Below, one piece after another: positions 1 through 64,000 of a stretch of 64,000 nucleotides of DNA. A model generated the notes under the pieces. It did not search any database, was not told where the DNA came from, and worked only from the letters and a program-made list of their open reading frames with translations. Position 1 is the first letter of the stretch. Each line of letters opens with the position of its first letter. Origin of the DNA: Protula sp. h YS-2021 (taxonomy: Eukaryota > Annelida > Polychaeta > Sabellida > Serpulidae); contig OX457033.1 in NCBI GenBank assembly GCA_949752745.1, forward strand, positions 18,639,907 to 18,703,906, written 5' to 3'. A program made the position numbers and the translations under genes.

Positions 1-1090
1 GCTCACACACAGGACCACCCACACAAGCGACCAGCTCACACACACGACCACCCACACAAGCGATCAGCTCACACACAGGACCACCCACACAAGCGACCAG
101 CTCCCACACAGGACCACCATACCAGCTCACACACAGGACCACCCACGCAAGGAGCGACCACACACACAGGACCATCCACACAAGGGACCATCCACACAAG
201 GGACCACCTCACACACAGGACCACCCACACAAGCGACCAGCTCCCACACACGACCACCCACACAAGCGACCAGCTCACACACAGGACCACCCACACAAGC
301 GACCAGCTCACACACAGGACCACCCACACAAGCGACCAGCTCGCACACAGGACCATCCACACAAGCGACCAGCTCACACACAGGATCACCATACAAGGAG
401 CCACCTCACACACAGGATCACCCACACAAGCAACCAGCTCACACACAGGACCACCCACACAAGCGACCAGCTCACACACAGGACCAACCACACAAGCGAC
501 CAGCTCACACACAGGACCACCCACACAAGCGACCAGCTCGCACACAGGCCCACCCACACAAGCGACCAGCTCACACACACGACCACCCACACAAGCGACC
601 AGCTCACACACACGACCACCCACACAAGCTACCAGCTCACACACACGACCACCCACACAAGCGACCAGCTCACACACAGGACCACCCACACAAGCGACCA
701 GCTCGCACACAGGCCCACCCACACAAGCGACCAGCTCACACACAGGACCACCATACAAGCGACCAACTCACATACAGGACCACCCATACAAGGAGCCACC
801 TCACACACAGGACCACCCACACAAGCAACCATCTCACACACAGGACCACCAAACAAGCGACCAGCTCAACACACAGGACCACCCACACAAGGAGCGACCT
901 CACACACAGGACCATCCACACAAGGGACAACCTCACACACAGGACCACCCACACAAGCGACCAGCTCACACACAGGACCACCCACACAAGCGACCAGCTC
1001 ACACACACGACCACCCACACAAGCTACCAGCTCACACACAGGACCACCCACGCAAGCGGCCACCTCACACAAAACACAACCAGTACAAGT
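1..1090. repeat. 33-bp minisatellite array, left arm
   Basis: About 33 copies of a 33-bp unit with core CTCACACACAGGACCACCC followed by ACACAAGCGACCAG. Several units are shortened or altered. Because 33 is a multiple of three, long spurious open frames with 11-residue repeats arise on both strands. I do not treat them as genes. Confidence 0.9.
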
Positions 1091-1659
1091 GGCCACATCA
1101 TACACAGGAAAATCCTTCGCTCGCCGGTTTTAAAAAGTTCCTTCCGTTTGAAGAGCTTATAAATAACTTTATCTTTGAAGTAGAACCACTTGCTTTCACT
1201 CTCAGGGGTGATCCTATTTTCTCAGTTCCACTTATTCTTTAAAGAAATATCAATTCAGCTCTGAAATTCTACGGAACTGTTGCGCTGTTCTAGATATAAT
1301 AAATTCAAGGTATCACAACAATGCGCCTAGCGACAAAAAGAAACCTGCAAACATTTTTTCAACAAAGCAAAAATGTCCATCTATGTTCAGGTAAATTGCC
1401 ACACTTGTCAGTTCATGCGAATCGTCAGAAAACGAATTGTGATAAATTCTAACTTCGGTGATAATAAACCTGTTGCCATCCCGAAGTTCTTATTTCAAAG
1501 TTGAATGATATTTCTTTAAAGAATAAGTGGAACTGAGAAAATAGGATCACCCCTGAGAGTGAAAGCAAGTGGTTCTACTTCAAAGATAAAGTTATTTATA
1601 AGCTCTTCAAAACGGAAGGAACTTTTTAAAACCGGCGAGCGAAGGATTTTCCTGTGTAT

Positions 1660-3285
1660 GATGTGGCCACTTGTGCTGGTTGTGTTTTGTGTGAGGTGCC
1701 CGCTTGCGTGGGTGGTCCTTTGTGTGAGCTGGTAGCTTGTGTGGGTGGTCGTGTGTGTGAGCTGGTCGCTTGTGTGGGTGGTCCTGTGTGTGAGCTGGTC
1801 GCTTGTGTGTGTGGTCCTGTGTGTGAGGTTGTCCCTTGTGTGGATGGTCCTGTGTGTGAGGTCGCTCCTTGTGTGGGTGGTCCTGTGTGTTGAGCTGGTC
1901 GCTTGTTTGGTGGTCCTGTGTGTGAGCTGGTTGCTTGTGTGGGTGGTCCTGTGAGTGAGGTGGCTCCTTGTATGGATGGTCCTGTATGTGAGTTGGTCGC
2001 TTGTATGGTGGTCCTGTGTGTGAGCTGGTCGCTTGTGTGGGTGGGCCTGTGTGCGAGCTGGTCGCTTGTGTGGGTGGTCCTGTGTGTGAGCTGGTCGGTT
2101 GTGTGGGTGGTCCTGTGTGTGAGCTGGTCGCTTGTGTGGGTGGTCCTGTGTGTGAGCTGGTTGCTTGTGTGGGTGGTCCTGTGTGTGAGGTGGCTCCTTG
2201 TATGGTGGTCCTGTGTGTGAGCTGGTCGCTTGTGTGGGTGGTCCTGTGTGCGAGCTGGTCGCTTGTGTGGGTGGTCCTGTGTGTGAGCTGGTCGCTTGTG
2301 TGGGTGGTCCTGTGTGTGAGCTGGTCGCTTGTGTGGGTGTTCGTGTGTGGGAGCTGGTCGCTTGTGTGGGTGGTCCTGTGTGTGAGGTGGTCGCTTGTGT
2401 GGGTGGTCCTGTGTGTGAGCTGGTCGCTTGTGTGGGTGGTCCTGTGTGTGAGCTGGTAGCTTGTGTGGGTGGTCGTGTGTGTGAGCTGGTCGCTTGTGTG
2501 GGTGGTCGTGTGTGTGAGCTGGTCGCTTGTGTGGGTGGGCCTGTGTGCGAGCTGGTCGCTTGTGTGGGTGGTCCTGTGTGTGAGCTGGTCGCTTGTGTGG
2601 GTGGTCCTGTGTGTGAGCTGGTCGCTTGTGTGGGTGGTCCTGTGTGTGAGCTGGTTGCTTGTGTGGGTGGTCCTGTGTGTGAGGTGGCTCCTTGTATGGT
2701 GATCCTGTGTGTGAGCTGGTCGCTTGTGTGGGTGGTCCTGTGTGCGAGCTGGTCGCTTGTGTGGGTGGTCCTGTGTGTGAGCTGGTCGCTTGTGTGGGTG
2801 GTCCTGTGTGTGAGCTGGTCGCTTGTGTGGGTGGTCGTGTGTGGGAGCTGGTCGCTTGTGTGGGTGGTCCTGTGTGTGAGCTGGTCCCTTGTGTGGATGG
2901 TCCTGTGTGTGTGGTCGCTCCTTGCGTGGGTGGTCCTGTGTGTGAGCTGGTATGGTGGTCCTGTGTGGGAGCTGGTCGCTTGTGTGGGTGGTCCTGTGTG
3001 TGAGCTGATCGCTTGTGTGGGTGGTCGTGTGTGTGAGCTGGTCGCTTGTGTGGGTGGTCCTGTGTGTGAGCTGGTCGCTTGTGTAGGTGGTCCTGTGTGT
3101 GAGTTGGTTGCATGTGTGGGTAGCCCTGTGTGTGAGGTAGTCCCTTGTATGGGTGGTCCTGTGTGTGAGATGGCTGCTTGTATGGGTGGTCCTGTGTGTG
3201 AGCTGGTCGCTTGTGTGGGTGGTCCTGTGTGTGAGCTGGTCGCTTGTGTGAGCTTGTGTGAGCTGGTCGCTTGTGTCGCTTGTGT
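1660..3285. repeat. 33-bp minisatellite array, right arm (inverted)
   Basis: The same 33-bp unit as at the window start, but in reverse orientation (core GGTGGTCCTGTGTGTGAGC). About 48 units are present. The open frame 2198-3400 and the antisense frame 3113-1626 across it are repeat artefacts. Confidence 0.9.
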
Positions 3286-4828
3286 AGGCGTTAAAACCCT
3301 TTATTCCTGTATTGTCTCTACAATAGGCAGGGAGAGACTAGTTTGCTGCTACTGTTTTCTACAATGTTGTTATTGTCAAATTATAGTCACCATTATTTAA
3401 AAACTTTTTTCAGCACCCATTGCCACATTTGTAAATTGTCAAATCAGTTAGGGTTAGGGTTATTTGGTTTGATATTGGAAGCTGTGTTTTTGATGCCCCT
3501 TTCTAAAATAAGGAACTATCAAGAATTGGTTTCACTGTAAAATGTATGTTCAAACTCCAATGCTATATTGGCAAATTTACGCATCAGTTTGAATTAGGGT
3601 AAACGCCGTAAAGAAACATGCCCCTAATCATGGCTTATGGTTGTATTTCTTTCCTGAGAATAGAGCATTTTTCTGCAAACTCAGAACTAAGTACTCCTCT
3701 ATAACAGTTTCTGAGCACGTTTGATAAAAGCTTAGCAATATTTACTACCTTATATTCTTCAGCGCCAGTGCAAATACTCGATTGTAGAGAATCTACGAAT
3801 TCACCGGCAGAGATATACCGATTAAGTGTATTTGTTAGAAGAGAATGAAGTACTGCTGGATGAAGGCAAAGTACTACTGACGAAAGTAAATTTTCCTACA
3901 GCGCTGACAATAAGGCTTCGAGTGACGTCCTCAAGTAGCCATTTTTACCACCAATGATCTTCTTTTTTCATCAGCCTTGTGGCCTGATTTGAAGTTCTCT
4001 CGTATATCACAGAAAAGCCTTTCTTATCGTCAGCAAAAAGAGTAAACTAATCATCATAAACTAAACCATAGTATGTCTTTATTCATTCATCAATTACGTT
4101 TCATTATTTGTACTCTTTATTAAAATCGTACAATTACACCATAGTTAATCACGCGTGTGATATTCAATACTACAGAGCAGCTCGTTTTAAACCTTGATGA
4201 AATCTGGGCAAATAAAAGTTAAAAAGAATTAAGAAGCACGGGGTGAAATCTTGGATGTTACTATTTGAGCTTTTTAATGTAGTGCTGAGTTTAAGTCAAA
4301 AACATTTCTTGGTCTGTCAACAATATATATTTTTTCAATATGTAAATACCTAGCATATAGATTATGCAAACATGATTTCACAATACTATAAGAATATGAA
4401 TGGTGAGTACCGCAATTAAAACTTTCATTGTTTTAGTTGCATTATAAGTTTTCCCTAGACTCTCTAGAGAATGGCTGTCAGTAAAAAAACAGAAAACGAA
4501 TTACTAAAACAGGAATGTAAAGATCCGAGTAAATTAAAAGAGTCCAACGATTTGATAGTTTTCTACCAAGCTGTTTCATCTCGGATTTTGGATATATGGC
4601 ATGTTTTCGTTCCACCGTAGTGTTTAAATACATGTCTGGGTGTTAAATTCCCGTTTCATTTGTCACCAAATAAATCTAATGAATTAACAGAAATAATTTA
4701 CTTCAGATATGGCTGTTTTCAGTGCAAGTGCTGAAAAGAAAGCAATGTCCTGAAAAGCAGGTTTGCTAAACATCCTTGGCAGGATGGATGAAAACGTGGA
4801 GGATTGGGGGGTGGGGGAATAAGTCGAA

Positions 4829-4928
4829 GTAGAAGAAGAAAAAGAAGAGGAAGAAATAGGAGGATGAGAAGAAGAAGAAGAAGAAGAAGAAGAAGAAGAC
4901 GAAGAAGGAGGAGGAGAAGAAGAAGAAA
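4829..4928. repeat. (AGA)n microsatellite
   Basis: Purine-only tract of AGA/AGG triplets on the plus strand. It produces an Arg-rich plus frame and a Ser-rich minus frame, neither of which looks like a gene. Confidence 0.9.
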
Positions 4929-5574
4929 CGAAGATCAAGCTAAGGGATGGAGCATTTGCAAAAAAGAAACCGTGCAAAAAGTACTTCGTCGTGACTTCAA
5001 TGCTTTAAAAATTCCTTTGTCCTTTATTCAATGCTTTTGTAAATTGTTGATAAAGGAGAGAATCTGGTTGGTTTATAGATATATTACACTTTTTGATCTG
5101 TGCAAGACGTTAAAGTCACAACTTCTAACCTAGTAATCGCGTTCAATTTACAAAAAATATAGATGTTGAGTTTGTGACATAACTAATTATACCTCATTTC
5201 TACAAATGTATGAAGTATATATTACATAAGAATCTTTGTTTGTGATGCAATATCAGAGCACAGTGAATTCCAGTTAAGATTTCTCAAATCCTAGATGAAA
5301 CAGTTTTCCAGAAAAGCCGAGCTTTAATAGAGACTCAAACACTATATTGATTTAATTTACTCTGTTTTATCTGAAAAGCCATGGAATGACGACTGTAAAA
5401 TTTTGAGCCACAGCTTTATTTTCAGATACTACTGAAATCGATTTTGGCCAATATCATTCAAAGTACATTTTAAGCCAAAGAATTCAAATTTTCTTCATTT
5501 TTATATGTTAAAATTTTTATTCGTTTAAAGGCGATTTCTGTGTTAATGTTGTTAATGCAACAAAAAAGTAATCG

Positions 5575-5940
5575 ATGAATTACGATAGTCTGAAGGCGGG
5601 GGTATTGGAGGAGGCGTTGACTATACCCTTTGAATTTGCTTCCACAAGAGACGACTTACACTAAATAAATATATAAATATTATATATTACGAATATTATA
5701 TAAATATATATAAATATTACGAATATATATATATTACGAATATTGTATAAATATATATAAATATATATATATAAATTAAATATATATTAAATATATAAAA
5801 TATTATATAATATATAAATATTATGAATTACGATAGTCTGAAGGCGGGGGGAGGAGCGGGGGTATTGGAGGAGGCGTTGACTATACCCTTTGAATTTACT
5901 TGCACAAGAGACGACTTACACTAAATAAATATATAAATAT
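5575..5940 (+). repeat. Direct duplication of ~110 bp flanking AT-rich spacer
   Basis: The segment beginning GAATTACGATAGTCTGAAGG occurs at about 5577 and again at about 5824. Both copies continue through a shared stretch ending ACTAAATAAATATATAAATATTA. Between them is about 140 bp of TATAAATA-rich DNA. The second copy has a small insertion of G-rich sequence. Confidence 0.8.
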
Positions 5941-7325
5941 TACAAACGTGGTTAAAACTAAGATAAAATAACTAGGGCTTTTGTTTATTAACATTGTTAC
6001 ACAGATGCTTAGTTTTTCAGCGATTACGGAGAAATTGTCAGGGAAATAATTGGCAACATTTCCTGCCCGATGTCGAGGTAGATGACTTTTTCATGCAAAG
6101 AGGGGGTGGATATGACTGAAACAAAAGGCGATGTTGTATATAAAGTTTATTTCAGAAAATATTTAAACAAAAACACGAAAATTCTGGATCAACGATAGAC
6201 TCCACCATGGAGCGGAAAACTTGGACATTTGTTTGATCATATGTCACACAATAGCAAAACACATTACATGTTCATTAGACGTAAGCACATGCCATTGCCT
6301 TGTCATATACATCGACAAATGCTTTTATATTTCATTTCCTGTACGAAGTCTGTTGACTGTGGTATATTTAAACATTGCTTCACAGTATATCACTTGTGGA
6401 CCATCTCTCATACTTCTTAGGGTGAAAGTTCCTCTTAAAGTTTGTGGAAAATTATTTAGTTATTCCTTACAGCTTTTATTGTATCGAAAAGATAACATTA
6501 GAAACATAATTGTTGTTACTCTTAATGCCTCTTGGGTTTATATAATAATAACATAATATAGGAACCTTGGAAATGGTCAAAGTTTGAAATTACTGCATCA
6601 CTAACAAAATTTTAGCCGCGTTTGAACATACCACATTACATTAAACAGTGCTCTAAATTTAACATAAAAGCTAGGATAAAATTATATTTAAGTACATGTA
6701 ATAAAAATAACATTTCGTAGCAAAAGAGGCTACGAATTTGAATTATGCTAACGCTTCTCCCTCCCCTCGTGGCTTTCGGTTGCAGTAAAGCACCTTTTCT
6801 CCATGTCATGAGGTATTACTATACTACGGTTACTTTTCTTTGCCTTTTCAGAAAAACGTATTTCGTCACCCTTAATTTTCATTTCAATTAAAGTAACTAA
6901 TTTCGTTTCCGAGTTTGAAAATTCTTTTTGATAATATAAATTGCCTTAGGTCCCTTGAACTGGCCAATAAATCTAAGTCGTCAAGTCTGTCATCAAATTG
7001 TTAAGTTTGAAATTGTATAACTTTTGTTAAAACCTGAAAATAATAACACGACTTTCTTTATGAAGATATGCTATTCACTTGCGGTTATCAGACAGTGTTG
7101 TACTGTAAATTAACGCTACCCCAATGTACAAATATACGCAATTAAAAATTATGGGTCATTTGTGGGACGCTCAATTCGCATATGATATACAAATGGTCGT
7201 GCTAAGATAGCAGTGATCCTATTGTATTATTTCATTGGCTGGCATAGATCACTTTGTGGCTTGTTTCACTGTTGAACGGTCTAGGCCTGTTTATAATTAT
7301 ATTTATAGAAATGTTTGCAAAATAG

Positions 7326-7499
7326 TTACAAGCCATCACCAAACTGTTGAAAAACATCATTTATCCACTCCGAGTGACTGTTTACTCTTTCGTACAGGGA
7401 AAATCGAAGGCAATCCTGAATTGGTCCAGAGCTTACAAGTCCAAAAACATACCAGTTGCCATGGTGGTCTTCACAATTCAATGGACCTCCACTGTCGCC
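7326..7499 (-). CDS. Exon 36: protease domain with catalytic Ser and stop
   Basis: Starts GDSGGPLNC with catalytic Ser195, then [11 protein letters not shown] and [12 protein letters not shown], and stops at TAA (7328-7326). Trp215 and Gly226 of typical trypsins read as Ser here, and the 220 loop is short. Confidence 0.92.
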   Translation of the reverse strand, partial: GDSGGPLNCEDHHGNWYVFGLVSSGPIQDCLRFSLYERVNSHSEWINDVFQQFGDGL

Positions 7500-10400
7500 C
7501 TGCAAACAGCGCTAACACTTAATCACTCTCGCAGTAGAATTTAAACGGTTGCCAGTTATATAAAGTAATAACCATATTCTATTACTTTGTTGTTGTTATA
7601 ACAAAGGAAATATCAACGGATATGTGCTTATAAAATGACATTTGCCACTTACAAAACACGCATCGATGTGACTGTCTGTCTGTCCTGCACATATGTGTGT
7701 GTCTAGTACGGGAGGCTTGTAAGGCATTTGAAAAGGGAATCGGCCCCATAGGTTAGTGTAGAAAGCTTGGCAATCCGAATGCGGGATAAAGTTCAGCTTG
7801 CCTTGTCTCAATCGTCTCGCGGCTATTCCTAAACCTAAATCACACCATTCCACATGGTATCATATGTCAACGTACAGCAGTGTTTCTTTTGCACAAGTAA
7901 ACAAGAAGTATTTACTGTTAATAGGTCTAAGGTACAGAATGCTTTTTTATAATGACAAATAATAACGTTGACACTGAAAAAGATAAAATTTTAAATTGAA
8001 GACACACCGTTTTCAGGCAGCACCTGTCCCCAGCCGGTGACGTAACACCTTCTAAAGTGTGACTCGCGTAAACCAGCATGCGGCAAACATACGGGCATCA
8101 CGGTATCCTCATTGAACGTCACTGCACTGGCTAATTTGATCAAAGCTATGTCGTTTGCTATTAAGGTCAAAGAGACTGCCGCTTCAGCCCTTTGATTTGC
8201 CAAGTAGTTAGGATGAATTATGACAGCAGTGACGTCATAGACAGCGCCCTGGTCCGCACCTTGGCTCCCAATATGTACTTTGTAACTGCAAAGAACTATA
8301 GCTTAGATGAACAGAAAATATCTGAACAGTACAATTAAGTGATTTGTATATTTTAATTATACTAAGTATAATTATGTAGTTATCTCTTTAATAAAAATTA
8401 GTATATGATTGATGTCGTGTAAACATTACTGGACAAAATCTTTTACAAACACAAGCACATATCTTTTGAAGTCATTTAAATACAAGTCTGAAAAAGAATA
8501 TTGACAAGCCTCTGTAACCTTTTCTCTTTTTCCCCTCCAGTTCCAAATTTTGAATTACTGTTTGCAAAATACAAAGGGTAAAACTGAAAAGCCAAAGTAG
8601 TAATAAACGCACTCTTCATTTTCTCCAGAGATACAGTGGGCAGCTGTCAAGATCCAATGCGAATTCAACAAAGATGCACCGCAGTTATGATTTCCCTACA
8701 AATAACAAAATCAGCTAATCCATGTCTCCGACTCTTAATTAAATGGATGGATTTTCTGAAAAATATTTTAAAACAGGCATAGGGATGTGTTGTGGGCAAC
8801 TACTACTAAATATAAGTGGCATACCTTTATTCTCCGTATACAATAAATGTTGGAAATGTACCTATTCACCGATGACATCACAATGACGTCACTGTGTTTC
8901 TCTGTTTGTATAAGATTTAATGTGCGATTTCCGCTCAGTTTGTGAGAAGGCTTTGAAGAATAAACTTGAGAGATTAATTGTATATTTAAAATGTTCTGTC
9001 TAATCTAATAGGCCCTAACCCTTCCAGCACATAGCACCAGAAAGCGCCAATGTAATGCCAAAGCCACTCTGTATAGCCTGTGCTGTTTTGACGTCGTGCC
9101 ACACTATTTAATTCTGCAGCAACAGATTACTGACCTCAGCTAAAACAATGCAAGGTGTTTTAAATTGCCTGGTCTGTCTGTTGATTAGGCCTTGAATAAG
9201 AGTGTAAAATAGTTTACTTCATAACTTAATCAACTTACTGTTAATTTCAAAGCTAATAAAAATTACTTGTCATGTCTACTCAATGTGGTTGAAACGCAGA
9301 GGTATTATACGGTCAGATGGTTTATACCATGGTGTGGGCTCTTTCGAAAGTTTGTCCGTCCATCCATTCCCTGTAAGTACTGCATGCTTGAATTAAATGC
9401 TACGGCTCCGATATTGTGCATTGGATTGCAATAAAATGATCCACATGAGAAATGGCAGGAAGGCATGCTACCATTAAACTTTGGCGATTCGCCGTTTTCA
9501 CCAAGCGGTTTCCTCCAAAACTACCTCATACCACAAATTTGGATTAGATGCTATTGATGGCCACGCTTTCATTCTGCCACGTCGGCATTCACTACTTTTA
9601 TCTTTTCTGCTGTGGTATATGGATGGCATCCTTGGCCACGCCTTTATATCTGCCACATCTGTATAGCTACTTTTATCATTTCTGCCCTGGTGTATCGATA
9701 TCATCCGTTTCCACGCCTTTGTGTGGGTCATGTCGGTATTTACCACTTACGTGATTGCTGCTGTGGTGTATCGATATCATCCGTTTCCACGCCTTTGTGT
9801 GTGCCACGTTGGTATTTACTACTTACGTCATTGCTGCTGTGGTGTATCGATATCATCCGTTTCCACGCCTTTGTGTGTGCCATGCTGGTATTCACTACTT
9901 ACATCATTGCTGCTGTGGTGTATAGATGCCATCCATGGCCAAGCTTCTATGTCTGCTACGTCGCCGTTGACCACTTTACCGGCGTTTATCACTGCCTCGG
10001 GATCTTTCACGGGTCTCCCACAAACAATTCGCTCGCACGACAACGATATTATATTTTGGCATTGAGTCATGTCCCCAAATGCTGCGCCTTCAATAGAAAA
10101 TGCCTAAATATTTACAAAGGTACTACTTTCAGTGTTCATTGTATTGAAAACATATTTTCCAATACTTAAACTCAATAAAACGCAAAGCCTCGATATACCT
10201 GATAAATATATTTGATACTATAATTGATACTTGGAAATTGATCAATAAACCCTTTATTGAATCAGATGACAGTGAAGAAGATGTCGCTGGGGCAATTTAT
10301 TATTTATTACCATTCCCCGTCCGCATAGTTCTATTATTTAATCTTTCTCCTTTTATTAAAGTTAGACCTCTAGAAAGAACACAGTGGCAACTACCTTGTA

Positions 10401-13400
10401 TAATATTGGATTCAGACACATTCGTTGATACAGTAATTAGACCGATAAAATCACCATTTGCATCTCCAATGCTTACAGCCTGATATCCTATTGCTTTGTA
10501 GTAGCCTAGTTGTCTGAAATTGTTTTATAATGAATTTGTAATATGTAAAATACACAAAATATGAAGTTCAAACAACAATGAATTATACCACAAAACATAA
10601 CTGTATATGCAGTATTTTATACATGTTGAAATAGAAACAAAAGTTGTAATTCCTGATTGCAAATGATTGCTAGCGGGTGTACATAAAGGAAAACTATAGT
10701 GTCTTTGTGGTGCATATCACAAGTAGATATGCGGCGCTGTGTTCCTCTCTCTTCAGGTATCAAAAAAGTCGTGATTGCTGTGCCCTATTGCTTAATATTG
10801 CCAAACTGTGCGACAGAAAACAACGGCGAAGAGTGAAAAATATCTAATTTATGTGAAACTATCAATGTATAATAAAGCAGGAATTAAGAAAATAAAACAA
10901 CACTTGGGTTTGGAGTGATCCAGCATCCCTCCCTCAAACCTTGAGCACTGTTCGGCTCGTGCTATAAATAACTCTGCAAGATATAAAAATGAAGGGTGAT
11001 TGGAGTATGATACCTGCAGGCAACATGTGACCAACCATTATTCCAGTTTTGTTGACACACTCCGCGCAAATTGCCATTCTCCGTACCGACCGCGATAATT
11101 CCTTCGTTATCTGCAGAGCCGTGTGTGAGTAAGCGTAAGCAGTGAGCCTCATCTGAGCCTTCGCGGCACTGCCTTATTCCATCACAGCGTTGAGAGGAGG
11201 AAATGCACTCGTGTGTGGAGCACTGATACTCATCCGATGCACACGATCCTAAACATGCAAAGGAACAACTCCCATACGATGCACATGGTTCCAAATATGC
11301 AAGAGAACAACTTCCATACGAAAAATGCACCACTAAGCATTGTTGTTAAGAATTTCACAAACTCCTAATACTCCACAATTTGCATATTTGAGACATATTT
11401 ATTTTTGACATTTTCTCACCCAAATATATTTTGATGTGATACAAATATGATACAAATATCACATTTGTACCACCCTGGCTATTTATACCGTCGAATACTT
11501 ATTACCTTAATTCGTTATTAGCATAAAATTATTCCTTTTGAGACATAGAAACTATTACTAATGAATGCTTGAACTGACAGAACTGCATTGACGAGTTACT
11601 GATATGCATGTTTAATTTGAAAATACAATCGGTAACATTATAACAACAATTTCATCTAAATTATATAAACGGAAATCTGACTAGCCTTAGAACTAAGCGA
11701 AAGTAGTTCGATTTCGGGATGGTTTGATTGCCGGGGTTCGAGCATTTTTTGATGGTATATTAGTGTAAAAACATCCGTAATAATGTATCCGCAGGAAAGA
11801 ACATAAACACGACACATTTTTTATTTTTATTCATTTCGTTCGATCACTTTCATAGCAAACAAAAAAATCACATGAATACTACTATTGCTTAGCCGTAATC
11901 TGTTGCAAACCTCATAAAAATAAAGGATAAATTATTCTGAAATGCAACAGGCTAGCAAGCAATTATGTAACAGATGTTATATTGAAACAACACGTACTCT
12001 GTGCTATTCACATTTTGAAACAAAAATTGCAAGCAATTTGTGGCTCATTATAAATTGCATTTAATGCTAAGTAGATTGGAAAAATCTGCTTTGACTTCGA
12101 AAATTTTTTACATTTTTTACATTTTAAAAAGTAAATCGCGTAAATGAACTATATGAGCAGGGAAATTATCCATTATATCTTGGGAGCTCAAAAGATGGTC
12201 TGCATGTAGTTGCAAATTGCGGATTAAAGCTCGACATGAACTCTTCTGTATTAACATGTACACGTTCTAGCCCTCTACCTCAATTACAAACGTCTAGCCT
12301 CAATGAAAGCAGAATTATAATTCCTCTAATTGGAAATCACCAAATTTTGTTTGTTCAGCAGATGCGTGCTTTGTTCCAATAACCTCGGTCCTATTTTCTG
12401 GGATAAAAATAACATTGATGACTGGAAAAATTTATCTTTATATTTGCTGAGTTTGTTATGATAGATGTGAACAGAAAAAAAAATCAGTTCTGATTAAGGT
12501 GGTTCGATCCTGGGGTTCCCGTGTATTTGCACACATATAATTTAACTGACTACACACTTGTTCATTTGGCTACCTGTATTGGTATTTACGTTAATGTGTC
12601 CGTAACACTAGAATGCCTACAACCAGGGTTTTACTCTATTTGTATATCATTTAACTGACCACATTGTTGCTCATCTTGGCCGCCCTCACAGTCCACTTCG
12701 CCATCACACTGCCAGTCTAGGGGCATGCAGCGAGCCATGCTCTCACACATCCACTTATCTCTAGGGCAAACTTATAAAACAACAAAGATCAAATAGCCTA
12801 GCATATATATATAATGAAAATAGGAGGAACTATTGAAACAGGAATTTATAACGAGATATACTTTTGGACATAAAAGGATCTGCTAGTTTCGGAAAATGGA
12901 GCATGCTGACAGTGAGGATGGTGAAATTGCTCTCATTTCTATCCACCAAAATGTAGAATAAAACATGAAAAATGACAAAAGCAGAAAAGAGACTGACCGC
13001 AATGCCACTCATCGCTGTGGTCGGCGCAGTCCGCTGTAGCATCACACCGTCTAGAAATACTTATGCATTCTTTGGAGTCCGCACATTTGAAGAAAGCTCC
13101 AGATGGACAGTCTATTATAAGTTATGGAATTAAATTATATAGTTGAGTGAACGTAAAGTTTAGTCATTTTATGTCATGTTTTCATGGAGTAGTTTCATGG
13201 AGTAGTTTCTCATTTCAATCATTACAAGAATGAAGCGGAGAATTGCGGGGAAGAATTGTGCAATGTCCTGATACTCATTTATCCCGCCGAGTAATTAATT
13301 TTAAATAATTTTATAAATAAATAAAACCATGAGATTATGCTGGTTATTTCATTTGAACAATAACCCTAATCACACTTCCGTGCTTTTCAAATAATATTGG

Positions 13401-16400
13401 TCAGCTAAGATAATTTCGCATGCCTTATATAAAAAAGATAGCAGCATTCAACTACTGTGACTTTCATAGTGAAGTAACATACAAATAAATGTCATAAATA
13501 AACAGAGAAGATCACTTTCGCGATCCTCTTACAAGTGTGCATGTACACTAGAACGATATTTCGCTCTTTATCCAAGTTCATCACAGCGAATGTTTGAAAG
13601 TCCGATTTGTACATACTCACCACAGTTCTGCTCATCGCTGCCATCTACACAGTCGAGAACACCATCGCATCGTTTGTGATATTGTATGCAAACTCCACTG
13701 CTGCACAGGTAGCCTTCGTTATCATAACAATCTGGGAAGCACAAATGTTGACTTCAATTAAAGACATGTACTAAAATGCAAGGCATTAAAGTATATATTT
13801 ACGTAGTAATCATGAATGTGTGATATTAAATAAAACTGCTATTTATGAACAAATATTTAGGTACTGCCTGGCGTTTCCGAAAAGAAGCCCTGAGCTTCCC
13901 ATATTGAAACCAAATAGAAGTCCCGAGGGCTTCTATTCGGGAAGCAGTTTCCATATAGAAGCCCGGGGCTTCCATATGGGGTAGAGGAGGGTCTTCTTTT
14001 CGGAAACTCCCGGTGTAAGTTTTTGGTGAGGCCTACCTTGTTCTATAGGCGATTTTGTCGTTGTTGTTACTTCACCTGATTGTGTTTCATCTGGGTATGT
14101 AGATTCACCTTAACATACAGATATTATCCAAAGAATTTAAGACTTGAAAGCTCCGGATTTTTCATGCATACACATCATTACGTTGTTTGATTTCCTTTTT
14201 AAGAGTTTGCAAAATAAACATCTACAAGAAATTATATAACAAGTGTTGAACTTTCTCTAAACAGCACCTGTCCAGTGAAGCTTTACCTCCTACTGTCTGC
14301 GAATAATGAGCTTCAAATCCATGATATGTGAATGAAATATCTGTGACAAAGTGAAGGGTGAGGTACCGCCCGGAAGACACGGCTGTGAAGGCGGGCACTT
14401 CCGGTCCGCATCCTTTCCACACTGATTGGCCAGCTTCAACTATCTGCTCATTTTATGATCATAATGCAAGTAAGATGCTACATCAAAACCTGTCTTAAAG
14501 GCACATCGGAAACCACTTTTAAAAACAGAGAAGGAAAACGTTAACAAGTTTATTGTCTCAACAGTCAGTAGTATATTGAAAGCATAGAAAACAAAAGACA
14601 CAACACGCGTTTTTGATCACAATGTAGCTCTAAGTAAGTGCTTACATTCAAAGATTTTATCGACTTAAATGCAGTATACTGTCCACAAATAATACATAGT
14701 GCAAGAGAAGGCAGTTTCACCATTTGTAAGTGATCTTACCCTGGGAAGAATTCTTCCTTTAGAACTTTCTCAAGAAGAAATAAAGAACAGTAATATTTCC
14801 CAAAAATTGTAGCAATAATATCATGCAGTGTAACAGTAAATAACAAAACAGTAAGTAAGATTTTATTGAAGCAGTTCTTAAAAAGCGTTACCGTAATGTG
14901 ATCGGGTGTAACAATAACTAGCAAAATAAATCAATAAAATAAACTTAAGGAAAACCATTACTTCAATGTAATCACAGCAGCTCATTTTGCACTTCTCTGT
15001 AGCACTTTGTGAGAATTCTAGTTTGACGTTGTATCCTGGTGATGCCGTGAACCGCCACACACAGACTAAACCATTGCTGTACTTATCGGGATATTCCGGG
15101 GAAGAGATAGTTCCTGATGTGGACACGTCAACCTCTCCACCACAGTCTACAGAAATGCGTTAATTAACATTGGCCAATAAAACAGAAAAGTTAAATATGG
15201 CAAGACAACAGTAAATTTATTGATTTTTTGAAATGATGAAGTGGATTAAACAAGTTATATAGGAAAATCTAATCATTTATAAACAAGAACGTCCAAGGTC
15301 ATTCTGCCTAGCCATAAAGCAAAGAAATTTCAAAGATGAAAGGAGACAGCTACCCATTTTGATAAACCTGAATTTGAAAATTTAATACCCTAGTTTCGAA
15401 GAAAAACATACGCATTTATACTTACTTGAATATAGAAAACCTGAAACATACCATGACAAAAAATTCAAATACCAAGATATTTAGTGTCAAATTAAAACGT
15501 TTGATTGAATTTACGCATCTTAAAAAAACAAATGTAATAATTTGTTAAATTACTTTAAAAATAATAGTTTTATCTAAGCACTCTTTATGTACCGATAAGT
15601 AAGCAAATAATAAATAATAGCTGTAAAATTGAAATCAACCGTTTAAGAGTTAACAGATTCATATGAAAATCTAAAATTTTAATACTAGTTCTACCATCAT
15701 ATTGTGAATAGGTTGCTCGGAATCCTCGGTCCGATGCAGATGCATCAGTTATCATAGCAACAGTTAAAACTCCTGAAACATAATAATTTAAAATAAAAAT
15801 TCGAAAACCAAAAGCAGAACTTGATGTGAAATTTAATTACCTTGTCTCTCCTGTCATATATCTTAATAATCACCTCATGAAACAAAACAAACACTGACGG
15901 TTTCCTAAGAAAGTTATGCAGAAACATGTTTCAGCTGCCGCGCAACATACCTCGGGTTGATGACAGAGTTTCGCTTTCTTCCAGGGAGGCGCAATGGCGA
16001 GAGATTAGAGTCGCAACGGCCTGATCGCCACCTGTAAGTCGTGCATCAAATACCTGCTCAACGGAAAGAAACAGGGGCTATATTTTTTACAATAGACATA
16101 TAGCAGGTTTGAGCTATTTTGTGTCCAATGATGGTTTTATTTGCAGAATAAGTTTGATGAAAACATAGTCTTTCTAATCCGAGAAAATCCAAATCTAACC
16201 TTCATCAATATTTCAATGTTACTAGAACGCAGAGTAAGCTTCTACAATGCTACAAAGAGCCAAGAACTGATAAGACGAACATTTTCGCAAGATGATAAAG
16301 TAGCATTATATCTAAACTAATACAATCTTAGCTGCAAATGATCTTTCAAGTAACGTTTTATGACCACATTTGTTTAACTGTTGATCAGTTAGAAAACTTA

Positions 16401-19400
16401 ATTTCACTTAGCTGAAGCCAATACAAACAATAGAACATACAGCAACTGAGTCACCGCAGTCTTCCGACTCATGCAGAGCAAGGTCAGTAATTGTAAGCCG
16501 GACTTGGTAGCCTTCCTCCGCTGTGAGGTACCACACACATTCCAAGTTGCTGCCATAGCTACTAGGATATCCCGGTGATTCCAAGGTACCTGGTTCTGCT
16601 GCTGAAATTTCACTCACGCATTCTGTAATAACAACGTTATTTGTAGCCATAATAATAACAGTACTTGCACAGGAGATATTAAAACAAACATCACTAAGCT
16701 CTTTCTCAACACCCTGTCTGTTTGGAACTCTAAAACGCTTGTAAATACAGTAAGAAGTGTTGCGTGCTCCAAAAAGTATATATCCAAAATATAAAATTGC
16801 AACATGCCAACTAGGAACTTAAGACACAAGTTAGCTTGTGTTTGTCTTTCAGAAGCCTTAGAAATTAATCAAATTGACATGGAATCGCAATGTAGCAATG
16901 TTGAGAGCTTCAGTTTGATTTGTGTCCGTAAAAATTATCATCTCACTTCTAAGCAGCCATTATTAGATTGTCTGGTGTATATTCTGCTAGAGTTTTGCAC
17001 TTTAAAGAGGTAAAAGCTATTCAAATATATGTTAGGGTTTTAAATAACTTAGTTAATTCCTTAAGGTGCTGCGTTTTGATTCCCTGGTTCACCACACGTC
17101 GTCACGCATTTGATTAATTTAATATGTCGCAAAAACCTCAAAACTAGCACAATATTTCTGTAGTTTTAAAACTAATCTAGCAGTCCAGAAAACAATGCAG
17201 AAATTGTGTTTAAGCCACATCTTCTCAGCATTGTGTAATGCAACCAGATTGTCAAAACTTTTCTTTCTAAATCACACCCATACCTTTTAAGTTGACGTTC
17301 AATACATATTCATTACAAGCATTATGATATCATCGTTATAACCGATCTGTCACCGACATATGCCTTACCGTTATTTTGGAAAGCAGTGTATGATGCTCGG
17401 AAACCTCTGAAGGTATCTGATTCATCAGTAAAAAACGCTATTGTAAGGACGTTTCCATATGATTGTACGTCCAAGTTATGCTGAATACCACACCTTTTCA
17501 ATAACCTTGTGTCAAGAATGCCTTCATATACCTGCAGTATTGTAAAAGAAATTATACCAATGATACGTACCACAATTTTTCAACAGAAATTTAAATATGT
17601 AAGTTATTACAAAATAAAGAAGTTTGTTCTTCAGTTTTGCGCACGTGCTAAAGATTCCCAGCTTTCCAACATTTTATGAGGGCTTGACCATGTTTTAAGC
17701 TTATATTGACTGAATGATCAATTACTGTTAGCGAAACTGGCTATTATCTGTTTGCAATTTTAATTGCAAACAGATAATTATCCAAGTACTCTTTGGAGTG
17801 AAAGTTCTATAGACTCTGTATGGAAAAACCACAAGGAAACTTTATTTCTTGTTTAGTTTCTCAACACACCACCTCATTAAAATTGTCCGACCCATACACC
17901 TCGTCCAAAAGTGAAATGAAGTAAGGAGAGATACTGATGTACAGTAAGGGTCCAAATACCACACAATTCCGTTACGTATCGTTCAACAGGATTTAGAAAC
18001 TATGATCCTGTTTTTCTTCTCAGTTTCGATTTATTTCTATTAATAATCTCATTCTCTTACAATTTGAACGAACAATACCAGACATTTAAACATATAATGC
18101 ACTTGACACTAGAAAAGACAAGCGTTACGGCATTAGACAGTTCTCATACAGAAGCTCTCATGTTTGTTATTGCACAGTCTTATTGACATTATCTGCACAA
18201 TCCAGGAGACACACAAAAAGCGTTCAAAGATCGCGCCAGTGCTTATCCGAATTACACAGATTACTAATACAGTAAAACCTACAACTGTGTCTGAAAATTT
18301 TTGAACAGTGTCCGCAATAGGGAGTTGACCGTATTATACAGTTTTGTCCAGAGACTGGTTATGCTATGCGTCTTTGCATAGCTTCTTTACTATTGGAGTG
18401 AAACAACTAGTTTTACGCATCTTTGTATTTTTTCACTCATAAATAATTAGTGTGAAGATGTGCCGTAAAAGCAACAATAAAATTAAGTCTACAGTATTAT
18501 GTCGTTTCATTTTTCATTTACAGCTTGATTTTGTTGTGCTTTGTATTAAAAAAAAGCTTTCATATCAACTAAGTATATTACCATATTAGTCGACATGAAG
18601 ATTAATACCTCCCAATTTTTATTTATTTAATTAGTTACAAACACATTAACTAGAGAAATAGTCATCATTATAATGCAACCCAATACGCTCAATTGGAAAA
18701 GAAAAATAAGACAAATTTTAGTAAACTAAGATGAACTTGCTACAGTAAAACAGAGTCTTCGGCAAAAATTGTTGATATGTATACCAAGCTTGCTAACTAT
18801 GGACTTGGCTCGAAAGAGTTTATTGAGACTTACTGCAACGAAGTCAACACATGTAGTTCCTATCCAGGTGTATTCCTCTTCAAGGATGAAAGATATGAAA
18901 TCGAGTTCTATTGCATATCCAAGTGCCGCAGTGATCACCCAGTAACATTGTACGTTGTTGTCATAGTTATTAGGGTAGTTGGGGGACGTAAAGTATGCAG
19001 TATCTGTCGTTGCCTCAAGATATGTTATACAATCTGTCAAAAAGTAAATTAAAAACTGAGAGTTCTTTGTCGCAGCTTAACAGGCTTATTTATTTATTAT
19101 TATTACTATTATTGTGTTATTGTTCTTGTCGTTTCTGATATTATATAACCATTTTACAGCTGCAAAAATGTTTAAGCTATTGTACATATGATTACGAAAA
19201 ACGAGGATTGAACACATGCAATAATTCTCACAAGTACACTTGCATTATAAACACTGCTAAAAATTACCAATTATTGAATTGGTCTATATATGAGTATCAT
19301 ACAGCTAGTAGTAGATTTTATTGTGAGATTTTTTATCAAATAAATTAAGATATATTGACAGGGCATATCAAACTGTTGCCGAGCATCTTTGGAACGCCAA

Positions 19401-22400
19401 CATGTGCTATATCATCAAGTATTCTCAGCAACCCAGTGTGTTACACAGCACATGTCAACAATAATCTACTGTTCCAAAATTATCAAAATCACTCAAGAAG
19501 GTTTCAGTTACAAATGTAATGCTGACACAGTTAAGCATATATTATATAGAATTTTACACGTTTTTTTCAGTATGAAATAAACAACTATTACCTGTTGTAC
19601 CACTGCCATTTTGCTCTACAACAAAATCCACAACAATGCCTTTTGAAAATAAGTTTCATGTAATTAGTTAAAAGTCACACTTAGCAATTGAAAGGAAATT
19701 AATGTATGCATCAATAATAGGAAATATTTTAACATTGTATAATGTTTCTTATGGTGTCTATGCTGTTGTAAACTATTTTTGTAAAAGCTTTCGATAACAA
19801 TCCAACCAAAGTAAAGTACTAAGACCAAATTATTGACCATCAGATGCCTACTTGGTCAGTTTATTCCACTTTTTTAACAAGCAAATAGTTTACCTTTAAA
19901 ATATTTGCAGCACAGAATATCGTTTTAAAAACAAAATACGCAAATTACTGAACAACTATGCTTTTGCATCCGTATCTAGAGCTGATTTACTCGTAGAAAC
20001 AATTATTGGCTTTCCATCTTTAAATTTTTAATAATCTTTAAGCCACTGTTCTTACAGCCACGGCCTGATGCATAGTTTGGGGGTTATGTTTACTTTCGGT
20101 TGATGTGACCTCATGCCCTGACCTGGCTAATTATATCTGATATTTGGTTAGGAATAACGTATTCTGTAATGAGACCACAGGCCTTGTTCTCTTTCTTTAG
20201 CTCATGTAGCTGTTTTCATATATATCAGTGTTATAAAAGCAGATTCATTCCAAGTACGTAAACCTACCAAATAATTAAGACAATATACAGAGTTTTACGA
20301 ATAGCTTAGCTATGCATGCGTCCGTCTCTATCCAATATTTAAAAGTTGACGTAATAATTAACCTAACTAACACCTAACAATCATATACTCAGACTCACCA
20401 CAGGCTAGTACAGTCTCATCTTCTCCTGATGGGCAGTCGGTGATTTTGTCGCATGCGTATTGAGAATCAACACAGTAGAAGTCACCAGCATTTCCTCTCA
20501 CGCTTTCAGCTTCACAACGTATTTGATCGGAACTGCAACCTGAACATGAAAGTGCAAAAGCATGTTATCTTTTTAAAATTATGAATGTCGTCTATTTTAG
20601 GGCGCCATTACTTTCCGCTTATTGCCAACTGGTACTTATTCTGTCAATGAATTTAACTACAATCTAGTTGTGTTAACTTGACATCCAGGTTCACATCAAA
20701 TTTTGATCTTATCAGAAATTTATTAGGCTTAATGATTTAAACAAGCCATCGTTAAAGGCGCAAATCTAATCAGACACAATAATCAGTCAAGCGCAAAAAA
20801 TTTCAATGTTGCTGCATTTTTTTTCCAGTATTTCGAGAAATACAAAAATAACGCTTCGTCGCACAGCTCCACTGCTCATCTTTTGATGTGCAAAAGAAAA
20901 TTGAAATCGGTTGAATGGTGCCTGAGATACAGCGCGTACAAATTACTTATAATGAGGTCAGGGGCTAAAAAATTGCAAAGTTTCCGCATTTTAAAATTTT
21001 TTCAAGAAATCCAAAAAATAACGCTTTGTCGCACAGTTCCACAACTTGGTCTTTCTAGGTGTAAAAGAAAATTGAAATCGGTTGAGTGGTGCCGGAGATA
21101 TGGCGCGTACAAACTCCATATAATGAGGTCAAGCGCAAAAGAAATTTCAAAGTTTTCGCATTTTGTTTAGATTTATTCACCCGGTTGGAGTCTTATAAAT
21201 GTAGCAAGCCATTTAATTGTTTGTAAATTTTAAATAAGCACAGCAACCGAATGAAAAAGAAACGATAATGCCAAAGAATTTCGGTGTTTTAAAATCAATG
21301 CCGTCACTACTTAATGAAACTCTCTAGTGGTGAGTATGCTTAGAATCTAATCATGAGACATTTCCTCGTAATTTTTACAAACTGCAAGAAAAATGGCACT
21401 GATGTATTTACAAATTCAACTACAATTTAGGTTGAGATAGGCATTAATCATAAGTGCAAAAAGTGACATTCATACTAACCCTCTACACAATTTATTTCAT
21501 CAGACCAGTCAAAGCAATCGTTGATACCGTCGCAAAGAGAAGCAGAATTGATGCACATCCCCCAGTGGCATTGCGCCATGAAAGCACCGCATACTTACAC
21601 CAAAACAGAAAAAAATCACCATCCTTAAAGAATTTAATATATAAAATATTAACTATTGACGTAAACAAAATAAGAGGATATGATTGGAAATTTGGCGGAA
21701 AGTTTTGGTGTTACAGCCGTATTAAGTTCGGACAAAAAATAATAAATAGGCATGAAAAAATAACGAATGCTCATTTTACCAGAAACATGCAGGATACAAG
21801 AGTCAGAATTATATATAAAATAATTTTCATTAGATGGAGGATGGCTCAATTAAGTTCAAAGTGTGTATATTGAATAAGATTAGGATTTTGCTGTTTTTTC
21901 CTTATTATCCTTTCATATTTTAAATTTACAATCGAAGCAGTGAACCACACACCGATAAAAAAACTTGGCCTTGTAAGCAAATAGGATTTATGTTTTCTTA
22001 TCACTTCAGTGTTTCCAAATGACAGAAAATTGTGGCTTTCCTACTCGTGTTTAGTGTCTGTTCATTTATCTGCATAACCCCATCGTCTAAAAGTAAAGCT
22101 GCTTCGTCCTTGGCATCTAAGATATTTTGTTGACTATTCATTTTGAGTATTTTGGTAATGTTAGTTATGTACAACCTGGACATGCTACTTCATCCGTAGC
22201 CCCAAGGCAATCAGCTTCTCCGTCACAGATGTAGTCCTTTGGCACACAACGAAATTTTACAAAGTCCGTATAGCACTGAAAGGTGGAATTTGGACATCCA
22301 GATGCTAGAAAATAGAAAAGCAAAGCAATATCCCAGTATGGAAATATCACCCTCTCCGAAAATCGAAAAAAAATAAGCTATATAACTTGTCACCAAAAAA

Positions 22401-25400
22401 GTTTAGTTTGATTGAAGTGATTGCAGTTTCTGAAGTTGATTCCGTTACAAAACTGTGCCTTGCAGTGTCATTGAATCAAATATGTGAAGACATTTTGTAA
22501 TACTGATTCTGTATGCTGCATGATGACTCAGAATGATATCGTCACCAATTTTAAGAGGGACATTTTGGTAAATATTTCCATGATATGGCACGAAAAATTG
22601 AAGCACGCCAAGACACATTGATAATTTATGTTTATCTATAAAACTGTAAACAAACACTAACGGCATTCTCGGACTTCGTCTGAACCATCGATACAGTCCG
22701 AAATGCCATTACACCAGCGTATAGCATCAATACACGGCCCTAGGTCACAACGCATCTGGGTGGACGGGTCGTCACATTCTGAATAAAGAAATGGATTCCT
22801 TGCTATGCACATTTGCTATCATGCAAGAGTCTCTGTTCTAAACTACTTATGAAGCGGTTTTATTTGTTAGATAACACCTTCCATAAATAAATACTTATTA
22901 TGCCATTATATTGATTTGCATTAATGTAAAAGTGGGTTCTTAATGACGGCATTGCTCAAGCTCAATACTGGTAATAAATACTCCGTAACTGCACGGACAA
23001 TGTAGTAGGTCCTTCATCAAACGAACGTGTTTCAAGGTGTTTATATCTGATTGGCAAGCAGCATTTGAAATAAGTTTGCATCTCCTAAAAACAGGACATT
23101 ATATAAATTATTAAGTTTATGCTAAGAAACAGAGACATTTAAACGAGAATGACTGAAATGACCATACCACAGTTTTTCTCATCGCTCCAGTCCTCACAGT
23201 GTCGGACTGAATCACACACGGCGGAATGAGGGATACATGCAACCCCGGTGGTGCACGCAAAGTACCCACTGTCACAGCCGCACCTGTATGAGCCCGGGCT
23301 GTTGAAGCATTCCACGGTATCACAGCCGCCGTTGCTATCTACGCATTCGTCAATATCTACATTCAAAATATTACAAGAGTAAAAGTACTTGATTTAGAAG
23401 GGAAATGTTTTTCGTGCAGTGATAATTTAAACACACAGAAACGGTACCGATGACTGATTTTAAAATAACAATTTCCTTTCCCTATTTTCAAAAATGAAGC
23501 TTATTAATGTAAAATTATGATTAAGTTATGTTCTCACCCATGCATCCTTCCTGTGTTTCTTGAAATCCACTAAAACAGCTGCAATCAAACGACCCTGGTG
23601 TATTGTTGCAATCTTGTAGGCAGTTGTGTGTACGTTTAGTGCACTCATCTATGTCTAATCAAGCAATATATTTAAATTATGATTAGAAACTTACGAACGC
23701 CTAAGACATAAAATGAAAACAATTCAGGTTTCAAACTGTGTTGAAAATTCCGAACGAAATAATCTCCCATTTCAGTGAATCGAGTCCTATTGAATGTGCT
23801 GGTTGGTTGCACAATGAATAATTAACACAGAATTTATTAATAAAATTAAGAGACATTACCTCATCGTATTAGCAAATAAAACATAATGTATACCCGTGCA
23901 TGATATCCCGTCATTGTTGAGAAGAAAGCCGGTGAAGCATGTGCACATGAATGAGCCCTCACTGTTCTCACATACCTGTTCACACCCTCCCACATTTTCT
24001 CTACACTCGTCTATATCTAAAATGCATATAATATTTAGAAAATGTGATGTCATTAAATTTATAAGTTTCTTATTTAGACACATTTCTGTTTCGTGGGCCA
24101 CCGTTTGTGTGACGAAAGCATGTTTTCTGTAATTTTTATGTAAAAATTATTTAAGCAGATAGAAAATGATAATTGACCTAAATTATGAGAAATTCCTTTT
24201 CAAACTGAGATTTGAAACTTTTGAAAAAATGTATGTTCTGTGTTGCAAATAGCAAAACAGTGATTTAAACACACTCACCAACACAACCTTCTTCGGTTTG
24301 GTGAAATCCAGTAAAGCAGTGGCAATTAAACGACCCTGCAGTGTTTTCGCATTCCTGTTGGCAACCCACATCCCTTGTAGAACATTCGTCTACGTCTAAA
24401 CAATTAATGTTTAACATAAAATAAGTTTGACATTGAATATATGGTTAAGTTTCTCTTTGTAGAGCAGCGAGTACATGACTTTTCAAAGCTAGAGCTGGAA
24501 CGTGCACCTCAATCATTCCTCAGCATTTAGTTGATTTCCATTTGTTTGTGCAACAAATTTTGCAGCGCATTCAGATATCAATGTTATTAATAAATCAAGA
24601 AAGGAGAAACTTTAACTTATTAGCAAAACGAGCAATATAATTATGCAAGCATAACTTTTTAGCAAATATGAGATAACGTGATACCCGTGCATGATATGCC
24701 GTCACTGTTGAGAAGAAAGCCGGTAGGACATCTGCACGTGAATGAGCCTTCACTGTTCTCACAATCCTCCTCACAACCTCCATTGCTTTCAGCACACTCG
24801 TCTATATCTTAAAATTAACAATAAATTTCAAAAATATTTCAAAACTTTCCCGCTTTCTTATGTATTCTTTCGTATTTTTTCTGACTTGATGGTTTTTCTC
24901 ACTTGATGATTAATAACTAGAAATTAATACCGAAGCCTCGTGAATGTGTAGAATATGATACTTAGATTTTGTGTATTGTATATAAAGTGATGATATTGAA
25001 AGGAATACCCAGACATTAGTCCCAGCGGACCTTTTCTATCTTCCTAGGATAGAAAGGGTCACAGTTCCTGCAATAGAAATGGCCATTGATCTCAATTTTC
25101 GAGGCTCTTGATCTTCCGGCGCACGTTCAAGGACACCGAGGCTCGAACTGGCAGCACACTGAGAAGTACCCTGGCGCATTATTTTCGACCTCAGTGCAAC
25201 TCCCAAACTAAAGTAAAGCGTGGTTTTGCAACTGTGGATTCACTGTTGTTGTGGGCGATAATGAGGGATGCGACATCCTGATCTCAAGAAAACACATATT
25301 TTTCTCCGTAAAATTTTTTATCTGACTATAAAACTTGTGCGTCATAAACTATAATTGGGCCATTTATGTGATGCACCCTTTCTAAAATAACGCAGTGCGC

Positions 25401-28400
25401 CGAAATTTGAAAATTTTGACATCAATGACATTTTCTATTGTAGGAACTATGACTCCTGCTATCACAGGAAGACCGCAAAAGTTATCTAGGACTACCCAGA
25501 CATGTGCGTTGATCATTGTCCAGCACGAATCCCTCACGGCACCGACACTGAAGAGTGGGCTCAGTGTCACATATGTGCTCACACGCCAGCCAGTCGCACA
25601 ATTTATCAGCAGTCCCTTCAAAGACAATACTAATGTTACCTTAAAATACAATAACAATGTTACCCTAAAATGTCGCCCAGCGTACGTACAACGAAAACTA
25701 ATTCAAACCACTTAAACGAAGAAATAGCAGATTTATAGCAGAATTATATCTTAATGCCATCATTCAAATGACCTTGCTATCTAAGAATACTAAAATAAGT
25801 ATATTTTGTTTACAAATTCATGAGTGCTTTAATACAGTTAATGCTGTATAAAAAAACCGTCTTCATACAATCTGTATTATGCCAAATGATAAGAATAATT
25901 CTAAGAAAGAAATTAAAAATTTTCTCATTCTTACAAGAACCCTGCACAGCATATAACCCTGTCCATAAATCGTAGTGAAACCTTAGGGAAGCGAGCATTA
26001 AAAACCATTAAAAACCATCAAAAAACCAGAGCGGTGTAGCATCAGAGTGGCCATTGAACCAAACACCGGAGAGTAGGACTGAAGTGCCCCCAAACCAAAC
26101 CGCCCCTAGAACAAGCCATCCCGTAATTGGAATACAAGTTTACGTTATAAATCATTATTAAAGTTAATCTGTTTTCTTAAAAAATGACTCTTCAAAATCT
26201 GTTTATACTGTTTAAAACAATGCCTGAATGACTCAGTTGGTGAAGATTAAGCATACGTGCTTACATAACCCGTTCAAACAGGATTATCTTCAGACTAGTT
26301 CGTCAGAACATTGATGGTTTCTTCCTCCTGGTAGGACAATTCATACAGCTCCTGCATTGGTGTTCTTATTCTTTGCTAATGAGACTGAGTTCATCGAGGT
26401 CCAGAGTATCCAGAAAATGAACGGGCTTTATTTTGCGAGGCGTTTTGGCGATGCTCTGCAGCAAATGGGGAGGATTTCTTCGACAGTGGTTTGTTCCTAC
26501 TCTGCATAAAATAGGATAGCTTATTCCGGGGAAGGTAGGGGGGTGTGGTCCTACTGTACAGAAAATGGAGTGGTTTATTATGGGGTGGGGTGTTTTAGTA
26601 GGTTCCCCCGGTAGCACAGAAAGCATAAACAAATGGCTAGTACCTCCTACATTGTATAAGTTGATGACAAACTGGCTGCTGTTTCCTACCACTTCTTCTA
26701 CTTCGTTTATGAACTAAACAGGTAAAATACCAAAGTTAATCGTACATTTCAAAGAGTTTACTGCATTAATAAAAAATACCCACCACAGTATACAGTAACG
26801 ATAAAAAGTACCCACTGCAATATGCAATAGATGATAAAAGGTACCCACTGCAAAATACAACAGAAGATATATCCGCTTAAGTTGCGGCAACGCCAATTCA
26901 TGATTTTTGATGAATTAAAAATAATCCAAATTATAATGTTTTAGTGTTAATATCTCTCGGCACTTACAATTTTAACAATAATGTTTAGTAATAAATATTA
27001 ATTTTAAAATAAAGGTGTTTTAAAGGGTTTAGCATTTACTATTGAAAAAGGGGGCTCACTAGCACGACTTGACCCAAAGACAAAATCTCGAGAATATTAA
27101 CATCAATTAACATTAATTACAAAATTGTTAAAAGATTTCGGTCAGTAGTATGTAGCTAGAACTGTGATCGTTTGAACATTTGAACCTTTTATAATATATA
27201 AGATATTAATACATCTGCAGTGTTCTTTACAGCGACATAAGTTTGAAAGGATGCCAGTTTAGCGAGATCATAAATTCAGTCGAAATTCAAAATTGTCGGT
27301 TTTTTCGTGTTATGGCATTTGACGGAATGATTCTTGTCACTTACATTGTCACTGTCTATACTTGTAACAGATATTCTTGTAAGTGCATAAAATGTCTTGA
27401 CACTTCCAGGTCTGTCAAACGACACATAAAAAAGAGAGAGACACGCCTTTTGCAAACATTATCTAGTATACCTCTTAAATACACTTGTTGATAGAATAAG
27501 CTCCTTAAAGCCTGTATTTTTGTTTCTGACATGGGCACACCATGTTTCCATTTTATATGATTTGTAGAGCATTTCGATAACTTGAAAATATATAAACAAA
27601 ACGTTACTGTGTTTACAGTAAAGGCAACACAAACAAGTGGTGCCTAACGAACCCTGTTTTGTTCACATGTTCTTATTAAGGAAAAATATTACTTTTCCAT
27701 TATTCATATCATATTATATCATTTTATATAAAAAAACTGAACTTGCATGGTCAGATGTCACTTTACAGTTCCAGACTGAATTTTAGTTATACAGAACCAT
27801 CAGGTTTCTTTGCGTTGCACTGTTGTTATATCTATGCAACTTACGTCATTTTTACTACATTGCAGGTGTGTGACGTCATGTCATCCTCTAACATGCCCTC
27901 TAGTATCTGATGTATAAAACATAAAACCATATAATGACACTGTGCAAAGGCAATAAAAGTGAGCATAACATTGTTTCCATAGCAAAATGCAATACAACAA
28001 AAAAATATATGGTATTGTATAATGTACAAAATATTATATATGGTATAATGTATAACGTATCATATAATTAGTTTGGTAAGTTTAGTAACTGTTTACAGGA
28101 AATGAAGAGAAAGACGCCACACGTGCTAGCCTGGACCAGAACATGTGGTATTATACATTATGCAATGTATTATATATGGTATAATCAGATTTAGTCATCA
28201 TTTATAGAAAATGCTGAGTGTGGGATAAATGGAATCAAAATGATTCTGTCTTAGTAGTTTTGCAACGGAGTCAAATTCAAATTGAATCCAAATCAGATAG
28301 AGTATTTATTTCTCGACAAACTCTTCCAAAAGATCAGACTCATACCAAAACTTGTACAAAATTAATGATTAAATCAAGACAGAATGCCCGCCCGAACACG

Positions 28401-31400
28401 AGGCATTCTTTATATATTAACCGATGTCAAACAACATAGTGTGAAAAATTAAAAACTATTGACAAGCGCGGCAGAATTGCATATGACAAATGGGAAACGC
28501 CAGAAATAAAGGGATGTCAGGTACAAAATAACTATTCACGTGGTTGGGGATGTTAACTTAAAATTATATACCACCAATATTTCCATACACTCAGCATTGA
28601 TAATCAATTAACTCTTCATATTTACTACAATAAGAAAGACGTTCCACAACATGCGCTACCTCGGAACAGAACTGATTTTCCAGGTCTTGGTACTGCTGTG
28701 ACTGCTGATCGGATAATTCTTGTGTGAAAGCAACATTATCAATGGTTGCCGTTCCATACACTGCAGCGAGGTTCAGTCCTTGAAAAAAAAATGACCAACT
28801 ACATTTATTGTATTGCCGATCACCAAAGACAAGACATGTGTTAATTCTGTTTTGTTCGTAATGGTATATATTAAACGTCAATACTCGATCAAGCGACATG
28901 CGATTTTTTACGGTGACCAGTAAATAATATTCATCGTGTAAAAAGAGAGTGAAGTGTAAATACGTGAAGCTTAATACAATTTCAGTTAAACTGTCTTTGC
29001 TGAATCTAAACCCGGATGCTTACCCTGTATTGAAATAAATTCGGCCGGGGCATTGCGTATATCTCCATCATCATCCACAAACACACTCACGATGTTTACC
29101 GCAGCCTGAAATGCAACACATTTGATGTGCAACTAAAATACTCATAGTGGACTTCCAGTGTCATGTCAATATATATAACTATTTTTGGTACAGTCATAAT
29201 GCCCCAATTCTCAAAAGAATCGATTAAACTCAATAAGAATTGTTCGCGTTTCTCTATATTTAAACACTGATATTTATAATTCCGCAAAGTACAAGAATCT
29301 GGTAAGATATCTGATACTTTAAATAATAATTAGGTTTTTCTGATTTATTTAATACATATAAACATTTGAAAACTAACGATAATTTTAAGAAATTAAAAAA
29401 ATAATGAATTTAATGGGATTTGCAAACAATTTAAGTCTTTTTAGTTCAAAATGGTATATATTCAATGCAAAATATTTAAAATTTCATGCAGTTAGATAGG
29501 GTTTTATATATTTAATACATATAGTTATCAGTTAATGTCAACTGCATGCTTCATGGGTACATTTTGCTTGATATTTAAATAATTGACAGCTGCTTAATAC
29601 TGAAGACAAATAACATCTTACACGCATACATTGGTTTGTGAGCAATCAAAGTCAGTAAATCCCGACCAATCCGCAAAGCATACGTAGAACTAGCTAATTA
29701 ACTATAATAAGTGTTACTAATCGATTCACAAGTTTTACTTAAATCGCTCCAAAACTAATTTTTAATGTAGGAATAAGATTAAGCACATTAATTAGTACAT
29801 TAACTAAACTTTCTTTGTAAAATTCCGTAGAATCTTCCTTGGATTCTACGGAATCTTATCTACCTGAACCTGTTTCTTTTCCTTATATGCTGATAATTCA
29901 CTCTCAGTGAGGTTGTCAGGTCTCGGTTCAGTGACAGCGACATCAAAGGAAATCACAAGACTGTCGCTTCTGTGTCATGTGATGCGTTAGTCAATAATAT
30001 TGATTAGAAAACGAAACAAGCCATTGAAAAGATGTGCTTTTCATAAAATAGTGGTCCAGCTATACAAGATCTTTAATTCCAAGTTTAAAAACGTTAAATT
30101 TTAACAAAGAAAAATAATATTAATAATGATCAATACCATTCAATAGTAAAATGTATGTGTGTGTAGTTCCTATTTTATTGTATATAAGGGTGACTAGAAA
30201 AGAATGATCGCAGACAATTGGTGGTTACCATAGAAACAGACTTGTAGAACAATGACTGCAGTGCGACTGCATGTAGAAGAATTACAGATTGTAAGAGACA
30301 TACAAGACACTTTAGTAGATATTTCGTCGAATGGATACGTCATTGCGATGTTGCTTGGTAGGAGTTTCTTTCCATAAAAGCCACGTCAAACAAACGACCT
30401 CACCGAATCGACCAAAAAGCAACATCGTTCTTACGTCTTGGAAACAATAGAAAGACCGACGTCGCAATAGCAGCTTTAAAACAACGTGGTTTTGAGGCCA
30501 CCGTGGTTTTTGCGATATAAATGCCGCTGTGATTAGATCTCCGATCGCGGCTTTGGTTGAAATACTGCCTGGTTCACAAAAAAGCAATGTTCAGGTCTAT
30601 TCAACTTCAGATATTTCACTATTGAAACTTAACATTAGCGTAACAACAGAGTAACAGTAGTATGAAAACGCCGGTTCTGCCGCAGTCAATCATCGTGACG
30701 TCATCGATCACGTGATCAATTAAGTCAATTAAGCCAATTAAGTCAATGAAGTTCCGCCCGGTTTCACCTGTCAATCATTGTGACATGAGACGCCATAATG
30801 ACGTCATAATAGGCTATGACATGGTAACAAAGTGTTGAAAAAAACTATTTGCACAGATGGTTGTATGCATAATTGTAACATGCTGCCATTTTAACTTTGT
30901 AAAAAGTGAAAAATTGAGATAACTTTCGCTATACTTGGTCGATTTACATGAAAATTTCACTGTTTGATTCAGTTTTGTATTTAGTTTTGTTATAAAGTAG
31001 TCATAGGCTATTTGCGCAGCTGGCTGTATGCATATCTGTAACATGCCGCCATTTTAACTTTGTAAAAAGTGAAAAATTGGGATAACTTCCGTTATATTTG
31101 ACCGATTTGCCTGAAAATTTCACTGTTTGATTCAGTTTTATGTAAAGTTTTAACATTAAGTGGTCACAGGCTATTTACACCGGTGGCTGTATGCATAATG
31201 TGACATGCCGCCATTTTAATTTTGCAAAAAGTGAAAAGGTGGGATAACTTCCGCTATGGTTGACGGATTTGCATGAAAATTTCACTGTTTGATTCAATTT
31301 TATGTAAAGTTGTGTTATAAAGTAGTCACAGGCTATTTGCGCAGCTGGATGTGTGCATTTTTGTAACATGTCACCATTTTTACTTTGTGAAAAGTGAAAA

Positions 31401-34400
31401 ATTGAGATAACTTCCGTTATAGTTGACCGATTTGCCTGAAAATTTCACTGTTTGATTCAGTTTTATGTAAATTTTTAACATTAAGTGTTATAGGCTATTT
31501 ACGCCGGTGGCTGTATGCATAATGTGACATGCCGCCATTTTAACTTTGTAAAAAGTGAAAAAGTGAGATAACTTCCATTATAATTGACCGATTTGCCTGA
31601 AAATTTCACTGTTTGATTCAGTTTTATGTAAAGTTTTGACATTAAGTTGCTATAGGCTATTTACATCGGTGGCTGTATGCATAATGTGACATGCCGCCAG
31701 TTTAATTTTGTAAAAAGTGAAAAAGTGAGATAACTTCCGGTTCAGTCGCCGATTTGCCTGAAAATTTCACTGTTTGATTCAGTTTTATGTAAAGTTTTGA
31801 CATTAAGTGGCTATATGCTATTTACACCGGTGGCTGTATGCATGATGTGACATGCCGCCATTTTAACTTTGTAAAAAAAGTGAAAAATTGAGATTACTTT
31901 CGCTATAGTTGGTCGATTTGCATGAAACTTTCACTGTTTGATTCAGTTTTATATCTAATTTTGTTATAATGTAGTCATGGGCTCTTTGCAGAGCTGGCTG
32001 TTTGCATTTTTTCTTGTAACATGCCGCCATTTTAACTTTGTAAAAAGTGAAAAATTGGGATAACTTCCGTTATAGTTGACCGATTTACATGAAAATTTCA
32101 CCAATGGATTCAGTTTGATGTCTTAATTTACAGTAGTTTGCATAGGTGGGTGTTGGAATGGCGCGCGCCCCCCATTCAAACATGTGTTTGAATTATTTTT
32201 ACGTCAAACTATTGTTTAACAAGTTGTTTAGCAATTGTACAACAATTGTTCAACAACATGTTCAACAAGTTGAACATGTTCAACATGTTCAACTTGTTCA
32301 ACACCATGCTGTTTAACAAGTTGTTGTTCAACAAGTTGTAGTTCAAGCAATGAAAAAACAATACATATGTTGAATAGGTTTATTAATACACTTAAATACA
32401 CTTAAATACATACAGCTTAAATCTATAACGATATCACAATATTTGTTGATTAACAAAGTCTCTATTATAAAGTTTAGTCAAACATGTTCAACTTGTTGAA
32501 AAACATGTTGAAGAACATGTTGAACAACATGTTCAGCAAGTTCAACATGTTCAACATGTTGTTGAACATATTGCCCACGTCTAGGGTTGGGTTATGCCGC
32601 TTAGGGGAGTCTAACGTCATGACGTCTTTATGAAGTCATCATGACGTCATTATGACGTCATCACGTCATCACGTCATAATGACGTCATGATGACTTCATA
32701 AAGACGTCATGACGTTAGACTCCCCTAAGCGGCATAACCCAACCCTAGACGTAGGCAATATGTTCAACAACATGTTGAACATGTTGAACTTGTTGAACAT
32801 GTTGTTCAACATGTTCTTCAACATGTTGTTCAACAAGTTGAACATGTTCAACATGTTGTTCAACAAGTTGTATATAAGGCTATGTTTAAAGGCTTTTTCG
32901 TCATTTGAAAAGTGTATCTTGAACCGAAAGGATGTATAAATGCAACATTTGTTTGAAATCTTACAATTGGCCACAAAGTCTTAAAAGGCACTTAAAGAAT
33001 GCTCACACTTCAGAAGAAGAAGAATTGGAGATACATATGGAAAACCCTGTAAAACCACCTATCGCTGAAACTTTAGATGAGTCTTCTATGGAAAGTCAAA
33101 GCGTCAACATGACTGAAAAGAATGCACATGCTTGTACAGAATGTGGTGCGTTATACAACAGTCAAGTAGCTTTGTACAGACATATGGAACATTGTGGTGA
33201 GGGTGATGATGACAGCAGCTCTGAAAGTGAGCCAGAAACAGACTCTGAAAGTGAGTCAGAAACAGACTCTGTTTGGTATGATATGGTTCAAGAAGTCTAC
33301 GATGAATATGATATCAAATTTCAAGAAAAGGTTTCAGAATATGAAGAACAAGGGCTTGAAGATGCGCGTGACATAGTAAGTGATGACTTTAGACCCATTT
33401 ATAAGCGTCGACTTAAACAGCTGTTTATGAGACTGTTCAAATATGCCCAACGTCTAGAACAAAACGAACATTATCAAACCATTTTAGAAGACTTTAATTA
33501 CTTTGTTGATGAAAAACATTACGAGTATTCAAAGGCACTAAAGGCGGCTATAAGAAGAAACGATGCATTCTTTGAAGAGCTTCTCGATGAGGAGGAGGAA
33601 GATGAAAGCAGTGACGAAGAAAGTGATATGGATGACAGTGAAGCAGATGAAGAAAAATAGACTTATTTGACTAAACTTTATAATAGAGACTTTGTAAATC
33701 AACAAATATTGTAATATTGTTATAGATTTAAGCTGTATGTATTTAAGTGTATTTAAGTGTATTAATAAACCTATTCAACATATGTCTTGTTTTTTCTTTG
33801 CTTGAACTACAACTTGTTGAACAACAACTTGTTAAACAGCATGGTGTTGAACAAGTTGAACATGTTCAACTTGTTGAACATGTTGTTGAACATGTTGAAC
33901 ATGTTGAACATGTTCAACAACAGCTTGTTGAACAATTGTTGTACAATTGCTAAACAACTTGTTGAACAATAGTTTGACGTAAAAATAATTCAAACACATG
34001 TTTGAATGGGGGGCACGCGCCATTCCAACACCCACCTATGCAAACTACTGTAAATTAAGACATCAAACTGAATCCAATGGTGAAATTTTCATGTAAATCG
34101 GTCAACTATTACGGAAGTTATCCCATTTTTTCACTTTTTACAAAGTTAAAATGGCGGCATGTTACAAAAAAAATGCACACAGCCAGCTCCGCAAATAGCT
34201 CATGACTACATTATAACAAAATTAGATATAAAACTGAATCAAACAGTGAAAGTTTCATGCAAAGCGACCAACTATAGCGAAAGTAATCTCAATTTTTCAC
34301 TTTTTTACACAATTAAAATGGCGGCATGTCACATTATGCATACAGCCACCGGTGTAAATAGCCCATGACTACTTTATGGTAAAACTTTATACAAACATGA

Positions 34401-37400
34401 ATCAAACGGTGAAATTTTTATGCAAATCGGTCAACTATAACGGAAGTTATCCCAATTTTTCACTTTTTACAAAGTTAAAATGGCGGCATGTCACATTATG
34501 CATACAGCCACCGGTGTAAATAGCCTATAACACTTAATATTAAAAATTTACATAAAACTGAATCAAACAGTGAAATTTTCAGGCAAATCGGTCAACTATA
34601 ACGGAAGTTATCTCAATTTTTCACTTTTCACAAAGTTAAAATGGTGACATGTTACAAAAATGCATACATCCAGCTGCGCAAATAGCCTGTGACTACTTTA
34701 TTACACAACTTTCCATAAAATTGAATCAAACAGTGAAATTTTCATGCAAATCCGTCAACCATAGCGGAAGTTATCCCACTTTTTCACTTTTTACAAAATT
34801 AAAATGGCGGCATGTCACATTATGCATACAGCCACCGGTGTAAATAGCCTGTGACCACTTAATGTTAAAACTTTACATAAAACTGAATCAAACAGTGAAA
34901 TTTTCAGGCAAATCGGTCAAATATAACGGAAGTTATCCCAATTTTTCACTTTTTACAAAGTTAAAATGGCGGCATGTTACAAAAATGCATACAGCCAGCT
35001 GATTTTGTCAAATAAGATAAAATATTTAAGAGACAAAGTAGAAAACCCATCCCCAAAATTATCCTTAAAGGTTGATTCAGGTGCGCCTCATGCGCTGCAG
35101 TTTCTGCGCTTGGCTTTTTCCATCATATATCCACAGCGAAATTATGTTACTGTAAAATTTGCGGAGATTAAACGTAACGCGCAACGCAAAGGTCTGAGCC
35201 CGGCGTTTCCTTAGTGTATAAATGCGGAACATTTCAAGACGATAGGCTGCAAATAGTCTTGGGAATGGTACGCGCCGATAAAGCGCGGTAAGAGAGACCT
35301 GGGCGCATGGAGTGCATTGCTACACAGAGGTTTTTTCAGAAATCTATAGAAGAAAATACAAACACCAATTCAGTTACACCGGTGCGTAGCGGAAACGGCC
35401 ATAAAAATGCTATCTACCCAAACTGATGAGGACCAAATAATAGTCCGATTTTAACCACTCCGAATAATGTCAACTAAATTCATTCATTTACATTTTCATG
35501 AAGTATAACATTGAAACTGTAAAGAACCATTGCTTGTACTTAGGGTAAAAGTGTTCCCGTAATGGGAAATGCGCGTTGAGTAGTAGGAAAACGACAGTTC
35601 TGGAACACCCCCCTCTCCCCCCCAGGGGTCGACTGTCAGAGGTGAGGACCACCCCCCCTAGGGGTCGACTGTCAGAGGTGAGGACCCCCCCTAGGGGTCG
35701 ACTGTCAGAGGTGAGGACCCCCCTAGGGGTCGACTGTCAGCGATGAGGACCCCCCAAGGGGTTGACTGTCACCGGTAAGAAAATTTGAGGACCCCCCCCC
35801 CCCTAGGGCTAAGAAAATTTTGCGATTTCAGCATAGTTATATGTTTCAGACGATTCTGAACAACTTCGCTTTTGAAGACCCCCCCCCCCCCAGGACTGAG
35901 AAAATTTTGTGATTTCAGCATAGTTATCCGTTTCAGACGATTCTAAGCAACTTTGGTTTTGAGGACCCCCCCCCCCCAAAGGCAAAGAAAATTTTGTGAT
36001 TTCAGCATGGTTATATGTTTCAGACGATTCTGAACAACTTCGGTTTGAGGACCCCCCCCCCCTCCCAGGACTGAGAAAATTTTGTGATTTCAGCATAGTT
36101 ATCCGTTTCAGACGATTGTAAGCCACTTTGGTTTTCATGACCCCCCCCCTCCTTACTTAAAATTGCGATAACTTTCGTTATAGTTGACCGATTTGTATGA
36201 AAATTTCACCATTTGATTCAGTGTTATGTAAAGTTTTGTTATAAAATAGTCATGGGCTACTTGTGCAGCTGGCCGTATACATATTTATAGCATGTAACCA
36301 TTTTAACTTAAAACTGGGATAACTTTTGTTATACTTGACCGATTTCAATGAAAATTTCACCATTTGATTCAGGTTTATGTAAACTTTTGTTATAAAGTGA
36401 TCATGGGCTAGTTGCGCAGGTGGCTGTATGCACATTTATAGCATGTAACCATTTTAACTTAAAACTGGGATAACTTTTGTTATACTTGACCGATTTCAAT
36501 GAAAATTTCACCATTTGATTCAGGTTTATGTAAACTTTTGTTATAAAGTGATCATGGGCTAGTTGCGCAGGTGGCTGTATGCATATTTATAGCATGTAGC
36601 CATTTTAACTTAAAACTGGGATAACTTTTGTTATACTTGACCGATTTACATGAAAATTTCACCATTTTGTTCAGTTATTTCTTGTGTTATTTCGCGGATG
36701 AATACCATTTTGGCTTGACCGCTAGATGTCTCTGCTGTGCAGCTCTACAACTGTATGTGAGATATCTGCTGAGTCAGCAATTTTAACGAGTTTGAACAAG
36801 TTACACACCATATTTTGATTGCATCGAAGTAGTACAAAAGCAAACCTTTTTGTTCTGCTTGGAAAAACTTGGACAAACTTTTAGTTTTTGGTTTTTATGA
36901 CTCTATGACATTATGTGACAACATGCGACTGTGACATTATGTAATCTATGACATTATGTGACTCTCTGTGACTTTTTTTTAACATAATAGCCATATTTCT
37001 ATGTCTATTTTCACTATTATTATTATGCTAATATTTAATTAGTCATATTTCAATGGTTTTATTACAATAACCACGCGCACACACAGCATAGGAATAAGCA
37101 CATGAAAGGTCTCAGAGTGCGGGGAAACCGATCAATAAATTTCAGAGTGCACTCGTTCAGAGCGTGGGAACGATCAATAATTTGAGAAGGAATGGGATTT
37201 TCCCTACGTTAAGTCCAATGTTATGTTTTATGTTATGGTAGTTGGAAAATGGTGCAAACTTTAGCAAATGTAGTTTTTGACAACATATGATATATAAAAT
37301 AAGTTTTAGCATTTTACCATGGTACTTATTTAAATATTCTAAAGTTATAGTGGTGCAGAAATGGTGGTTCTAGACCAACTTTAACAAATTTAGTTTTTCA

Positions 37401-40400
37401 CGTTTCAAACAATTCTACCACTTGGTTGGTGGGTTGATTGTTGGAAAATGGGAAGTAAAAATGTGGATAGTTATGTAGGAAAACTGCGCCCATTCAAACA
37501 TGTGTTCGAATGGCAAGCCCATTTAAAAGACGTGTTCGAATGGCAAGCCCATTCAAAACACGTGTTCGAATAATTTTTGGAAGATATTAGGTCGTGGTAT
37601 TGTTCAACAAATTGTTCAACATGTTCAACATGTTGTTGTTTAACATGTTCAACATGTTCAACATGTTGTTGTTCAACATGTTCAACATGTTGTTGTTCAA
37701 CATGTTCAACATGTTCAACATGTTGTTGTTCAACATGTTCAACATGTTCAACATGTTGTTGTTCAACATGTTCAACATGTTGTTGTTCAACAAGTTGTTC
37801 AACATGTTCAACATGTTGTTGTTCAACATGTTCAACATGTTGTTGTTCAACAAGTTGTTGTATATAAAGCTATGTTTAAAGACTTTCTCATCATCTGAAT
37901 AGTGTAAGTTGAACCGAAAGGATGTATCAATGCAACATTTGTTCAAAATCTTAAAACTGGCCACAAAGTCTTAAAAGACACTTAAAGGTTGCTCACACGT
38001 CAGAAGTGGATGAAGAATCGGATATGGAGAACCCTGTAAAACTACCTTTCACGGAAACTTTCGATGAGTCTTCTATGGAATGTGGCGCATTATACAACAG
38101 CGAATAAGCTTTGCTCAAACATATGGAGCAGTGTGGTGAGGATGCTGATGACAGGAGTTCTGAAAGTGAGTCAGAAACAGACTCTGAAAGTGAGTCAGAA
38201 AAAGACTCTGAAAGTGAGTCAGAAATAGACTCTGTCTGGTATGATATGGTTCAAGAAGTCTACGATGCCTATGATGACAAATTTCGAGAAAAGGTTTCAG
38301 AATATGAAGAACAAGGACTTGAAGATCCGCGTGAAATAGCAAGCTATGACCTTCGACCCATTTATAAACATGGACTTAAACAACTGTTTATGAGACTATT
38401 CAAATATACCCAGCGTCTAGAAGAAAGCCAACATTATCAAAAGATTTTAAAGGACTTTAATTACTTTTTGGATGAAAAACATTACAAGTATTCAAAGGCA
38501 CTAAAGGCGGCTATAAGGAAAAACAATGCATTCTTTGAAGAGCTACTAGATAAGGAAGAGGAGTATGACAGCAGTGATGAAGAAAGTGACATGGAGAGTG
38601 AGCAGAGTGAAACAGATGAAGAAAAATAGACTTATTTGACTAAACTTTATGATAAAGACTTTATAAATGTTGTAATATTTTATTCGCTTAAGCGTTGTGT
38701 ATTAATATATGTCTTGCTTTGCAACATATAAAGCCGTAAGGTTCCTGACGTGGTTTTAATTGACCCGTAAACCATATATCATATATTAGGTATTATAGTT
38801 AATTTTGTATTATTATGTATTATATTCAAGTATTGTATGAGAAAAATAAAAAGTTGAAAAGCATCATATGTGTTTTTATTGAATATCGCAAATATGTACA
38901 ATTATGATACAAACAAAACTATTTCAAATACATATTATGTTAATACATGTGCAGATTCACAAAAACTTCACATTAACATACATCATATTAATTTCATAGC
39001 CTACATATGAAGACAATTTTATTTGAACTACATATCAAATGTATATATCCATATGAGTCAAAGCTAATATTTCAAGTTCTTGTCCAGTCTTCTACACTGA
39101 GGGTGATGAAATCATAGCATTCACTAAGCTCGTCATGCAGTTAAAATGTATACAGTCATCTCGCTGTCTACTCAACAATCTTCTGACAGTCATTGCATTT
39201 ATACAAATCCATTTGCTGAAGCATGAGATCCACTGACGTCATTTGCTTCTTCAGCATGTGCCAATCGTTCAATGACAACAAAATTCCCTTCTTGGTAGGA
39301 TGTAACCTCCCAGATGTATGATCCGTAATATATTCACGAATGTTAACCATCACTTTCTGTTGATATTTCCCCAATTTAATATATATTTCTCCATTAACAG
39401 GTATCATAACCGGTAAATCGTCTACACCCATCTTCTTCATGGTGGTAGCAGCTTTACACTCTGGTTCTCGCTTCATTTTAGGCTCTGTCTTAATTTTTCG
39501 CTTTTTACACGGCGGCGTCATAGCTGGTAACTCATCTCTTTTTCTCTTTCTAAGATGTGGTCGCTTTTGACGCTGATGCTGCTGACATGACTTCGCCTTA
39601 GACTTTACCATGGGCATTGCGTTAGACTTTGCTGTAGGTATTGTCTCAGGCTTTACCACAATATTTTCTGCAGGCATTGTCTCAGACTTTTCTACAGGCA
39701 TTGTCATAGATGGTAGTTGTTGCTCGCTCACTCCAGACATGTTCACACTTCAGTATCTTGATATAGAATGTGTGTTAGGTCTGAGGGCGGCTGCCTTTTA
39801 TACTTTATAGTGAGTTGACTTAATATGTTTAGAAATAACTTTTCCACGTTTGCCTTTGTGGCCAGTTGTAAGATTTTGAACAAATGTTGCATTGATACAT
39901 CCTTTCGGTTCAACCTACACTATTCAAATGATGAGAAAGTCTTTAAACATAGCTTTATATACAACAACTTGTGGAACAACAACATGTTGAACATGTTGAA
40001 CAACAACATGTTGAACATGTTGAACAACTTGTTGAACAACAACATGCTGAACAACAACATGTTGAACATGTTGAACAACAACATGTTGAACATGTTGAAC
40101 AACAACATGTTGAACATGTTGAACAACAACATGTTGAACATGTTGAACAACAACATGTTGAACATGTTGAACAATTTGTTGAACAATACCACGACCTAAT
40201 ATCTTCCAAAAATTATTCGAACACGTGTTTTGAATGGGCTTGCCATTCGAACACGTCTTTTAAATGGGCTTGCCATTCGAACACATGTTTGAATGGGCGC
40301 AGTTTTCCTACATAACTATCCACATTTTCACTTCCCATTTTCCAACAATCAACCCACCAACCAAGTGGTAGAATTGTTTGAAACGTGAAAAACTAAATTT

Positions 40401-43400
40401 GTTAAAGTTGGTCTAGAACCACCATTTCTGCACCACTATAACTTTAGAATATTTGAATAAGTACCATGGTAAAATGCTAAAACTTATTTTATATATCATA
40501 TGTTGTCAAAAACTACATTTGCNNNNNNNNNNNNNNNNNNNNNNNNNNNNNNNNNNNNNNNNNNNNNNNNNNNNNNNNNNNNNNNNNNNNNNNNNNNNNN
40601 NNNNNNNNNNNNNNNNNNNNNNNNNNNNNNNNNNNNNNNNNNNNNNNNNNNNNNNNNNNNNNNNNNNNNNNNNNNNNNNNNNNNNNNNNNNNNNNNNNNN
40701 NNNNNNNNNNNNNNNNNNNNNNAACATGTTGAACATGTTGAACAATTTGTTGAACAATACCACGACCTAATATCTTCCAAAAATTATTCGAACACGTGTT
40801 TTGAATGGGCTTGCCATTCGAACACGTCTTTTAAATGGGCTTGCCATTCGAACACATGTTTGAATGGGCGCAGTTTTCCTACATAACTATCCACATTTTC
40901 ACTTCCCATTTTCCAACAATCAACCCACCAACCAAGTGGTAGAATTGTTTGAAACGTGAAAAACTAAATTTGTTAAAGTTGGTCTAGAACCACCATTTCT
41001 GCACCACTATAACTTTAGAATATTTGAATAAGTACCATGGTAAAATGCTAAAACTTATTTTATATATCATATGTTGTCAAAAACTACATTTGCTAAAGTT
41101 TGCACCATTTTCCAACTACCATAACATAAAACATAACATTGGACTTAACGTAGGGAAAATCCCATTCCTTCTCAAATTATTGATCGTTCCCACGCTCTGA
41201 ACGAGTGCACTCTGAAATTTATTGATCGGTTTCCCCGCACTCTGAGACCTTTCATGTACTTATTCCTATGCTGTGTGTGCGCGTGGTTATTGTAATAAAA
41301 CCATTGAAATATGACTAATTAAATATTAGCATAATAATAATAGTGAAAATAGACATAGAAATATGGCTATTATGTTAAAAAAAGTCACAGAGAGTCACAT
41401 AATGTCATAGATTACATAATGTCACAGTCGCATGTTGTCACATAATGTCATAGAGTCATAAAAACCAAAAACTAAAAGTTTGTCCAAGTTTTTCCAAGCA
41501 GAACAAAAAGGTTTGCTTTTGTACTACTTCGATGCAATCAAAATATGGTGTGTAACTTGTTCAAACTCGTTAAAATTGCTGACTCAGCAGATATCTCACA
41601 TACAGTTGTAGAGCTGCACAGCAGAGACATCTAGCGGTCAAGCCAAAATGGTATTCATCCGCGAAATAACACAAGAAATAACTGAACAAAATGGTGAAAT
41701 TTTCATGTAAATCGGTCAAGTATAACAAAAGTTATCCCAGTTTTAAGTTAAAATGGCTACATGCTATAAATATGCATACAGCCACCTGCGCAACTAGCCC
41801 ATGATCACTTTATAACAAAAGTTTACATAAACCTGAATCAAATGGTGAAATTTTCATTGAAATCGGTCAAGTATAACAAAAGTTATCCCAGTTTTAAGTT
41901 TAAAATGGTAACATGCTATAAATGTGCATACAGCCACCTGCGCAACTAGCCCATGATCACTTTATAACAAAAGTTTACATAAACCTGAATCAAATGGTGA
42001 AATTTTCATTGAAATCGGTCAATTATAACAAAAGTTATCCCAGTTTTAAGTTAAAATGGTTACATGCTATAAATATGTATACGGCCAGCTGCACAAGTAG
42101 CCCATGACTATTTTATAACAAAACTTTACATAACACTGAATCAAATGGTGAAATTTTCATACAAATCGGTCAACTATAACGAAAGTTATCGCAATTTTAA
42201 GTAAGGAGGGGGGGGGGGTCATGAAAACCAAAGTTGCTTACAATCGTCTGAAACGGATAACTATGCTGAAATCACAAAATTTTCTCAGTCCTGGGAGGGG
42301 GGGGGGGGTCCTCAAAACCGCAGTTGTTCAGAATCGTCTGAAACATATAACCATGCTGAAATCACAAAATTTTCTTTGCCTTGGGGGGGGGGGGGTCCTC
42401 AAAACCAAAGTTGCTTAGAATCGTCTGAAACGGATAACTATGCTGAAATCACAAAATTTTCTCAGTCCTGGGGGGGGGGGGTCTTCAAAAGCGAAGTTGT
42501 TCAGAATCGTCTGAAACATATAACTATGCTGAAATCGCAGTCGACCCCTAGGGGGGGTCCTCACCCCTGACAGTCGACCCCTAGGGGGGTCCTCACCTCT
42601 GACAGTCGACCCCTAGGGGGATGAGGGGGGTGTTCCAGAACTGTCGTTTTCCTACTACTGCGTTGGGTTTTTCGGCAATATCTGGTGATTTACCTTTTAT
42701 AATATCTGAATGTTATGGCTTGGCTTATATGGGAGTTGGGTTGACGAGAAAATATATAGACCCCTACTTCCGGTTTTTTTTTGTCTTCTTTGTTCTTCAA
42801 GTTTCTATATTGAAAAGTTTTCCAAACCACGCTATATTTCTTCATAAATATCAGTAGTGTTCAAAGTTTATTCAAGCATTTCAGTTATCATTTCAGTGCC
42901 TTAAACTTTTTATTTATATCTAAATATAACATCTTTGTCCCAGGATAACAGGATATTATGACAGTAAATATCTGAATGATCGGTCACAACACCTCTTCGT
43001 GCTATGTGACTGGTGTTACGAAATGGCATAGTTCACGCACTCCCAGGGGGAGCATGCAATCTTTCATATTTTGCATTCACAATGGAAATAATAATATGTT
43101 GTTTACTTTGGATTATTATTTCTTTGGTCGGTTGCAAATAACAAATGTTTACTTAACACCACAAACAAACTGCATGTCACAGACGACACTATTTTGTTAC
43201 ATGACTTGGGTAAATGCTGTAATCTGCTTGGTTGATTCCAAAGTTAACAATTCTTAAATGTTGACCAGAACGTAAAAATAGTGTTGCAGCTATTTGTGAT
43301 CAAAATGCCAAATAATGCCTGCAAACAAAGCATCTATTGATCTGTTCTCAGTCAAAATGACAACATTGTTGACCTGTTGCGATAATGTTGACCTTAAAGT

Positions 43401-45881
43401 CAATGTTTTCTCAACAATGCTTTCATGTTGACTCAAAATAAACAAATATTTCCTGAAATGTTGACGTAAAAACTTTTATAGAAGTTGATTCAAAGCTGTT
43501 GACAGTTTGGAACTGGGCCGAAAGAGTGCAACCGTCCTTGTTTCACCTATGTACCACCTCTTTTCCCCATATGAGATATTTTGAAAAGCCCTTACCTAAA
43601 ACGAGTCACTGAACACGACACGTCATCGAGGGTTCCCATATAGTATGACGTCATTATCTGAATAAAACGATAACAAGATAACATACATCATAGCTAGTTT
43701 CAGATTTTTGCTTCAAAAAATATTTATTCAAAAAGACGTATGCGACCTTTTTAAAGTATTTCAATCTGATCATGTAAAATGGAGAAATTAAAAAATTATA
43801 AATTTAACAAAACCAAGGGATTTTTTCCAAGAATACCTACCTCGTTACAGAACTTGGTTTGGTATTGTTTGAACTGCGTGGATTTGGAATTGGAAAGGGC
43901 TGAGCGGTATGGCCATGCTGTGTCGTCATCAATTGTGACGTCACCAGTGACGGTGTATGTTAAAGTATCTTTGCCGTCCTTGTCTGAAGATATGATTAAA
44001 TAAATATAAAGAAAAAAGATCGAGACAGAACTACAATACTGGATGATTTAAAATGGGTGTGCAAAATATTTTTTCATTAGTAGGGGAAAGTCCTGGTTCT
44101 AGTCAATATAGGAAGAATCACTGACGCCAGGTTTGCCGTAGCGAGTGTATCGTATGGCGGTATATTTGTACAAAAAAAAATCAAAATGTACATGTCGTAT
44201 ATTTAATTTTGTCTCGCGTTCATTTGAATGGCCTCGCGGCAATATTCTCAGCCGCACAACATTTACATTCCATATGTTATTTGACTATTTATTTCGCGCT
44301 CTTTAATTTCGCCATAATTTTATCCCGCACCGTACTTCAAGATCTTGTGTTTTAAAGAACGTTTGTCTGACCATGCGTTTTATCACGTAATTTAATTTCT
44401 TAATTTTGGAACGCAAAAAGTTAATTATAGGGCGCGATAAATTGCATTCACTCTATCATTTATTTTTTTAATAATAAAAACCACGTGCAGAAATTAATGG
44501 TGACTTGGATAACATAAAAAGTGGTTCGCGAAACAATTAAATATTTTCTCATCTATTAATTGTACATAAATACCATTGGGATCAAAATAAATGTTGGAGC
44601 GCGAACGGCATGAAACTTTTGTAGAAATATACCGCCATAGTATCGTCACACCGGAGAAATAGGCTTAACCATCAGAGTTAAGCGGGGCGTTTTGCCCTTA
44701 CTCGATCTTGTATATTACCCAGTGCCATCACTTGCCATTTTCTACGTTTATTTTATTTTATTTTATTTATTTATTTATTTATTTTTCTTAAACCAAGGCA
44801 GAAAAATCCGCGACCTTTCGCTTGTATGGAGTATCGTTTTCACGTTTTATTGCCAAAATAAAAAATCCTTATTTATTTAACTCTTATAGTTTCACCAAAC
44901 AGCTATGCCACCAAACAACTCCCATGGCGCCACCTACGGCAGTATATTTGTCCAAAAATCAAAACCTACATGGTATAAGTTTTATTTTTTTTCTCGCCAT
45001 CATTATAATAGCCTGACAATTTCTAATGCCGCGCAACCTACATTTTTTACACATGTTAGCTACAATTTAATCGCGCTCTTTTACTTCACGGTGTTTTTTT
45101 CGAGAAATATAATTTCACATAAAATCTGCCTTTAAAGGCCGTCTGTGAACATGCGCTTTGTCACGAGTTTGATTGTTGGATATCTCATCTTTACGAATAG
45201 ATTTCTTAATTTTGGAAGGCGAAAAAAAAATTAATTACGAGGTACATGGAATTAATACTGTCAATTTAAACTCTGTGATTTATTTTTAGAATAATTAAAA
45301 CCACGTGCAGAAAGTAGTATTGATTGGATGATAGTATAATAAATTACAGAATTTGCATTGACATGCATTAATTTTACCCCCCCCCCCCCCCCGGAGTTAA
45401 TTTTTTCACCTTCCAAAGTGTGTAAAACCCTTCCAAAGTGTGTAAAACACACATGTTGCGAGACAATAGAAATTGTCGTGAGGTCATTTTAATGCTCGCC
45501 AGAAAAAAATTACCGCAGGTAGGTTTTGATTTTTTTTTGGACAAATATACTGGCATAAAACAACGGCGAGGTCCCATGAAAAGCTCTGCACCCTCCACAA
45601 AATAGTTCCGTATATGGCGACCCGCCTCCTCCACCTCCCCATCTACCACAACTTGTAAAACAGCTGGCCCCGCTCCCCTAAATAGACCCCACACACGCCC
45701 ATTCCAAGATCTCCAGGACTCACGCCACCTCACACCTTTGTCGTCGCCATCGTCCCGGAAGACGAAGTACAAGACGAGGACTGCGGCGGCGGCGGCGGCG
45801 AGAAGGAGCACCACGGTGACAACAATGCAGCACTTTCGGTTCTTCCCGCGTCGCTTCGCGCAACTGCTCCTTTCCACGTCT
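7326..45881 (-). CDS. Type II transmembrane mosaic serine protease (enteropeptidase/TMPRSS-like), 36 exons found
   Basis: Single minus-strand gene assembled from exons that each match a known extracellular module. Splice phases agree at every junction except around the second SEA domain. Order from the N side: transmembrane exon, SEA1, SEA2, EGF, four calcium-binding EGFs, EGF plus LDLa, four LDLa, linker, three CUB, Ser/Thr linker, four LDLa, SRCR, S1 protease domain. About 4.86 kb of coding sequence was found, roughly 1,600 residues. Family knowledge: such proteases sit in the plasma membrane with the catalytic domain outside, and are activated by cleavage before an I/V-V-x-G motif. Enteropeptidase has the related order TM-SEA-LDLa-CUB-MAM-CUB-LDLa-SRCR-protease; here there is no MAM, and EGF and LDLa modules are expanded. 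The exon with the start Met lies upstream of 45881 and was not identified. Two transposons sit in the intron 29970-43595. It could be regarded as a novel TTSP rather than a true enteropeptidase ortholog. Confidence 0.88.
7653..7834 (-). CDS. Exon 35: protease domain with S1 Asp
   Basis: Encodes the C-terminal barrel up to [15 protein letters not shown]. The Asp of DACF sits six residues before the catalytic Ser, as Asp189 in trypsin. 182 bp, phases 1-0; donor GTAAGT. Confidence 0.9.
8008..8285 (-). CDS. Exon 34: protease domain with catalytic Asp
   Basis: Encodes [13 protein letters not shown], then ANDIALIKL with catalytic Asp102, PVCLP and CYVTGWG. An extra stretch rich in Ala ([13 protein letters not shown]) sits before the Asp motif. 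278 bp, phases 2-1. Confidence 0.92.
8613..8695 (-). CDS. Exon 33: protease domain with catalytic His
   Basis: Encodes [20 protein letters not shown] and C; His in LTAAHC is catalytic His57 (chymotrypsin numbering). 83 bp, phases 0-2; donor GTGCGT. Confidence 0.9.
9500..9902 (-). repeat. Tandem ~76-bp copies of the exon 32 end and its splice donor
   Basis: Five decaying copies of the segment coding for [19 protein letters not shown] and its donor lie directly downstream in the intron (starts near 9811, 9735, 9663, 9584, 9500 on the plus strand). Copies at 9811-9890 and 9735-9810 keep a good donor (GTAAGT on the minus strand). Unit lengths of 72-80 bp are not multiples of three, so use of a later donor would shift the frame. 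Confidence 0.8.
9903..10087 (-). CDS. Exon 32: SRCR end, activation site and start of protease domain
   Basis: Encodes the last SRCR Cys block, then IVCGRP (the Cys that usually links to the protease domain), then the activation site [16 protein letters not shown]. Cleavage after Lys would free the new N-terminus VVNG, as in chymotrypsin-like enzymes. Phases 1-0; donor GAT/GTAAGT. The end of this exon and its donor are repeated several times in the next intron. Confidence 0.88.
10395..10513 (-). CDS. Exon 31: SRCR domain, middle
   Basis: Joining exon 30 gives the SRCR signature C-RQLGY at the splice. Continues [13 protein letters not shown]. Acceptor TTTCAG, donor CAAG/GTAGTT, phases 2-1. 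Confidence 0.82.
11014..11248 (-). CDS. Exon 30: LDLa repeat 9 and start of SRCR domain
   Basis: LDLa repeat [17 protein letters not shown] with [10 protein letters not shown], followed in the same exon by the start of an SRCR domain ([20 protein letters not shown]). Ends in phase 2 at TGCAG/GTATCA. Confidence 0.87.
12660..12770 (-). CDS. Exon 29: LDLa repeat 8
   Basis: Encodes [18 protein letters not shown] and [13 protein letters not shown] is replaced by QDE, so calcium binding may be weaker. 111 bp, phases 1-1. Confidence 0.87.
12998..13111 (-). CDS. Exon 28: LDLa repeat 7
   Basis: Encodes [18 protein letters not shown] and [10 protein letters not shown]. 114 bp, phases 1-1. Confidence 0.88.
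13621..13731 (-). CDS. Exon 27: LDLa repeat 6
   Basis: Encodes [17 protein letters not shown] and [10 protein letters not shown]. 111 bp, phases 1-1. Confidence 0.88.
13872..14012. repeat. Short hairpin repeat in an intron
   Basis: GTTTCCGAAAAGAAG near 13877 pairs with CTTCTTTTCGGAAAC near 14005. Between them are further inverted copies of AGAAGCCC/GGGCTTCT. Likely a tiny inverted-repeat element. Confidence 0.6.
14037..14108 (-). CDS. Exon 26: Ser/Thr-rich linker
   Basis: Encodes [20 protein letters not shown] plus four residues. 72 bp, phases 1-1. A likely O-glycosylated spacer between CUB3 and the second LDLa block. Confidence 0.65.
14287..14443 (-). CDS. Exon 25: CUB domain 3, second part
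   Basis: Encodes [13 protein letters not shown] and [20 protein letters not shown]. 157 bp, phases 0-1. Confidence 0.86.
14962..15146 (-). CDS. Exon 24: CUB domain 3, first part
   Basis: Encodes [20 protein letters not shown] and [17 protein letters not shown], ending CCDYIE. 185 bp, phases 1-0; donor GTAATG. Confidence 0.88.
15695..15772 (-). CDS. Exon 23: CUB domain 2, end
   Basis: Encodes [20 protein letters not shown] and TYSQYDG. 78 bp, phases 1-1. Confidence 0.82.
15951..16053 (-). CDS. Exon 22: CUB domain 2, middle
   Basis: Encodes [20 protein letters not shown] and a following stretch with one Cys. 103 bp, phases 0-1. CUB2 is split into three exons, unlike CUB1 and CUB3. Confidence 0.82.
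16441..16622 (-). CDS. Exon 21: CUB domain 2, first part
   Basis: Encodes [20 protein letters not shown] and CGDSVA. 182 bp, phases 1-0. Confidence 0.88.
17369..17531 (-). CDS. Exon 20: CUB domain 1, second part
   Basis: Encodes [15 protein letters not shown] and [17 protein letters not shown], closing with FRASYTAF as CUB domains do. 163 bp, phases 0-1. Confidence 0.87.
17743..17779. repeat. Perfect short palindrome
   Basis: ATTATCTGTTTGCAA, a TTTTAA centre, and TTGCAAACAGATAAT form a perfect 15-bp stem in an intron of the protease gene. Confidence 0.75.
18834..19033 (-). CDS. Exon 19: CUB domain 1, first part
   Basis: Encodes [20 protein letters not shown] (the CUB SPxYPxxY signature), then ELDFISF and CVDFVA. 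200 bp, phases 1-0; donor GCA/GTAAGT. Confidence 0.88.
19592..19639 (-). CDS. Exon 18: 16-residue linker
   Basis: Encodes [16 protein letters not shown] between the LDLa block and the first CUB domain. 48 bp, phases 1-1, acceptor TCAAAAG and donor CAG/GTAATA. Its sequence recalls an SEA strand, but no other SEA part is near. Confidence 0.55.
20399..20539 (-). CDS. Exon 17: LDLa repeat 5
   Basis: Encodes [18 protein letters not shown] with a longer first loop than the others, then [13 protein letters not shown]. 141 bp, phases 1-1. Confidence 0.83.
20795..21165 (+). repeat. Two tandem copies of a ~180-bp intronic repeat
   Basis: A unit containing AAAAGAAAATTGAAATCGGT, a TATGGCGCGTACAAA-like stretch and ATAATGAGGTCA occurs twice head-to-tail. 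Its wording (AAATCGGT near a GCG triplet) resembles the tandem units of elements A and B, but the match is too short to call homology. Confidence 0.7.
21480..21593 (-). CDS. Exon 16: LDLa repeat 4
   Basis: Encodes [17 protein letters not shown] and [10 protein letters not shown]. 114 bp, phases 1-1; donor GTTAGT as in exon 14. Confidence 0.85.
22176..22304 (-). CDS. Exon 15: LDLa repeat 3
   Basis: Encodes [21 protein letters not shown] and LGATDEVAC. The usual SDE is TDE. 129 bp, phases 1-1. Confidence 0.85.
22662..22778 (-). CDS. Exon 14: LDLa repeat 2
   Basis: Encodes [17 protein letters not shown] and CIDGSDE. 117 bp, phases 1-1, with a weaker donor GTTAGT. Confidence 0.85.
23168..23356 (-). 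CDS. Exon 13: EGF-like domain 6 fused to LDLa repeat 1
   Basis: Starts [17 protein letters not shown], then runs within the same exon into an LDLa repeat ending [10 protein letters not shown]. The acidic SDE triplet binds calcium in LDLa repeats. 189 bp, phases 1-1. Confidence 0.87.
23538..23654 (-). CDS. Exon 12: calcium-binding EGF domain 5
   Basis: Begins [16 protein letters not shown], ends QEGC; most similar to exon 10. 117 bp, phases 1-1. Confidence 0.88.
23894..24016 (-). CDS. Exon 11: calcium-binding EGF domain 4
   Basis: Begins [16 protein letters not shown] and ends DGISC. Very similar to exon 9 (same length, shared GFLLN and DGISCTG), so exons 9-10 and 11-12 look like a duplicated pair. 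Confidence 0.88.
24279..24395 (-). CDS. Exon 10: calcium-binding EGF domain 3
   Basis: Begins [16 protein letters not shown], with GSFNCHC and a final EEGC. 117 bp, phases 1-1; donor GTGAGT. Confidence 0.88.
24685..24807 (-). CDS. Exon 9: calcium-binding EGF domain 2
   Basis: Begins [12 protein letters not shown] and ends DGISC, with the calcium-binding DxDEC start and the aromatic/glycine pattern GSFTC. 123 bp, phases 1-1. Confidence 0.88.
25110..25215 (-). pseudogene. Possible decayed EGF exon
   Basis: Read on the minus strand this gives [16 protein letters not shown] and FEPRCP followed by a stop, recalling the second half of an EGF domain (CxNxPGSFxCxC). It lies between EGF exons 8 and 9 in the row of EGF exons. 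The stop and lack of a first half suggest a dead module. Weak evidence. Confidence 0.3.
25496..25615 (-). CDS. Exon 8: EGF-like domain 1
   Basis: Encodes [11 protein letters not shown] through [16 protein letters not shown] with six Cys spaced as in EGF domains. It lacks the DxDE calcium-binding start seen in the following exons. 120 bp, phases 1-1. Confidence 0.8.
26644..26713 (-). CDS. Exon 7 (tentative): SEA domain 2, C-terminal half
   Basis: Encodes [18 protein letters not shown], which resembles the GSxxVxF strand of SEA domains. The donor GGAG/GTACTA is phase 1 and fits the following EGF exon. The acceptor is uncertain because exon 6 has no clean donor. This is the weakest exon of the model. 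Confidence 0.45.
28594..28778 (-). CDS. Exon 6: SEA domain 2, first part
   Basis: Encodes [30 protein letters not shown] and on to ELIDYQC, a clear SEA N-terminal half. Acceptor TTTTCAAG is phase 1 and joins exon 5. The frame reaches a TGA at 28593-28591 without an obvious GT donor in phase, so the 3' edge given here is the open-frame limit, not a proven splice site. Confidence 0.65.
29024..29105 (-). CDS. Exon 5: link between the SEA domains
   Basis: Encodes [16 protein letters not shown] and onward to FISIQ. Acceptor TTTCAG, donor CAGG/GTAAGC; phases 0 to 1, continuous with exons 4 and 6. Confidence 0.7.
29864..29969 (-). CDS. Exon 4: SEA domain 1, C-terminal half
   Basis: Encodes [15 protein letters not shown], the SEA beta-strand block that normally reads GSVVVxF. 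The usual Gly before Ser is replaced by Asp, so the self-cleavage seen in some SEA domains may not occur. Phase 2 acceptor (ACACAG) fits exon 3; donor GTTCAG/GTAGAT. Confidence 0.75.
30842..32110. repeat. Left arm of element A: eight tandem ~160-bp units
   Basis: Each unit has CATGCCGCCATTTTAAC, GATAACTTCCGTTATAG, GACCGATTT and TTTCACTGTTTGATTC. Unit spacing measured at the CCATTTT motif is 158-170 bp. Units differ from each other by scattered substitutions. Confidence 0.9.
32481..32848. repeat. Near-perfect 368-bp palindrome upstream of the element A gene
   Basis: Arms 32481-32658 and 32671-32848 (178 bp each) match with only a few mismatches around a 12-base asymmetric loop (CATCACGTCATC). 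The outer part is AACATGTT-type repeats; the inner part has three perfect TGACGTCA sites at 32642, 32653 and 32680. It should extrude readily as a cruciform. Confidence 0.9.
32871..32878 (+). promoter_or_regulatory. TATA box of the element A gene
   Basis: TATATAAG lies 54 bp before the ATG at 32932. The same TATA-to-ATG block, including GAACCGAAAGGATGTAT, is kept in element B at 37861-37925 and, inverted, at 39961-39895. Confidence 0.75.
32932..33660 (+). CDS. Zinc-finger/acidic protein of element A (242 aa)
   Basis: Intact single-exon open frame from an ATG with its own TATA box and poly(A) signal. Residues 1-25 form a C2H2 finger (C4, C7, H20, H25) and 68-88 form a second one (C68, C71, H84, then H87 or C88). 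Residues 90-112 are an acidic Ser/Glu/Asp tract, 113-217 a helical-looking charged block, and 218-242 a very acidic tail ([13 protein letters not shown]). The acidic tracts look like casein kinase 2 targets or activation domains. Family not identified. The helical block is about 80% identical to the broken copy in element B, which suggests past selection on the protein. Probable role, by inference: DNA binding at the element's own repeats. Confidence 0.8.
   Translation: MYKCNICLKSYNWPQSLKRHLKNAHTSEEEELEIHMENPVKPPIAETLDESSMESQSVNMTEKNAHACTECGALYNSQVALYRHMEHCGEGDDDSSSESEPETDSESESETDSVWYDMVQEVYDEYDIKFQEKVSEYEEQGLEDARDIVSDDFRPIYKRRLKQLFMRLFKYAQRLEQNEHYQTILEDFNYFVDEKHYEYSKALKAAIRRNDAFFEELLDEEEEDESSDEESDMDDSEADEEK
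33764..33769 (+). terminator. Poly(A) signal of the element A gene
   Basis: AATAAA 104 bp after the stop codon. The flank is repeated, inverted, in the left arm (32360-32482), so the left arm carries a copy of the gene's 3' end. Confidence 0.6.
34065..35000. repeat. Right arm of element A: six tandem ~160-bp units, inverted
   Basis: Same unit as the left arm in reverse orientation, with AAAATGGCGGCATGT motifs near 34150, 34316, 34480, 34640, 34802 and 34965. Two fewer units than the left arm. Confidence 0.9.
35573..35578 (+). repeat. Target-site duplication of element B, left copy
   Basis: GCGTTG directly before AGTAGTAGG. The identical six bases follow the right terminus at 42660-42665. 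Confidence 0.85.
35600..36150. repeat. Left subterminal GTCGACTGTCAG and C-run repeats of element B
   Basis: Four to five copies of a unit with AGGGGTCGACTGTCAG, then ~90-bp units each with a run of about 9-12 C and AAAATTTTGTGATTTCAGCA. The inverted counterpart with G runs is at 42205-42620. Confidence 0.85.
36150..36680. repeat. Left ~150-bp tandem units of element B
   Basis: Four related units with AACTTTTGTTATACTTGACCG and GAAAATTTCACCATTTGATTC. They are clearly related to the ~160-bp units of element A but lack its GCCGCC motif. Confidence 0.88.
37605..37860. repeat. AACATGTT array upstream of the element B zinc-finger promoter
   Basis: About 19 copies of the palindromic 8-mer AACATGTT in groups of two or three (9-bp period), separated by GTTGTTC. 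The array ends directly at the TATA box at 37861. The inverted copy lies at 39962-40192 and continues across the gap. The Asn/Met/Leu or Cys/Ser/Thr-rich open frames through it are artefacts of the 9-bp period. Confidence 0.9.
37861..37868 (+). promoter_or_regulatory. TATA box, left arm of element B
   Basis: TATATAAA 54 bp before the ATG at 37922, at the same spacing as in element A. Confidence 0.7.
37922..38629 (+). pseudogene. Broken zinc-finger/acidic gene of element B
   Basis: Homologous to the intact gene 32932-33660. The first finger is cut by an in-frame TAA at 37952-37954. Most of the segment leading into and starting the second finger is deleted, and another stop follows at about 38104. 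After it, an open frame remains from an ATG at 38123 to the TAG at 38627, covering the acidic tract, helical block and acidic tail (about 168 residues). That remnant could still be made as a protein without fingers. The damage is described only; the function of the remnant is unknown. Confidence 0.8.
38845..38850 (+). terminator. Poly(A) signal, plus-strand gene of element B
   Basis: AATAAA about 215 bp after the stop of the zinc-finger/acidic remnant, facing the opposing signal 25 bp away. Confidence 0.55.
38875..38880 (-). terminator. Poly(A) signal, PC4-like gene
   Basis: AATAAA on the minus strand, about 290 bp past the PC4-like stop codon. The two convergent transcripts would end within a few tens of bases of each other. 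Confidence 0.55.
39168..39740 (-). CDS. PC4/SUB1-like single-strand-DNA-binding protein of element B (190 aa)
   Basis: Intact open frame. I start it at the ATG at 39740; two further in-frame codons upstream lack an ATG. Residues 1-55 have short repeats of the type MPxxKSxxMP. Basic clusters at 59-68 ([10 protein letters not shown]) and 78-84 look like nuclear signals. Residues 117-168 resemble the PC4 (SUB1) core: [39 protein letters not shown] and [11 protein letters not shown], where human PC4 has VDIREYW...PGRKGISLNxxxWxxL. A CxxC (YKCNDC) follows near the C-terminus. PC4 proteins bind single-stranded and melted DNA and help transcription and repair. In a palindromic element this could serve replication or transposition intermediates (inference). 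A TATAAAAG lies 55 bp upstream. Confidence 0.75.
   Translation of the reverse strand: MSGVSEQQLPSMTMPVEKSETMPAENIVVKPETIPTAKSNAMPMVKSKAKSCQQHQRQKRPHLRKRKRDELPAMTPPCKKRKIKTEPKMKREPECKAATTMKKMGVDDLPVMIPVNGEIYIKLGKYQQKVMVNIREYITDHTSGRLHPTKKGILLSLNDWHMLKKQMTSVDLMLQQMDLYKCNDCQKIVE
39795..39802 (-). promoter_or_regulatory. TATA box of the PC4-like gene
   Basis: TATAAAAG on the minus strand, 55 bp before the ATG, the same spacing as in the zinc-finger genes. It lies inside the unique core, not in the repeated arm. Confidence 0.65.
39854..39899 (-). pseudogene. Right-arm fragment of the zinc-finger gene start
   Basis: The right arm carries the TATA box (39961-39953), the ATG and the first 15 codons of the same gene in inverted orientation. 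Where the left copy has the stop codon TAA, this copy keeps TAC for Tyr. Homology ends at 39854 and the frame then closes after a few unrelated codons. This fragment marks the inner limit of the arm. Confidence 0.7.
40152..40522. repeat. 371-bp segment duplicated across the gap, copy 1
   Basis: Identical by eye to 40723-41093. The left arm has the corresponding sequence only once, so one copy is probably an assembly error. Confidence 0.8.
40523..40722. other. Assembly gap, 200 N
   Basis: Exactly 200 undetermined bases inside the right arm of element B. The round number points to a scaffold placeholder. Confidence 0.99.
40723..41093. repeat. 371-bp segment duplicated across the gap, copy 2
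   Basis: Repeats 40152-40522 in the same orientation and continues smoothly into the rest of the right arm at 41094. Confidence 0.8.
41690..42200. repeat. Right ~150-bp tandem units of element B
   Basis: Inverted counterpart of 36150-36680, with about the same number of units. Confidence 0.88.
42205..42620. repeat. Right subterminal G-run and GTCGACCCC repeats of element B
   Basis: Inverted counterpart of 35600-36150. Four runs of 9-13 G are spaced by about 80 bp. Confidence 0.85.
42660..42665 (+). repeat. Target-site duplication of element B, right copy
   Basis: GCGTTG directly after CCTACTACT, identical to 35573-35578. Confidence 0.85.
43596..43657 (-). CDS. Exon 3: SEA domain 1, middle
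   Basis: Small 62-bp exon encoding [20 protein letters not shown], matching the SEA pattern C-x-V-x-x-F. Flanked by TTATTCAG and GTAAGG; phases 0 to 2. It directly precedes the 13.6-kb intron that carries mobile elements A and B. Confidence 0.75.
43841..43983 (-). CDS. Exon 2: SEA domain 1, first part
   Basis: Encodes an SEA-type start ([10 protein letters not shown]) and the typical middle ([14 protein letters not shown]). Acceptor ATCTTCAG, donor GAG/GTAGGT, phases 1 to 0. Confidence 0.8.
44153..44639. mobile_element. MITE, copy 1 (487 bp) with 6-bp duplication
   Basis: Starts TATGGCGGTATATTTGTA and ends AAATATACCGCCATA as an inverted repeat. GTATCG flanks it on both sides (44147-44152 and 44640-44645). 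No coding capacity. It lies in the intron between the TM exon and the first SEA exon. Confidence 0.75.
44935..45556. mobile_element. MITE, copy 2 (about 620 bp), diverged
   Basis: Starts TACGGCAGTATATTTGTCC and ends GGACAAATATACTGGCATA. The inside matches copy 1 in order (TTCTTAATTTTGGAA, ACCACGTGCAGAAA). A C14 run lies at about 45377. No clear target duplication. Confidence 0.7.
45736..45881 (-). CDS. Exon 1 found: cytoplasmic basic stretch and transmembrane helix
   Basis: Encodes a basic stretch (AKRRGKNRK), then CC and a hydrophobic run of about 24 residues ([20 protein letters not shown]), then an acidic stalk. Basic residues before the helix fit a type II (N-in) orientation. The acceptor TTAACAG and donor AAAG/GTGTGA give phases 2 and 1, and phase 1 matches the next exon. 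No in-frame ATG exists upstream before a stop, so the start lies in another exon. Assignment to the protease rests on order and phase. Confidence 0.65.
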
Positions 45882-46139
45882 CTGTTAACACACAGCAGGA
45901 TAGTCGGAGCTCTCACCCTCTGCACCCCCCCCCCGTCGAATCACAGCGGGGGGAGGAGGGGGATTGTAATAGCGCAAAATGTATTGTTGGCCATGCTTTG
46001 CCCTACCCTCGCATTACGCTTTTAAGAATGAAAGTAGCCCGCAACACGTTTTAGTGGTTATGGGCCTTGCTTAGTCTGCAAATAAAAAAAAATCTTCTAT
46101 GTGAGAAAAACGGACACTTAAACCAAATATAATATAGTC

Positions 46140-46560
46140 CATTACGGTATGATTAACCGTACAGTCAACTGTACAGCCAACCGTTGGCTGTACGATTGAG
46201 TGTATGGTTGACTGTACCGTTAACTGTACTGTTGGCCGGGGTTGACTGTACAGCCAGCCTTAAGTCCACCCTACAGTCAATAGTATAGCCAACCGAACAG
46301 CCAACGGTACAGTCAAAAGCACAGCCAAATGCACAGCCAAGGGTACAGTCAAACGTACAGTCAAGTGTACTGCCAACCTTGCAGTCAATGGTACAATCAA
46401 CGGCACAGTCAACGGTACATTAACCATACAGTCAACCGTACAGTCGCCCGTACAGTCGCCCGTACAGTCAACCGTACAGCAAAGCTTACAGTCAACGGTA
46501 CAACCATCGGTAAAGTCAATCATACAGCCAACGGTACAGTCAGTCGCACCGTACCCGGAA
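46140..46560. repeat. 12-bp minisatellite (ACAGTCAACCGT type)
   Basis: About 30 degenerate units of TACAGTCAACCG/TACAGCCAACGG. The first 100 bp include some units in reverse orientation. Open frames through it are artefacts. Confidence 0.85.
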
Positions 46561-47315
46561 TGAGCTGATCTGGTGTAATCCTACACCTGCTGCGAGATGA
46601 ACCAGTTTGTTTCAAATAAATTAAATCAGTTACTAAACCTTGGGATTATACCGTACAGTTTTGTCAAGTTTTGTGCATGCGGCGCCAGAGAGGTCATCGA
46701 AAATAAACACCGTTCATGAGAAGTTCTTTCATCAATTTTGTTACACTTTACTCCGTCATTAAAATTTATAAACTTCTAATTCTTTTTCTTTTAAGCATAC
46801 AACGGCAGCAAAAAGCGCTTAAATTTATTGACTAGTTGATGTTTATTTAATTACAAACTTTGGTTGCATTAGATTACTCGCCACAAACCAGTCCTCTTCC
46901 CAACCACCCCGCACCCCCACCCCACCTTTTCCCTCTTACGCCAAAACATTATGTTTACTGCGGAATGCCCATTATTATTATTTTTTTTTTTTTTGGCTTG
47001 TCATTCGTGCCAAGAGTTTCGCTTTCAAGGAACACCTATGAAGGAACATCGGCAAGAAATATCGAGCGCCGTGCCCTATTCAGATGATTCAATCACGTGA
47101 CAGTGTCTCGTTGTTCTTTTCAGTGGAGACACGCCTTTTGCACAACGGCGCAATTAGTCACCCTGTCTTGATGATTATAGCGTGGACAGCATATAACAAA
47201 CCGCGGTATAAACCTTCATTTCATTTCTCGTTTCTCCAAAAAAAAATGTAAAGTGAAAAGATTCCTTCTAGAAACAGTAATACCAAAACAATCTGTCATG
47301 CTGCCATAACAGCAA

Positions 47316-47316
47316 T

Positions 47317-47361
<45 letters not shown>
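47316..47361. repeat. (TAA)n microsatellite
   Basis: About 15 uninterrupted ATA/TAA triplets. Confidence 0.95.
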
Positions 47362-47363
<2 letters not shown>

Positions 47364-48457
47364 TAAAGAGATAATGATGATGCTGATGACCCAGTGACCC
47401 AGTAAATATTGTGACGTTGGAGATTTGCGTTGGATAGACGTCGCAATCAATGTCGGGTTTTGGTTTTTATGAAAGTCGAAACAACGTCTACCTTCCGACG
47501 TTTGACAGACGTCGATTATCCGACGCATAATCAACGGTGCGTAAAGTTTCCAAATAGAAGTAAAAAAAACATCCATGTCTTATAGATATCTCGAAAGCGA
47601 TGTTGTGCAGACGTTGGGAAAATATCAATTTAAAATTGCCGTCAAGATAGTGACAGTAATTGGGTAGCCTCCGCCACAACGCCCCCACCTTTTTTCAAAA
47701 GCATGTGAGAAAGAACTTGCGAGTATTCTATTTCCTTGTTTGGGTCTATTTTTAAAGCAACTATCATGGCTACGGTTTTCGGTAAGCAAAAGCACGTGAA
47801 AGTTGTTTTTTCGCTGCGATTCCAACGTCTATACAACGTTCATTTTTCACCGTCCATGATAACGTCGATCTTGTGACGTCTATTCACCTTTGCACTAAAG
47901 ACGTTGATTTGATGTTGGAACAACTGTGTTTCGGTTGCGAATAAAAGCAAGCAGTGTTGCTTACAAAACGTCTAGTTAGCATTATGTCAAAGACGTTGGT
48001 TAGACGTCGGTCTGAGTTAAGATCAATCACAATCAGAATACAACCAGAGTTCATGTTGTTGCTTTTTTTGTGTGTGCTCGGATCGATGCTGCAGCCTCAA
48101 ATAAACGTTGGATCGACCTTAAAATGTTTCTTCGGAAGATGCACGACGGCAGAATGTCTCCTTCTGCTGTCACAGGGAAGAGTTTAGTCAGCTATTCGCT
48201 TCGATCATGTTAACTGTTATTATGATTGATATTTTTAAGCATTCATGATATAACACTTAACAAATAAAGACATAATATATTGGCAAATATATTTTATGTA
48301 CTTCTTGTTGCTATAGTGTTTAAATACCTTATATTTTACCATTAAAAAACAGCTATTCTGTTTTACTAATTTTTTTGTCGGCCTGCCTTGTCATTGTTTT
48401 GTTATCGTACTGGAATCATAGTTCCAAACTTTTGCCGGCATATTTCATTTCCGAATC

Positions 48458-48560
48458 ATGATTGACTCTGTGATTGATTCTATGATTGATTCTGTGATTG
48501 ATTTTGTGATTGGTTCCCTGTTTGATTCTGTGATTGATTCTGTGATTGATTCTGTGCAGC
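48458..48560 (+). repeat. 12-bp minisatellite (TGTGATTGATTC)
   Basis: About eight units of GATTGATTCTGT with few changes. Confidence 0.88.
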
Positions 48561-49464
48561 CCATGCGCTCTCATTCTACTACGACCTCTAATATGACACT
48601 TCATCTAAAACCTAAGTCCCTTTGGCTGTTCGCAGTGGCGCCCCCAAAGTTCAAGGGTCCCTTGGTACTATACAACGCACAGAGAATGTTGTACATAATA
48701 AAATAAATTATATACTTACGATGCGTGAGTTGCATTCGAAATAGCGTAATCATTACTCCGGTCTTTAGCCATAATTCATCCCCCTACCAAAATATACACC
48801 TGTCTTTTAACTCCACAAACAAATCGTTATGCTTGTCCAGTGCCGTTGCGGTGCAGTTAAGCTAAAAAATCCTCATTTACTAATATACAGTTATTTCGTT
48901 CCTTTCCAATGACCTCTCTCCGCAGGTAGATAATAACGACTAAACAACTGAACGACATGCAACCCTGCTTCGCCCTGGTCCCAAACTTTACACAGCTCTC
49001 AGACTTATTTGTGTAAGGGCTGAATCATCCGCTGTGAAGACGAAAACATTTCTTTAAAAAATATTAACGCGAGAAAGTATAAAAAGGGCCTGCAGATATT
49101 TTCTGAAATAGACTGGTTATATACGAATATATTTAATTCGAGGTGCAGCATTTGTTTTTTTGTGTCGTCGTTTGTAAATATTATTGGCGGGACGAGAGCT
49201 TTATCAATCAATATGAGGAGATTTTTTTCTTCTTGTTGACTAAGAGCAAAATGTTTTTTTTCTCTCTTTCTGATGGCGAACACGTGAAAGAACAGGCTTC
49301 ACGAAAACTGAAAAGCTGGGCTTTTATTCACCGGTGTTTGAATAGAAATCAACCGGGGATACTTGATAAAATATGTGTAACAAGAATGTAGGAAGAGATC
49401 CCCTTTCCCGGAACAGACCCCCCTTTTTTGGTAGGAACAGACCCCCCAGGAACAGACCCCCCCC

Positions 49465-49585
<121 letters not shown>

Positions 49586-50439
49586 GTCCCGAGATATATC
49601 TTTTTATATATATATTTCTGTATTTTACAATTTGAAATTGTTATTTTAAATTGCGTGTGAATGTGCCAATGCCCTTTCATCATAATGAAAGGGATGAAAG
49701 GATGTATTGTTGTTGTTTCATCTTGATCAAAGAGTGATCGCAATTGCAATTTGAAAAGATTTTTAGCATTAACACAATTGAAGGGTTCCGTGCACAAACC
49801 TGTTATGTAGGGTTAACAGCACTCGAGAAAATCGCTCTTAAAGTTCGGAAAACTGCAAAATCTGAATTTTAAGTCTGCGATTGTTATTGTCTGACCGATT
49901 TTAATAAATGAGGTGTCTCCAGATTTGTCACTGCTTGAGAAACACGATAAGCTATAAAAATGCAATTTTTATGTGTAAACGTGCCAGAAAACCAAAAAAA
50001 ACTTTAAAAATGAACATGGTATTACGGCGTGGCATTCACAGTGAAAATGTCTTTTAGGGTGCACAATCCTGGTATTCCGGCTTAACATGTAAACAAATGT
50101 CCAGATAATATGTAAAACGTCTGTTTTACTTAGGGTGCAAAAACATGCATATTTGTATGCATGACCGAAAGTAACGCTGTTTTACGTGAGTCGCCCCACA
50201 AATGATAAAAACAATGATTTCCAGTTACTGGAAAACACGTTAGACAAGTACTCGTTGGTTTTCGACATTTAAAAAGCATATTTTGAGAAAATAATCACAT
50301 TTACTCTATATTAACGTTATTTCACTACCACCCCCTGATCTCCATCGCAACCGAACAAGTTTAAGTAAATTTTTAGACCCGAACCGGACGAGCCCGGGGC
50401 AAGGGGTCTATACGATTGCCCTCTGTCCGTCTGTCTGTC

Positions 50440-50880
<441 letters not shown>

Positions 50881-52336
50881 TCCGGTTGGGGTCTGCGCCT
50901 TCGACGATGGCTTGTTATATTTGTTTCCCGGAGTTTTAATGCGTACAGCCCCCCCCCCCCCCAATCACTGACCAGAATCATGGACCGACAAACAGTTAAT
51001 TCTTATAGTTAATTCTAATACAGTGGAACCCTTTAAGCCGACATTGTAGGAAGGATCATTTTACGTCCGTTTATCCGACATAATTTTAATGCAAAACTAG
51101 ACGGAGACCCCACTTGGAATGATAACTTAAAACGGAAGGTAGATGATATTGCTATTTGTTAACAATTTTCACATGTCTGAATGTAAAACATCCTCCTAAA
51201 TACTGCCAACTATACCGGTAAGGTCAAAGTAAAAAATTTTTGTCAGGTTCACCACTTCAGATGACCCTCCATACATGTGCCAAGTTTGATTGGTCTAGCT
51301 TCAGCAGTCTTGGAGGAGATGTCTGGAAACCGATTGCTCTATCTCTTACCGTTTTCGAGATAAAGGTCAACTTCCGGTTTGGGGCTCGAAAGTGACCTGG
51401 AGGTCAAGGACACCGGAAGTTATACCTTACGTAACGTCGTATAAGGGGTAGAGGTCGAAAATGAGGTCAAAAATGAGGTCAAAATTGCTCTTACCCTTTT
51501 CGAGATAAATCATTGTTTTTCTTAAATAACGTTTTTCGCGATTTGACCTTGACCATCAAGGTGAAGGTCGGACTGGATTAGTCGTATCACTATAGGGGGC
51601 TTGAATGTATGTGCGTATGTTAAACTTTTTCTTTAAAATGCTACTCCTCCTACAGTTTTGCTCCAATCGTTTTGATATTACGCAGGAATGTTTCCTGGGT
51701 GGTCTCCCACTTGTCTATTACCTTTTATGACGATTGACGAACGAAAAACTGACAAAATGGCGGCACTTTTTGTGCCCGTTTTCACCCATTTTAAAAATAC
51801 TACTCCTCCTACAGTTTTACTCCAATCGTTTAAAAGTTACGCAGGGATGTTCCCCAGGGTTTCGCCTACGAGTCTATTATTTTTTTCGCGATTCGCCAAA
51901 AGCTGCCGAAATGGCCTAACTTGGAGTTTGGCAAAAACTGGAATAAATGGTAGTGAATAACTGAATTGTCATACCATTCATTTCTCTCAATTTCAAATAG
52001 TTATAAATTTTTAATTGAAAGTTTCTTAGGTGTTTCTCCACCTGGACTTTGCTTTTTTCGCAAAGCACAAAAAATGCCAAAATGGTGGAAATTTGAAAAA
52101 TTTATGAAATTGTGTAAATGTCGGTAAATACGTGAATCGTCAAAACCCAACCTGTCCAACGTCCCCTTTCGGGTAGCTTCCACCCGGAAAAACTCGTTTT
52201 TGTATATTAAAATTATGAAAAAGTTACGCTCAGAAACAAAGTTCTTCATTTTATGGCCTAACAGTATTCGTTTCAGAGTTTTTCTCTAATGCTTGTTTGG
52301 TAACTCGGCTGGGTCGTGTCCTTGGACATGCTTGTT

Positions 52337-52640
52337 GACCTTGACCATGACGGAGGAGGCCAAAGTCACCGAGGTACATCTTATATAATGTCTGTTAGGC
52401 CCAACGGGTCGAAAATAATATCAAAATCGTCCTATCTCTAACCGTTTACGAGATACTGGTCAACTTCCGGTTTTTGACCTTGACCATGACGGAGGAGGTC
52501 AAGGTCACCGAGGTACCTCTTATATAACGTCTTTTAGGCTCAAAGGGTCGAAAATAAGCTCAAAATCGCTCTTTTTCTAACCAATTACGTCTTAAAGGTC
52601 AACTTCCGGTTTTTGACTTTGACCATGACGGAGGAGGTCA
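52337..52640 (+). repeat. 139-bp tandem repeat, 2.2 copies
   Basis: GACCTTGACCATGACGGAGG recurs at 52337 and 52476 and, with one change, at 52615, exactly 139 bp apart, with CAACTTCCGG near each unit end. Confidence 0.9.
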
Positions 52641-53169
52641 TAGTTACACGTGTAATATGCGCGATAATTTTTAACAGAAACCTATCAGCAGCTGAAGTAT
52701 TATATGTAAATATTTACATTTCAACAAGGGATAACATTTTTGTGCACCCGAGAATTCTGCATTGTTTACATTTTATCTCTGATATTATTCACATGTTAAC
52801 ACAACTTAACAGGATTGTGCAACCGGGAAAATTTCAAAATTTTAATGGAAAAGACCTGTTATCTCGGCATGTCATTATTGTGCACCCGATTTCTCATTTC
52901 AAACAAGACTTAACATGTTTTGATGACCATTTCTAAGCATATTTCATCGGTGGAAACTTTACAGATGATAGATCTGGACTCCAGGAACTCAAATATACCT
53001 CAGTGCACAAACATGTTATCTCAACATAACAGGTTTGTGCACGGAACCCTTCAATTATTAATGACTGTGAGATCACACAAATAGTATCAACTCAATTACA
53101 GAACTAGAATGCTATCAAAAGCTCTCTGTCAAAACAAACACCAAATTAACGGAGATTCAATCCGCACAG

Positions 53170-53214
53170 TTATCAGCAGATTCTCCCAGTCCTCTCAGTC
53201 TCTCTTCCTCTCTC

Positions 53215-53253
<39 letters not shown>

Positions 53254-53450
53254 CTGTCTTTCTCTCTCTCGTCCCCTCTCCCCCAGTCCTCTCAGTCTCT
53301 CTTCCTCTCTCTCACTCTCTCTCTCTCAGTCTGTCTTTCTCTCTCTCGTCCCCTCTCTCCCAGTCCTCTCAGTCTCTCTTCCTCTCTCTCTCTCTCTCTC
53401 TCTCGGTCCCTGTTTCTCTCTCTCGTCCCCTCTCTCACAGTCTCTCTCTC

Positions 53451-53493
<43 letters not shown>
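53170..53493. repeat. (CT)n-rich microsatellite
   Basis: CT dinucleotides interrupted by CAGT, CGTCCC and TTCC blocks that recur as a higher-order unit of about 90 bp. Confidence 0.93.
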
Positions 53494-53494
<1 letters not shown>

Positions 53495-53498
<4 letters not shown>

Positions 53499-53705
53499 TT
53501 GTGAACCAATCTTATTTGCGGTCCTATTTGTGAGGTGGTCCTATTTATGATGCGATTTTAATTGTGATGTAGTCCTGTGTGTGACCTGATCTTATTTGTG
53601 ATCCTATTCGTGAGGTGGTCTTGTTTGTGCTTGGGTTCTATTTAGGATGTGGTCCTATTTTTGATGTGATCTTATTCGTAGTCCTATTTATAATGTGGCT
53701 CTGTA
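53495..53705 (+). repeat. Degenerate ~18/36-bp repeat
   Basis: Repeats of GGTCCTATTTGTGA and TGATCTTATT. The wording is similar to the 33-bp arrays at the window start, but shared ancestry is uncertain. Confidence 0.6.
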
Positions 53706-55800
53706 GCGATCTTCCGTTTTGATAGTGTTGCATTTCTTCTAATTTTCTAAAATATTAATTGAGGGAAACGTATGCATACTTAGTAAGACACTATTAGAAG
53801 ATACCTTAAATTCTATGAACTATTTTCATTTGGGAATGTACTCAGAATAAGTAATATATTCTGTAAAATTAATTCTAGATTTTGAACCTACTTGTTCTAC
53901 TATTTAACACCAGTATCGTGACAATCATAATGAAAATGCATTGTATGTTAGGAATTTTGAATTTTAAATGGCTTGCAAATTACTACAACTTTGTTGGAAC
54001 CTCACATTATAGTATCAAATAAAACGCTATATTCCAGGCCTCAATAATATGCATAAGAATAACTTTTCTAATTGCTGTTTTATGTCTCAGAGCTGAGGTT
54101 TCAAAACTCGTAAGTTATCAACACGCGTCTCGTTCTCTTTGACTTTTTAACGCGTTCGGCGCGTTTTTCAGTCCTAGGCTTGTCTAACAAATCAGCACTG
54201 TGCATTATTTTTGGACGCCAAGAGTTTCGTTTTCATACAAAGTGAAGATATCAGGATTTTAAATCCCGGCCTATGTAAAGAATTAGCGGTTCTTCAAGAC
54301 AATTAACCAGGGCCTTAGTGACCGAGCAAAATTTCAAGCCCTGTTGACTCTGTCACTAGCCGCGGACGATGTCACCGTAGTCCACAGAGACCTGGACTCG
54401 CATTTCAGTGACAAGGCAGGGGAATTAGGAAGACCTCCATAGCCGGAATTCTCCCCTGCGCCGGGCTCCAGCCATCCAGTGCTTCCGCATACGTCTAGCT
54501 CAACAACTCATCTGGCCATTTCAGTTTCCAGAAAAAAGCAGGAGGAGTTTTAAAACGAGGTGCTTGCTAAAGAAACGAAAGCCCAACAGAAAGAGCACCC
54601 CGTTTGCTGCAGTCTCACATCCTAAACCCCCCCCCCCCCCACACACACCCTCCTTCCATGTCTCTGCCAATCTCCCTGATAATGCAGACATCAACTGCCT
54701 CGCTGGGGATCCAAGGCATCGCCTCCAGTACTGGAAGCCACAGCGCAACCGTAGACTACCTGCTCCCTCCTCATTTGATTACCATACGTAGCATTAACCC
54801 CAGCAGGGGAGGAGCAGAGCTCTGATGAGCCACATTCAGGGGCTGCAGACTCATCTGATGAAGAAAACTCATATGATTCCGGAAGTGCAGCTCGCCTAAC
54901 GAGCGAAGGATGCAATACGCTCCCCGAAAAAAGGCCCGCGCCTATGGATGGATCCAACAGCGGTGAAGAGCGATCAATTCCCAACACTGTTAAGACTTTT
55001 CTCCTCGCTCTTTCTTGGACCCTGGCACCCGCAAGCCAGCCATTCATCTCGGCTATGAGGCCCAGAGGAAAGGTTTTTGGAACACCTCCATATACTTGTC
55101 AGATGCCAAACCTCATGTTCCATTACCATAATCATCAAGAAGGTATCTATGCTTCCATTGGGTTAAAGGCAAAGGCTCCTGGTTGTTCCACTCCCTCTTC
55201 GGTCTGCAACGGCACCTTTTCGAAGTTCATGAAAGTTCTCGAGGCGTGGTCTCGGGTAAAAGGTATATTTTTTTTCAACATCTAGATAACATGTTTCTGG
55301 CGCATCTTCGGGGAGAGGTTGTCCGCCTGTTAACTTTGGAACTGGTAAAGCAAACCGTAAAGGAAGGCCTCTGGCCAAATTGGCTGAGTCAGAGCTAGTC
55401 CCAAAACAGGATTTGATCCTTCTGAAAGAGAGGAGATCAACTGAGTCAATTAGCCGGAAGCAGAGGTGAGTTTGCATCAAACGGAGACTCCACCAGGTTT
55501 CCTGGTGGTCACGGAGACGACAAGTCTTTTGGACAAGCTGTACTACAGACCGTTCCAGCAAGGTAACGTGGGACCCATATCAGTGCTGTCACTCAAAGCG
55601 GATGTCCTTGAAATCTCATCAATCTCTAGCCTTTGGATGGATCCAGAGATTATAAACAAGGAATTCCCCTCCCCGAAGTACGGATTGAGACAGAGCCATG
55701 CCTCTAGGGGAGGGGTATCACTACCAGGGCAGCTGTGGCAGGACTCCTGCCACATAAACTTAGAGCTACAAGTGGTAGGGACAGTCTAGCGGAGTGCCTA
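53706..55800. other. No gene recognised; possible old retroelement debris
   Basis: Several open frames of 70-130 codons on both strands (for example 54944-55285 and 55561-55163) have no domain I recognise. GC content is locally higher from 54300 to 55800, which suggests inserted, formerly coding DNA, perhaps retrotransposon sequence. Confidence 0.4.
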
Positions 55801-56405
55801 TCGGAGAATTGCGTGCGACACTACACTAAACTACAACTTGTCCAAATCGATCTGCCAGACTAATATGCCGTATTGACAAAAGAAACCATATTCGGCCAGT
55901 TCTCCAAGAATTACATTGGTTGCCAGTCAATCAAAATTGAATACAAAATTTTAATGATTATTTTTAATGTCATTAAGAACCAAGCACCGCAGAATTTGTG
56001 TAATCTAGTCGAGTTTTAAAAAAAACATGAAAGAATCACTAGGTCAACAGCAAACAAATTGCTAAGTCAAAAACTGGTCAAATCTACTTATGGAAATAGA
56101 GCTTGCTCAAATGCTGGTCCAAAACTGTGGAATGCCCTGCCCCCAGAAATTCAGAATTGCCAGTCGATTCATTTATTTAAAAAGAGTCTCAAAACATATC
56201 TTTTTCAGACAAGCGTATTTGAGATGTATCTTTAATTTCTAGTCTAATTTTATTGTAATCTAGTCATACTGTTGCTAAATGATTTAATGTGTAATAGTTC
56301 TATTTAACAGTATTGTATCGTATCCATTGTATCGTTTATCTTGTAAAGCCCTTTGAGCTAATGTTGATAGGGGGCTATATAAATATTCTTTATTATTATT
56401 ATTAT
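55800..56405 (+). mobile_element. LINE 3' fragment (CR1/L2-type reverse transcriptase tail)
   Basis: Broken frames read like the C-terminal end of a LINE reverse transcriptase: QSIKIEYKILMIIFNVIKNQ, AGPKLWNALPPEIQNCQSI and LFKKSLKTYLF. The family motif is (A)PKLWNSLPxxIRxxxSxxxFKxxLKTxLF. It ends with GCTATATAAATATTC and a TTA-repeat tail, as CR1/L2-like LINEs do. Stops and frameshifts show it is dead. Confidence 0.75.
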
Positions 56406-56827
56406 TAACACAAACTTTCCCCCAGGACTCCACAAAAAAACCATGCTCGTCTCAGATATTTAAGAGATATTCTCATGTTATGTGTTCCAATAATGTCACG
56501 CTGACTTCCATTTATATCAGCAGCCGAGCAAACATGCCTTGGATTCGATCTCGATAACCCTTCACAGTCCTGCACGTTTAACTGTGTGGGACCTGCTTAG
56601 GCATCAGGAAGTAGGTCTTACGTGACTGCATTGTTTTGGTTAGACTTCAGATTTTTTTTATCTTCAGTCCTTTTTCTTTATTTGCCTTTTTATTGCTCTA
56701 ATGAAGAAAGAAGCAGCAAAAATGGAGTTTACTCAAAATATATCCTCATTTATTCGAGTTCAGTTGACCGTATTTTGCCTGGTTCTGTGCTAGAGGCGCG
56801 CTTAAGTTTATTCGCACGTACGCTCCT

Positions 56828-57226
56828 GTATTCAATAATGTGGTTCAACTCAAACTCTCTCTTAAAACTCAAAATTTGAGCACAGTATGAGCTTCGGTCA
56901 TTCAATAAGCAAAACTTAAGGTCAAAATGAGTCTAGACTTTGAGCTTTGAGCCAGAGTGGCGGTGGCTTAAAATAAAGTAAAGTCAAATAAGATAACTAT
57001 ACAGGTAGTGACCTTTTGTTTCACACTGTAACATGTCTGCAGTGCTTTTTTTCACTCATTTTAAATTACACAAACATATCTTCTACCGCAGCCCACAGAA
57101 AGGATCTTAGTGGAGTTTCGACGCTGATAAGCTCAAATTCATATTTTTGAACAAATGCCCAGTGGAGTTTGATACTCAAGTTTTAGACTCAATTTGAGTA
57201 TGAGCTTGAGCTACCTTATTGAATAC
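56828..57226. mobile_element. Probable MITE with GTATTCAATAA termini
   Basis: GTATTCAATAA at 56828 and TTATTGAATAC at 57226 frame a 399-bp segment. The sub-ends also pair loosely (AAACTCTCTCTTAAAACTC and GAGTATGAGCTTGAGCT). No coding frame. Confidence 0.55.
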
Positions 57227-57235
57227 GGGCTCTGG

Positions 57236-57288
57236 CTTTACGGCCTCTGGCTTTACGGAGCTGGCTTTACGGACTCTGGCTTTACTAA
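57236..57288 (+). repeat. Short tandem repeat (CTCTGGCTTTACGG)
   Basis: Four units of CTGGCTTTACGG with variable spacers directly right of the MITE. Confidence 0.75.
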
Positions 57289-58435
57289 GCAATCGCTAGA
57301 CACCGATTTTTAACATATCTTTGTTCTCCAGCCTCCAGTTTCCACTCCATTTGCTTTGACTTCAGCTCGAGTCGTGGACTTCTTATAGCACAAAATAAAA
57401 AAATAAATAAATAAATGAATAAATAAATAAAAAGAATATATGCAAATAAAGGACGCAACCACCTTCTAAAAATAGGTAGTCTAAAGGGACTGGGGCAGAA
57501 AAAAGTTATACATGTGGATTTGCCAAAGACGCAAATTTAATCAGTGTAAAGGCTTTGCTTGAAGCAAGTTCACAAAGCTGTAAGCTCGAAGAGTTTCTAG
57601 AAATATCGTCGTTTCTCTCAGAATTTTATGAATAAAGTACTGCATAAAACAAATTTATTCATAGTGTAAGATGCCAACAATATTTCTTGTTTTTAATGTT
57701 CATATTAAAGACAGGAAAAAAACTGAATGACACTGTATAATTGTGAACAACCACTACTCATATTAGCAACATTGAAACCGTCAGCGAGAGAGTGAAATCT
57801 GAAATTTAGGCCGAGAAAGAAAAAATTGTTTCTCATCCTTGCTAATTTTTTTTTTATTTGTGAAAACTTGTGACCCGCTATTGACCAAATTCTTATTTCT
57901 GTTCTTTTTTTTAACGGTGTGTAATGATTTTATAAAGAGTCAGCATGGTTATAACATGAAAGTGCGAGAACCTGAATGCGTCAGCGCGAAAACTTGAGAA
58001 TAATTTTTTCCTATGAAGGTCATTTTCAGTACCTTTTCTGCCATACAATAGTTTTTTTTTAATTTTAAAAATTTACACACGCGGGCCGGCCAGTCGAATT
58101 CTTTTCTTTTCTGCTTCTCTCGATATTTTTTACTATTTACGATTTATTGACCCGGCCGGGGATGAGAAATAAGGTTACTTTTTGTGTTGGTTTTAGCCCC
58201 CCCCCCCCCCTTTTTTTGAATGGCAATGGCACAAACTTTTTCCACAACGTTCTCTATAAAAACACTATATTTGCGATAAAAGTGCGCGTCGTGGTTACCA
58301 ACCCTTCCGCCATGTTGAAGGCAGTCTGTGTAATCCTCTATTTCACGAAATGGTAGGTTTCGCTCAATGAGAAACAGCGAATAATAGATTTTAACTTTTT
58401 ATTTTTTGGTACTTTTTATTTGGATATGACATTAA

Positions 58436-58443
58436 CAGTCATC

Positions 58444-58474
<31 letters not shown>

Positions 58475-58479
58475 CCACT

Positions 58480-58510
<31 letters not shown>

Positions 58511-58600
58511 TCATCATTATCATCAGCATTATCATCATCACCACCATAATCATCATTATCATCACCATCCTCCTCCTCATCATTATCATCATCTTCTTTT
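58436..58600. repeat. (ATC)n microsatellite
   Basis: CAT/ATC triplets with ACC and TCC interruptions. Confidence 0.93.
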
Positions 58601-60343
58601 TCTAAATATCGCTGAAAAAATCGATCAAATGCTGTTTTCTGGTTTCTTTGGAATATATTGACAACGCTAAAATGCTATATATATTTCTAATTATTAAATT
58701 AATTGACGTATTACATGCGCGTTCTTGAGGCTGTAGGGAATACCTGAATACTGATCGCAGCAATGCCCAGGACAGACCTATAAAATTCACAACTGCGTGG
58801 CACAAATGTTAAGTCAAGTAGTTAAAAACGGTGTGCGAAATTTATTAAAAAATATTGATTTAAAGATTCTAAAAATTCAGTTAAAATACCTGACATAACT
58901 GGAATGTATTGCAACAAACATATATGATTTACAACATGTAAATTAGACAGGATGGTCCCTGCAGGCTTAGATCTTGGCCCATGTCCCCGGAACAATATTT
59001 CAGAGGATAACAGCAGACAAAAAAATGCTGTGTCGAGGGAAAATTTTCAAAACAAATGGTCTGCATATGGAAAAGCTTTATGACAAACGTTGACTGACGA
59101 GAAACTGATAACGAGTTAGTACAATATTTTGCTTAGGTTAAGCCCTCCGGAGGGCAGTACCTGGTGTTTTTTATTATTGTTTGTTTGTTTATCTTTTTTG
59201 CTATATTTCTTTACTCATCTATTTATACATATTTTTCGTCCAGCTGTTAACATCGGTTTCATAAATACTCTGTAATATTATTTAATGTCGTGTAGATTGA
59301 AGAAATTTAGTGAACTATTATACATATGTAAAAGATAGAACTCGAAGGAGTTGGTTGTTATCATTTAAATACTCCAACGACTGCTAACGGAACATAACAG
59401 TAATGCTGTGCCATCTAGGAGAGCATATCGGTGTGTGACTGAGTGAAAAATAAAATAAAAATCCACAAAAACATGTCCCCGGAGATGGGTTTTGATGTAT
59501 GGCGGTTGGGTCCCGGGGGAGGGATGGGAAGGAAGCTCTCACGAATAAGTTGGTTATCATGCGCATCCATAAATTTTAAATGACCACTAAACGTGAAGTG
59601 CTAAGTTTGCAATAATAACCCCTTGTAACTATACGGGGCGAAGTTCTGAAACCTTGCCATAATTGACGACTTCTCTGATATATCGTCACTGACGAGGGCA
59701 GCTGGTGATAGATCAAGCCGCTGCAATATCAGCTTTCGGTCTATGGTCGCTTAACGTAGAGCTTGACACTGAGCTGTTGACATATGGTCGTCGCTGGACA
59801 CCGGGCTTTCGTGTGCACAAGAGGACGCCTGACATGTGTACGTTGTGGTAAAAACAAACACGCTTCGGTTTTTTAAAGACATTTATTCCATTCCATGCCC
59901 ATTCAGCAACGTTATTCACACGACGGAATGCAAGTTCAAAATCCACACACCTCTAGCACACACCACCCGCACACGGCCGACCCAAAAAATATTTATTTGC
60001 ACCGCTGTCAAATGATTTCTCCGAGGGTTTTTGTATATTTGTGTGTCTTAATCATCGCACGGATATGAGCAGTGAGTGCGTACGTAGTGTCGTAAAACTG
60101 TTCACGAAATAATTTTGGTACGGAAATGTCTTCGAAAACTGTTCCAAAGTGTCCGCACGTCCCCAAAATCCTAAAGTACTTTTGGATACGCGGTTAGTTA
60201 TTTTTGAACGCGTGGACATCAAGATATTCAAATCGCTGTAAGACATGTACCAACAATCTAAACAAGAAACAAATGAAAGCTGAACAAGGAAAGAAATTTT
60301 TACCGAAAGTTACTAAGATGGCCAAAAAGCCTGAGAGAAGAAT
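58601..60343. other. Intergenic; nothing recognised
   Basis: Only short open frames without recognisable domains and no clear repeats. Confidence 0.5.
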
Positions 60344-60346
60344 ATA

Positions 60347-60408
<62 letters not shown>
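60344..60408. repeat. (TA)n microsatellite
   Basis: About 30 TA units with one TGTA interruption near the start. Confidence 0.96.
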
Positions 60409-60411
<3 letters not shown>

Positions 60412-60785
60412 CATGTCTATTTCTAGCAGCTGCCCATTGGACAACGAGACGTTTTCCAACTATTTTTGAACCGGACATTTTGCAACCGCATATATATCTT
60501 TTTATATATTTAATTTAAGCAGTTTAAGATATTCATAATTATATTCCATATTTTTTTAGTTACTTGGAATTGATGTGTGACGTCTTCTCCGATATTTCCA
60601 CGGATACATTTATTCATGCACCATAATCCGTTATTTGTAATGTACCTGTAAATGGGGCAACCTAAATTTTCACCCTTGATTTAATTGCTTTGGATTAAGA
60701 ATAGATAAAAGTAATATAAAAAGATAATAGATTACAAATGAAAGCGGCAACCCATTCAGACAGATTACTGCACGGGATTCTCTGC

Positions 60786-61036
60786 TGTTTATAATCAACA
60801 TAGAAGTGTGGGCAGTGTCACTGTTTATAATCCACATAGAAGTATGGGCAGTGTCACTGTTTATAATCCATATGGAAGTGTGGGAAGTGTCACTGTTTAT
60901 AATCCACATAGAAGTGTGGGCAGTGTCACTGTTTATAATCCACATAGAAGTGTGGGCAGTGTCACTGTTTATAATCCACATAGAAGTGTGGGCAGTGTCA
61001 CTGTTTATAATCTATATGGAAGTGTGGGCAGTGTCA
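60786..61036 (+). repeat. 36-bp minisatellite, seven copies
   Basis: Unit GTGTGGGCAGTGTCACTGTT plus TATAATCCACATAGAA with 36-bp spacing. Because 36 is a multiple of three, open frames with 12-residue repeats appear on both strands; none is likely a gene. Confidence 0.92.
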
Positions 61037-61806
61037 ACCCACATTGTTGAAAGTTATTGCCTGTAAAGGGCTTAAAAACGTAACATTCATAAGTACTGTA
61101 ATTTAAAAAAAATATAAGATTTTGAAACAAATCGTTTAAGTCCCAAGCCCTGATTTTGTGGACTTATAACACTCTCAGTGCAAAACGTCTAGATAGCGAT
61201 ACAATTCATCTTATTTCCTTTTCACGCTCCTTAATGTAAAAAAATATGCGGCTGCAAAATGTCCGGTTTGGACAATGTCCAGTTGGAAAATGTCCCGGAC
61301 TGACACATACAGTCGGACCTCTCGAGAAGACCACCTGTCAAATGAGACCATCTTCGAGGTGAGACCGCTTCTGTGCCTTCCCGCTGTCATTCGCTCCTGT
61401 TGAGGAATAGTCCTCCACCAACGAACCCTTTTACCGTAAGCAGTCGTAAGTCAGGGGTGCGATTTTGTAGATAACAATAGGACTGTAGGTATTGGTAAAA
61501 GCGTTAACGTGGTTATTTCTCTCACGACTACAATCATAAGCTTTATAGTGTGAATTTTTTGTTATTTAAAGATTCTCAAATATTACGTTTTAAATTTAAA
61601 ATCGTTTCTACAAAAGATTATTAAGAAACTTCCAAGATTATTATTAAAATTATTATAAAATTCCAATGTTATTTTCAACAATAACATAACAATATAAACC
61701 CAAGGCAATTTATTAAAACCTAAGAGTTATCAAGACATGAAAGCCTAGTGGATATATTCAACGACTAGCTGTGCAATGTTACTCTTTGTAACTGATTTTG
61801 TGATAT
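61037..61806. other. Downstream of ELOVL6; nothing firm
   Basis: Probably the ELOVL6 3' UTR near its right end. A segment at about 61310 (CAGTCGGACCTCTCGAGAAG) resembles pogo/Tigger-type transposon ends, but no partner end was found. Confidence 0.4.
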
Positions 61807-62735
61807 TTATGCGTGTTTTTTCTTGCCAGTGGGAGCACTATATTCCGCAGAACGGTGTGACGACTGCTCATTGTTTACAGTTTCGCCGCCATTTTGAATT
61901 TTCTCGTCAATGCTTTGTCTCTCTGAGGTAGATTCTTTGGGTTTCAAATAAGCGTTGTAAAAGAAGTGAGCAAAGAGAAGGAAATAACTTGCATACATGA
62001 GCAGAGAGTAATTGATGTTGTCCTGGGTCACGTGACAGAAGTCTCCTCTATCCAACACTCGCTTAGCGCTTAGTTTACGTAGATTCCAAATACCATCTGC
62101 AAAAGTTGAATGGAAGTAGTGAAGATATTCACCCAGCGTGGTAACCTTACGCGCATGGCTTTCAGAAAGTAGTACGTGTACATAAAAGAGTGCACCAGAC
62201 TGTTGATGGCAGCGTACCACCTTCCAGGCGCGTAGAAATACGCGTAGGTATACCAGGAGTAAATCATAACGGTCACGTGGTGGTACCAATGGAGGAAGAT
62301 AAGAGGTTGTTTGCGAAGAACTATAAAAACCGTATCACCGAGTTCATACGCTTTGGACGCAACGAATAAAAAAGCCCATATAGCAGTATCTCCGTAATAA
62401 ATCGTCGGATAGCACACGGTGTAATCCCAGCCGTGTTTGTAGAACACATAGATGGCCTCGGACATCAGGCGAACGGCAGCAACGATGCTAAAAATAGACA
62501 GCACGCCGCTCCAGGCGATAAGAGCGGCTCGGAGGTCGTACTTGGGCCGTTGCTGCATGTAATACTTGAGGCCGAATATAACGATGACGTAAGCGGCCGA
62601 TAGTGTGATACTCAGGGTCCAGTTTTGCGACATCCATTGTATGGCGTTTTCTTCCTCAAATTCGCGCTCGAATTTGAATGGATAGTCAAACTGAAAACTA
62701 GAGGTGGTCAGAAACGATATATCTGCCGATGACAT
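61807..62735 (-). CDS. ELOVL6: ELOVL6-type very-long-chain fatty acid elongase, with one frameshift
   Basis: Condensing enzyme of fatty acid elongation in the ER membrane; ELOVL6 extends C12-C16 acyl-CoA. The N-terminal part (NENEAIQW-like EEENAIQWMSQNW) matches ELOVL6 closely. Key motifs: KAYELGDTVF, the His box LHWYHH, and NSLVHSFMYTYY. Several hydrophobic helices are visible. The frame of the first 221 codons stops at TAA (62072-62070) just after FGIYVN. The rest of the protein (DFCHVTQDN, YASYFLLFAHFFYNAY) continues in another frame. Spacing to the CHV block equals that of insect homologs if one base is missing near 62055-62075. The protein ends KKHA, a KKxx ER-retrieval signal. It is intronless, unlike vertebrate ELOVL6, so it may be a retrocopy; the frameshift may be real or a sequencing error. 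Confidence 0.85.
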
Positions 62736-64000
62736 CCTGGCATCCGAAAGCTACATTTAACGTTCTCAACTAGTTGCTTTTCTTCGTTTTCTATTTTTTT
62801 CTCTCTTTTTTTTTCTTTTTTGGCCCCTCTGTGTGCAGAATCGGGTTTTGAGTTGTGATCGCAGACTGGGTGTGCTTTTTATTTTAAAAAAAAAAAGCTT
62901 CTGCTTCCTCCAACCGCAAAAAACCTACAAAGAAACACAATTGAAACGATATATATATTTGCACAGAACGGTTAATCATGACACACGATGTCGAGCTTAG
63001 CTAGCAAAGTTTTATTGACAGGGGATAGAGAATAGCAGGGGTGCATCTAAGAGCTTTCATTTTCTTTACGTCTTCTATTCAGGTCACATCTCTTGAACTT
63101 TAAGTGACATAGGTAAAACTCGAACAAAAAAAAAAAGGCATACACACGAACGCCTTTACTGCACCTTGGTAGTCATATATATGTTGCCTCTCTACCGTTT
63201 GCCTGTAACGTTATTTTAACAGCTCATATGCACTCAACCCCCTTCCCCCCCCCTCTCTCCTCTCCACGTATCTCAAACATAGTCTTCCTGCACCCAACCC
63301 TCGTTTTACTTCACCCATTCCAGGGCACCCCCACCCTCCACCCTATTCACCAACCACAAAACCAGAAAAAAGTATTAATAAATATTTAAAACTTGCTTTT
63401 GCTCCAAACTGCCCTGGTGTTGGTTTGGAAAGAAAGGCCAGCAAAAAGTGTGAAACGGTTCTATATAGCCCGGCCTTATCACGAGATCGTGATTGAAATT
63501 CACTTAAGCACCAACTTCATACGCTGTTCTTTGTTGGGGCATTTTTGAGATGAAAACTAGAAGCGCCTGCCTAAACTACAGGACCGCTTTTCCAAGGAGG
63601 TGGTGACGAAGGGTGGGGGTGGGGTGAGGGGTCATGTTCCCAAGGATAGTATAATATCATAACCAAGCTCTAGAATTTTTCAGGTGGTGAATCTTTTGAG
63701 ATAGATAAACAAGTGACGTCACACACGGCGTAACAATGTGGCAACCATAAGTTAACCACATGATCTGTCACATGACATTCCTATGGCAGTGTTTGAATAT
63801 GGCAGTACACATGACAAAACATATTTGAAAGAGACAGTCCCCGAACTTGATATGACTTCGAAGACGCATGTTACCTATATGATTAACACATGCCTACCAT
63901 ATTTTGGATATGGTTACCAAGTATTAAAACCCCTCCCCACCCCACCGCCCATCCCCCATCAGGTTGATTCTTTCAATGTGCCCGAGCACATATCTGTTAA
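62736..64000. other. Upstream of ELOVL6; nothing recognised
   Basis: Contains the likely 5' UTR and promoter of ELOVL6 (T- and A-rich runs just upstream of the ATG). No second gene or clear repeat is visible to the window end. Confidence 0.5.

Follow-up and report, generated by a model that had tools for sequence, protein, structure and literature searches.

A palindromic, gene-carrying element with Polinton-type ends in the Protula genome, probably a non-autonomous dependent of a Polinton helper

What kind of mobile element consists mostly of a palindrome, sits within a single 6-bp target duplication and yet carries genes of its own? Such an element, E1, lies beside a truncated relative, E2, in the window, the whole 64,000-nucleotide stretch of Protula sp. 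h YS-2021 DNA that we analysed. The first-pass annotation offered two answers: a non-autonomous, Polinton-dependent element with accessory genes, possibly of a new class, or an unrecognised transposon superfamily. The features concerned are:

30656..35001, plus strand: E2, a relative of E1 with inverted arms, right terminus missing
32932..33660, plus strand: zinc-finger gene of E2, an open frame of 242 aa encoding two C2H2 fingers
35573..35578, no strand: left target-site duplication (TSD), GCGTTG (direct reading and boundary count)
35579-42659: E1 element, inverted repeat ends (direct reading)
35579..37968, plus strand: E1 left arm, with (AGT)2 terminus, arrays, satellite, TATA box and start of the zinc-finger gene
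36155-36674: 151-bp array of the left arm
37612-37856: AACATGTTG-type satellite of the left arm
37861: TATA box of the left arm
37922..38629, plus strand: C2H2 zinc-finger/acidic gene of E1, broken by two in-frame stops
39168..39746, minus strand: PC4 (PF02229) gene of E1, open frame, Pfam E 1.8e-11
39854..42659, minus strand: E1 right arm, an inverted copy of the left arm (arm alignment)
40523..40722, no strand: assembly gap of 200 N inside the right arm
42660..42665, no strand: right target-site duplication, GCGTTG (direct reading and boundary count)

Direct reading confirms the matching termini with GCGTTG on both sides that had been reported earlier: AGTAGTAGG/CCTACTACT are the inverted terminal sequences of E1, and the outermost 37 bases are identical between both termini. 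For the boundary count, we located the points in the window at which a perfect inverted match of 15 bp ends and compared the outer 6-mers, which were identical at 2 of 1,668 such points, against a chance expectation of about 0.4 (at 4^-6, by arithmetic); the two are E1 and an unrelated MITE-like element at 44153-44639. This count replaced an earlier one based on perfect 9-bp ends, which returned 8,975 pairs in the window, mostly 6-mers or ends within repeats and arms. GCGTTG differs from its own reverse complement, which rules out that it merely continues the arms.

The arms align over 35579-37634 and 42659-40723 with 16 substitutions and 129 gap columns per 2,061 alignment columns, a single gap in the 87-bp array accounting for 118 of the latter, and the pairing extends inward as far as 37968 / 39854. 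Tandem arrays of 32, 87 and 151 bp and the satellite occupy the arms, with C/G runs accompanying the 32-bp and 87-bp arrays on the left. The 200 N of the right arm are flanked by a 371-bp exact duplication, which probably represents two overlapping contigs left unmerged, so that the true length of this arm would fall some 571 bp below the span of its coordinates; the matching GCGTTG 6-mers speak for the two contig ends being parts of a single element. The arms of about 2.3 kb described previously hold up, at 2.2-2.4 kb, the right-arm coordinates probably being inflated by the gap and duplication.

E1 does carry its own genes, as had been claimed: the zinc-finger gene, broken in this copy, and an intact PC4 gene. 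Apart from its two stops, the former keeps a single frame to its end, and it has open paralogues. The latter has its first ATG at 39740 and TATA-like sites at 39809/39802, and its product matches solved PC4/p15 chains at E 1.5e-6 to 3.5e-6. Pfam scans, which covered 29 of the 37 E1 ORFs of 55 or more codons, found no polymerase, integrase or capsid gene, in line with the first-pass annotation, and no packaging ATPase or adenovirus-like protease; 27 of these ORFs gave no match above a curated cut-off. A match to Ets1_N_flank below the cut-off (E 0.0015-0.0026), recurring in frames of the 151-bp array, was taken as chance. The predicted structure of the zinc-finger protein (pLDDT 65.9) gave no match to viral folds at E<=0.001.

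Beyond the genome, no relative turned up in IMG/VR for the PC4 protein, for the zinc-finger protein of E2, or for alignment A1, P0003 and P0006, and no phage match was found. The terminal pattern had 0 matches in prokaryote contigs and 16 in viral contigs, none of the latter running on into GTTCTG (at most 22 of 30 bases agreed), and these were taken as chance. A search with the PC4 protein gave no match; one with the zinc-finger protein gave 4 and a profile search 5, of which two were new. PHROGs yielded one weak match, which covers the first zinc finger and is to a family without known function, and Rfam nothing at gathering scores.

Within the genome, the element has many relatives. E2 adjoins E1; its left end, AGTAGTATGAAAACG, at 30656, has 3 mismatches in 21 relative to the E1 end (the end search gave 3 matches, 0 expected), and its nearest kin are zinc-finger-only elements. 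Searching the genome with the ends of E1 recovered 8 further facing pairs that share the termini (0-1 mismatch in the terminal 21 bp), spanning 2.0-15.2 kb, and all 8 are bounded by a perfect 6-bp duplication, with a different 6-mer in each. One second complete E1-type copy, L066, lies at another site (6.0 kb, arms 94% alike, TSD CTGCTT); its zinc-finger frame is open, and its PC4 is 94% identical to that of E1 but has two stops. Both genes have at least 150 genomic relatives, all 150 scored matches of each being at 89% identity or more. These are the best of 6,379 zinc-finger and 6,762 PC4 candidates and hence biased towards intact copies; counted by eye, 141 of 150 and 133 of 150, respectively, are stop-free. 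Close inverted pairs are frequent among the listed zinc-finger copies. All 20 zinc-finger loci that we read have long inverted arms, and 14 have a 6-bp duplication, 7 of those 14 being whole-length palindromes; no TSD was obtained at the other six (L052, L056, L058, L059, L060 and L063), and at L063 the ends were found without duplication.

Comparison of zinc-finger genes gave pN/pS of 0.38 for L041 versus L066 (bootstrap 0.26-0.59) and 0.39 for E2 versus L066 (bootstrap 0.27-0.61), and dN/dS of 0.43 for E1 versus E2 (0.24-0.83), values that speak for selection on this gene. Closer pairs have wide intervals: zinc-finger pN/pS is 0.4 for E1 versus L066 (0.09-1.64), 0.59 for E2 versus L041 (0.21-1.95) and 0.16 for L041 versus L044 (0-0.93), and PC4 pN/pS is 0.7 for E1 versus L066 (0.2-2.69).

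Autonomous Polintons measure about 15-20 kb, and a Polinton-like size class is present here, 4 of the 8 end pairs spanning 14.9-15.2 kb. Genes were read in one of these four, a 15.1-kb copy read in three pieces (L045-L047), of which 16 ORFs were scanned against Pfam. Above curated cut-offs, this copy encodes an integrase (rve, E 1.5e-10, and Chromo, 2.6e-7), a packaging ATPase (Adeno_IVa2, 5.9e-7 / Pox_A32, 2e-5), an adenovirus-like protease (Peptidase_C5, 1.4e-4) and a PC4 homologue (E 2.3e-8), 36% identical to that of E1. Its 841-aa ORF contains the strings SDTDS and NNSVFG, which we take to resemble polymerase-B motifs; the ORF gave an Endonuclease_7 match below the cut-off (0.0011), no polymerase-B Pfam match and, in the PDB, nothing below E 0.63. 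No capsid protein was identified in this copy, whose 463-aa and 269-aa ORFs have no Pfam matches, and no zinc-finger homologue occurs in the pieces read. By its gene content, the 15.1-kb copy is Polinton/adintovirus-like, and an element with the same termini that encodes an integrase exists in this genome. In a 14.9-kb relative, one end matches E1 positions 295-794 at 93%, and within 2 kb of the other end the matches are limited to E1 1-294 and the 87-bp array; the 151-bp array, present at both ends of E1, is found at one end only of this one relative examined.

Given that the ends and 6-bp duplications are shared with an enzyme-coding copy, E1 belongs with the Polinton-type non-autonomous elements. 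Judging from sequence comparison, we consider it probable (roughly 0.85) that E1, with its genes, is non-autonomous and is moved by the Polinton (Maverick/adintovirus-like) machinery of the genome in which it resides, a helper dependence that we infer. The first of the two earlier answers is supported by the duplications at 8 of 8 end pairs and by the 15.1-kb copy, whereas an unrecognised superfamily is not needed, given the Polinton-type ends and the enzymes of that copy. Under the mechanism we propose, the helper integrase would insert linear E1 DNA, generating the 6-bp duplication, and the helper polymerase would start at the E1 termini and replicate the element by protein-primed strand displacement, as happens in adenovirus. 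Snap-back (copy-back) synthesis would leave both termini with copies of a single Polinton end, producing the palindromic arms, as the distribution of the 151-bp array in E1 and the one 14.9-kb relative suggests, and replication through a panhandle would keep the arms alike. The zinc-finger protein may bind the subterminal repeats and/or regulate transcription, and PC4, with its single-stranded-DNA-binding fold, may coat displaced strands or serve as a coactivator, functions that would give it an edge over derivatives formed by simple deletion.

Alternatively, the palindromes could stem from events in the chromosome, either gene conversion or unequal exchange involving copies in inverted orientation, rather than from replication of the element. 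Conversion would also yield arms as alike as those of E1 (16 substitutions), and the list of zinc-finger copies includes many such pairs lying close together; however, 7 of the 20 sampled loci are whole-length palindromes inside single 6-bp duplications, which suggests insertion as ready-made palindromes, and we consider this origin unlikely. It is less probable still that E1 is simply a Polinton that has degenerated or lost its interior, its genes surviving as remnants without a role. The 15.1-kb copy also has a PC4 homologue, and the zinc-finger gene of E1 is broken, but 36% PC4 identity makes E1 no recent deletion product of that copy, and both the stop-free majority among the scored copies, which are biased towards intact ones, and the zinc-finger pN/pS of 0.38 between families argue against genes without a role.

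Foldback elements, including Galileo, have long inverted arms with internal repeats, like those of E1; coding copies of Galileo belong to the P-element superfamily, and their ends differ from E1's. An IS3EU/GingerRoot-type transposon would also usually have 6-bp duplications, according to the accessible part of PMC10045372, but the ends given there are TA..TA, against the (AGT)2, AG..CT ends of E1. Assignment to either superfamily is already contradicted by the occurrence of E1's ends on a copy encoding integrase, ATPase and protease, and is highly improbable. That the palindrome is an assembly artefact, as the right arm with its gap and its duplicated contig ends might suggest, is equally hard to credit given the TSD-flanked palindromes at other sites (L041, L042, L044 and L050, for example) and the second E1-type copy, L066.

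The Polinton-dependent reading places E1 among several known systems. It resembles Polintons/Mavericks and adintoviruses in its (AGT)2 ends, their inverted arrangement and the 6-bp duplication, and vertebrate Mavericks are described, in the part of PMC8097293 available, as having an (AGT)2//(ACT)2 terminal motif and a 6-bp TSD. It differs from Polintons/Mavericks in being 7 kb long and mostly palindrome, with integrase, ATPase and protease genes not found. In Repbase-type names, an N marks a non-autonomous family. One such name, Polinton-1N1_DR, is mentioned in the accessible part of PMC9341505, so that 'new class' goes a little far; the gene-bearing palindromic kind was not found in the literature searched, as far as its accessible parts extend. 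Compared by name, the Repbase elements presumably also have Polinton ends without enzymes, whereas conserved genes and palindromic arms, as far as these partial sources go, are on the side of E1 and its relatives. The zinc-finger gene recalls, in an adintovirus-like setting, the Ziftr genes of adintoviruses, zinc-finger transcriptional regulators according to the available part of PMC11071296, a comparison by description and not by sequence. The arrangement of the ends also recalls another viral system. SYREC are symmetric palindromic adenovirus recombinants, inverted duplications in which the same viral end forms both termini; E1 shares this arrangement, but its kind is integrated, in many copies, in an animal genome.

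A broader picture, which we offer tentatively and rate at somewhat below even odds, is that Polinton satellites form a large population in this genome. These would be snap-back DNAs, palindromic over their whole length, that exploit the replication and integration of Polintons and encode zinc-finger (and PC4) proteins of their own that are under selection. They may be far more numerous than their helper, and would be the animal equivalent of satellite viruses or defective-interfering genomes, turned heritable. To our knowledge, Polinton replication has been inferred from its genes, not observed. Strand-displacement copying with template switching is expected to yield products such as whole-length palindromic derivatives that have one end at both termini and each lie inside a 6-bp duplication, so these would be heritable traces of that process. 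So many satellites with genes of their own would also show that animal Polintons are parasitised, and would offer natural settings for studying the part that PC4 and zinc-finger proteins play in these elements.

The palindromic element E1, with genes for a C2H2 zinc finger and for PC4 (PF02229), is adjoined by a truncated relative, E2:

30656-35001: E2, 4.35 kb, related to E1, right terminus missing
35579-42659: E1, GCGTTG flanking both sides, read directly
37922-38629, + strand: E1 zinc-finger gene (from 37922), C2H2 protein with an acidic region, two in-frame stops in the E1 copy
39168-39746, - strand: E1 PC4 gene, PC4 domain (Pfam E 1.8e-11; PC4/p15 chains of known structure, E 1.5e-6 to 3.5e-6)

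Both ends of E1 start with AGTAGTAGGAAAACGACAGTTCTGGAACAC and are identical over 37 bases, and the arm alignment contains 16 substitutions plus gaps, the largest within a tandem array; with GCGTTG on either side, these features bear out the palindromic element with a 6-bp duplication proposed in the first-pass annotation. Because a 200-N gap in the right arm is bordered by a 371-bp exact duplication, an unmerged contig overlap probably inflates the right-hand coordinates. Across the window, the same 6-mer stands outside both arms at 2 of 1,668 inverted-match boundaries, versus about 0.4 expected by chance at 4^-6: at E1 and at a 487-bp element (44153-44639). The latter is MITE-like, with inverted ends TATGGCGGTATATTT and the duplication GTATCG, and its TA..TA ends and 6-bp duplication fit the description of IS3EU/GingerRoot in PMC10045372. 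Elsewhere, long tandem-repeat tracts at 1-3400, perhaps a minisatellite, leave several frames open (HTQDHPHKRPA-like). A minus-strand ORF at 62073-62750, which we take to be fatty-acid elongase-like, and fragments resembling CUB, SRCR and trypsin by look mark this as an animal genome.

The two E1 genes lie between the arms and partly within them, each with TATA-like sites upstream. In a Pfam scan of 29 of the 37 E1-overlapping ORFs (at least 55 codons), nothing except PC4 reached the curated cut-off.

E1 is a type rather than a single accident. A query of its first 188 bases plus the left duplication gave 66 matches in the window's own assembly (863,473,835 bases; 418 candidates, 40 scored). 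Those followed further were eight pairs of facing matches, the partners 2-15 kb from each other, picked by eye and read over 201 bp per end. In all eight the terminal 21 bp are present with no more than one mismatch, and the 6-bp duplication is perfect, with a different 6-mer each time (lengths 2,048, 5,992, 10,725, 13,224, 14,938, 14,944, 15,105 and 15,211 bp). The 5,992-bp copy, L066, is a second E1-type copy with arms 94% alike and its own duplication CTGCTT. Its zinc-finger gene has an open frame, and its PC4 gene, at 94% identity to that of E1, has two stops. A different gene is thus broken in each E1-type copy read: the zinc finger in E1, PC4 in L066. By coordinates, E1-type PC4 matches also fall within two longer copies, the one of 10.7 kb, where two such matches are oppositely oriented, and the one of 13.2 kb.

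The 15,105-bp copy, the sole ~15-kb copy whose genes were read, was searched as three separate 4-kb pieces with 16 ORFs in total. Its predicted products include an RVE integrase that carries a chromodomain, an ATPase of the Adeno_IVa2/Pox_A32 type, a PC4 homologue and an adenovirus-type endoprotease. A further, long ORF, of which 841 aa lie in its piece, combines a sub-cut-off Endonuclease_7 match with what we take to be polymerase-like motifs. Neither a polymerase profile nor a capsid protein was matched by the 16 ORFs, and no zinc-finger homologue was seen in the three pieces. Its gene set suggests a Polinton or adintovirus. Likewise, E1-type ends and 6-bp duplications fit the (AGT)2//(ACT)2 end motif and 6-bp duplication given for vertebrate Mavericks in PMC8097293. 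In its DNA features E1 resembles Polintons, yet none of their enzymes was found among the E1 ORFs scanned; we therefore file it as a Polinton-type non-autonomous element, not a Polinton proper. The initial proposal of a non-autonomous, Polinton-dependent element with accessory genes is supported by the eight end pairs and by the integrase, ATPase and endoprotease of the 15,105-bp copy; E1 probably depends on a helper of this kind.

A Polinton-type integrase would account for the ends and 6-bp duplications of E1, and snap-back synthesis, which we favour, for its arms. The 14,944-bp copy matches the E1 left arm beyond the shared terminus at one of its ends (93% at E1 295-794); at the other, only the outer 294 bp of E1 and the 87-bp array match within 2 kb. 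The inverted repeat of this copy itself is short, its best stretch covering 192 aligned columns. Because the match passes the terminus at one end of this copy and E1 has a 151-bp array at both of its own ends, it looks as if both arms of E1 were copied from a single Polinton end, judging from this one relative. In symmetric adenovirus recombinants one viral end is copied at both termini, and E1 is apparently alike. We infer the roles of the two proteins: the zinc-finger protein would bind subterminal repeats and/or regulate transcription, and PC4 would cover displaced single strands or, alternatively, serve as a coactivator.

Both genes are abundant, with at least 150 copies each. All 150 scored zinc-finger candidates (the best of 6,379 first-look candidates) match at 93-97% identity and all 150 scored PC4 candidates (the best of 6,762) at 89-97%, self excluded; by eye, 141 and 133, respectively, lack stops, an intactness biased upward by scoring only the best. 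Twenty of the 150 zinc-finger loci were fetched, 4 first and then 16 picked by eye along the list, and all 20 have long inverted arms. Fourteen (L041-L044, L048-L051, L053-L055, L057, L061 and L062; 4.1-8.1 kb) have a perfect 6-bp duplication outside AGTAG-starting ends; L063 is a whole palindrome with differing flanks, and no duplication was assigned at L052, L056, L058, L059 and L060. Seven (L041, L042, L044, L050, L051, L055 and L057) form a single inverted alignment over the whole element (97-99.8%) and contain two zinc-finger copies facing outward from the centre, one of those in L057 being split into two pieces. In L044, each palindrome end has two nested AGTAGTATGAAAA motifs (2089-2200 and 7631-7719; 89 and 88 bp apart), as if the ends had been duplicated.

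The end of E2 at 30656 is E1-like (3 mismatches in 21 bases; 0 expected in shuffles), and its zinc-finger gene is open, with two fingers. To judge from the best alignments, E2 is nearer to the zinc-finger-only elements L041, L044, L049 and L055 (89-91%) than to E1 (78.7% over 1,015 columns). A 368-bp near-perfect palindrome (97%) containing TGACGTCA-like repeats, 32481-32848, lies directly upstream of the E2 zinc-finger promoter. Between families, the zinc-finger gene shows purifying selection: pN/pS is 0.38 (0.26-0.59) for L041 versus L066 and 0.39 (0.27-0.61) for E2 versus L066. Four closer comparisons, PC4 included, were uninformative or nearly so.

Under the naming convention for these elements, the letter N in a family name denotes a non-autonomous Polinton. 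Such Polintons exist by name in PMC9341505, and zinc-finger regulators, Ziftr, which may be comparable to the E1 zinc-finger gene by description, are reported for some adintoviruses in PMC11071296. Searches of the open literature on non-autonomous or derived Polintons/Mavericks, foldback or palindromic elements, Polinton end motifs and PC4/zinc-finger links, with Repbase and subscription papers outside the scope, yielded no gene-bearing palindromic Polinton relative. As far as this literature goes, the whole-length palindromes, their conserved cargo genes and their abundance are new.
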